A stretch of 38,128 nucleotides of DNA from Anabaena sp. UHCC 0187 (GTDB lineage Bacteria; Cyanobacteriota; Cyanobacteriia; Cyanobacteriales; Nostocaceae). The position numbers and the translations under genes were made by a program. This document shows positions 1 through 38,128 of the stretch, in pieces. Each line of letters opens with the position of its first letter. The stretch's first letter is position 1. A model generated the notes under the pieces. It made no database searches and was not told where the DNA came from. It saw nothing but the letters and a program-made list of their open reading frames with translations. The stretch lies in assembly GCF_009712035.1 (NCBI RefSeq), contig NZ_VILB01000026.1, forward strand, positions 1 through 38,128. The letters are read 5' to 3'.

Positions 1-919
1 ATAAGTATTTAGCATCATTACTAAAAACAACAGAATTAATTTCTGGAACACGAATAAAAGGATTAGAATCCCTGCCAATATTTTTAATCATTTTACCTGA
101 ACTAATATCCCAAATATTTAAAGCATTTACATTATCTGAACCTGCCCAACCTAATGCTATTTTAGAACTATCAGAACTAACAGCTATAGATTTGATAAAT
201 AAACTAGATTTAGGATTAATAGTACGTACAATTTTCCCTGTAGTTAAATCCCAGATTCTCACGAAAGAATTGTAACCTGAAGTATTTCTGTTTTGACCTA
301 CACCGACTAAAGTTTTTCCATTAGGACTAATATCAATCATATCAATTAAATTTGATTGAGCAAAAGTCCCAATGCGGATACCCTTTTGTAAATCCCAACG
401 ATATACACCGTTTTTATCAGTTCCTATGAGAATTTTACCATTAGGAGAAATAGCTATCCTTTCGACATTTCGACCAGTCCTAATAGTGTTAATTATTTGT
501 CCATTACTGAGTTTTATGATTCTAATAATATTTGTATCTTGCAAACTGTAAACTATAAATTTATTATCAGCAGTAATAGCTAATAAATTTACTCTTGCAT
601 TAGTATTAATACTCTTCATTAAATTACCATTTTGTAAATCAAATAGTTTAATTACTCCATTATCATCAGCACCAAATAATGTATTATTATTTATTTTTAG
701 TTGAGTGATTGTATTATTATTCCTGCTAATTGTACGCATTAAACGTAATTTAATAGCAGATTTATTGGATTTAACGTTATTATTACTTACCTCATTCTCA
801 GGATTTTGAATAATTTGATTATCAGCAACTACCGCTAATTGATTAGCAGCCAAAGTCATTAAACTGAGTCCTACAATAAATAGTGATCGCTTCGTTCCCA
901 GTAGATATTGTACTTTCAT
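1..919 (-). CDS. Secreted WD40/beta-propeller-like repeat protein, 3' end outside window
   Basis: The frame is open from an ATG at 919 down to base 1, so at least 306 residues are present and the C-terminus is missing. A GAGGGA ribosome binding site lies about eight bases before the start. The N-terminus has a basic start and a hydrophobic stretch (residues about 12-30), consistent with a signal peptide. The rest shows degenerate WD40-type blades: VRIWDLTTGKIV, LNIWDISSGKMI, VYRWDLQKGIRI and IKLFDLQNGNLM, spaced about 40 residues apart and preceded by S-P-N-G-K or similar turns. Family knowledge: such propellers are protein-interaction scaffolds. The specific partner is unknown. A second secreted WD40-like protein lies at 13433-14512, on the far side of the helicase/methylase operon. 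Confidence 0.8.
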   Translation of the reverse strand, partial: MKVQYLLGTKRSLFIVGLSLMTLAANQLAVVADNQIIQNPENEVSNNNVKSNKSAIKLRLMRTISRNNNTITQLKINNNTLFGADDNGVIKLFDLQNGNLMKSINTNARVNLLAITADNKFIVYSLQDTNIIRIIKLSNGQIINTIRTGRNVERIAISPNGKILIGTDKNGVYRWDLQKGIRIGTFAQSNLIDMIDISPNGKTLVGVGQNRNTSGYNSFVRIWDLTTGKIVRTINPKSSLFIKSIAVSSDSSKIALGWAGSDNVNALNIWDISSGKMIKNIGRDSNPFIRVPEINSVVFSNDAKYL

Positions 920-962
920 TAATTATTCCCTCATTTGTTGATTTATAAATTGTCTAGAAAAA

Positions 963-1406
963 TTATTCCTTATACTTATCCAAGCAATCAGCCACTAACA
1001 CTACTGAACCCGTATAACAACCATAATCATCGTTAGGACCACAACCACGTCCTACAGCTTGACATAATCGAACTAAGGTATCTTCCCCAACTATTCCATC
1101 TGCTGTTAATACTGGTAAACCACTACCTTCAACGGTACGATAATCTTTTTGGAACTTGATTACAGCTTCTTTAACTTTAGAATTAAAAACAGTTGTGGTT
1201 TTACTTTTGTAATAACCAGCCTTTCTTAAATCTTCAACTAAAATCCTAATTAACTTTCCAGAATCACCCTGTTTAAAACAATAGGGAGTTGTGGCTTCTT
1301 TAGTGACCGTTTTACATCTTGAATAACCTGCTTTGGCTTGGGTGGCGGTGGTGACAATACAAGCGGTAGTTATTGCTGCGGTTAAGAATAATCGTTTTAG
1401 GTTCAT
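963..1406 (-). CDS. Exported peptidoglycan-binding-domain-like protein
   Basis: 147 residues from the ATG at 1406, chosen over an upstream in-frame codon at 1475 because it is preceded by AGAGGA at good spacing and begins a classical signal peptide (MNLKRLFLTAA..., cleavage likely after TQAKA near residue 25). The mature part has a PG_binding_1-like fold (residues about 42-118): CFKQGDSGKLIRILVEDL, then AVIKFQKDY and GIVGEDTLVRL, the usual three-helix signature of this domain. The C-terminus carries several Cys (CQAVGRGCG, YGCYTG, ADCLDKY) that could form disulphides outside the cytoplasm. It probably binds cell-wall glycan. No catalytic domain is attached. It lies 43 bases after the WD40-like gene's start side, in the same orientation. 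Confidence 0.78.
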   Translation of the reverse strand: MNLKRLFLTAAITTACIVTTATQAKAGYSRCKTVTKEATTPYCFKQGDSGKLIRILVEDLRKAGYYKSKTTTVFNSKVKEAVIKFQKDYRTVEGSGLPVLTADGIVGEDTLVRLCQAVGRGCGPNDDYGCYTGSVVLVADCLDKYKE

Positions 1407-1488
1407 GGTTTCCTCTAAGAATTTGGTAAGTGAATATGGGGTGATTGCCTGAATAATTAAGCATAATAAAGTCAATAATTTATCTTGC

Positions 1489-2052
1489 TTATTTAAGTAA
1501 TTCAGTATCTTTTAAATACTTAATAATATCTGTTTTATCAACTTCACAATCACAATTAGCACTCATTTCTACTACACCCTTACCCGGAACATTAAAAATT
1601 CCATAAGCACCGTAGCCACTCTTAGCATCTATAATTAATGCCTGTGTATCCTTGAGACTATAATTATGTATATTTGTTGGTTCATTTGTAATTTGTTTAG
1701 AAGACCCCTTTGCTAGTTCTAGAAGAGATAGTTTTTTAGGATTGGGTAAAAGTTTAATACTGAAGTAGTATAAACCACGAGGTGCTGCACACCTAACCGC
1801 TTCATAAGAACCTGGATCAAGAATCATTACAGAACCATCGTTACGAAGCATCGTTCTATAGTTAGAAGGAATTTTAATTTTAATACCAAATTTTTTAAAT
1901 TCTATTGTTCTGGTAGTTGTACTAGCTTGAACTTCGTCTGTATTTCCGCATTTTTGTTTAGCAACTGATGGAAGTAAATCGAATGTGGTACACAAGACTA
2001 AAACTGAACTCAATGTAGCTGTAATTCTGGTAATCTGATTTTGTAATTTCAT
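1489..2052 (-). CDS. Secreted protein of unknown function
   Basis: 187 residues. The ATG at 2052 is preceded by AAAGG. The N-terminus (MKLQNQITRITATLSS, then VLVLCTTFDLLPSVA) looks like a signal peptide. The mature part starts KQKCGNTDEVQAS and contains mixed beta-rich sequence (KFGIKIKIPSNYRTMLRNDG, then YYFSIKLLPN) and a CDCEVDKTD segment near the C-terminus. The pattern of an IPSNY-type strand followed by a short domain recalls small periplasmic PsbP- or lipoprotein-like folds, but I cannot place it in a named family. It belongs with the other exported genes at 1-2052, all on the minus strand, downstream of the DUF499 gene. Confidence 0.6.
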   Translation of the reverse strand: MKLQNQITRITATLSSVLVLCTTFDLLPSVAKQKCGNTDEVQASTTTRTIEFKKFGIKIKIPSNYRTMLRNDGSVMILDPGSYEAVRCAAPRGLYYFSIKLLPNPKKLSLLELAKGSSKQITNEPTNIHNYSLKDTQALIIDAKSGYGAYGIFNVPGKGVVEMSANCDCEVDKTDIIKYLKDTELLK

Positions 2053-2168
2053 AACCTTTGATTAGTAATGTAAAATGGAGCTAATTTTTAGAGCGGTAGT
2101 GAAACACCCCGTAGGAATCGCTATTTTGATGCAACTATTTCTTAGCTGATATACTATTTAATTCCCAA

Positions 2169-5057
2169 CTAATTCACTAAATCTATATCAGTCTTAACAT
2201 CATTATTTAGTCCTAATTCAGCCAGTGCAACTTTAGTTTCCTCAATCTTTTGGGTAGCTATTTCTCCCTCTACTAAAACCTCCACTTTTAATGTTAATTT
2301 CAAATCCTTGATGGTTGCAAATTTAGATAAAACTTTCGTGTAAAAATTCATCCATTTTTGCGGTGTAATTACACCACTCCACTTTAATAATTTTGGTAAT
2401 GCAACTGGGGTTATAATCTCAGGTTCATCTTTTTTTGGTTCTGGTTCATCTTGTAATTTTTTCGTATTACTATCATAGGGTGCAGGTTTCTCTCCCACAG
2501 TATTTGGAATCGGTATAGAACCACTTTTATTATTATCTGGGTTGTCAGTAGTAGTTTCCCCAGTTTCTGGTGGTACTGATGGCTTTTCAGGAACACAAAC
2601 ACTTGCAGCTAAAGCTGTTTGGTAAGCTTCTGCTGTTTCTTTAGTAATGATAAACATATCCTCAGAAATTTCTACATCTCTGACAGAAAGATCACATTGA
2701 AAATAGAAAGGTTGATAGCCATTATTACTTTTACCAACATAAGCTAAAGTTCCATCTTTGACACCGCGAGATATAGCATCTTTGACAGCATCACTATTCA
2801 ACAGTCTGGGAAACAGTGGTGAAGCAAAAAAGGCATCGAAGACAGATTTGCTACTCCACTCTGTAAATGCTGGCGGCCAATTTCGCACCAAAAAACGAGG
2901 AATGATAGTTTCGACAACATCATCACTTTGGCGTAAACGATTAATAATTAAACCTACTAGTGTAGTAGATTGACTAGAGTTTACTTGTCCAAAATCAATC
3001 ACACGAATTTTGTTATCTTTTCCTAATAAAGCCACAGATTTATAAGCATTCCACACACTTTCTTTTAAGTTAGATAAAGATTTTTTCAAATTTTCCTCTA
3101 ACTGACGTTTTTGATGATCATCTAATCCTTGTTCTTCATCACGGATGTCTTCCCAAGCTAAAACTTTTCTGGCTTCTTCTCGTAGCTTGGTATCAGTATC
3201 AGCAACCGCCCAAATTATGGCACTTTTAAATGTTCTGTCTGATGTACCACATTCTTTAGTCATAGACTCAATTATTTTTAGAGTCTGACTATCTTGTAGA
3301 GAATGTTCTGGTGCTAATATAGCTAAAGTTAAAACAGGACGATTAGAAATCGTACTAGAAACTTCTGGAAAATAAGTTAATTGAATTCCTGGATGAGAAG
3401 TAAAAACTTTTTGAATTTCGGCTTTTACTCTGTCAATAATTCTTGATGATTGGACATTAGCACGACGGTCTGCTAAAATCTTATTTAAGTTAGGTGACAG
3501 ACTAAAGCAATATTTATTTTTTTCAATTGATAAATAATAACAATTAGTTGCCAATGTCTCTAAAACAGTTTCTACATTGCCAATATCTAAAGATGGTTCT
3601 GCTACTGCTAAACGAATTTCTGGGATAGTAGATTCTGCCCGCAAAATGCCACCATTAGATTCAAAAAATATTGTTGTTGTGACTTTGCGGTGGAGTCGTG
3701 CTTTTTTAATTTGGTCATCCGCTTCCGCATCCAAACGGACTGCATGGGAATCTTTTTTACCACAAATATCAGTTGTAACAGCACCTTCTAATCGGTTTTC
3801 TCCTAATTGTTCAAAGACTGCGGCACGAAATTGGAGATTATCTAGGGGTGCAGTTCCTAAAGTAATTAAAGGGTCACGGTGTGCGCCTTGATATCCTTGT
3901 TGGTAGGCGTTAGATACCCACAATGCGAGGAGTCGTAATACTCCCCTGGTGCGTTGAAAGCGGGGTAAAACTTGCCATTTGCGCTCAAATACTGATAACA
4001 CTGAGGGGTGGAAAGGATAGGTAGCATAAAAGGCTTCACGGGGGTTATCCAGAGGAAACCAACTAGGTAGTTGTTGACGATGATCTAGTACCCAGTCAGC
4101 GTATTCATTGCAAGTGGCGATCGCATCTTTTGGTAACATAATCCTACCATCCGCACTCACAGCCCCAGCATCCCATTCAAATAGTCTTCTTCTAATAATT
4201 TCTGAAGTTTCCGCTTCTGCTGACATCATGATAGGTTTACCCACCCTATCCAGCATTTTTTTAAACCGTTGTTCATCCCCTTCATCGGCTGAAGTGTATT
4301 CCAATTCTGAAGCGGGAACGGAAACTACTAACACCACATTATCTAAACCTCTAGCAGTTTCTGATAATGCTTGAATGAAATTGTATAAACTGTTGTGATA
4401 ACCCTTGCCACGATAGGAACTAACATAATTAATAATTTCATCCATTAATATCAAACAGGGTTTATCTTTGGGCAGAAATTGTTTAATTACATCGCCTTTA
4501 GGTTCAATAAATTCTGCTTCATGTTGTGCCAATACAGCTAGTGCAGTTTCACCACCTAATTGATAGGCAATTTCTCCCCAAGGTGTTTTCCGTAATGATG
4601 TACCATCATTTCCTCCCCGTCCTGTAAGAGAATCAAATTCAGTGCCTACAAACACGGCTACTGCTGCTTCTGGAACTGAAGAAATACCAGCTTTTTGTAA
4701 TATCTTTTGTACACCAGTCCAATTATTAGCAATAGATCCACCTTTAGCTAAATGGTAAAGTAAAGTGAGCGCGTGGGTTTTACCACCACCAAACTGAGTA
4801 GCCAGGTTAAATACAGCAGAAGTTTCTGTTTTTTCTCCAGACAGACGACGGATAACCTGGGCGGAAAATTCAGTTAAATATTTAGTAAGATAAGTACGGT
4901 CAAAAAATTGTTCTGGATTTTGGTAGTAAGCAGGTGCAGTTTTATCTCGTACTTTGTCAAGATGCACAGCAAATTCCGAAGCATCTAAAGGTTTACCTTC
5001 CCGTAAGTCTTCGCGGGGTGTTAGTCCATCAATTTTGTACCAAGGTTTAATTGCCAT
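2169..5057 (-). CDS. DUF499-family AAA+ ATPase (COG1483-like), operon gene 6
   Basis: 962 residues, last gene of the helicase/methylase operon. The N-terminus (MAIKPWYKIDGLTPREDLREGK) is the characteristic DUF499 start. A P-loop-like FGGGKTH lies at residues 89-95, a Walker B LILMDEI at 202-208, and a VVLVVSVPASE sensor-like strand near 245. After the ATPase core come a long helical region, a Pro/Glu/Lys-rich linker near residues 835-885 and a small C-terminal domain. DUF499 proteins are known from their repeated pairing with DUF1156 methyltransferases in predicted defence loci. Their biochemical job is not established to my knowledge; an ATP-driven remodeller of the methylase/helicase complex is an inference. 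The start ATG at 5057 is 10 bases after the stop of the 194-residue gene. An intact, full-length frame argues that the operon is functional. Confidence 0.88.
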   Translation of the reverse strand: MAIKPWYKIDGLTPREDLREGKPLDASEFAVHLDKVRDKTAPAYYQNPEQFFDRTYLTKYLTEFSAQVIRRLSGEKTETSAVFNLATQFGGGKTHALTLLYHLAKGGSIANNWTGVQKILQKAGISSVPEAAVAVFVGTEFDSLTGRGGNDGTSLRKTPWGEIAYQLGGETALAVLAQHEAEFIEPKGDVIKQFLPKDKPCLILMDEIINYVSSYRGKGYHNSLYNFIQALSETARGLDNVVLVVSVPASELEYTSADEGDEQRFKKMLDRVGKPIMMSAEAETSEIIRRRLFEWDAGAVSADGRIMLPKDAIATCNEYADWVLDHRQQLPSWFPLDNPREAFYATYPFHPSVLSVFERKWQVLPRFQRTRGVLRLLALWVSNAYQQGYQGAHRDPLITLGTAPLDNLQFRAAVFEQLGENRLEGAVTTDICGKKDSHAVRLDAEADDQIKKARLHRKVTTTIFFESNGGILRAESTIPEIRLAVAEPSLDIGNVETVLETLATNCYYLSIEKNKYCFSLSPNLNKILADRRANVQSSRIIDRVKAEIQKVFTSHPGIQLTYFPEVSSTISNRPVLTLAILAPEHSLQDSQTLKIIESMTKECGTSDRTFKSAIIWAVADTDTKLREEARKVLAWEDIRDEEQGLDDHQKRQLEENLKKSLSNLKESVWNAYKSVALLGKDNKIRVIDFGQVNSSQSTTLVGLIINRLRQSDDVVETIIPRFLVRNWPPAFTEWSSKSVFDAFFASPLFPRLLNSDAVKDAISRGVKDGTLAYVGKSNNGYQPFYFQCDLSVRDVEISEDMFIITKETAEAYQTALAASVCVPEKPSVPPETGETTTDNPDNNKSGSIPIPNTVGEKPAPYDSNTKKLQDEPEPKKDEPEIITPVALPKLLKWSGVITPQKWMNFYTKVLSKFATIKDLKLTLKVEVLVEGEIATQKIEETKVALAELGLNNDVKTDIDLVN

Positions 5058-5067
5058 AATTTACCTG

Positions 5068-5652
5068 CTAGAGTATGCTAAATTTTCCGGTATTTGTTTC
5101 CAACTGCCACCATTTAAAAAAGCCGTAGGGAAAGGTAGCAGAATCACCTCGACTACCTACTACTACAATGGTTTCACCGTCGAGTTTCATCCTGTCTGGT
5201 AAACTTATCGCTTGCAGCACTTCATCCCGGAGAAAAGTGATCAGGGAAGCGCGTTCCTCCGCACTGCGACGGTAGCAAAAGACTATTCTTAAATCTGCAC
5301 GCACGCATAGCACTTTCCAAAGCGAGTAGGCACTGCGGTTAATATCGCTACTGTTCTCTAATTCCATGACGGCAATAGGAAACCGCCAGCTTGTATTACC
5401 AGAAGCAAAAGACATGACATCTAAAGCTAAGTATTCACTGGGAGATACGGGAAACAAGCCTAGTGGATGTCCTTTGGCGGAAGAATGCCAACCCATTGCT
5501 GTAGAAGTGGAGACAACGGTAGTCGTTAAAGCGGTTGTCCATTTACCAAGTTGTCCTTTTAAGGCTGCTTGTTTTAACGGGTCAGCATTTTCAGGTTGTT
5601 GTAGGGTTTGCCAGAATTTAGCTTGCCACTGGGAGGCGATATTTTGCATCAT
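5068..5652 (-). CDS. Small conserved-looking protein in the operon; possible nuclease-like fold
   Basis: 194 residues, overlapping the methyltransferase stop by four bases (ATGA), so probably translationally coupled. No family is recognised with confidence. The central part reads as alternating strand and helix: EYLALDVMSF (73-82), FPIAVMELENS (91-101), AYSLWKVL (108-115), RADLRIVFCYR (118-128), ETIVVVGSRGD (160-170). A strand carrying Asp78, a following strand with E97-x-E99-N and a helix with Lys113 recall the D...ExE/K core of the PD-(D/E)XK superfamily, where ExE variants exist. This is a pattern-level suggestion only. The C-terminal FPYGFFKWWQLE is aromatic-rich. Being locked between the methyltransferase and the DUF499 ATPase suggests it is a working subunit of the system. 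Confidence 0.7.
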   Translation of the reverse strand: MMQNIASQWQAKFWQTLQQPENADPLKQAALKGQLGKWTTALTTTVVSTSTAMGWHSSAKGHPLGLFPVSPSEYLALDVMSFASGNTSWRFPIAVMELENSSDINRSAYSLWKVLCVRADLRIVFCYRRSAEERASLITFLRDEVLQAISLPDRMKLDGETIVVVGSRGDSATFPYGFFKWWQLETNTGKFSIL

Positions 5653-8600
5653 GAGAACCCCAACCCCTTTTTCCGTGCTAATACCCCATCTACCCAGCGT
5701 TTTTCATCTGTACCGGTGGGGTATAATGCGGATAATGCCTGAGCGAGTCCCCAAAAGCGTTGGTCGTTTCCTGCCCCTTCATCTACTAAAAAGCGTTTTA
5801 GGGCTTCGCTGCGTCCGGCTGCAAATAAAATCATGCTTTGGTGAATGCGGTCTAATGTAGTATTCCCTAATTGCGGGACTGTTTTTTCACCCCAGTCTGT
5901 ATCTTCTTCTGTCTCGGTGATACCTAGCACTGCGAATAAATTGAGTTGTTCAGGTTCTTTCTTTTTGCCTTTTTTACCTTTGGTTTTGCTGGGGGTTTGG
6001 GCTTCTTCTTTACCAAATAAATATTGGGTACGTTCTGATACTGCTAAAAGTTTGGCGGTGCTGCCTTTGACCTCTACTAAGCGGGTAAGTTGTTCTAAAT
6101 GTGCGCCTAGTCCTTGGGCTATTTTCCGGGCTGCATCAAATTCTAGGACGTAACCGCCGGTTTTGCTGGTTTTGCTGCTGGTTTCTTCGTCGTCTTCGTC
6201 GTCGGTTTCTGATTCGCTGTTATTGTTGTCGGCGCTACCTGTGGAAAGTGTCCACAACCACATGGCAGTGAGGCGGGCATCTTCTTCAAAGCTGGTAGTA
6301 TCGGCATTGGAAAAAATCATACTCAATGCTTCTTTGGAGACTGCTGCCCAAACGTATTCTAGGTATTCTTTGAGGGTGACAATTTCACCGGAGGCTTTTT
6401 CGACGCTGGAGTAGCGGGAGAATATTTCTAAAGCCGGTCCCAAGCAAGCAAAGATGGCATCTGCACCAACTACGCCTTCTGATGCTAGTCTGGGCATCCA
6501 TTCGTGGATACGTTGGGGGAGTTCTTGGAGTACGTCGCGCCAGTCGCCGATGTCGTTAGAGTTACGGGGACGGCAGACTATGTGGACGGATGAGGCGAGG
6601 GCTGCTGAATCCATTGCACGTAGTCTATTACCTCTTTCTGTATCAATAGGCCATGAACCTGTCATAGTCCAGCCAGCGTTTACCATTGCTTGTAGTTGTG
6701 CCTCCCAGCCTGATGTTGATTTATGGGCAAAGACAATGACAGCTATACCTTCATGTGCTAAAAATCGGCATCCTTCCGCCATTGATTTTTGCATTGTCAT
6801 TTCAAAATAGGCTTTATCTTTGCCTTTAACTTCATCAACAATGCACTCATCATTTTTGGGTGTAAGTTCATCTGTGAAAAAAGTACCAAGAGATAAGGGT
6901 AAAGTTCGTTTTAGCCAAACATAGAAAAAGTCGGATAAGTCGGCATAAGGTACAGCATCATAATAAGGAGGGTCAGAAAATAGACATTGTACAAAATCAT
7001 CTGGTAACGGGTTACTAGCGGCGTTTGCTTTTTCTGTTTGTCCTATGCTTATGTGATTATCATTAATATTAAAATTACTTTGACATACACCTAAAACCCA
7101 TTCTAAAGCACCATCTAAACTTCCGGTTGCACCAGAAAAAGAGTTTCCTTCTGCAAAATCCCAAAGCATTGGTATTGCTTGCCTAGCAAAAAGGCCATCC
7201 ATTTGTTCTCTTGCACTGTTCCATTTTGATAAAGATGTTAATGTATTGGCTTGTCTATCAATTACTAAACTTAAACAAGTTTGCACAGCATCAGCCAAAC
7301 CTTTATCTTTACTATCTGCTAACTTTTCTCCCACATCTTTAACTAATTTCACCAAAGTAGTTAAAGCTAAATTTTGACGATGGGTAAATAAATCCTGAAA
7401 CTTATCCATCCCATAATTTCGTTGAGAAAATGCCCTACCTGCGCCACTTCCCCCACCTTTAGGCGTAGGTTCATCAGGAATTAAACTCAATTCTCCAGTA
7501 TGTTGATTAACTCTTTTTTCTAACTCAATACTTGCTTTTTTAACTGCTTCTAAATCCCGTTCATTTGGTAAACGATAAAATCTTCCTTGAGTTTTTACTT
7601 TAGTAGTCACCACACAAAATAATCTAGCATCATTAGCCCCACCTTGACGGGCTTTAAATTGTGTTCTTACCGAAGCCACAGGAGTAGTATAACCACAACA
7701 GGGACAAGTGGCAGATCCTCTTTTTACAGTGCCATCAAAACTAGGATTTTTTACTTCAATTTCTGGGTTATCACTAACTATCCATTTACTCTTTTGTTTT
7801 TCTATAATTTCAAAATCTACCCGCTTATCTTCCGGTTTAGGAATTATCCTTAAACCAATATTGCGATTACTTTTTTTACACAAATACAAAGACCGCATTA
7901 ACGGCACTTCTGCCCCACATCCCGGACCCTCACAAATAATAGTCCTCGCCCATAAATAAGCAATTGCTGTACTTCCATCTGGGTCTTTTGGATAAAATTC
8001 AGCTAACTCTTTTTCTGCTTCTTCCTTTACCCACTGTCCCCATTTTCGTACCTCATCCGCTAAAGTTTGTCCGTACTTGGGAATATATTCCAACACCACC
8101 TTATTTAACAACACTGCTACCGGATTAATATCAGAAGCAAAAGCATCAGCACCCACTCGCAACGCTTCCAATGGAATAGAACCACCACCAGCAAAAGGGT
8201 CAACTACTAAGGGTTTTGTTCCTGGTATTCCGCCTAATGCTTCATGGGCTGCTTGAGTTAAATTCCGACTGGTTTCTAAATAATCAGTTTGTGTAGAATT
8301 ATCCCAATTTGCAAAATCAGCAATAAAATCTAGTAGACTATTTCTTAATATATTGCAATGTTGAATATTATTACCATCTAATTGATTTTCTGGTTTAGCT
8401 AAAACCTGCCATTTACTCCAAATTTCTGTAGAACAATGTTTAGATAAATCACTATTTATAGCTGTGGTTTTTTTCGCAAAATTATTAATATATTTAGCAG
8501 CCAAATCACGAAAAGACTGGGGGCAATTTTCATCAACAGGGTCAGGCCATAAAGCCGCACATATTACAGCCCGACAAGCGGCTAAAGGTCGTCTAGCCCA

Positions 8601-8717
8601 CCAAATATGTAATGTAGAAATATGCCCATGTCTGATTGATTTCTCCCGTCGTGCGTGGGCAGAAATGCGTTTAATGGGTAGGTCAACTTCGATTAGGCGT
8701 TTAGGATAAGTGATCAT
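5649..8717 (-). CDS. DUF1156 adenine-specific DNA methyltransferase with zinc ribbon (COG1743-like)
   Basis: 1022 residues from the ATG at 8717. That start gives the family-typical beginning MITYPKRLIEVDLPIKRIS and leaves a 10-base gap after the NYN gene; the longer frame back to 8816 would overlap it. The N-terminal DUF1156 segment includes the hallmark HARREKSIRHGHISTLHIWW, followed by ARRPLAACRA. The AdoMet motif DPFAGGGS is at residues 173-180 and the catalytic DPPY at 582-585, typical of amino-methyltransferases acting on adenine N6. Between them sit Cys pairs (CEGPGC near 262-267, CPCC near 338-341) that match the zinc ribbon described for COG1743. A Lys-rich segment lies in the C-terminal quarter. 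It would mark host DNA or act as the target-recognition part of the helicase/ATPase system. Restriction-like use is inferred from context. Confidence 0.93.
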   Translation of the reverse strand: MITYPKRLIEVDLPIKRISAHARREKSIRHGHISTLHIWWARRPLAACRAVICAALWPDPVDENCPQSFRDLAAKYINNFAKKTTAINSDLSKHCSTEIWSKWQVLAKPENQLDGNNIQHCNILRNSLLDFIADFANWDNSTQTDYLETSRNLTQAAHEALGGIPGTKPLVVDPFAGGGSIPLEALRVGADAFASDINPVAVLLNKVVLEYIPKYGQTLADEVRKWGQWVKEEAEKELAEFYPKDPDGSTAIAYLWARTIICEGPGCGAEVPLMRSLYLCKKSNRNIGLRIIPKPEDKRVDFEIIEKQKSKWIVSDNPEIEVKNPSFDGTVKRGSATCPCCGYTTPVASVRTQFKARQGGANDARLFCVVTTKVKTQGRFYRLPNERDLEAVKKASIELEKRVNQHTGELSLIPDEPTPKGGGSGAGRAFSQRNYGMDKFQDLFTHRQNLALTTLVKLVKDVGEKLADSKDKGLADAVQTCLSLVIDRQANTLTSLSKWNSAREQMDGLFARQAIPMLWDFAEGNSFSGATGSLDGALEWVLGVCQSNFNINDNHISIGQTEKANAASNPLPDDFVQCLFSDPPYYDAVPYADLSDFFYVWLKRTLPLSLGTFFTDELTPKNDECIVDEVKGKDKAYFEMTMQKSMAEGCRFLAHEGIAVIVFAHKSTSGWEAQLQAMVNAGWTMTGSWPIDTERGNRLRAMDSAALASSVHIVCRPRNSNDIGDWRDVLQELPQRIHEWMPRLASEGVVGADAIFACLGPALEIFSRYSSVEKASGEIVTLKEYLEYVWAAVSKEALSMIFSNADTTSFEEDARLTAMWLWTLSTGSADNNNSESETDDEDDEETSSKTSKTGGYVLEFDAARKIAQGLGAHLEQLTRLVEVKGSTAKLLAVSERTQYLFGKEEAQTPSKTKGKKGKKKEPEQLNLFAVLGITETEEDTDWGEKTVPQLGNTTLDRIHQSMILFAAGRSEALKRFLVDEGAGNDQRFWGLAQALSALYPTGTDEKRWVDGVLARKKGLGFS

Positions 8718-8727
8718 GAATATATTT

Positions 8728-9372
8728 TTATAGTGGTTGAACAATGCGATTAGGGATAGTGAAATATATCTTTTTCCCCATTTCATCTTTTTCGTAATAC
8801 TCACCACCTCGAACAAACGTAGTAGATAAGTAATGGTAATCGAGTATGTTTATTTTCATACGCCCATTTGATGCTGCCTGAATAGTTTCGTAGCGGCGAC
8901 GACTTAAAGTTTGTTCCCAAGACCATACTTCTACTTCCCAACCTGCTTTTAGCGCACGTTCTATCTGAATTGGAAAACCTGTATCAAAATCTGAAGTTTT
9001 TCCGTCTCCAGTTACAACAACCAAGGTTTGAGATTCTAAACCATAGAAATCAATGATTGCATTGGCTATTTTAAGATGAAGAACTTCATCTACAGCTTGT
9101 TCTGTCATTCTGCCATCATCACTTTCAACCCGTTTTAGTAAATCTGTGTTGTACTTTCGATCACGGGCATACTGCCATAATTCCTCACAAGATGGTGGCA
9201 CTGAACCTGCCAATATAGCTGTTTTTAGGTCACGCCCATTCTCAATAAGATCAAATAAATTACGGTAGTAAAGACGAAGTGCCATCCAAGGAACATCAGG
9301 TTCAACTAAACTTCTGACGGATTGTGCGCCTCCCCAAATATTGGAATTATCAAAAAAAACATGAATTGACAT
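8728..9372 (-). CDS. NYN-domain (PIN-like, LabA/DUF88-type) nuclease candidate
   Basis: 214 residues. The N-terminal strand MSIHVFFDNSNIW carries the first acidic residue (D8) in the D-x-S-N context typical of NYN domains. AVDEVLHLKIANAI (residues 93-106) gives the second acidic site (D95), TLVVVTGDGKTSDFDTG (116-132) the third (D123, with D128 nearby), and GWEVEVWSWEQTLS (144-157) matches the final strand of the fold. These are the residues that coordinate metal in NYN/PIN ribonucleases. It lies three bases after the helicase stop and ten bases before the methyltransferase start, so it is an integral operon member. An RNA- or DNA-cleaving effector is plausible but unproven. I do not know NYN proteins as a standard component of published helicase-methylase-ATPase systems. 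Confidence 0.86.
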   Translation of the reverse strand: MSIHVFFDNSNIWGGAQSVRSLVEPDVPWMALRLYYRNLFDLIENGRDLKTAILAGSVPPSCEELWQYARDRKYNTDLLKRVESDDGRMTEQAVDEVLHLKIANAIIDFYGLESQTLVVVTGDGKTSDFDTGFPIQIERALKAGWEVEVWSWEQTLSRRRYETIQAASNGRMKINILDYHYLSTTFVRGGEYYEKDEMGKKIYFTIPNRIVQPL

Positions 9373-9375
9373 ACG

Positions 9376-12300
9376 TTATTTTGCCTTTGTGTCTAAAATT
9401 TTATTTGCCCCAACGTGATAATGCTCAATCTTAATTAACGCTTCCCAACCCAAGCGTACAGGGTCTTGAATAGTGTGAACCTCTGGAGATAAAGCACAAT
9501 TAAATACTACATATAACCAGTAATCCCTCTTCAATCTTTCCGCCGTTTTATATTCATTTGTCGTTAACGCTACCTCACCAACATTTGCCCTTCCTTTAAC
9601 TTCAATAAATCTGACAGCACTAGCTTTTAACGGATCTCCAGAATCAATTTGACGCGATATCAAATCAAACCCGCGATTCTCCTTCTCCACACTCACAACT
9701 TGCCATCCTCTAGCCTCCTCATAATCTATAACTGCCTGAATTGCTATTTTTTCAATTTCATCATTAGATACCATTGGCGCAATTTCTGGAGAACTTCTTT
9801 CAGGATGTGGTAATACCCAAGCACGTCCATAATGATGAATGTCGGTAATTGCACAACTCGCTTCTTGCTGCAATTCTTCCCGTCGTTGTTCTAACCTCCC
9901 ATTTAATTCAAATAATCGGTCTTCCAGTTGTTTAATGCGACCATCTAAACCCTGTTCTTTAGAACCAGATTCTTTCAGTTGCAACAACTCTATAAACTGA
10001 ATCTGTACCTTATCAATAATCACATTCAAACTAATTTCTATATGGTTAGAAATTGTTTCTACTTCCTTTTGTCGCTGTGTCCGAATTTCTGTTAAAAAGC
10101 TATTTAATTCCTGTTCAATTAAGGCTTGTTCTACCTGTTCTCGACTGGGTAAATTAGTATCATCTGGTAAATAATTAACTAAATTCCCATTGTCCCCAGC
10201 TTCCCCCTGCCTATCGGCAGACAGGGTAGATGTATGATTCTGAACAGTGGACTCTATACTCTTAGCAGGGAGTAAATCTAAAAATAAAGTTGGTTGGCGG
10301 ACAGTCATTGTTCCATCTAACTCTGTCTGCACTACATATAAACGTTCATGGAGTTTTCTACCCCGTCCATCAGTAATAGCAGATGAAAATATATCTAATC
10401 TAGCTGGTGATTTCCTATGCAAATCAAAGAATATCGCACCCCGACACAAATCTTCCTGTACCTGTGCAGAAACTTCATCCCGCACACATTCAAATAAGGG
10501 ATGTCCTGGCGTTACCCATTCCAACGTCGGATCATCCGTCAAGATATTTTTATCAAACGTAATCTTTTTATACTCTCGTCCCAACTTACCAAAGCGATTT
10601 TCTAACCTATCTCCCGTTCCCCATAGAGTCCGAGGAACACGCCCAATTCTATATATTTTCTTACCCTTAGCTGTTTCCTTTGGATGAATCCCCGCTATAT
10701 GTGCTGCTTGCACAAAGAAATCATGGATAACTTCAGGTACTAATCTCCGTTCCTTAGCTTCAGCAGATTTACCAATAATTTGTGATAAATTTAATTCCCG
10801 TTTAGCAAGTCCTTCTAAAGCCGAATCACTAATTTTACGAAAACGTTCTGTATCTACCTGTTCCACAATCCGATTGAGAATTACAGACTCAGTAAGGTTA
10901 TGAGCATACATATCCCGCATCATCCGTTCTAACTGATTAGCAGGGAAAATATCACCCAGTACATTAAATACTTTACCCGTCCTCTCTGGATCTAAATCCA
11001 TCTCAATAGCGCGAATCCTCTCAAACAGTTTCCATAACACCTTACCTTCGCTGGTGTTAATAGCTACAAAGTTAAAAATTAGACAATCCTTATCCTGTCC
11101 ATAGCGGTGAATCCTACCCATGCGCTGCTCTAACCGCACGGGATTCCAGGGAATGTCATAATTAATCATGAACCAGCAGAATTGTAAATTAATACCTTCA
11201 CCTGCTGCTTCTGTAGCTACTAAAACTTGACAATCTTCTCTAAATTCCCGTTCTGAATAAATCCGAGTATTGGGGGTATCTCTATCACCTATTTTCATTC
11301 CTCCATGAATTTGGGTAACAGTTAATCCCCATTCTCTTAATTTCCCAACCAAATAATCTAAGGTATCTTTATGCTCACTAAAGATGAGCATTTTCATCTT
11401 CGGATCTGCAAATATTCCCTCTTGAATAATTACTTCTTTCAGCTTGACTAATTTAGATTCAATTTCTCTCTTTTCTAATATCAGTGCTTGACTAATTAAT
11501 TCATTTAATTGCAAGATTTCTCTTTTCAAAGCAATCGGATCAACAGAAGCAACCACACCTTCTAAATCACCTATAATCTTTTGTTGTTCTATTTCAGTTA
11601 ATTCATCAAAATCTTCTGGTAGCTTCTTATTAATTTGCTCTTGACGATAGCTTTCTGGATCTTCTAAAATCCTCTGACGTTTATCGCGCATCCGTTCTAA
11701 ACTCCGGCGGACAGCGTAAATACTAGAAGCAAAGCGACGTTGTAACATCGCCATTGTAAAACCTAAAGCTCTACCTCTGGCTGTATCATCACTGGAGGCT
11801 TTAATTGATTGGTCTTCCACATAATCAGTCAGTGCATTATAAAATTCCAATTCTTCCGCATCAATTTGAAATTCAATAGTTTCAACTTTGCGATTAGTGA
11901 ATAATTTTTTCACAATTCCTGTTTCTTCAGGGAACGTAACAAGAGCTTCTTTAGTCCGACGCAGATAAAAAGGAGCATTATTCCGTTTCATTGCTTCTTC
12001 TAAACTGCTGACATCACCATAAACATCTTTATCTAATAATTCTAAAAATAAACAAAAGTTTTTTGGGTCGCCTTTATGGGGCGTAGCTGTCATTAATAAA
12101 TAGTGGTCGGTAATTTTAGAAAGTTCTTCACCGAGTTTATAAGCTAACGTTTTATTATCAGAACTGTAAGCACTCATTTTATGTGCTTCGTCTACAATAA
12201 TTAAATCCCAATTACTTCTTAATAAACTATCTTTTGCGTCTTCAATGCGAGAAACCCAAGACACGGAAGTGATAACTTGATTTTTTTCTTGCCAGGGATT

Positions 12301-12870
12301 AGAACCATAATTAGCGCGAAGGACATCTCCACGTACCACTTCAAATTCTTCTCGAAATTTGTCTTTGAGTTCTCGTTGCCATTGAAATGTTAGGTTAGCA
12401 GGGGTAATAATCAGGATGCGTTTAACTAATCCTCTAATTTTTAGTTCTTTAATTAATAATCCTGCCATGATGGTTTTCCCAGCACCAGGATCATCAGCAA
12501 GTAAAAACCGAATGCGAGGCTGTTTTAAAAAATACTCATAAACTGCTTCTAATTGATGGGGTAGGGGGTCTACTCGTGCGATCGCCAATGCGAAATAAGG
12601 ATCATATTCATAAGCTAACCCCAACCGCAAAGCTTCTACACCGAACCGAAAATACTGGGCGTTACCGTCAAAGGGTTCTTTTTCAGGTGAGGATTCTAAC
12701 TTTTCCAACTGTTGAGCATTGAGAATTGGTTGATAAGTATGATTGGTATTAATTCCAGTCCCAATGAGTTTTATCGAATCACCCATTGGTACAACTACCA
12801 ATACCTGTACAGGTTCGGGAAAGATTGAACCACGAACAATTACATTTGCTTTCAGTTGGTCTAGTTTCAA
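9376..12870 (-). CDS. SNF2-family helicase/translocase with C-terminal DUF3883-like domain
   Basis: 1164 residues starting at TTG (12870). An in-frame TAA lies just upstream and no ATG fits, so TTG with a GGTGA-like site is the likely start. Helicase motifs are intact: Walker A DDPGAGKT (126-133), DEAH (227-230), TATPHKG (261-267), ATEAAGEGINLQ (552-563) and QRMGRIHRYGQ (582-592). The SF2 core resembles RapA/DrmD-type SNF2 proteins. A long coiled-coil-like stretch (about 935-1020) precedes a C-terminal region with FDLISR and RFIEVKGR followed by LTTNEYKTAERLKRDYWLYVV, matching DUF3883, a domain with a PD-(D/E)XK-like look often found in restriction proteins. It follows the XRE gene by 53 bases and leads the effector genes. 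Likely role: ATP-driven DNA translocation or sensing in a defence complex. Confidence 0.92.
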   Translation of the reverse strand: MKLDQLKANVIVRGSIFPEPVQVLVVVPMGDSIKLIGTGINTNHTYQPILNAQQLEKLESSPEKEPFDGNAQYFRFGVEALRLGLAYEYDPYFALAIARVDPLPHQLEAVYEYFLKQPRIRFLLADDPGAGKTIMAGLLIKELKIRGLVKRILIITPANLTFQWQRELKDKFREEFEVVRGDVLRANYGSNPWQEKNQVITSVSWVSRIEDAKDSLLRSNWDLIIVDEAHKMSAYSSDNKTLAYKLGEELSKITDHYLLMTATPHKGDPKNFCLFLELLDKDVYGDVSSLEEAMKRNNAPFYLRRTKEALVTFPEETGIVKKLFTNRKVETIEFQIDAEELEFYNALTDYVEDQSIKASSDDTARGRALGFTMAMLQRRFASSIYAVRRSLERMRDKRQRILEDPESYRQEQINKKLPEDFDELTEIEQQKIIGDLEGVVASVDPIALKREILQLNELISQALILEKREIESKLVKLKEVIIQEGIFADPKMKMLIFSEHKDTLDYLVGKLREWGLTVTQIHGGMKIGDRDTPNTRIYSEREFREDCQVLVATEAAGEGINLQFCWFMINYDIPWNPVRLEQRMGRIHRYGQDKDCLIFNFVAINTSEGKVLWKLFERIRAIEMDLDPERTGKVFNVLGDIFPANQLERMMRDMYAHNLTESVILNRIVEQVDTERFRKISDSALEGLAKRELNLSQIIGKSAEAKERRLVPEVIHDFFVQAAHIAGIHPKETAKGKKIYRIGRVPRTLWGTGDRLENRFGKLGREYKKITFDKNILTDDPTLEWVTPGHPLFECVRDEVSAQVQEDLCRGAIFFDLHRKSPARLDIFSSAITDGRGRKLHERLYVVQTELDGTMTVRQPTLFLDLLPAKSIESTVQNHTSTLSADRQGEAGDNGNLVNYLPDDTNLPSREQVEQALIEQELNSFLTEIRTQRQKEVETISNHIEISLNVIIDKVQIQFIELLQLKESGSKEQGLDGRIKQLEDRLFELNGRLEQRREELQQEASCAITDIHHYGRAWVLPHPERSSPEIAPMVSNDEIEKIAIQAVIDYEEARGWQVVSVEKENRGFDLISRQIDSGDPLKASAVRFIEVKGRANVGEVALTTNEYKTAERLKRDYWLYVVFNCALSPEVHTIQDPVRLGWEALIKIEHYHVGANKILDTKAK
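10205..10226. repeat. Small hairpin sequence inside the helicase coding region
   Basis: Nested inverted repeats CTGCC-TATC-GGCAG (10207-10220) and CCCTG...CAGGG (outer arms 10205-10209 and 10222-10226) sit in frame within the helicase gene and encode a polar linker (LSADRQGEAGD) before the coiled-coil part. Such REP-like hairpins are usually intergenic in these genomes, so an in-frame insertion into a tolerant linker is likely. The length is short, so chance cannot be excluded. Confidence 0.4.
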
Positions 12871-12923
12871 ACTGTCACCATCACTTTAGAATATGCCTCT
12901 CTAACTCATTTAATTGCCGAATA

Positions 12924-13214
12924 CTAGGGAATAGAGAAATATTTTGCCAATAACTCTTGACCCTGTTCCCCCACTTCCCCAAGCTTCTGCCCAATAAGCT
13001 GCATGGCAATTGGTGAGGGCTGCGATCGCTCATTTTCCCAACGGTTAATAGTGCCATAGGTAACACCTAGATAAGCGCCAAACTGTTCTTGAGTAAGTCC
13101 AGTCAACAGGCGAAAATCCCGAATTAGCCCCCCAATTTCGGTTTTTTTGACCAGCAATGGTCTTTTTAACATCTGGTTCATGCCTGATGTAACGAGTAAT
13201 ATGTCTTTTGACAT
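12924..13214 (-). CDS. XRE-family (Cro/CI-type) helix-turn-helix regulator, operon gene 1
   Basis: 96 residues from the ATG at 13214; an ATG at 13181 (MNQMLKRP...) with TCAGG in front is an equally reasonable start. The HTH is clear: IGGLIRDFRLLTGLTQEQFG, then AYLGVTYGTINRWENERSQP, which is the Cro/CI recognition-helix pattern, followed by PSPIAMQLIGQKL. There is no ligand or enzymatic domain. It lies 53 bases upstream of the helicase in the same direction and presumably controls the whole operon, as small HTH regulators do in other defence operons. A palindrome ATGTC-TTTT-GACAT at 13201-13214 would be its own operator, particularly if translation begins at 13181. Its 5' part and upstream region exist as a decayed second copy at about 15345-15595. 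A HIP1 site lies within the gene. Confidence 0.9.
   Translation of the reverse strand: MSKDILLVTSGMNQMLKRPLLVKKTEIGGLIRDFRLLTGLTQEQFGAYLGVTYGTINRWENERSQPSPIAMQLIGQKLGEVGEQGQELLAKYFSIP
13201..13214. promoter_or_regulatory. Candidate operator palindrome of the XRE regulator
   Basis: Perfect inverted repeat ATGTC-TTTT-GACAT. It overlaps the upstream candidate start codon of the XRE gene and is 20-33 bases upstream of the alternative start at 13181. The same 14 bases are unchanged in the decayed copy at 15449-15462, even though the coding part there has frameshifts. Autoregulation is inferred. Confidence 0.5.
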
Positions 13215-13247
13215 AATAAGCACATTTAAAAATAAAAGCAATAGCAA

Positions 13248-13432
13248 AAACAGCTAAATTCAGGAAAATTTACTGATTTTTTGTTTTTACTGATTTTTGA
13301 ACTGTATAAAGTCGAAATAAGCACCAAGTAAATCCATTGTCATCTGCCAAAAGTTAGATATTGAAACAGAAATATTGATAAACTTAAGACTTTATACCAT
13401 GATGAAAATTGTCTTCTATATCTACACTCGTA
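13248..13432. other. Promoter-bearing intergenic region of the XRE-helicase operon
   Basis: This AT-rich stretch lies between the WD40-like gene stop and the XRE gene and must contain the operon promoter on the minus strand. Most of it (to about 13370) is copied at 15470-15595. I see no convincing -35/-10 pair of the E. coli type and no strong terminator for the WD40-like gene upstream. Confidence 0.45.
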
Positions 13433-14512
13433 TCATTTAAGAGTTATAATTTTTATTTCTTCCTTACTTCCCATAATTAATTTTTTACTATCTTTTGTAA
13501 ATCCTCTGATGGTAAGGCTTGGTAAAAAATGTTGAGAACGAGAATTAGGAAATGGATAAGATTTAAACAACAACTTACCGCTACTTAAATCTATAATTCC
13601 CAAATTGCTAGACTCACCAATATCTGGTTCAAAAGTGTAAGCTATTAGCTTGTTATTTGGACTGATAGCTAAAGATGATATTTTTGAAGACTGTTGTTTT
13701 GAATACTTTTCTGTGGCTGTTAAAACTATACTTTTGATGAGTTTACCTGTACTCACATTCCATAATTTTATAGTTTTATCTCTTAGTAATGAATCGCCTC
13801 CCCAGGAGTTAACATATGCTCCAGCTATAATTCGACTATCATCTGATATATCAATTATGTTTGCTTCCAAACGGGAAATTAATTTTTCTTTTTGTAAGTT
13901 AAAAATAATACTATTATCACGGTCAATCAAAAATTTGCCATCATGGGTAATTATTAAGTGATTTAGATAGAGTTCGTTTTCCCTGTATGACTTATTCACT
14001 TCACTCCATTTAAACAAAATATTAGGTACGTTAACACCTGTTTCAATATTATTTGCATCTGAAGAATAAACTGCATCCCTATCAAAGTAGTACACTGTTT
14101 TACCATCAGGATGAATAGCACTGACTCTGATTTTAATCTCTTTTTTCGCTCCTGTAGATGTATCCCAAATAAAACCTTCTTTACTGCTATTTAAGAAAAT
14201 ATTAGTGTTGTCAGGACTAATAATAGACGATTGATATCGTTGTAGTACATCTCTATTTTTAAAAGCACTTATAACTTTAAAAGTTGATAAATCTAACAAG
14301 GTAACTGGTTGGCCAAAGTCATTAATATCAGCCTTATTATAACAAACTAAAGTTGTTCTATCAAAACTCATATTTCCTCTATCGCAGGGAACTTTTAAAG
14401 TTTGGACAGAACTTACAATATTTGCTTGAGCGGCAAATCCATAATTTGATGAACCAATAATAAATAGAGTAGTGAATATAGACACTAATATTTTTCTAAC
14501 GTTCAATTTCAT
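13433..14512 (-). CDS. Secreted WD40/beta-propeller-like protein
   Basis: 359 residues. The ATG at 14512 is preceded by GGAG. A signal peptide is clear (MKLNVRKILVSIFTTLFIIG, processing likely near GFAAQA, residue 29). The mature part has degenerate propeller blades, for example VTLLDLSTFKVISAF, FIWDTSTGAKKEI, IKLWNVSTGKLIKSI and LGIIDLSSGKLLFKS, alternating with turn segments such as SPDNTN, HPDGKT, SPNNKL. It is the same kind of protein as the one at 1-919, but the two are only distantly alike. Function unknown: probably a periplasmic or extracellular scaffold. It lies between the XRE gene and the secreted 168-residue gene, inside the interval bounded by the XRE duplication. Confidence 0.78.
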   Translation of the reverse strand: MKLNVRKILVSIFTTLFIIGSSNYGFAAQANIVSSVQTLKVPCDRGNMSFDRTTLVCYNKADINDFGQPVTLLDLSTFKVISAFKNRDVLQRYQSSIISPDNTNIFLNSSKEGFIWDTSTGAKKEIKIRVSAIHPDGKTVYYFDRDAVYSSDANNIETGVNVPNILFKWSEVNKSYRENELYLNHLIITHDGKFLIDRDNSIIFNLQKEKLISRLEANIIDISDDSRIIAGAYVNSWGGDSLLRDKTIKLWNVSTGKLIKSIVLTATEKYSKQQSSKISSLAISPNNKLIAYTFEPDIGESSNLGIIDLSSGKLLFKSYPFPNSRSQHFLPSLTIRGFTKDSKKLIMGSKEEIKIITLK

Positions 14513-14638
14513 AGCCCAACTTCTCCAATTTCAAATCATCAATTAAATAAATTATTGTTGCAAAAAGATTAAGGACTTAGATGTTTAAAGCCCAATTAAA
14601 TATCTAACTTGAAAATAGACCAGACAAACATATTAATT

Positions 14639-15145
14639 TTATAGCAGTGATGCTTCAATAAAACTAACTAACTTACATCCTTCGGACTGATAAACACATG
14701 AAACTTCAATTGCTACACTTCTAGTATTTTTAAGTTCTAAAGATATGTTATCAATTTGTCCTTCTGTAATACTTCTAGTAGCAGCTTCTTTTCCATCTAA
14801 ATAGACATTTACTTTAGTTGGACTGGGACCATAAGAACCCGTAATCGTAGTCTCTCCATCAGCTATTCCAAATTTGATGTTAAGAGTTTTGAATTTAGAA
14901 AATTTATCCGATTTAATTTTGCAAGTTAATAATGAACCCTCATTAGTTCTAAACACAGAATCATAAAACTCTCTACCTATAGATACTTGCTTAGTATCTT
15001 CATAAAAAGTACCTTTTTTTACACATATAGTTGATAACAACGGGACTTTCCGTTGAGCTTGAGCAGGCTCAACTGCAAAATAACCTAAACTGTAAAATAA
15101 AAATAGAGGAATTGACAAGTATGGCGAGAATACTACTGTTTTCAT
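14639..15145 (-). CDS. Secreted protein, possibly NPCBM-like carbohydrate-binding fold
   Basis: 168 residues with a signal peptide (MKTVVFSPYLSIPLFLFYSL, cleavage likely after EPAQA near residue 30). The mature sequence is beta-rich. FKTLNIKFGIADGETT, followed by TKVNVYLDGKEAATRSITEG and then ISLELKNTRSVAIEVSC, follows the order seen in NPCBM/NEW2-type modules (a GIDD-like loop, a FxVYxDGK strand, a final strand with an L-x-L pattern). That resemblance is by eye, so the name is tentative. Two Cys near the C-terminus (VSCVYQSEGCKL) may form a disulphide. The gene starts only 35 bases from a MITE at 15180-15313, so its promoter may have been replaced or altered by that insertion. Confidence 0.6.
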   Translation of the reverse strand: MKTVVFSPYLSIPLFLFYSLGYFAVEPAQAQRKVPLLSTICVKKGTFYEDTKQVSIGREFYDSVFRTNEGSLLTCKIKSDKFSKFKTLNIKFGIADGETTITGSYGPSPTKVNVYLDGKEAATRSITEGQIDNISLELKNTRSVAIEVSCVYQSEGCKLVSFIEASLL

Positions 15146-15179
15146 TATCTAATCCAGATCCTTAAATATGGAATGTTGT

Positions 15180-15313
15180 CAGGGCTGTTTCATTCTAAAT
15201 TTTGACATTTTATGTATTGACGAGAATACGTCGTTTTAGGCTTCAGGGGTTTTATCTGAAAACGGCTAAGAATACCTAAATTCGGTGCTGAAATCTAGAA
15301 TGAAATAACCCTG
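15180..15313. mobile_element. 134-bp MITE with 23-bp terminal inverted repeats and target duplication
   Basis: Left end 15180-15202 and right end 15291-15313 are inverted repeats matching at 20 of 23 positions; both begin CAGGG and share TTTCATTCTA. The element is flanked by near-identical direct repeats, GGAATGTTGT at 15170-15179 and GAAATGTTGT at 15314-15323 (9 of 10 bases). Long direct repeats of this size are seen with IS4-type elements, so it may be mobilised by such a transposase elsewhere in the genome. There is no coding capacity. It sits just upstream of the secreted gene ending at 15145. Confidence 0.85.
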
Positions 15314-15344
15314 GAAATGTTGTAAGAAGATTACAAAAAATCAA

Positions 15345-15595
15345 GTGCAGGCGGAACTCCCGAATTAGCCCCCCCCAATTTCGGGTTGTTTGACCACCAA
15401 TGGTCTTTTTAACAAACATCTGGTTCAGTGCCTGATGTAACAAGTATTATGTCTTTTGACATAATAAGCACATTTAAAAATAAAAGCAATAGCAAAAACC
15501 GCCAAATTCAGGATTTTTTGCTGATTTTTTATTCTAATTTGTTTTTAACTTGTATAAAATAAAAAAAAATCACTAAGTAAAAGTCCTATGTTTGC
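15345..15595 (-). pseudogene. Decayed duplicate of the XRE regulator's 5' end and promoter
   Basis: This stretch aligns base by base, with small gaps, to about 13104-13370. It includes the first third of the XRE coding sequence and the upstream region. Its ATG at 15462 gives MSKDIILVTSG, then small insertions shift the frame and a TAA stops it after 17 codons (stop at 15409-15411). Similarity ends near 15345, before the HTH recognition helix, so no regulator can be made. The palindrome ATGTCTTTTGACAT is preserved at 15449-15462. The copy therefore could still bind the regulator, or it is just the scar of a duplication. Same orientation as the parent. Confidence 0.85.
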
Positions 15596-15643
15596 AACAG
15601 AAATTATCCCCTGACCTGAAAAATCGGCAGAAAACTTGATTTC

Positions 15644-15763
15644 TCAATCAGGGTAGAGGAGATTAGCATTTATATTTTCGGTGCTTTGACTCAAACCTAA
15701 TTTAAAGTATTGAATAATATAAATATAGGCAGAAACAATACAGTAAATAACCAGTAATGTCAT
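15644..15763 (-). CDS. Possible very small membrane protein (doubtful)
   Basis: A 39-residue frame from an ATG at 15763 (MTLLVIYCIVSAYIYIIQYF...) forms one hydrophobic segment followed by a polar tail. It begins 10 bases after the recombinase stop in the same direction. No ribosome binding site is evident. Starting further upstream (15835) would overlap the recombinase in another frame. It may be a chance open frame in AT-rich DNA. Confidence 0.25.
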   Translation of the reverse strand: MTLLVIYCIVSAYIYIIQYFKLGLSQSTENINANLLYPD

Positions 15764-15773
15764 AAAAATTAAT

Positions 15774-16739
15774 TTAAACCAAATCTTCCAATAAAGCTGT
15801 AATTTTCCCCTGGGCTTTAGTGCGGTTGTCATCATAAATCATTAAAGTATTTAGATTGGCATGACGACTCAACTTCTGCACACTTCTAACATCCCCACCA
15901 CTAGCATCCAACGCCGCAGTTACCGACGAGTGCCTAATTTTATGGGGGCTAACAGTTTTGGAAATCCCCGCCACACTAGCAATCTTGACCACAATCTTGC
16001 GAATTCCATCCCCCGTCAGCCGATGTCCGTAGTGAGGTCGCAGGGAAATAAACAACGGTTCCTTGATATCTAATTCCTTCCTCTCCCACAACCAATCTTG
16101 CAGAGCCTTGCAAGTTTTGGGATGCAAATCAACATTTTCCTTCTGCGTCCCCTTACCCTTACCCAAGATACTCAAAGTCCGTAATTCTAAATCCAAATCC
16201 TCAATATTACAGTGAGAAATTTCCTCCCGGCGCAGCGCATTAGCCCATAACAGTCGCAGCAGGGCATAATCCCGTTTTCCTTTAATTGTTTCCTGGTTTG
16301 GCACTAATAGCATTTTTCTAAAAGCTTCAGGAGTAATACCAGACGTATCTCGGTAAGGTTGAATTTTCTCACTCTTAATATCAGTTAAAGTCCAGTCACA
16401 CTTACCCACCTTATAAGCGTAGTTAACTAACGCCTTAATTGCAGCCAAGCGGCGGTTAACAGTTGCTTCCTTCAAACCCTGGTCAACTAACTCCGCCTTG
16501 TACCGCAAAACCAAAGTCACAGCCGAGTACCTATCCATTTGTAGAAACTGCCCCACCAAAAGAGGTGTTGGTTCCTGACCGCACACAGACAGGAAAAATT
16601 TATTTAAATCTTTAGCATATTCATGACGGGTATTTTTATTGCGCTTGCCCACCAACAATTCTGCCAACAAATCGCGTTCAGCGGTAATGGCAAAGGGATT
16701 GACCTGGGCGAGTGAATTTAACTCTGGGGGGGGCTGCAT
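15774..16739 (-). CDS. Tyrosine recombinase / XerC-like integrase
   Basis: 321 residues. The N-terminal SAM-like core-binding domain (about 20-115: KNTRHEYAKDLNKFFLSVCG) is followed by the catalytic domain with the complete signature: R170 (ANALRREEISHCNIEDLDL), a Lys in the ILGKGKGTQK hairpin (about 193-197), H266-K-I-R269-H (SPHKIRHSS), H293 (LSRHANLNTLMIY) and the nucleophile Y302. The size and layout match single-domain Xer-type recombinases that resolve or integrate plasmids and other elements, rather than large phage integrases with arm-binding domains. A dif-like inverted repeat with a 6-bp spacer lies directly in front of the start codon (16745-16768) and could be its own recombination or regulatory site. 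It borders the region of transposon relics. Confidence 0.92.
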   Translation of the reverse strand: MQPPPELNSLAQVNPFAITAERDLLAELLVGKRNKNTRHEYAKDLNKFFLSVCGQEPTPLLVGQFLQMDRYSAVTLVLRYKAELVDQGLKEATVNRRLAAIKALVNYAYKVGKCDWTLTDIKSEKIQPYRDTSGITPEAFRKMLLVPNQETIKGKRDYALLRLLWANALRREEISHCNIEDLDLELRTLSILGKGKGTQKENVDLHPKTCKALQDWLWERKELDIKEPLFISLRPHYGHRLTGDGIRKIVVKIASVAGISKTVSPHKIRHSSVTAALDASGGDVRSVQKLSRHANLNTLMIYDDNRTKAQGKITALLEDLV

Positions 16740-16744
16740 ACAAC

Positions 16745-16768
16745 TATCGAAAACATCTCTTTTCGATA
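16745..16768. promoter_or_regulatory. dif-like inverted repeat before the recombinase gene
   Basis: TATCGAAAA at 16745-16753 and TTTTCGATA at 16760-16768 are perfect 9-bp arms around a 6-bp spacer (CATCTC). The nearest arm is five bases from the start codon (16737-16739). A 6-bp centre between inverted arms is the architecture of XerC/XerD dif and of other tyrosine-recombinase core sites. It could instead be an operator or an mRNA hairpin affecting translation. The remainder of 16769-16938 shows no gene or clear signal. Confidence 0.55.
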
Positions 16769-16991
16769 ATTACTTTAGCATTGATCTACCCCACCTGACC
16801 AAAATTCCAGTACCGAACCAGCCCCCAGTGAAAAATTACTGCTGCTTAACACTAATCTTGAGGTGGAATGGTACGCTGCTTTGTGGAAAATCGTTGAGGT
16901 AGCAAGCAAGGGTGCTTCCACTCTTGATGACAAAATACTGTCGGTTCGCGGACTAATTGAAAAATTTTGAACGGATTTATAGGGGTTCTAG

Positions 16992-17126
16992 TGTCGGTTC
17001 GCACATAAGATGAAATTTAAACAACGAAGTTATAGGGGTTTGGGGCATCGAGATTCGCGCATAAAATGAAATCGGTTGTGAGGCAAGGGTTTGAGCCAAA
17101 TAGTCAATTCGCAGATAAAGTGAATT
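16992..17126 (+). repeat. Left cluster of the 19-bp repeat (inner three copies)
   Basis: Copies at 16998, 17054 and 17108 each read TTCGC-x-x-ATAA-x-x-TGAA. The copy at 16998 also repeats the terminal TGTCGG (16992-16997) seen at the outermost end. A TTATAGGGGTT segment follows the first two units (16977-16987 and 17030-17040), so a unit of roughly 53-60 bp has been multiplied. Confidence 0.85.
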
Positions 17127-17325
17127 TTTCTGCTTTGATTTAACAACAGCCTGAATGCTTTTAAAAACGTACTTTTCAAGTGCGATCACCCGGTCTATGA
17201 AATTGCTAATACACTCTAGATAAGAAGGTAGCCAAGTAGCTTTTGTACGTAAAATTTAGGTTATTAGGTATAAAGCACTATCACTATTACAAGAAATACT
17301 GTGAATTTCTTTGATCAGATGCAAA

Positions 17326-17477
17326 ATTTCAATTTATGTGCGAAGTCGCTAGGAGGCTCAAACGCTTACTCCATAATCAATTTCACCTTATGCGCATAAT
17401 CAATTTCACCTTATGCGCGAATTAGAGGGGCTGAAAACCCTGTAAATTCGTTCTCAGAATTTCACTTTATGCGCGAA
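17326..17477 (-). repeat. Right cluster of the 19-bp repeat (inverted)
   Basis: Four copies in reverse orientation end at 17344, 17398, 17421 and 17477. The two middle copies are nearly identical to each other (AATCAATTTCACCTTATGCGC) and only 23 bp apart, suggesting a recent small tandem duplication. The outermost copy continues into the CCGACA terminus. Confidence 0.85.
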
Positions 17478-17512
17478 CCGACAATTCGTAAGGGAAAATT
17501 TAGCTTACAATT

Positions 17513-17530
17513 GATATCACACCTGATATC
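17513..17530. promoter_or_regulatory. Operator-like palindrome at the start of the 185-residue gene
   Basis: GATATCA-CACC-TGATATC is a perfect 7-bp inverted repeat with a 4-bp centre, ending three bases before the ATG at 17534. A repressor bound here would block translation initiation or transcription of the gene. The gene's own product, which has HTH-like segments, is a candidate ligand. Confidence 0.5.
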
Positions 17531-17533
17531 GCC

Positions 17534-18091
17534 ATGACTAACAAGACCCCACCCAGCGAAATGATTCGCGTGCCAACTGTACTAATCCCAATAGTACGTA
17601 ACTTAGCGAAAATCCACCGTGATGGTCATACAACTGATTTACTGCAAGCATTACAGCTATTGATAGCACAGTTTGATAGCAGTGCAAAACTGGCAGCAAC
17701 CACCGAATTACAGCAGGTGGAAGAGAAACTAGAATCACTGAAAACGCACCTTTGCCAACAAGATGAACAAGTGGACTCTAAACTGGAAATCCTTGGTAAA
17801 CAGTTGGAGAAAATTGAACGGGCGCTGGCCTCTGGTAAATACGGTGGTGGTAACTCTAAACCCCGGCGTTCAGGATATCCATATCAGTATCAACAACAAC
17901 CAGTAGAAATCACATCTTTTGCACCGCAAAATTTAGCGCAGAGGTTGGGGGTGACACAGCAGAGTTTAACTACAGAATGGGAAACCAAAACTGAGCAGGA
18001 ATTTATTCGTTGGTCCAGGAATCGTGACCCCAGTAGTTTGGGGTGGAAATTTCAGCCTCAAGATGGATTGTATTATCCAGTTAAACAATAA
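17534..18091 (+). CDS. Unknown protein with possible DNA-binding ends and central coiled coil
   Basis: 185 residues, no confident family. Residues 9-40 (EMIRVPTVLIPIVRNLAKIH, then RDGHTTDLLQALQLLIAQF) have a short strand plus two helices, the order seen in ribbon-helix-helix proteins. Residues about 55-95 (QQVEEKLESLKTHLCQQDEQ and following) are a heptad-rich coiled coil. The C-terminal third has APQNLAQRLGVTQQSLTTEW, which looks like a helix-turn-helix, then FIRWSRNRDPSSLGWKF. The ATG at 17534 is next to a palindrome at 17513-17530, and the gene starts 51 bases beyond the 545-bp repeat element. It might be a regulator or maintenance protein for an accessory element; this is inference. Confidence 0.65.
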   Translation: MTNKTPPSEMIRVPTVLIPIVRNLAKIHRDGHTTDLLQALQLLIAQFDSSAKLAATTELQQVEEKLESLKTHLCQQDEQVDSKLEILGKQLEKIERALASGKYGGGNSKPRRSGYPYQYQQQPVEITSFAPQNLAQRLGVTQQSLTTEWETKTEQEFIRWSRNRDPSSLGWKFQPQDGLYYPVKQ

Positions 18092-18100
18092 TAATTAGGG

Positions 18101-18115
18101 GCGTTGCAAAAACGC
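18101..18115. terminator. Weak hairpin between convergent genes
   Basis: GCGTT-GCAAA-AACGC lies ten bases after the stop of the 185-residue gene, followed by a short T-rich stretch and then the 3' end of the convergent nucleotidyltransferase gene. The stem is only five pairs, so termination is uncertain. Confidence 0.3.
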
Positions 18116-18125
18116 GATTTGATAA

Positions 18126-18800
18126 TTATTGAGATATGCTGTTAATTAGTGACAAAAGTAATTGCTCACGACCAGCATTTTTTGATGCAGATGAAAGATG
18201 TCCAGGTGCAATTTCTATCAGGTCTTCAAGTTCACTTTTGAACCATGTTTTTATAAATTTTTTTACTTTTATATCTGCCTGTTGTATTTCTGCTTCTAAA
18301 TCAGGACATCCATCTAGCAATAAAATAATATCTTCTAAATCATGGCTATACATGAAGTTGCGATTTCCTCGACTATTGAACGCCTCAATCTTTGATGCTA
18401 AAAGATAAGTTACTGGGAAAATATTTATTTTTTGACCACTTGGAAGATTATAAATAATTGATTTTTTAATCCCTGGTTTGTACCAAGGGTTGCTAAAACC
18501 AAGAATAGAAGTGTCAGCAGGCATTATATCTATTATTAAGTCCTGATAACGCCAACGACATATAATTTTACCTTGATCCTGTTCAAGTCCAATTTGGCGA
18601 AGCTGTTCTTCAAGAAGATAATATTTAGTGCGGGGAATGATATTTATAACGCAATCTACATCGTTTGTAGGACGGGCATCAACAGCAGAAACTTCATCAA
18701 GATAAAGAGATATTGTTGCACCACCTATAAAAACTATTTTTTTATTTAAGGCGGCAAGTAACTTTGCCGCCTTTTCCAACATTTGTACTTGTTCATTCAT
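18126..18800 (-). CDS. Nucleotidyltransferase-fold protein (AbiEii/MenT-like toxin candidate)
   Basis: 224 residues. The N-terminal region has the Pol-beta nucleotidyltransferase pattern: IVFIGGATISLYL (residues 22-34, the GG-x-x-S helix start), RPTNDVDCVI (43-52, with catalytic D47 and D49) and LIIDIMP with a third acidic residue at D91. The remainder (VTYLLASKIEAFNSRG, HDLEDIILLLDG) matches the substrate-binding part of AbiEii-like proteins, where the K-x-x-A-x-x-x-R segment is typical. The start overlaps the upstream winged-helix gene by four bases (ATGA), so the two are translated together. The pair resembles a type IV toxin-antitoxin (AbiE-like) operon, although this protein is shorter than classic AbiEii (about 300 residues). 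Confidence 0.75.
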   Translation of the reverse strand: MNEQVQMLEKAAKLLAALNKKIVFIGGATISLYLDEVSAVDARPTNDVDCVINIIPRTKYYLLEEQLRQIGLEQDQGKIICRWRYQDLIIDIMPADTSILGFSNPWYKPGIKKSIIYNLPSGQKINIFPVTYLLASKIEAFNSRGNRNFMYSHDLEDIILLLDGCPDLEAEIQQADIKVKKFIKTWFKSELEDLIEIAPGHLSSASKNAGREQLLLSLINSISQ

Positions 18801-19306
18801 GATATTGTCAGTCTTTTTTCAAGCTCAATACTTGCCAGATTTTGTTCCCGCACACGACCAACTCGAATCGCATCAATCAAACTTAGCAACTCATATAATT
18901 CTGGGTCATTTTTAATGGCGGCTGGAACGGAGCGATATAACGGAGTAATACTTTGTCCTCTCACAGTTCCTTGTGGATCACTCCATACATAAATATCAGC
19001 AGAATTACCTTGGAGTAAATTTTTTAAAGGTTCAGCAGAATGTGCGGTAGGAATTCCTCTAGTCAAAGCACCTGGTTTTTCAGGAAATACGTATTTAAGC
19101 CCATGAATCAGAAATTCAAGCAAGCAATGTTTTTTTACTTTTCTAGAAGACCAATCATACAAACCACTAGTCTCACATCTTTTTAGAGCTGCATGAACTT
19201 CAGAAGGGCTGATGTGTAAGCTGTTGGCAAGTTCATTGTAAGTCCAGTCCAAATCTCGTAAGTTATGCACTTTTATTACAACAACAACATCTTGCGGTTT
19301 TAACAT
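18797..19306 (-). CDS. Winged-helix DNA-binding protein, partner of the nucleotidyltransferase
   Basis: 169 residues from the ATG at 19306. An upstream in-frame GTG at 19318 touches the AGGAG sequence and cannot use it, so the ATG, 11 bases after AGGAG, is preferred. Residues about 21-50 (WTYNELANSLHISPSEVHAA, then LKRCETSGLY) form a clear helix-turn-helix of MarR/winged type. The C-terminal half (PGALTRGIPTAHSAEPLKNL, YVWSDPQGTVRGQSITPLYR) is unfamiliar but looks like a conserved folded domain. As first gene of the pair it probably represses the operon and may serve as antitoxin; both are inferred from layout. Heptamer repeats at 19358-19378 lie in its promoter region. Confidence 0.75.
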   Translation of the reverse strand: MLKPQDVVVVIKVHNLRDLDWTYNELANSLHISPSEVHAALKRCETSGLYDWSSRKVKKHCLLEFLIHGLKYVFPEKPGALTRGIPTAHSAEPLKNLLQGNSADIYVWSDPQGTVRGQSITPLYRSVPAAIKNDPELYELLSLIDAIRVGRVREQNLASIELEKRLTIS

Positions 19307-19378
19307 CGCAAATATCACTCCTATTTGTGAACAGCGAATCTAGCTTTATTCTATATTCGCAAATCGCAAATAGCAAAT
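19307..19378. promoter_or_regulatory. Heptamer repeats upstream of the toxin-antitoxin-like pair
   Basis: CGCAAAT occurs at 19307-19313, 19358-19364 and 19365-19371, followed at once by AGCAAAT at 19372-19378. Three tandem heptamers plus one next to the start codon are suitable spacing for a winged-helix regulator that autoregulates, but no binding is known. Confidence 0.4.
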
Positions 19379-19494
19379 CTATTTTCTTGTAACGCACCGT
19401 AAAAGCCAATACCCTTTGGGGTTTTGGGCATTCGTAAGGACACACGGTATCTGGAAAACTCAGCGGCTTGGTTCCCTGAGAAGGAAGCGACATT

Positions 19495-19527
19495 ATGGCT
19501 AACGGCACGCTGTCGGCAAGCCTAAGG
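19495..19527. repeat. Dispersed hairpin repeat overlapping a gene end
   Basis: GGCTAACGGCACGCTG followed by TCGGCAAGCC resembles the repeat at 35841-35869 (GGCTTACGCCACGCT...TCGGCAAG). Sequences of this type are scattered through Nostocales genomes (established in general; copy number here not counted). It forms the last codons of the antitoxin-like gene at 19499-19714. Confidence 0.5.
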
Positions 19528-19714
19528 GGTCTTGATTTTGAAATACAGGAAACTCAGGTAAATCATTAACTATATTTACCAATAATTGAGATGATTGTTT
19601 TTGTCGTTCTACTAACAACATTTTTTTGATAGTTTCTTGGACAACCATTTCCATATTGGGCAACTCTAAAAGTTGTTTTCCTAACTCATCAGGTAACTCG
19701 ATCACAACTTGCAT
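19499..19714 (-). CDS. Orphan antitoxin-like protein with altered C-terminus
   Basis: 71 residues from the ATG at 19714, which has AGGAG nine bases upstream; the longer frame to 19780 lacks such a site. MQVVIELPDELGKQLLELPN, then MEMVVQETIKKMLLVERQKQ resembles small cyanobacterial antitoxin-type proteins. In relatives known to me the end reads LPEIPxFxGxDPLGLQ followed by an acidic helix. Here LPEFPVFQNQDPLGL is followed by PTACR and a stop encoded by a dispersed repeat. The last helix has therefore probably been replaced by a repeat insertion. No toxin gene is adjacent, so it is likely a remnant or a free-standing regulator. Confidence 0.6.
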   Translation of the reverse strand: MQVVIELPDELGKQLLELPNMEMVVQETIKKMLLVERQKQSSQLLVNIVNDLPEFPVFQNQDPLGLPTACR

Positions 19715-19780
19715 AAATTTTATTCTCCTAACATGGTGGCTCAATTCCCAATTCATCACAGAATAAACTGATTTTAACAT

Positions 19781-20108
19781 CAGTTACTTTGCTTAAAATA
19801 ACCCCGACTTCTTTGACCACTGATGTCCCCAACTACAACTAACGACACATTGAGCAATTATTCGCCTTAACAATCTTTCCATGTAATATACCGTCAATTC
19901 AACATTTTTACCGCGTATTACATGGAGAAAATTAGTTTTCTACTTTGGTTGCATTTTGAAGCATAAAATTAACCCCTACGTTGTGAAGCATATCTTGACC
20001 AAAAAGCTCATTTTATGATTCAAGTCATAATGATGCAGCCCAATCCCTAGATAAATATTGCCAATACTCACGACATCAAAATATCAATATATCGCAAAGA
20101 AGACATTG
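19781..20108. other. Gene-free stretch with one long inverted repeat
   Basis: No plausible gene is seen. The notable item is an 11-bp perfect inverted repeat, TCCATGTAATA at 19878-19888 and TATTACATGGA at 19916-19926, with a 27-base loop. It could be the ends of a tiny element or a transcribed stem-loop. Confidence 0.6.
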
Positions 20109-20381
20109 CTAAAATTTGGAAATATCAAACAAGCTCAACTGCCCCACCGATATATTACCCTTGCTGCCCCGATGGTAATTAAGATGACAACGAGGACATA
20201 AAGCAACTAAATTTTCAGGTCTGTTGTCGGAGGGGTCCCTGTTCCAATGATGTACTTGTAAATAAGTACGGCGTTGGGGTTTTTCATCGGGACGTAAAAC
20301 CTGACCGCATTTTTGACAGCACCAATCAGATTTTTCCTTGATGGTTTTGGCTAGTTCTTTCCAATGCTTAGGGTAGTCCAT
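20109..20381 (-). CDS. HNH endonuclease
   Basis: 90 residues. A Cys4 zinc site brackets the HNH core: CCQKCG (residues 21-26) and CPRCH (about 62-66). VHHWNRDPSDNRPENLVALC carries the catalytic His pair (HH), the central Asn and the following zinc Cys, and HLNYHRG supplies the final His. All active-site residues are present. The length is typical of stand-alone HNH proteins found in mobile elements and near restriction genes. Its target is unknown. It is isolated, with large gaps on both sides. Confidence 0.9.
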   Translation of the reverse strand: MDYPKHWKELAKTIKEKSDWCCQKCGQVLRPDEKPQRRTYLQVHHWNRDPSDNRPENLVALCPRCHLNYHRGSKGNISVGQLSLFDISKF

Positions 20382-20799
20382 AATAACTATAAAAACTGGA
20401 CAACAATATTATACCTGATTTAGCATTTTGGGGGCATGATAGTTCAATAATTAATAATGGATAATTGACAATGACCTCTCCCTGAAGAAAAGAGGATTGA
20501 AGCCAACGAAAATTTTTGGATTTTTTCTTCTTAAAAGTTGAAAGGAGAGGTCTTAAACCGAATTGATTAATTTTCAGTTATCCATTGATAACGATATTTT
20601 CAGGAAATAATACCATTTTTATATAAAATTGCACAGAATGATTCTTGAATTAACAAGGTTTTCTGCCCCCTAATTATATGCAACTTCACATTAGATTGGT
20701 ATATGGATGCCTAAGCCAGGTATAAACCTTATTTATTTCTTTATCCGACCAGTATTCAATCCCATCACTGAATAATTATTTACCACCCCTGCTAGATTT
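20382..20799. other. Gene-free stretch containing a hairpin element
   Basis: No credible gene. It contains the hairpin or MITE-like element at 20457-20585. The promoter of the downstream helicase gene should be near 20600-20790, but I do not see a clear consensus. Confidence 0.5.
20457..20585. mobile_element. 129-bp MITE-like element with nested inverted repeats
   Basis: Outer arms ATGGATAATTGA (20457-20468) and TCAGTTATCCAT (20574-20585) match at 11 of 12 positions. Inner arms GACCTCTCC (20473-20481) and GGAGAGGTC (20544-20552) are perfect. Symmetric nested arms around a non-coding centre suggest a small mobile or REP-like element. No target duplication was evident. Confidence 0.55.
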
Positions 20800-20892
20800 T
20801 TGAAACTAGAAGGAGTGTGGTTTTGTGGTGAACCAAAACCAACAGCTACCGCTGCATTGAATGGATCAATTAATGGAATTAAGGCAGCGATT

Positions 20893-22266
20893 ATGCTCCA
20901 AACTCTTCCTACTTTCCTGACCACCAATTCTTTTCCCTTCCAATTTACTCAACAGCAGCAAAAAGCATTGGATAAAATGTGGACTTTTGTGCAACCAACT
21001 ATCACGGCTGCTTTATTTCTATTAGTAGGATATGCCGGAACAGGCAAGTCAACAATAGTTTTTCAACTCGTTAAAGTTCTTGTGGCTACAGGTAAACGAG
21101 TTGTCTTGACTGCACCTACGAATAAAGCTGTAGGTGTACTGCGACGCATGGCGGCAGAAAACGGGGTAACTGGTGTGGAATTCTTCACCATTCACCAATT
21201 ACTAGGACTAGGAATGGTGACTAGAGGTAAAGAGAAAATACTTGACCAAATAGGACCCTGTTACATCAACTTATTTGATGTTGTCTTTATTGATGAATGT
21301 TCCATGATTGGTAAACAACTGTGGCACTGGATTGAAAATGTGGCTAATCAATCATCTACCTGGACAAAAATCAAAATTATTCTCATGGGCGACCCTGCCC
21401 AATTAAATCCAGTTAATGAAGGAAAATCCCCTAGTTTTCAAGTAGCAAATAAAGCCGTATTAACTCAAGTTGTCCGTCAAGGAATTGATAGCCCTTTACT
21501 AGAGTTTGTAACGGCTTCTCGCTATGCAGTAACTAAAAGTAAATTGCCATTTGCCCCATTTTCCAAATATCTACCTGATAAAAGTAACGGGGCGCTCATG
21601 GTTAAACCTCAAACTTTACTGCGCTATGCCTGCAAAAAGATGTCTAAAGAGTTTGTTAATAATCCAGATTGTTTTCGCATTTTATCTTGGACGAATGCTC
21701 AAGTAGACTTTTATAATCAACAGATTCGGACATATTTATATGGTAAGAATACCAACCGATTTATCTCTGGAGAAAGATTAATTACTAGAGATCCGGTGAT
21801 ATCTCCTGATGGTAAAACTGCTATTCTTTCCACATCTACAGAATTTAATGTTTTAGATGTGTTTGAAGACCGTTACAATAATTATGGTAGTTGGAGATTG
21901 AAGGTAGAAACAGATGAAGGCATCGTGCGTCAAATCTACGTTTTACATGAAGATGAAGAGAAACGATTTAAACAAGAAACACAACGATTGCTCAAAAGTG
22001 CCAAGCGTAATCCCTTTCTCTGGAAGCAATATTATAAACATTTGGAACAGTTTGCTAATATCAGAAACTGTTTTGCATTAACTGTTCATAATAGTCAAGG
22101 TAGCACTTTCTTGGAAGCGGGTATTGATGGTCAAGATTTGAGTAAGCGGCTGAATCGAGAACGCGGAGATGATAGTAAAGCAGTCCTAGCTAAAATTAAG
22201 GAGTTTAATCGGTTGTATTATGTTTCTAGTTCACGGGCTAGACAAAGGATTTTGGTAATTCGGTAA
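20893..22266 (+). CDS. SF1 helicase of Dda/RecD type
   Basis: 457 residues from the ATG at 20893, preceded by AAGG at about nine bases. The frame is open further up to a TTG at 20800, so the start is uncertain. Motifs: Walker A GYAGTGKST (46-54), motif Ia LTAPTNKAV (72-80), FTIHQLLGLG (98-107), Walker B IDECSM (133-138), motif III GDPAQLNP (166-173), a Q/R motif TQVVRQG, and the C-terminal LTVHNSQGSTF and YYVSSSRARQ (UvrD_C_2-like). This order and the small size match phage T4 Dda and related RecD-like 5'-3' helicases that help restart or start replication. It precedes clamp and clamp-loader paralogues in the same direction, suggesting a replication or repair role for an accessory replicon. 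Confidence 0.9.
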   Translation: MLQTLPTFLTTNSFPFQFTQQQQKALDKMWTFVQPTITAALFLLVGYAGTGKSTIVFQLVKVLVATGKRVVLTAPTNKAVGVLRRMAAENGVTGVEFFTIHQLLGLGMVTRGKEKILDQIGPCYINLFDVVFIDECSMIGKQLWHWIENVANQSSTWTKIKIILMGDPAQLNPVNEGKSPSFQVANKAVLTQVVRQGIDSPLLEFVTASRYAVTKSKLPFAPFSKYLPDKSNGALMVKPQTLLRYACKKMSKEFVNNPDCFRILSWTNAQVDFYNQQIRTYLYGKNTNRFISGERLITRDPVISPDGKTAILSTSTEFNVLDVFEDRYNNYGSWRLKVETDEGIVRQIYVLHEDEEKRFKQETQRLLKSAKRNPFLWKQYYKHLEQFANIRNCFALTVHNSQGSTFLEAGIDGQDLSKRLNRERGDDSKAVLAKIKEFNRLYYVSSSRARQRILVIR

Positions 22267-22607
22267 TCTATAAGCGGCTAATTAGCTCAACTTAAATATC
22301 AGGAAATCCTTGAAACTGGGTGATAATTGTCTGCATTTTTCAATCAGGCAATAAAAAATATTATAGCGGTATGCCGTCAGGTCGAAAAATATCCTCTAAA
22401 AGTCTTGTTGCCTAAGCAGCATCAAGTTTTTGATGAGCAACTACCGCTATATCCATTTTTTTATCATTAGTAAGTGTTTACACTTTTTCTATTTTAAAGG
22501 ATAAATCAAGGGATTAGACAATAAAATTGATTCACACATTCACACATTCACAACTTTTATTTCTGCTACCGCAGTCACCTTTTTAGTAATGACGCAAGCA
22601 GAGATAA
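22267..22607. other. Intergenic region before the clamp gene with a small inverted-repeat element and a palindrome
   Basis: It holds the 90-bp inverted-repeat element at 22362-22451, a palindrome AAGTGT-TT-ACACTT at 22472-22485, and a 23-base sequence (22500-22522) that recurs at 37549-37571 with one difference. The clamp gene's promoter presumably lies in the last 150 bases. Confidence 0.5.
22362..22451. mobile_element. 90-bp MITE-like element, TATAGCGGTA ends
   Basis: TATAGCGGTA at 22362-22371 and TACCGCTATA at 22442-22451 are perfect 10-bp inverted ends. The outermost TA on each side could be a TA target duplication of the IS630/Tc1-mariner kind. The interior has a second stem (GTTGC near 22409, GCAAC near 22437). 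Non-coding. Confidence 0.6.
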
Positions 22608-24101
22608 ATGATTATGACTCAAACAGCACCAAGACAAAAGATAAAGACTGCAAAGCAGACAAAACAAACAAGTGTTGCTAATCCTGAAATAGACAATGAA
22701 GTATCAACAAATATCACAAAAATACCTGAAGTCAAAAAGAAGAAATCTACATCTGCAAACCCTGATACTCCAACTGAACCCATCGAAAAGAAGCGGAATA
22801 AGCAAAAAAAATCTAAATCAAAGTTAAACCCTCCAATACCCAGAGAATTAGGCATGGAGGTAATATGTGAACAAGCTAAATTTTACGATGCCCTCTTTTT
22901 AGTGAATTGTGCTACTCCAGCTAAACCTAGTCATCCCATTCTTGCCAATGTTCTCATAATTGCAGATGTGGAAACACAACAGATACATCTAACTGTCACA
23001 GATATAGCATTAACGATTCAAGCGAGTTTTGCTGCCCAAGTGTTATTAAAGGGTGAAATTACTGTACCAGTGCAAATTTTATTGGAGATAGTCAAGCATT
23101 GCCCTAATGGGACTATTTCTCTGAATAGTCAAACTCAAGTTACTCAATCTAGTGATGATGATAAGCAACAAACAAAAATCTGCTGTTTGTGCTTATCTGA
23201 TGCTGATGGTAAGTATGAAATTAGAGGCATTAGTGCTGAAGAATTCCCACCTACTAACATAATTGATGCTGCTCCTGTGTCTTTAGCAACAACAATTTTC
23301 AAAGATGGTTTGAAAGGTGTACTTTATGCAGTCAGCACTGATGAAAATAAATATATCTTGACTGGAGTTCATCTCCAACTGGCACAGGAGAAATTAAAGT
23401 TTATTGGTACTGATGGTCATCGAGTTGCTATTACTGAACTTTGCACTCACCGAATTGGCAGAAAAACTCGTCAAGAAGTTTCATCTCAAGAAGTTCAATC
23501 TCAACAAGTGCCATCTGAGGAAATTATGCAATTTACTCTGCCTGGTCGTGTGGTGAGAGAAATAGCCCGTAACTTAAATGATGATGTGGAATCTATTAAT
23601 CTACTGTATGATGACCAAAGTAATCGCTTGGGTTTTGCTTGGCAAGATGTCGTTCTTAGCTGTCAAGTTGTGGAAGGAATTTATCCTGATTGTGAGCAGT
23701 TATTAACTAAATTCAGCTTTGAGAAAGAAGTAATTTTAGAAAAAGCACCGTTAGTTAAAGCACTGGAACGGTTATCTGTGTTAACTGATAAGAAAGAGAA
23801 AGGAATTTATTTGCAGTTTGATGGCAGTTTACAACAGTTACGGTTATCTATTGAACGAGAATTTGGCAAAGGTGATCAGGTGATTGTTGCTAATTTACCA
23901 ACAGAAATGATGTTGAATATCCAGTTTAATCTCAAGTATTTGATAGAAGCTGCTAAAGCTATTCCTAGTTCAAGTATCAAAATGCACTTGCAGCAATCAG
24001 ATCATCCCGCTATGTTAGTTCCTGATGGAGATAGAGCAAATCCAGAAGTGGAAATGTCCATGCGTCATGTCTTGCTGCCACTTTATATTCCAAATGGTTA
24101 A
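22608..24101 (+). CDS. dnaN: DNA polymerase III beta sliding clamp paralogue with basic N-terminal extension
   Basis: 497 residues. From residue 83 (MEVICEQAKFYDALFLVNCA) the protein is a three-domain sliding clamp: SHPILANVLI near 107-116, the middle domain with KFIGTDGHRVAITELC near 263-278, and a C-terminal domain ending RHVLLPLYIPNG. The ring-forming clamp tethers the replicative polymerase. Residues 1-82 are an extra Lys/Thr/Pro-rich, low-complexity tail that ordinary clamps lack. Translation could instead begin at M83 (22854), but the open frame and the two ATGs at 22608 and 22614 favour the long form. A variable QEVSSQEVQSQQVPSEE insertion sits before the last third. Sequence differences from the usual cyanobacterial clamp and the neighbours indicate a second, accessory copy. 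Confidence 0.88.
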   Translation: MIMTQTAPRQKIKTAKQTKQTSVANPEIDNEVSTNITKIPEVKKKKSTSANPDTPTEPIEKKRNKQKKSKSKLNPPIPRELGMEVICEQAKFYDALFLVNCATPAKPSHPILANVLIIADVETQQIHLTVTDIALTIQASFAAQVLLKGEITVPVQILLEIVKHCPNGTISLNSQTQVTQSSDDDKQQTKICCLCLSDADGKYEIRGISAEEFPPTNIIDAAPVSLATTIFKDGLKGVLYAVSTDENKYILTGVHLQLAQEKLKFIGTDGHRVAITELCTHRIGRKTRQEVSSQEVQSQQVPSEEIMQFTLPGRVVREIARNLNDDVESINLLYDDQSNRLGFAWQDVVLSCQVVEGIYPDCEQLLTKFSFEKEVILEKAPLVKALERLSVLTDKKEKGIYLQFDGSLQQLRLSIEREFGKGDQVIVANLPTEMMLNIQFNLKYLIEAAKAIPSSSIKMHLQQSDHPAMLVPDGDRANPEVEMSMRHVLLPLYIPNG

Positions 24102-24118
24102 GGTTAACGGCTGAATGC

Positions 24119-24700
24119 TTACAATTCTACACCCAAGACTTGCAAAATGTCTTTAACGGGTGCTTTATCTTGCTCTAACTGTTCAACTCGATGTATTAAC
24201 CGCTTAGGAATGTACTTAGAAGATTTTACTAAGCGATCGCCTTGAGTCCAAAACTCAAAATGATAGTAAGCCTGTGGGTAATCCTTGCCTTTTTTGGTAA
24301 TTGTGCGCCAGTGAATGTTACCGCTTCCCTCTCCTTTATGCCGCCGCATTTTACTAGGGCTTTGATTACTAGGGGAGATACCAGAATTACTAGGGCTTAA
24401 CTGGATATCCCCTAGTAAATTACTAGGGCTGTTATTACTAGAGGAGATATCAGAATTACTAGGGCTTAACTGGATATCCCCTAGTAAATTACTAGGGTTT
24501 GGATTACTAGGGCTTTGATTACTAGGGGTGACAGAAATGCCTAAAAGAAGCAGAATTTCTTTGACTGGACGTTTAGCAGCCTCAGCTTCTTGAATATCCC
24601 CCAGTAATTTTTTGGGTATGTATCTAGTCTTTTTCTGACCGTTTTCTTTCCAGTGGTAATAAGCCTGCTGGTAAGAGGAACAAATTTTATTAACAAAGAT
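24119..24700 (-). pseudogene. 5'-truncated gene: two related modules joined by SPSN-rich repeats
   Basis: The frame is open from a stop at 24701-24703 to the stop near 24119, though the first ATG is only at 24349. Module 1 (24690-24535) reads YQQAYYHWKENGQKKTRYIP, then KKLLGDIQEAEAAKRPVKEI. Module 2 (from 24349) reads GNIHWRTITKKGKDYPQAYY, then KYIPKRLIHRVEQLEQDKAPVKDI, plainly homologous. Between them is a 60-residue Ser/Pro/Asn linker with two 23-residue repeats (SPSNLLGDIQLSPSNS...). Module 1 lacks the GSGNIHWRTITKKG start that module 2 has, and no normal start codon is in frame upstream, so the 5' end is lost. A 76-residue product from 24349 remains possible. The module looks like a small cyanobacterial family of unknown function. 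Convergent with the clamp gene. Confidence 0.7.
24350..24530. repeat. Nonamer and 69-bp repeats encoding the SPSN linker
   Basis: TTACTAGGG (or its complement form CCCTAGTAA) recurs about ten times. A 54-bp block at 24375-24428 returns at 24444-24497 with one difference, a 69-bp period equal to 23 codons. The period keeps the minus-strand frame open, so this is a coding repeat and not a CRISPR array. Confidence 0.85.
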
Positions 24701-24703
24701 TTA

Positions 24704-24982
24704 TGGTAAAAGACATTTAATCTGTTTTATGTTAATAGTTATCTGTTTCTGATCGTATCAATTTTGTAAAAGTTATTTTTACTATTCTGTCAGCTAAAAT
24801 CTTATGTAAGATTTGAATGTTTGTTGATTTATAACAAAAATATGTTAAATTATATTAGTTGACAAAACAACTTTGTAACTTTTTTTGCTGTACCTTATCA
24901 ATCTAAAATAATCTATAAATTTTAACTAAAATTTCACCCCCTTAACAGGGGCAAGAGCGACGAATTAAGATGAATAAATCCT
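24704..24982. promoter_or_regulatory. dnaX-holA upstream region with an 18-bp palindrome
   Basis: Strongly AT-rich. AAATCTTA-TG-TAAGATTT at 24797-24814 is a perfect palindrome with 8-bp arms, a candidate operator for the dnaX-holA operon that starts at 24983. No other feature stands out. Confidence 0.45.
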
Positions 24983-26500
24983 ATGTCTACAGTCGCTCTA
25001 CATCAAAAATATCGCCCCCAAACTTTAGCCGAATTGGTTGGACAACCCTACGTTAAGACTGCTCTAACTAATGCCATCAAACACCTGCAAATTGCCCCAG
25101 CTTATTTATTAACAGGTTCTAGAGGTACAGGTAAAACTTCGACTGCGCGCATATTTGCTAAATCTCTTAATTGCCTTAATAGCAAAAAACCAACTGATAA
25201 ACCTTGTGGAATTTGTCAATCTTGTCGTTCAATTGAAAGTAGCAATAGTTTAGACGTGAGTGAAATTGATGCTGCTTCAAATAATGGTGTAGATGATGCC
25301 CGTGCTTTAATTGAACGCTGTACTTTAGCACCAATAGCAGGACGTTATCGAATTTTTATTTTAGATGAATGCCACTGCTTAACCGGTAATGCCTTTAATG
25401 CTTTACTCAAGTGTATTGAAGAACCACCACCTCATGTGGTTTTTATTCTCTGCACCACAGAACAGCACAAGGTTTTACCTACTATTATCAGCCGTTGTCA
25501 GGTGTTTAATTTCCGCACTTTATCAATTCAAACAATTGTGCAGCATCTCCGTATTATAGCAGATGCGGAATCTATTTCTATTAATGAAGAGGCATTAAGT
25601 GCGATCGCTCGACTGAGTGATGGTGGTTTACGGGATGCCCTGCAATTACTCGGTCAAGCCAGTCTTTTAGATGTAGATATCACTGCCCATCATGTCATGG
25701 AAATCGTTGGTGGTGTCACAGAAGCAGAGCTAATGGCTATTTTACAGGCTATCTCTACCAACAACACTTTTAATTTGCTGCAAGTTGCTAGAGAATTGGT
25801 AGACTCTGGGAAACCGCCTAAATTGATTATCTCAAATTTACTGCAAACATACCGAGATTTACTGATTATCAAGTCTGCACCGCAGGAACAAGCTTTACTA
25901 ACTGGTTGTGTCAGTTATACCCAACTCAAAGCTTTTGCCAAACACTGGAATTTCGAGACACTGAATTTATCTTTAGCAGAGTTACAAAAAGCTGAAAATT
26001 ATCTGCGGTATACGGTCAATGCAGCAGTGTGGCTGGAGGTTTGTTTACTCAATTTGCTGCCCGGTTTATTGCCTGGAGGTGCAACGAAGACGGTAAATGT
26101 GAAACCTGGGCATGATGGCAAATTGTTACCAACTTATGGAACGTACACCATCAACAAGGTGACTGATAAACCTGTGGATGATCCAGGTAAAGATAGCTTG
26201 TTACCAGCAGTTGCAACCAATACTGCTAATGCTTCTAATACTGCTAATTTAGCGCAAATTTGGCAGCAGGTGATGGATAAGGCTAAACCGAACCATCAAA
26301 AGCTGTTGGCTCATGCAAATCTGGTGAAATTGCAAGGGTCTAAGGCAATTTTAGAGGTGACACCAGCTTACTTGCAAAAGTTTGAGAATAGCAAAGAGGC
26401 GATCGCTAAAATGCTGCAACGGGCTACTCAAAGTCCAAAACCCCTGACTGTGTTGATTAAAACTGCCAATCTCAGTAATAATGGGAGGGTAAGAGGATGA
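24983..26500 (+). CDS. dnaX: DNA polymerase III clamp-loader subunit gamma/tau paralogue
   Basis: 505 residues. AAA+ clamp-loader signature: ALHQKYRPQTLAELVGQ start, Walker A GSRGTGKT (45-52), zinc site C64, C75, C78, C81 (CGICQSC), Walker B DECH (128-131) and the SRC motif (170-172) whose Arg acts across the subunit interface. A lid/collar region follows to about 360, and a short C-terminal domain (about 405-500) replaces the longer tau tail of chromosomal DnaX, which is usually 600 residues or more in this group. It loads the sliding clamp with delta and delta'. The stop overlaps holA by four bases, so the two are co-translated. No intein is seen. Probably an accessory copy alongside the clamp paralogue. 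Confidence 0.93.
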   Translation: MSTVALHQKYRPQTLAELVGQPYVKTALTNAIKHLQIAPAYLLTGSRGTGKTSTARIFAKSLNCLNSKKPTDKPCGICQSCRSIESSNSLDVSEIDAASNNGVDDARALIERCTLAPIAGRYRIFILDECHCLTGNAFNALLKCIEEPPPHVVFILCTTEQHKVLPTIISRCQVFNFRTLSIQTIVQHLRIIADAESISINEEALSAIARLSDGGLRDALQLLGQASLLDVDITAHHVMEIVGGVTEAELMAILQAISTNNTFNLLQVARELVDSGKPPKLIISNLLQTYRDLLIIKSAPQEQALLTGCVSYTQLKAFAKHWNFETLNLSLAELQKAENYLRYTVNAAVWLEVCLLNLLPGLLPGGATKTVNVKPGHDGKLLPTYGTYTINKVTDKPVDDPGKDSLLPAVATNTANASNTANLAQIWQQVMDKAKPNHQKLLAHANLVKLQGSKAILEVTPAYLQKFENSKEAIAKMLQRATQSPKPLTVLIKTANLSNNGRVRG

Positions 26501-27492
26501 TTGTTTTGCTCACGGGTGATGATGAATACGCTATTCAAGAACAGCTAAACCAGTACAAAACGGAGATTGATGCTCAATGGCTGACTCTATGCTATCACCG
26601 ATTTCCGGCTGTTCAGCTTGACAAAGCTTTGAGTGTGGCTCGGACTCGTTCCCTGACTGGTGGTAAAAAACTGGTAATTGTGGAAAATTGCCACCTCAAG
26701 CAGTGGGGTGATACGGAGTTAGCAACTTTGCAACAGTTGGTGCAATTGCCTAATTCGACAATTTTGGTGTTTGTGGCTAATAATGTGGATAAGCGGCTGA
26801 AGGTTTACAAGCATCTGGTCAAGTATGGGACGTTGTTTGAGTTTTCGTTGATACCACCTTGGCGGTATGATTTGATTGAACAGGCGATAGTTTCCCTTGC
26901 TGCCAAACTCTACACGAACACCACAGATCATGCTGTGACAGCTAAGAAAATTAAACTGCTGCTGTCAGAGGAGGCGGTGACATATTTAGCACAAGCTATT
27001 GGTAATGATATGATCCGTGCTGCTTCTGAGTTACGCAAATTGTCTATCTATGCTCAAAGTAGAAAATTGGAGCTTGGGGAGGTACAGGAGTTAGTGCCAT
27101 GTCAAACTCAGAATAGCCTACAATTGGCTGCGGCTATGCGTGAAGGAAAAAGCCATCAAGTTTTGCAATTGTTGGATGATTTACTGTCTCGTTGTCAACC
27201 TTTAATGGTGATTGTTAGCACTCTTTTAACGCAGTTTAGAACTTGGTTATGGGTGAAGTCTGCGATTGTTTCTGGGGTGAAGAAGGATGGTGAATTAGCT
27301 CAACTTTGTAATATCAGTAATCCTCATCGTATTTACTATTTGCGTCAGGAGGTAGCAAATACAAGTATCAATGCTTTGGCTAAAGCGGTGACTATGATCT
27401 TGGATTTGGAGATGTCTATTAAGAGGGGTGGTGATGGTAGGGATTTGTTGGTGGTGATTCTTGGTGTTTGTAGGTTGTTTCAGGTTGTTTAA
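26497..27492 (+). CDS. holA: DNA polymerase III delta subunit (clamp loader)
   Basis: 331 residues, begun at the ATGA overlap with dnaX. The N-terminus MIVLLTGDDEYAIQEQLNQY is the family start (strand then the LxGxDxY turn). RSLTGGKKLVIVENCH (about 51-66) and LPNSTILVFVANNVDKRLKV (about 88-107) match the delta domain I/II strands, and the C-terminal collar ends RGGDGRDLLVVILGVCRLF. Delta is the wrench that opens the sliding clamp and lacks a P-loop, as here. Together with the dnaX and dnaN paralogues this gives clamp plus most of a loader. No delta' gene is in the window, so the chromosomal one may be shared. Confidence 0.88.
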   Translation: MIVLLTGDDEYAIQEQLNQYKTEIDAQWLTLCYHRFPAVQLDKALSVARTRSLTGGKKLVIVENCHLKQWGDTELATLQQLVQLPNSTILVFVANNVDKRLKVYKHLVKYGTLFEFSLIPPWRYDLIEQAIVSLAAKLYTNTTDHAVTAKKIKLLLSEEAVTYLAQAIGNDMIRAASELRKLSIYAQSRKLELGEVQELVPCQTQNSLQLAAAMREGKSHQVLQLLDDLLSRCQPLMVIVSTLLTQFRTWLWVKSAIVSGVKKDGELAQLCNISNPHRIYYLRQEVANTSINALAKAVTMILDLEMSIKRGGDGRDLLVVILGVCRLFQVV

Positions 27493-27513
27493 TTAGGAGG
27501 AAGTTGAGGGAGA

Positions 27514-27561
27514 ATTTTGGATTTTGGATTGGATGTTTGATGTCTGTCTAAAATCCAAAAT
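27514..27561. terminator. Long inverted repeat after holA
   Basis: ATTTTGGATTTT (27514-27525) and AAAATCCAAAAT (27550-27561) form a 12-bp perfect stem with a 24-base loop, 21 bases beyond the holA stop. There is no following T tract, so it may be a dispersed Nostocales repeat that also serves as an end signal between convergent genes. The rest of 27562-27728 holds nothing I can name. Confidence 0.45.
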
Positions 27562-27728
27562 AAATCGTTAAAGTAACTCATATTCAATATTTTGGTGATA
27601 AAAAGCAGTAGGCATTGATTGATTTATTTAAAATAAAAGTAAACCTTTCATTGCCTAAATACATCATATCAAAGTTAATGAAGTTATCTGGATGTTGTTA
27701 CTCAAGATATTGTAACTGCAATCTCTCG

Positions 27729-30515
27729 TTAGCATTTGACAACTCTTGCATCAAGAACAGGTTGAGCTACTCCTTCTTGGTATTGTGGATCTGGTATGAC
27801 CTCTAGACAGTCATCAATTTTTATATGCGGCCAATTTTTGTCAACAGACCTTAATTTATCACGGCGTACATAGTACTGCCGATTATCTTTATCCTTAGCG
27901 AACAAAAAAGGTTTGTGTTGATTCCTGTTATCTAAAGTAGGTCGATAGTAAACACTTACATGAACCCAACCTTCCTCTGGGCTAATGTCTATTTCACTTT
28001 CATCCACTTTCGATGTTTCTATCAAATTTTTCCACCGAGCAGAAGTTAAAGGATTATTGCCACTTTCTATTTGTAAATTTGATAACTTTTTGACCCACTT
28101 TTGTACATCTGGATGATAGAGTGTGTAATCATTATGCACCTGACACATCTTCACTAAATGTTTATCTACAAAGGTTGTAAACTTTAATTTTGCGTCTTCA
28201 CTCAGATGGGAAATTTTTCCTGTCCCATACCATAAATCATTTACAAGTTTAATTCCTACAGCTACTTCAGGACCTGTATGCCCTTCCAAGTCGAATACCT
28301 CATTCAGTACATCAATTGCCTCACACAAAGATTTTTGAACACTCCTAGAAGGACCGTACTCAGCAGATTGCCGCAAAGCTTGAGCAAGCAATGAACCTTT
28401 AGTTCCACGTAGAGGTCCTGCATTTTGCCAGTCTTTTGTAGCCTCAATAGCTTTTTCTGTTTCACCCAACCAAATCAAAGGAAGGTAGTAGTTTTGAATA
28501 ACCATCCGTGCATGATGGACATCAGATTGGTCTGGATTATCCCATCCAAGTTCTACCAAGCGTTCGCCTAAATCTTTAGCTCCTTTATAATCTTTGTCTT
28601 TACGAAGCTCATTTGACAAAATCAAGCCTGAAGCGATATCACCCATATCCCAAGCTTGTTGAAGGGATCTTTTCCCTCCTAAGCGATCATTAAGCTTAAG
28701 CAAAACTAAACCTCGAATCCTGTAAAGGATTGATTGGTCTTTACACGCCTCTATAGCCAACTTTAAAGTATTGAAGATATCCGACAAAAGACGACGATCA
28801 AAAGGTTGGCGTGATAACTCTCGAAAGGCATCTAGGGCAATCATTCTAACTTGTTCTGTAGCAGAATCGGGAATATATTTCCCAGAAATTGGATTATTTC
28901 TATAAATATTCGGTGACTTGTCAATTTCGCGGAGTATCTGCCTTGTGTTCCTAAGTTTTGCCTCTACAGCTGATCTAACATTTGGATCAATAGGGCTGAA
29001 AAGCATCAAATCACGTACTGAGGAACTGAGTATATAGCTTTCCTCAGTTATCTCCGGAATTCTTGTAACTAGACTTGTTCCCTGAAGTTGGCTAAAAGCT
29101 TCAGCTATATCATCCACATTTCTTTGCAGTAGGAGACAAGCATTCGCACGAGTAATTGGTTCATCAGTTACGAAAAGACATTCTAGAACTTCATACGCCA
29201 TAGGTGACAAGGCTTCAAGCAGATTTTTGTAAGAAAATTCAAGTACCTGTTCCTTTGCTTTAGATATTCCTAGATTCAGCGGGTGTCCTGCAATAAATCC
29301 ATCAATGGTCAAACGAATGGCAAGCGGAATTGAATCACAAGCTTGGACAATATTCTTCAATTCGTCTTCACTAAGGCGTTGTCCGCTACGTTTCAATAAA
29401 TACTCACGAGCGAGTTTCTGCGCTCCATTACTGTCTAAGGGTTTTAAAGGAATAGTGTTACCAGAATTTAAACTAATGCGGCTTGTAACAATGACTCGCC
29501 ATTCTTCTGGGAGATTACTGTAGAAACTGTTAAAGGTATTGGGATCATCTCGGAGTATGGTTTCAAGGTTGTCAAGACAAAGAAGAATTCGTCTTTTGTC
29601 AAATTTATTGCAGGCATCCTCAAATGTGAGTTTGTCAAGACTTTCCTGTTCAGCTAGTGTACTAGCAATTGATAGACATATACCGTCAATAGTTGCAGTA
29701 GATGGAATTTGAGCGATAACACCGTCCGTCGTCAATAATTCAGTCTTTGAGCTGAAATAAAGGATTTGATCAACCCAATCTACTGATTCCGGTGAATGTA
29801 CTGTATCATATAAAGCTTGCAGCAGTAGGGCTGTCTTACCCAAACCACCCGGAGCAACAAGAGCAATAAGAGGATATCTTTTGTTTCTCATTGTCTTGAT
29901 TAGCTCAGAAATTTCTCGTTGTCTCCCAATTAAACCAGTGAGAGCGTGATCAAACTGCTGTAGTTGTGGTAAGTTGTTGGGCAGAGACCAAATAGGTTCG
30001 TTTATCCATGTATCCGGTGGTGATAACAATCTTCCAGCTTCTGCATCAAGAAAAGCTTGAGTAACATCGCTAAACTGTAGCTTGTCAATCAATGGATCGG
30101 TAGCAATGGCCGCAACACGATGCCAATAGCAATGATGAAAAGGTTTATTAGGGTGACTAATAGCATTCCTAATGTGACGTACCTCAAGAACTTTAAATAA
30201 TTCTTGTAATCTCTCCAAATAATCTTTTTCTGTTCTTTCCTTTGCTGCGTCCTTAGCCATACTCAAGACCTCTTCCAAGTAAGTTGCAGCAACGATTCCT
30301 CTAGTCGTCGTTTTATCAAAAATTCGACCCTCTTTCTCGAAGAATTCAACAGTCCTGGACGGAAGTTCATTTGGATCTGGTTTGAGAAGTTCAACAAAAT
30401 AACCCAAGGCTTGCTCTAGCTCGAAGAGTACCATCGCACTCTTCCTACGCGATATTTCTAACTTATCTGTTCCGCTTTGCTTGTTGTCATTCATTACCGT
30501 TACAGGATTAATCAT
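27729..30515 (-). CDS. HEPN-STAND (NB-ARC-like) ATPase with helical repeats and cold-shock-like C-terminus
   Basis: 928 residues; the start at 30515 or 30494 (M8) is uncertain. The N-terminal helical domain carries R116-N-A-I-S-H121 (VRHIRNAISHPNK), the Rx4-6H motif of HEPN ribonucleases. The STAND core has LIGRQREI (195-202), Walker A APGGLGKT (221-228), Walker B ILLCLDNLE (310-318) and VTSR (343-346), then a winged-helix-like part near 430-500. A long alpha-repeat, TPR-like region (about 540-780) would be the sensor. The last 80 residues (GWVHVSVYYRP, FLFAKDKDNRQYYVRRDKL, CLEVIPDPQ) resemble a cold-shock/OB fold. STAND proteins with an effector at the N-terminus and repeats behind are known as phage sensors and programmed-death switches, and this domain order fits. 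Divergent from the helicase at 30656. Confidence 0.82.
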   Translation of the reverse strand: MINPVTVMNDNKQSGTDKLEISRRKSAMVLFELEQALGYFVELLKPDPNELPSRTVEFFEKEGRIFDKTTTRGIVAATYLEEVLSMAKDAAKERTEKDYLERLQELFKVLEVRHIRNAISHPNKPFHHCYWHRVAAIATDPLIDKLQFSDVTQAFLDAEAGRLLSPPDTWINEPIWSLPNNLPQLQQFDHALTGLIGRQREISELIKTMRNKRYPLIALVAPGGLGKTALLLQALYDTVHSPESVDWVDQILYFSSKTELLTTDGVIAQIPSTATIDGICLSIASTLAEQESLDKLTFEDACNKFDKRRILLCLDNLETILRDDPNTFNSFYSNLPEEWRVIVTSRISLNSGNTIPLKPLDSNGAQKLAREYLLKRSGQRLSEDELKNIVQACDSIPLAIRLTIDGFIAGHPLNLGISKAKEQVLEFSYKNLLEALSPMAYEVLECLFVTDEPITRANACLLLQRNVDDIAEAFSQLQGTSLVTRIPEITEESYILSSSVRDLMLFSPIDPNVRSAVEAKLRNTRQILREIDKSPNIYRNNPISGKYIPDSATEQVRMIALDAFRELSRQPFDRRLLSDIFNTLKLAIEACKDQSILYRIRGLVLLKLNDRLGGKRSLQQAWDMGDIASGLILSNELRKDKDYKGAKDLGERLVELGWDNPDQSDVHHARMVIQNYYLPLIWLGETEKAIEATKDWQNAGPLRGTKGSLLAQALRQSAEYGPSRSVQKSLCEAIDVLNEVFDLEGHTGPEVAVGIKLVNDLWYGTGKISHLSEDAKLKFTTFVDKHLVKMCQVHNDYTLYHPDVQKWVKKLSNLQIESGNNPLTSARWKNLIETSKVDESEIDISPEEGWVHVSVYYRPTLDNRNQHKPFLFAKDKDNRQYYVRRDKLRSVDKNWPHIKIDDCLEVIPDPQYQEGVAQPVLDARVVKC

Positions 30516-30655
30516 TTAATTTTGTAATTCATTATCTATTTCATCTCAAAAACTATTCTAGTTCAAAAGTATAAAATAAAAAGCATTCCTGTAATTTCAC
30601 TTAATATCTTCCCCCAATGGGGGATTTATAAGGGCAATGTTCAAAAAACACCACC

Positions 30656-33385
30656 ATGAACACGCCCAACTACAACTTATTACTGCAAAGCCTTTGGACA
30701 CCACCTACCACACCCATTCCCGAAAATTCCCACACAAATAATCATCCCCCAGAACCAACAGAAATCACCGAATTTCTAGGAGAAGACTTACTCTATCAAC
30801 AAACAATTCCTGCCACCGAACCTAACCTCAAAACCATCCCCAAAGACCTACCAAAACAACTAATAAAAGCCCTACAATCATTAGGAATCACCCAACTTTA
30901 CTCCCATCAAATCAAAGCCTTACAAGCAATTAGAACAGGTAAAAGTTTCATCCTCACCTCCCCTACAGCCAGTGGTAAAACCCTCAGCACATACCCCGGT
31001 ATTATCGAAGGTTGTATCAATCAAGAACACCGAGCCTTAGCATTTTATGGACTGCGAGCTTTAGCACTTGACCAATTCCATAAAATCTCACAATTACTTT
31101 CTACCATACCCCCAAAATATCGCCCAGTCTTAGCAATGATCACAGGAGATGTCAAATCAGATGAACGAGAACAAATTCTTGCCAGTGAACCCCATATATT
31201 AGGTGTCACTCCCGAATTAATTCATTTCCAACTCAAACAAGTTTGGAAATCACCAAATTGGGCAACCTTTTATCAACGATTACGCTACATCTTAATTGAT
31301 GAAGCACACACCCTTTCCGGTAGCTATGGTGCAAATATGGCTTGGTTAATTCGCCGTATTAAACTAGCAGTAGATCATTACGGTGGTGACTCCCAAAAAC
31401 TGCAATTTATCTTCCTCAGTGCTACTTGTGGAAATCCTAAACAATTAGCTTTGAAAATCTCCGGTTTAAAACCCACTAAACTCAACCCCAAACCCTTAAT
31501 TTGGATTCGCAAAAGTGGCGCAGCTTCACCACCCAGACAAGTAATTGTCACGCAACCAAGTTACAATTTAACTGCTGATACTGCCCGGATAATTCAATTT
31601 TTACTCAATCAAAATAAATCAGGAATCGCGTTTTGTAACTCCCGGCGGAGTGTGCGAGAAGTCACAGAACTGTTAAAATCAAATCAAGTCACCGCGTTTT
31701 ACAGTGGCATTACTGCCGAGCGTCGAGCCGAAGTAGTTAATCAACTTCAATCTGGTATAATCAAATGGATAATTGCCACAGAAGCCTTAGAAGCAGGAAT
31801 TGATTTACCAGAATTAGAATGTTGTGTATTGCGTGGCTGGCCAGGTTCTAAAATGGCATATCAGCAACGCAGTGGTCGAGCCGGACGTTCTCAACCAGGA
31901 CTCACAGTGCTGCTTCCCAATGCTTTCAACCCCATAGACTGTTATGTGGCAGAACATCCAGAAATGCTGGTATCTGGAGAATCTGAAGAAGTGTTTTTTA
32001 ATGACGAATATCCCATCTTTGCAGCCAAACATTTGATGTGTGCAGCCGCAGAAACAGGCATTCCCACTAACAAAATTAAACACTATTTTGGTGCAGCCGC
32101 TTTTGATGTTGCCAAACTGTTATTAGCCCAAGGACATTTACACAAAGGTAGGAATGGTTTATGGGCAAAAGGTTATCCCCACAAAGATGTTAATTTTCGG
32201 GGTGGTTTATCGCAAACAACTATCAAATTAGTAGATGCAATTTCTGGGGAAGAATTAGAGGAAATATCTGAAGATATCGCTTATCGAGAAGTGCATCCCC
32301 AAGCTATTTATAAACGACAAGATACTAAGGGACAAATGCTAACTTATCAATGTATTTCCTTAGACCTGAACAGTAAACGAGCGATTTTAAAACAAACAAC
32401 AGATAAGGCAATTTTTACAGTTGCAACTACGGTATCACAAACCAGTAGTTTAACTATGTTAACTGACCCAGTGCATTTACCATTGCTGTTTTCTTCAGAT
32501 GGTATAGAAGAAAAGAAACAGGAGGAACAGGAACAGAAAATAAAGGGGAAAGTTTCGCACAAGACTGACATCGTAGTCATAGGAAAATCTGTGAAGGAGG
32601 AACAGAAAATAAAGGGGAAAGTTTCGCACCCTGCACCTTTATCTGAAGTTGAAGAATGTCAGGAATATTTAACCCTAGAACTGAGTTTTGGTGAAGTTAA
32701 ACACATTACCAGCGGTTACAGTTTAATGACCCAAATTTACGAGCAGACTTGTTTGAATAAACGGTGTCTTAACTACAAAGAACCCTTACCTCAACAACAG
32801 CGTTGTCCTCTGTGTCGCAAACTCACCCGCAAAGCTGTCATTGTCAAAACCCTATCAGAAGCCAAGTTTGAGCAGCCTTTCCGCACCCAATTTTCCGCCC
32901 CTATGGTGAAAGTAACAATTAACTCAAGTGCGCGAGAATACATCCAGCAATTTGCGAAGGAAATTAGAAGCGGTTTAACTCGCAGTAAAGAACCGATACC
33001 TTCTGGTTATCAACAGTTGTGGGAATATTCCAGTCCCTTCATTGCTATGCACAGCTTTGGACATCAAATTATGAGGGCATTACAGCTTGTAGCGAGAGTT
33101 GACCCCAAACAGGTGAATTTTACTGTGGTGAAGGAGTTAGAGGAAAATAACAATTACACTGGTTACTTCTATGATACCAGTGATGGCGGCAATGGTGCGG
33201 CTGAAGCTGTGTTTAAACATCTGCCAAAACTTGCGGAGGTTGGTAGGGCGATCGCACGAGATTGTAATTGTCATACTGGTTGTGCTAAATGTTTAATTCA
33301 ACATGGCTGTCCTGATGGGAATACTGCTTTATTGAAGCAACTGGGGTTGGTGTTGTTGGATGCTGTTGCTAGACCTGAAACATAG
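30656..33385 (+). CDS. MrfA/YprA-type DEAH-box helicase with C-terminal DUF1998/Zn region
   Basis: 909 residues. SF2 motifs: Q-like LYSHQIKALQ (81-90), Walker A TASGKT (104-109), DEAH (215-218), SAT (255-257), then IIATEALEAGIDLP and QQRSGRAGRSQPG. The C-terminal part has CPLCRK, the glycine-rich DTSDGGNGAAEAVF and the four-Cys CNCHTGCAKC cluster near the end, as in MrfA of Bacillus (3'-5' helicase of mitomycin repair) and other DUF1998-bearing helicases. Likely role: DNA repair helicase. In DISARM the helicase and the DUF1998 protein are separate (DrmA, DrmB), which is not the case here. A 69-bp duplication (see 32531-32629) lengthens a charged loop between the helicase core and the C-terminal region. 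Confidence 0.9.
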   Translation: MNTPNYNLLLQSLWTPPTTPIPENSHTNNHPPEPTEITEFLGEDLLYQQTIPATEPNLKTIPKDLPKQLIKALQSLGITQLYSHQIKALQAIRTGKSFILTSPTASGKTLSTYPGIIEGCINQEHRALAFYGLRALALDQFHKISQLLSTIPPKYRPVLAMITGDVKSDEREQILASEPHILGVTPELIHFQLKQVWKSPNWATFYQRLRYILIDEAHTLSGSYGANMAWLIRRIKLAVDHYGGDSQKLQFIFLSATCGNPKQLALKISGLKPTKLNPKPLIWIRKSGAASPPRQVIVTQPSYNLTADTARIIQFLLNQNKSGIAFCNSRRSVREVTELLKSNQVTAFYSGITAERRAEVVNQLQSGIIKWIIATEALEAGIDLPELECCVLRGWPGSKMAYQQRSGRAGRSQPGLTVLLPNAFNPIDCYVAEHPEMLVSGESEEVFFNDEYPIFAAKHLMCAAAETGIPTNKIKHYFGAAAFDVAKLLLAQGHLHKGRNGLWAKGYPHKDVNFRGGLSQTTIKLVDAISGEELEEISEDIAYREVHPQAIYKRQDTKGQMLTYQCISLDLNSKRAILKQTTDKAIFTVATTVSQTSSLTMLTDPVHLPLLFSSDGIEEKKQEEQEQKIKGKVSHKTDIVVIGKSVKEEQKIKGKVSHPAPLSEVEECQEYLTLELSFGEVKHITSGYSLMTQIYEQTCLNKRCLNYKEPLPQQQRCPLCRKLTRKAVIVKTLSEAKFEQPFRTQFSAPMVKVTINSSAREYIQQFAKEIRSGLTRSKEPIPSGYQQLWEYSSPFIAMHSFGHQIMRALQLVARVDPKQVNFTVVKELEENNNYTGYFYDTSDGGNGAAEAVFKHLPKLAEVGRAIARDCNCHTGCAKCLIQHGCPDGNTALLKQLGLVLLDAVARPET
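32531..32629. repeat. 69-bp-spaced direct repeat within the MrfA-like gene
   Basis: Thirty identical bases at 32531-32560 and 32600-32629 (starting GAACAGAAAATAAAGGGG) are 69 bp apart, keeping the frame and repeating EQKIKGKVSH in a charged linker. It looks like a recent tandem duplication or insertion of a small repeat. Confidence 0.85.
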
Positions 33386-33414
33386 CATTTTGAGTTGTTA
33401 AATTTGCAGAAATA

Positions 33415-33445
33415 CCTACCCTTAACACTGTATTCACAGGGTAGG
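33415..33445. terminator. Hairpin between the helicase and HAD genes
   Basis: CCTACCCT (33415-33422) and AGGGTAGG (33438-33445) pair over eight bases with a 15-base loop, 30 bases after the helicase stop. No T tract follows, so the role could be termination, mRNA stability or a dispersed repeat. Confidence 0.4.
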
Positions 33446-33515
33446 ATTTAATATGTATAATGCCTGTACCTGGATAGGCTCACCAAAAGATTTTCCAGCG
33501 TTACCAGAGGTTTTT

Positions 33516-34208
33516 ATGATAGATACGGCGGTCATATTTGACATGGACGGTTTGTTGATCAACAGCGAGCCTTTTTGGCACAAAGCGGAAGTGGAGGTAT
33601 TCAATGACTTGGGAGTGCCACTACAAGAGAGTATGTGCAATCAGACAATGGGTTTACGTTGCGATGAGGTTGTCAGCTATTGGTATGCAAGATTTCCTTT
33701 GACAGATACGAGTCAATCTGAGGTAGCTGAACGGATTATCAATCGTGTCAGCGAACTTGTGATAACCCTCGGACAGCCCATGCCTGGTGCAATGGAAATT
33801 ATACAATTATGCCAGCAGATGCACTTACCCTTGGGATTGGCTACGTCATCGCCCATCTGTCTGATTGACGTAGTTCTAAAAAAGCTAAATTTGCAAGACA
33901 CATTCGATGTTATCAGTTCTGCTCAGACAGAGGAATTTGGTAAACCCCATCCAGCGGTGTATCTGACAACTGCCCATCGTCTCAATGTGCATCCCCAAAA
34001 GTGTGTAGCGTTTGAAGACTCTATTCGCGGCATCATCAGTGCTAAAGCAGCTTCCATGCGATGTATTGCCGTCCCAGCATTAGAAGAAAGAGAAGACCCC
34101 CGATTTGCGATCGCAGATGTCAAGCTGGATTCACTTGAACAGGTCAATGAGTCGTGGCTGAAGGAGTTTTTCACCTCATCTCACTACAAAAAATGGCAGC
34201 AATATTGA
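33516..34208 (+). CDS. HAD-family sugar phosphatase, HxpB (YniC)-like
   Basis: 230 residues from the ATG at 33516, five bases after AGAGG; the in-frame upstream ATG at 33453 has no such site. Motif I is IFDMDGLLINSE with nucleophile D9 and acid/base D11. Motif II Ser/Thr lies in GLATSSP (about 107-113), motif III Lys in FGKPHPAVY, and motif IV in FEDSIRGI. MRCIAVPALEEREDPRFAIA closely follows the E. coli HxpB C-terminal pattern (VVPAPEAQNDPRF). Family knowledge: HxpB dephosphorylates hexitol and hexose 6-phosphates, including 2-deoxyglucose 6-phosphate. The exact substrate here is unknown. Cytoplasmic, single gene. Confidence 0.88.
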   Translation: MIDTAVIFDMDGLLINSEPFWHKAEVEVFNDLGVPLQESMCNQTMGLRCDEVVSYWYARFPLTDTSQSEVAERIINRVSELVITLGQPMPGAMEIIQLCQQMHLPLGLATSSPICLIDVVLKKLNLQDTFDVISSAQTEEFGKPHPAVYLTTAHRLNVHPQKCVAFEDSIRGIISAKAASMRCIAVPALEEREDPRFAIADVKLDSLEQVNESWLKEFFTSSHYKKWQQY

Positions 34209-34216
34209 ACATTGTG

Positions 34217-35650
34217 CTATTTTTTATCAGGCAGATTTCTCGGTGGAATCAACCGTCCTTGATAAAAGCGTCGTTCTAACCTACCCAAACCAAACCAAAT
34301 CCCAGCACCACTGATTACAAGCAGGGTGAGAAAACTAATAGTGAAAATATCCGTTTGACTATAAATAAATATCAGCAAGGGAAGCAAAGCCCAAACCAAC
34401 ACTGTCACCACAGCTACTCCCACCCGTAACCGTTGCAGATTAGCCAGCGCAGTCCGGCAACTAGCACATTTTTCTGTGTGAGAATGGTATCTATCTAATA
34501 AATCTTCCTTCGGTAATGACGGTGATAGAGTTTTACCAGGAAACGGATCAAGACTATATTGATTCACCCAAGAACGCAACTGAAAGACAAACAAATCTGC
34601 CTTAGTTGGCAAATAAAACGCCTTAGTAAAATTACCACTACCACCACTTTTTTCTAGATACCGTTCTTGATGATGTAAGAAAATTTGGTCATCTTCTAAA
34701 ATGCTATTTTGGCCAATATGTGAATACCAGCGTGGAGTCAACTTCAAAAACAGTCCTGGTATTTTGGAAGAGAACTTGAACGGAAAAATCGCAAATAACC
34801 GACATTCTCCCTTGCGAATAGGAGTGGCATAAACCACCGTTAAAGTCCTACCAAACTGCTTAGAGGTGAGATCATGCCACATTAAACCAGGAGCAATAAA
34901 AGTAGTATATTGTTTTCCTAAAGTACCTTTGCGGGGTCCTGCTTCCCAAACTCCTTTAAATCCCCATTTTCCAGATTCTACAACTTCCAATTCCACCGGA
35001 GATACATTCGCTCGGTTGCCGACAGTACGGTGATGGGTGTAAGGAATGTGACTAGAATCAAGGACGTTTTCCATCAACGTCAAAGCATCATAGGGGATAT
35101 CTCGAAAAGTATTCAGGCAAATCCAGTCATCCGGGTCTTCGTCTAAAAGATCAACAATGGGAACTTTGGTTTTAGCTGCATTTTCCGCAGTACCAGGATA
35201 AACAAATAAGAGTCCTTGGCGAACTGTGGTCGGGAATGAAGTTACACAGGCACGTTGAGAAACTTCTGCTTTTCCACCTTCAACTTGTTGGGGGATAATT
35301 GAACACTTTCCCGTTCCTGAAAAAGCCCAACCATGATAAGGACATTCTAACAATCCATCCTCATTAATTCTTCCTTCCGATAGTGGTGCTAACCGATGGG
35401 GGCATTGGTCTAAAAATGCTCGCCACATCTGCTGATTATTATCCCACCACAAAACAATATCCCGTTCTAGCAAAGTGAAACGAGTCGGCAGGGTTTTATC
35501 TAAATCTTTCACATAATAGACAGGATACCAAGCCTCTTGCCAATCAAAGCGTTCTGGGTCAATTCCACCTGCGCTTAGTGATTCTGTTGTTATAGTTGGA
35601 GATATGACTACTTGAGGAGATGCCTCTGACTGGATCATGCTATTGGACAT
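34217..35650 (-). CDS. Rieske non-heme oxygenase of the pheophorbide a oxygenase (PAO/PTC52) family
   Basis: 477 residues. Rieske [2Fe-2S] ligands are C83-P-H85 (QCPHRLAPLSEG) and C103-P-Y-H106 (ECPYHGWAFSG). The mononuclear iron site is ENVLDSSHIPYTHH with D198, H201 and H206/H207. The C-terminus has a CASC pair (HTEKCASCRTALANLQ, the CxxC seen in PAO-type enzymes) and two hydrophobic segments (VAVVTVLVWALLPLLIFIY and FLTLLVISGAGIWFGLG) for membrane attachment. In plants, PAO opens the chlorophyll ring during breakdown, while PTC52 hydroxylates protochlorophyllide; cyanobacterial members are of unsettled substrate. Convergent with the HAD gene and divergent from the fibrillin gene, which fits a pigment or thylakoid setting. 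Confidence 0.93.
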   Translation of the reverse strand: MSNSMIQSEASPQVVISPTITTESLSAGGIDPERFDWQEAWYPVYYVKDLDKTLPTRFTLLERDIVLWWDNNQQMWRAFLDQCPHRLAPLSEGRINEDGLLECPYHGWAFSGTGKCSIIPQQVEGGKAEVSQRACVTSFPTTVRQGLLFVYPGTAENAAKTKVPIVDLLDEDPDDWICLNTFRDIPYDALTLMENVLDSSHIPYTHHRTVGNRANVSPVELEVVESGKWGFKGVWEAGPRKGTLGKQYTTFIAPGLMWHDLTSKQFGRTLTVVYATPIRKGECRLFAIFPFKFSSKIPGLFLKLTPRWYSHIGQNSILEDDQIFLHHQERYLEKSGGSGNFTKAFYLPTKADLFVFQLRSWVNQYSLDPFPGKTLSPSLPKEDLLDRYHSHTEKCASCRTALANLQRLRVGVAVVTVLVWALLPLLIFIYSQTDIFTISFLTLLVISGAGIWFGLGRLERRFYQGRLIPPRNLPDKK

Positions 35651-35782
35651 GGTAGGATCAACAATAATTTTAACTTTCTAGTCCCTTCCCAAATTAACAA
35701 TTTTTTAATCACCCTCGCAGATAGATTTCAAAAACCAGCCGATTGTTTAAAAATTACAGAAATACCCGGTAAGTGTAAAACT

Positions 35783-35869
35783 CAGTCCTTCGACAAGCTC
35801 AGGAACCATCACTTGAGCGCTGAGATATAAGCTACACTATGGCTTACGCCACGCTTCGCTATCGGCAAG
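35783..35869. repeat. Two dispersed repeats in the oxygenase-fibrillin intergenic region
   Basis: A REP-like CAGTCCTTCGACAAGCTCAG starts at 35783, and a second unit GGCTTACGCCACGCT...TATCGGCAAG lies at 35841-35869. The latter resembles the sequence at 19495-19527. Both are of the kind scattered many times through these genomes. They occupy much of the divergent promoter region. Confidence 0.55.
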
Positions 35870-35904
35870 TCTGACATCAGTTCATACCAAAATATTTTAA
35901 CACT

Positions 35905-36657
35905 ATGGTAGTAGATACGGAAAAAAGTACAGCAGCTAAAACAGCTTTACGTCAGGCATTAGCTGCTTGTGGTGGTAATACTAAGGACAAAACTGTAATT
36001 GCGGCGATTGAAAATCTCCAATCTCTCAACCCAACGACAGCACCAACCCACAGTGGTAGTTTAATGGATAGTGAATGGTTGTTAATCAGTGCGCCGAATT
36101 TTCCTCAAGGTGAGCAACTTGCAGATGGCAGATATGCCTATACTTTGAGTCGTTTGGCTTTTAATATGTTTCAACCGACAAAACTAAAAGTGGTGATTGA
36201 CCGCGTTTTTCAACCTGTATTTTTGTTAGGAAATGGAGAGCAGCGAACTCATGACATTGTTGTGGAATTTACGACTATTGATGAATCTGTTCCTCAACTA
36301 TCTGGGATTATTCGTAACCAAGGAATTTGTCAGCCGGTAAGTGATACGGTGCTGCAAGTGCAATTTACGGGAGGAATTTTAACCCCGCAATCTGCAACTA
36401 AAATGAACGAGTGGAAGGCTGTTTTTGGTGAGCAAGGTAAGTCTAAAAAAACAAGTTGGCAAGATAGTTTGATGTCCGGTTTTTTGAAGTTGATGTTTGG
36501 TCTAGTTCCTCCACAAACTATGAGTCCAGAAACTGGAGAAGTTTCTTTTGTTATGAATCGTTCTCCCAAAGGACGTTTAGAAATCCTTTATTTAGATGAA
36601 GAACTGCGGATTACTCGTGGAGAAAAAGGAACTGTTTTAGTGTGTGAACGATTATAG
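35905..36657 (+). CDS. PAP/fibrillin (plastid lipid-associated protein) family
   Basis: 250 residues. The N-terminal helix and AIENLQSLNPTTAPTHSGSL, followed by MDSEWLLISAPNFP, is the standard fibrillin opening (LNPTPxP...L-x-GxWxLxY). The C-terminal hallmark RLEILYLDEELRITRGEKGT is present complete at about 227-246. Fibrillins form a lipocalin-like barrel that holds lipids or isoprenoids in plastoglobules and thylakoids. In cyanobacteria they support photoprotection and thylakoid organisation. No transmembrane segment or signal peptide is seen. Divergent from the Rieske oxygenase gene, an association that suggests shared pigment or membrane metabolism. Confidence 0.92.
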   Translation: MVVDTEKSTAAKTALRQALAACGGNTKDKTVIAAIENLQSLNPTTAPTHSGSLMDSEWLLISAPNFPQGEQLADGRYAYTLSRLAFNMFQPTKLKVVIDRVFQPVFLLGNGEQRTHDIVVEFTTIDESVPQLSGIIRNQGICQPVSDTVLQVQFTGGILTPQSATKMNEWKAVFGEQGKSKKTSWQDSLMSGFLKLMFGLVPPQTMSPETGEVSFVMNRSPKGRLEILYLDEELRITRGEKGTVLVCERL

Positions 36658-36703
36658 TGTTTACCAGACTAGTACAGCCGTGAAGTCAAAAGTTATAGCT
36701 ATA

Positions 36704-36721
36704 TCCCCGCAAAAGCGGGGA
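36704..36721. terminator. GC-rich hairpin after the fibrillin gene
   Basis: TCCCCGC-AAAA-GCGGGGA is a 7-bp perfect stem with an AAAA loop, 46 bases after the stop. No T run follows directly, so it may be a terminator or a repeat. A weaker GCCC...GGGC pair (36724-36727 and about 36761-36764) follows it. Confidence 0.5.
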
Positions 36722-36847
36722 TTGCCCTCGTGAAACTTGTCTTCGTAAAAACGGGTAACAGGGCTTAAAAATAATAGATCATAATTAATCAAAATAATTA
36801 ATTTGCAGCTAACCGCTGCCTGGGAGAGATGCAATTTTCTCCCAACT

Positions 36848-37507
36848 ATGCCAATAATTAATCTGGCTGACATTCAACAAATTAAGAAAACACAGCAACA
36901 ACTTTTATTTACTCAGCAAAACCATCATCCAAATCACTCTGCTGTTGATTCTATTATTGCCGATAACTTCCATTTGCTGATGAAACAATTATTTTTACAA
37001 CTACCTGTAGAACCTTTATTAAATGCCCATCCTCAAATTGCTCAATGGGTTGCTCAAGTACAGGAACTTGCACCAGAAATCTTTCAATCTCGCAAGAAAT
37101 TATTAGTTGATAACCCAGTCATTGCCCCCCTAATGATTAATAACGATAATTACTTTGTTCAAGTCACCACAAATATAGCATTTAAACAAGGTATTCCCAG
37201 ACTTTATGAATGGGCTGTGCGTCATCCTCAGTTTAGCTGGCAAGACCGAGTAAAGTTGTGGACTACGACTATTCAATATTCAGTTATTCCTAAGCAAATG
37301 CAGCTTGTGATTATAGCATTAGACCCTATAAAACCACCCCAAAGATTAAATATACGTTGGAACAAGAAGTATCATCGGCAGACTGAAAAATGGTTAATTA
37401 AACTCCTGAATCAACCTCAAGAAAATGATGCCCAATCAAATCAAATAAATCAGGAAATAACATCATCAATGATAAATTTAGCCGATATTTCTGAAGTTAG
37501 CATTTAA
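36848..37507 (+). CDS. Unknown protein with the same NLADI peptide at both ends
   Basis: 219 residues from the ATG at 36848; the open frame reaches back to a TTG at 36803, but the ATG gives the better beginning. No family recognised. The sequence opens MPIINLADIQQIKKTQQQLL and ends MINLADISEVSI, so the INLADI peptide occurs at both ends. The middle is helical and basic, with aromatic clusters (WAVRHPQFSWQDRVKLWTTT) and a C-terminal basic patch RWNKKYHRQTEKWLIKLL. No signal peptide or membrane segment. It is preceded by a hairpin and followed by an inverted repeat, so it is probably a single transcription unit. Confidence 0.65.
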   Translation: MPIINLADIQQIKKTQQQLLFTQQNHHPNHSAVDSIIADNFHLLMKQLFLQLPVEPLLNAHPQIAQWVAQVQELAPEIFQSRKKLLVDNPVIAPLMINNDNYFVQVTTNIAFKQGIPRLYEWAVRHPQFSWQDRVKLWTTTIQYSVIPKQMQLVIIALDPIKPPQRLNIRWNKKYHRQTEKWLIKLLNQPQENDAQSNQINQEITSSMINLADISEVSI

Positions 37508-37532
37508 GAGGATAATGGTAACTGTTCACACT

Positions 37533-37585
37533 CTCTCCTATCTTCCAAGATAAATCAAGGGTTTAGACAATTTTAGATAGGAGAG
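37533..37585. terminator. Inverted repeat between convergent genes, containing a shared motif
   Basis: CTCTCCTATCT (37533-37543) and AGATAGGAGAG (37575-37585) form an 11-bp perfect stem. The 31-base loop contains GATAAATCAAGGGTTTAGAC and the next three bases (37549-37571), found also at 22500-22522. It lies 26 bases after the stop of the 219-residue gene and could end transcription from both sides. Confidence 0.5.
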
Positions 37586-37648
37586 TGAATACTTATCTAA
37601 ATAAATAGGTTTTGCTGAAAAATTGACAAACTACTAGCATAAAATTAA

Positions 37649-38128
37649 TTAGAGCTTGTCGAGTAAAGGTTGAATTTCCTTAATCAATTTTGAGTAATAA
37701 TTCCAGTAAACATCAAGAAAAAAATTTGTCAGAGGATTACTTTTTTTTAATAAATTATTTTTTTTGTAAGAGTAAACAAAATTTACAATATTCATTACAT
37801 TCTTTTGTTCGTAAGGTGTCAAAATGAAAAAAGCATCAAGCATTTTTTTATGTTTATCAAGAGAGGTTATTTTATTAAAAATTGAGGGGGTTATAAAATC
37901 CAGGAGATTTAAATCAACTTTATATTTATCCCGTTTATTTAACCTAGAAACTAGCTTACCATAAATTTTCATTACTTCTTTATAGTCTTGATATAGAGCA
38001 TTTTCATATAAAATTTCAAATTTTAAAAACCTAACAATCATAAATAAATTTATATTTTGTTCATCATCTAGTTGAGACATCAACAATGTGAGTTCTCCAG
38101 CATTTTCCATGTTCATAAAGAGTTTTGC
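37649..38128 (-). CDS. Unknown helical protein, possibly cut by the window end
   Basis: 155 residues from the ATG at 38116; the frame stays open to the last base, so a start outside the window is possible, though MNMENAGELTLL looks like a natural beginning. There is no signal peptide. The sequence is rich in Leu, Lys, Asn and Tyr: FMIVRFLKFEILYENALYQD, VDLNLLDFITPSIFNKITSL, then FFILTPYEQKNVMNIVNFVY. It is predicted mostly alpha-helical and rather AT-rich compared with its neighbours, which can mark recent acquisition. I do not recognise the family. Confidence 0.55.
   Translation of the reverse strand, partial: AKLFMNMENAGELTLLMSQLDDEQNINLFMIVRFLKFEILYENALYQDYKEVMKIYGKLVSRLNKRDKYKVDLNLLDFITPSIFNKITSLDKHKKMLDAFFILTPYEQKNVMNIVNFVYSYKKNNLLKKSNPLTNFFLDVYWNYYSKLIKEIQPLLDKL

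Follow-up and report, generated by a model that had tools for sequence, protein, structure and literature searches.

Judged from sequence, the core of a six-gene operon in the window (the whole stretch of 38,128 nucleotides from Anabaena sp. UHCC 0187 that we have analyzed) is an Hma system, of the Type-1 BREX-Related (BR) class, and it is not new. The comparison of operons gives clear evidence that both junctions between the core genes behave as exchange slots. One of the small genes found there codes for p194, a recurrent, unclassified, nuclease-like component so far seen only inside Hma operons, in bacteria and archaea. We think it likely that this is a restriction-modification-like operon with accessory genes in two exchange slots: p194 would be a subunit and DNase belonging to one HmaB clade, and the NYN protein a swappable RNase.

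Gene organization and assignment of the core

A preliminary description of this DNA reported six co-directional, full-length frames separated by gaps of 53, 3 and 10 bases, an overlap of 4 bases and a gap of 10 bases. An ORF check of the window confirms this on the minus strand, where six intact genes span positions 13214 to 2169. The two slots are listed with the genes.

12924..13214, minus strand: XRE-type HTH gene (HTH_3, E 5e-11)
9376..12870, minus strand: HmaA, SNF2 helicase with a C-terminal NOV_C/DUF3883 PD-(D/E)XK nuclease domain, 1164 aa (PADLOC, Pfam)
8728..9372, minus strand: putative RNase of NYN fold, cargo of slot 1
5649..8717, minus strand: HmaB, DUF1156 DNA-adenine methylase, 1022 aa, DPPY motif at 582-585 (PADLOC, Pfam)
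5068..5652, minus strand: p194, recurrent slot-2 protein of 194 residues, predicted restriction-endonuclease-like fold
2169..5057, minus strand: HmaC, DUF499 AAA+ ATPase, 962 aa (PADLOC, Pfam)
8709..9392, no strand: slot 1 (HmaA-HmaB junction), without blastn match to the operon of the same-genus genome G048
5063..5655, no strand: slot 2 (HmaB-HmaC junction), without blastn match to the G048 operon

The three large genes are assigned to HmaA, HmaB and HmaC by PADLOC and Pfam profiles, so the operon is an Hma system, as had been suspected. HmaA matches its PADLOC profile with E 3.9e-190 (residues 1-1123 of 1164), HmaB with E 1.3e-128 and HmaC with E 4e-120 (residues 1-856 of 962). Pfam finds SNF2, Helicase_C and NOV_C domains in the helicase (NOV_C, E 3e-20), DUF1156 in the methylase (E 2.2e-22) and DUF499 in the ATPase (E 2e-17). 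The nuclease motif of HmaA, D1069 and E1090-V-K1092, is invariant in 65 of 65 aligned frames (the alignment comprises 65 frames over 3.2 kb), which indicates that the extra genes add to this effector and do not replace it. D582-Y585 of HmaB is invariant across 8 sequences.

Hma (HmaABC) was described as a three-gene operon, with 1,638 instances of Hma-type systems in 26 phyla (Payne et al. 2021, PMC8565338). Helicase, methylase and ATPase are common to that system and to the window, and the three profiles are matched over most of their length, whereas in the window the A-B junction also contains the NYN gene and the B-C junction p194. These two extra genes inside the Hma core had been noted in the preliminary description, and we find them as described. 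The same paper names HmaB as an m5C methylase, while the DPPY motif in the window fits N6-adenine.

Type-1 BR systems are described as restriction-modification-like, with a helicase-nuclease effector (Rakesh & Krishnan 2026, PMC12839542); a TUDOR domain at the N-terminus of the helicase and an RRM at the C-terminus of the ATPase are also named, and Liu et al. (reference 112 of that paper) are cited for the defence conferred by the HmaA nuclease domain. They share with the window a DUF499 ATPase, a DUF1156 N6-methylase and an SNF2 helicase with a C-terminal restriction endonuclease domain, active in the published systems. In the window these are HmaC, HmaB and HmaA, whose C-terminal PD-(D/E)XK domain is predicted to be active.

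Other types of defence system were rejected. Type-2 BR (DUF3780) and the PLD-DUF1156-DUF499 antiphage models resemble the window operon in carrying one small additional protein as a fixed part, but Pfam finds no DUF3780 and no HKD nuclease or HKD-helicase fusion among the six proteins, and the NCBIfam antiphage models are far under their cut-off (127 of 1200 bits for DUF499, 209 of 1000 bits for DUF1156). For Type-3 BR/BREX, there is no PglZ match among the six operon proteins and 12 other proteins of the window. For DISARM, DrmD reaches 447 bits, below the 632 bits of HmaA, and the NCBIfam DrmD model gives 374 of the 610 bits needed.

Distribution and predicted fold of p194

An HmaB alignment used to scan GTDB genomes identified 243 relatives, and the best 80 of these 243 were kept by similarity to the query. 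They are 55-88% identical in their best segment and come from cyanobacteria, planctomycetes, Chloroflexi, Verrucomicrobia, Acidobacteria, Proteobacteria, methanogens and others. Together with 14 earlier loci they form the 94 loci which were searched with HMMs; L009 duplicates L074, L041 duplicates L077, and L047 and L051 are possibly a single operon divided over two contigs.

p194 is present in 29 of the 94 loci (28 of 92 without duplicates). The best 80 of 243 scan loci include 25 with p194; where the HmaB-HmaC junction is visible (71 loci), 24 carry it. It lies between HmaB and HmaC wherever both are in view (the contig of L105 ends before HmaC), and all 25 members of its cluster occupy slot 2. 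The preliminary description had raised the retention of both small genes at related loci: the 194-residue gene is retained in the loci just counted, between methylase and ATPase, and the NYN gene in one of the 94.

Outside this survey, p194 also stays close to Hma genes. Each of the 25 genomes with scan copies has one p194, at the operon (one is split into two pieces), and a whole-genome search finds no second one elsewhere in them. Three of 386 cyanobacterial genomes contain it, always inside Hma operons. Among 237 genomes belonging to the same class as a Methanothrix genome, 15 contain it; nine of these are new, and all nine have HmaB and/or HmaC adjoining. Hma genes adjoin it in the single plasmid record, and DUF499 in both viral contigs. 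A wider range beyond this HmaB clade was rejected, as 13 Hma loci with a more distant HmaB contain no p194 at E 10. This distribution suggests that p194 is bound to Hma, as a dedicated, optional subunit of one HmaB clade.

Several copies are split, interrupted or truncated (L082, L145, L177, L180, L182 and L183), as expected if the gene is dispensable. On a quick HmaB tree (78 tips of known state, of which 28 carry p194; 24 of its 85 inner branches are open) the presence of p194 requires 24 changes, against 23.0 ± 1.9 for shuffled labels, and 792 of 1000 shuffles lie at or below 24, that is, presence has no phylogenetic signal. This lack of clustering argues against simple vertical inheritance, but the tree has weak branches and its loci are the best 80 of 243. 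Over 24 loci, distances between p194 sequences track those of HmaC (r 0.79) and of HmaB (r 0.62), and none of 999 permutations reaches these values. For some cyanobacteria, identity is 87-92% in p194 and just 62-76% in HmaB, as expected for local exchange. The GC3 of p194 is 0.415, versus 0.23-0.29 in the core genes.

No match to p194 is found in Pfam, PADLOC, NCBIfam or PHROG, nor at E 10 among the sequences of solved structures. Modelling tentatively points to a protein of restriction-endonuclease-like fold, with only a low Z to active nucleases; identity to NucC, OkrAI and BamHI is 9-16%. Across 25 of 25 sequences, bacterial and archaeal, E73, D78, E97, E99, N100 and K113 do not vary. All 25 have D78...E97-x-E99, with E where the ExK of a D...ExK site has K. 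BamHI uses ExE, with this K replaced by E. We regard p194 as a probable DNase, metal-dependent and of the BamHI-like E..D..ExE type; its strict place and its partners suggest a second DNase which works with HmaB and HmaC. Another possibility is that p194 is catalytically dead, and that its restriction fold is used for binding DNA or protein, as a specificity or assembly subunit. Such a role would agree with the missing ExK lysine, the low Z and the strict place between HmaB and HmaC, but six residues invariant in 25 of 25 sequences would be unusual for a dead enzyme, and BamHI itself uses ExE. We consider a dead p194 unlikely. As a candidate DNase, this recurrent additional component offers a putative active site that is open to testing.

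Exchange slots and their cargo

The slots are best seen by comparison with the operon of G048, a genome from the same genus. HmaA is 97.2% identical in nucleotides until 17 nt before its stop, there is no blastn match across the NYN gene, and the similarity picks up at the start of HmaB at 98.1%. The end of HmaB is 97.1% identical, p194 has no match, and HmaC is 92.8% identical from 5 nt before its start. In G048, both the NYN segment and the p194 segment are thus wholly replaced, with breaks at most 17 nt from gene ends and flanking core sequences 93-98% identical. From these break points we infer that recombination within the neighbouring core genes exchanges the contents of the slots. The slots of G048 are filled by other small genes, which by eye resemble RelE-type and PIN-type toxin-antitoxin pairs. 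About 1.9 kb is missing from the interior of its HmaB, so this copy is probably broken. The operon of a second genome from the same genus, G153, has HmaA at 90% identity; its slot 1 contains a gene of a cluster with annotated Uma2 proteins and a 390-aa frame, and its slot 2 contains other small genes. Two sister operons occur in Chlorogloea sp. CCALA 695: one contains p194, the other has a 60-base junction.

Among the best 80 of 243 loci, the A-B junction has a gap of at least 400 bases in 50 of the 67 visible cases and of less than 150 bases in 15; for the B-C junction the figures are 58 of 71 and 11. Cargo frames of at least 150 aa, p194 included, are mostly on the operon strand (137 of 146), and three of the nine on the opposite strand overlap p194. 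Many cargo Pfam families are defence or toxin families, among the families listed (25 of 55 for slot 1, 25 of 54 for slot 2). In slot 1 (86 frames), the families listed include AAA_21 (10), AAA_15 (10), HD (8), Schlafen AlbA_2 (6), DarT (4) and Uma2 (3). In slot 2 without p194 (69 frames), they include AAA_21 (7), PIN (3) and UPF0175 (3), with single matches to YhcG, DarT, HEPN and TIR families, among others. Twelve cargo families occur in at least four loci, and p194 is the largest. Seven of the other 11 occupy both slots, and four (4-6 members each) only one. Among operon pairs with an HmaB identity of at least 80% and an occupied slot in each operon, a common cargo family is found in 1 of 7 pairs for slot 1 (two of the seven involve L096, whose 232-base junction has no 70-aa frame) and in 8 of 12 pairs for slot 2.

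The present tenant of slot 1 has the NYN/PIN-like fold of NYN domain RNases. Its acidic residues D8, D95 and D123, which we take to be the catalytic residues of these RNases, are invariant in two 3-sequence alignments. The protein has no match in Pfam, PADLOC, NCBIfam or PHROG profiles, and its two matches among the sequences of solved structures (E 0.54 and 0.88) are taken as chance. In the HMM search it appears in the window alone; among the 386 cyanobacterial genomes, only the window's own genome has it. With such a distribution, NYN as a conserved Hma component is rejected. Of 321 genomes from the same class as a Tepidimonas genome, two contain it, and relatives occur on plasmids of Burkholderia and Hymenobacter and in phage records of Pseudomonas; a search of viral contigs found none, and the two plasmid regions inspected have no Hma genes.

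These relatives, the restriction of NYN to the window among 94 loci, and the fast turnover of slot 1 (the single pair of seven, with L096 in two) would agree with mere passengers: Hma operons in defence islands or plasmids would tolerate co-directional insertions, and NYN and p194 would be functionally unlinked to Hma. The strand bias of the cargo, the many defence or toxin families among those listed and the fidelity of p194 to slot 2 and to Hma speak against it, and we find this explanation improbable. It probably suits NYN better than p194.

Proposed mechanism and relation to published systems

In the two-slot arrangement which we favour, HmaB would methylate self DNA, HmaC, a BrxC-like AAA+ ATPase, would assemble or license the complex on unmodified DNA, and the helicase-nuclease HmaA would unwind and degrade unmodified DNA; these three roles come from the protein families and published work. 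p194 would act as a second DNase with HmaB and HmaC. The NYN protein would be a swappable RNase, probably a backup effector when restriction fails or is inhibited, and cassettes would be swapped via recombination in flanking core genes. PrrC, an anticodon nuclease located beside a type I restriction-modification system, is regulated by a protein of that system and by a phage anti-restriction peptide. The backup role suggested for NYN would follow a similar logic (on PrrC, see PMC3874168), although its predicted fold differs from that of PrrC. Natural operons with near-identical cores and different slot genes make a backup effector role in restriction-like systems directly testable. More tentatively, p194 could be an optional fourth Hma subunit, "HmaD", a BamHI-like nuclease confined to these operons in organisms as different as cyanobacteria and methanogenic archaea, and the operon a two-slot cassette rack whose immune effectors are swapped by recombination. 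If true, one defence system could be re-armed without any change to its own recognition machinery.

Auxiliary or backup nucleases embedded in many Type-1 BR loci have been described as a class (PMC12839542). The term NYN has 0 occurrences in the main text of that paper, and the sections consulted mention neither a 194-aa family specific for slot 2 nor junction exchange; its supplementary tables may list p194 as a generic REase. Operons of COG1743, DUF499 and SWI2/SNF2 with EVE or PIN-GNAT-EVE neighbours (Bell et al. 2020, PMC7641849), and the HEPN-DUF499 operons of a 2013 HEPN survey (PMC3710099), share the three core genes and have neighbours of toxin-like or reader type, but the partners named in the available text are EVE, PIN-GNAT-EVE and HEPN, not p194 or NYN. 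The p194 family and slot exchange were not found in print in the open-access literature. The suggestion that this variant may not have been described therefore holds, as far as searched, for the p194 family and its slot behaviour; it fails for extra effectors as such.

The idea of six genes forming one fixed new system with obligatory XRE, NYN and p194, which the short gaps and single direction would favour, is contradicted by the locus survey (NYN in 1, an XRE homologue in 2 and p194 in 29 of 94 loci) and is hardly tenable; a conserved five- or six-gene system is likewise not supported.

The two loci with an XRE homologue are the window and L065, the region upstream of HmaA being out of view in some loci. 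A copy of the XRE DNA, 92% identical, adjoins an Hsp70-family gene on a plasmid of Anabaena sp. 90, which weakens the candidacy of XRE as the operon's own regulator. The XRE gene is probably a separate, exchangeable regulator, located co-directionally upstream and not tied to the Hma core.

A probably plasmid-like contig

The window contig is probably plasmid-like, with a clamp system of its own. Three genes of this kind are grouped within 22608-27492, on the plus strand:

DNA polymerase III beta clamp, 497 aa
clamp-loader gamma/tau-type protein, 505 aa
delta subunit, 331 aa

The window beta clamp (497 aa) is 95% identical to a plasmid clamp of Dolichospermum flos-aquae, other Nostocales plasmid clamps show 71-93% identity.

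Additional mobile or defence genes are found within 15774-33385:

phage-type integrase
AbiEii-type toxin
PIF1/AAA_30 helicase
NB-ARC STAND protein
DEAD helicase with an MrfA Zn-binding (MZB) domain

The XRE regulator

Over 12937-13214, the DNA of the XRE gene is 92% identical to positions 6001-6278 of locus L187, in plasmid pANA01 of Anabaena sp. 90. This copy adjoins an Hsp70-family gene, which indicates that the XRE regulator is also mobile between operons.

Further Hma loci and HmaB copies

Two genomes contain sister Hma loci: Anabaenopsis elenkinii (L069 and L071) and Chlorogloea sp. CCALA 695 (L087 and L107). Only one of the two Chlorogloea loci contains p194, the 194-residue protein.

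A second, partial HmaB-like frame is present in the window's own genome (G000:C43:7209-7973, minus strand), with 35% identity and an open frame of 435 aa. About 1.9 kb from the interior of the window HmaB is missing from the HmaB of L049, the Hma operon of the same-genus genome G048.
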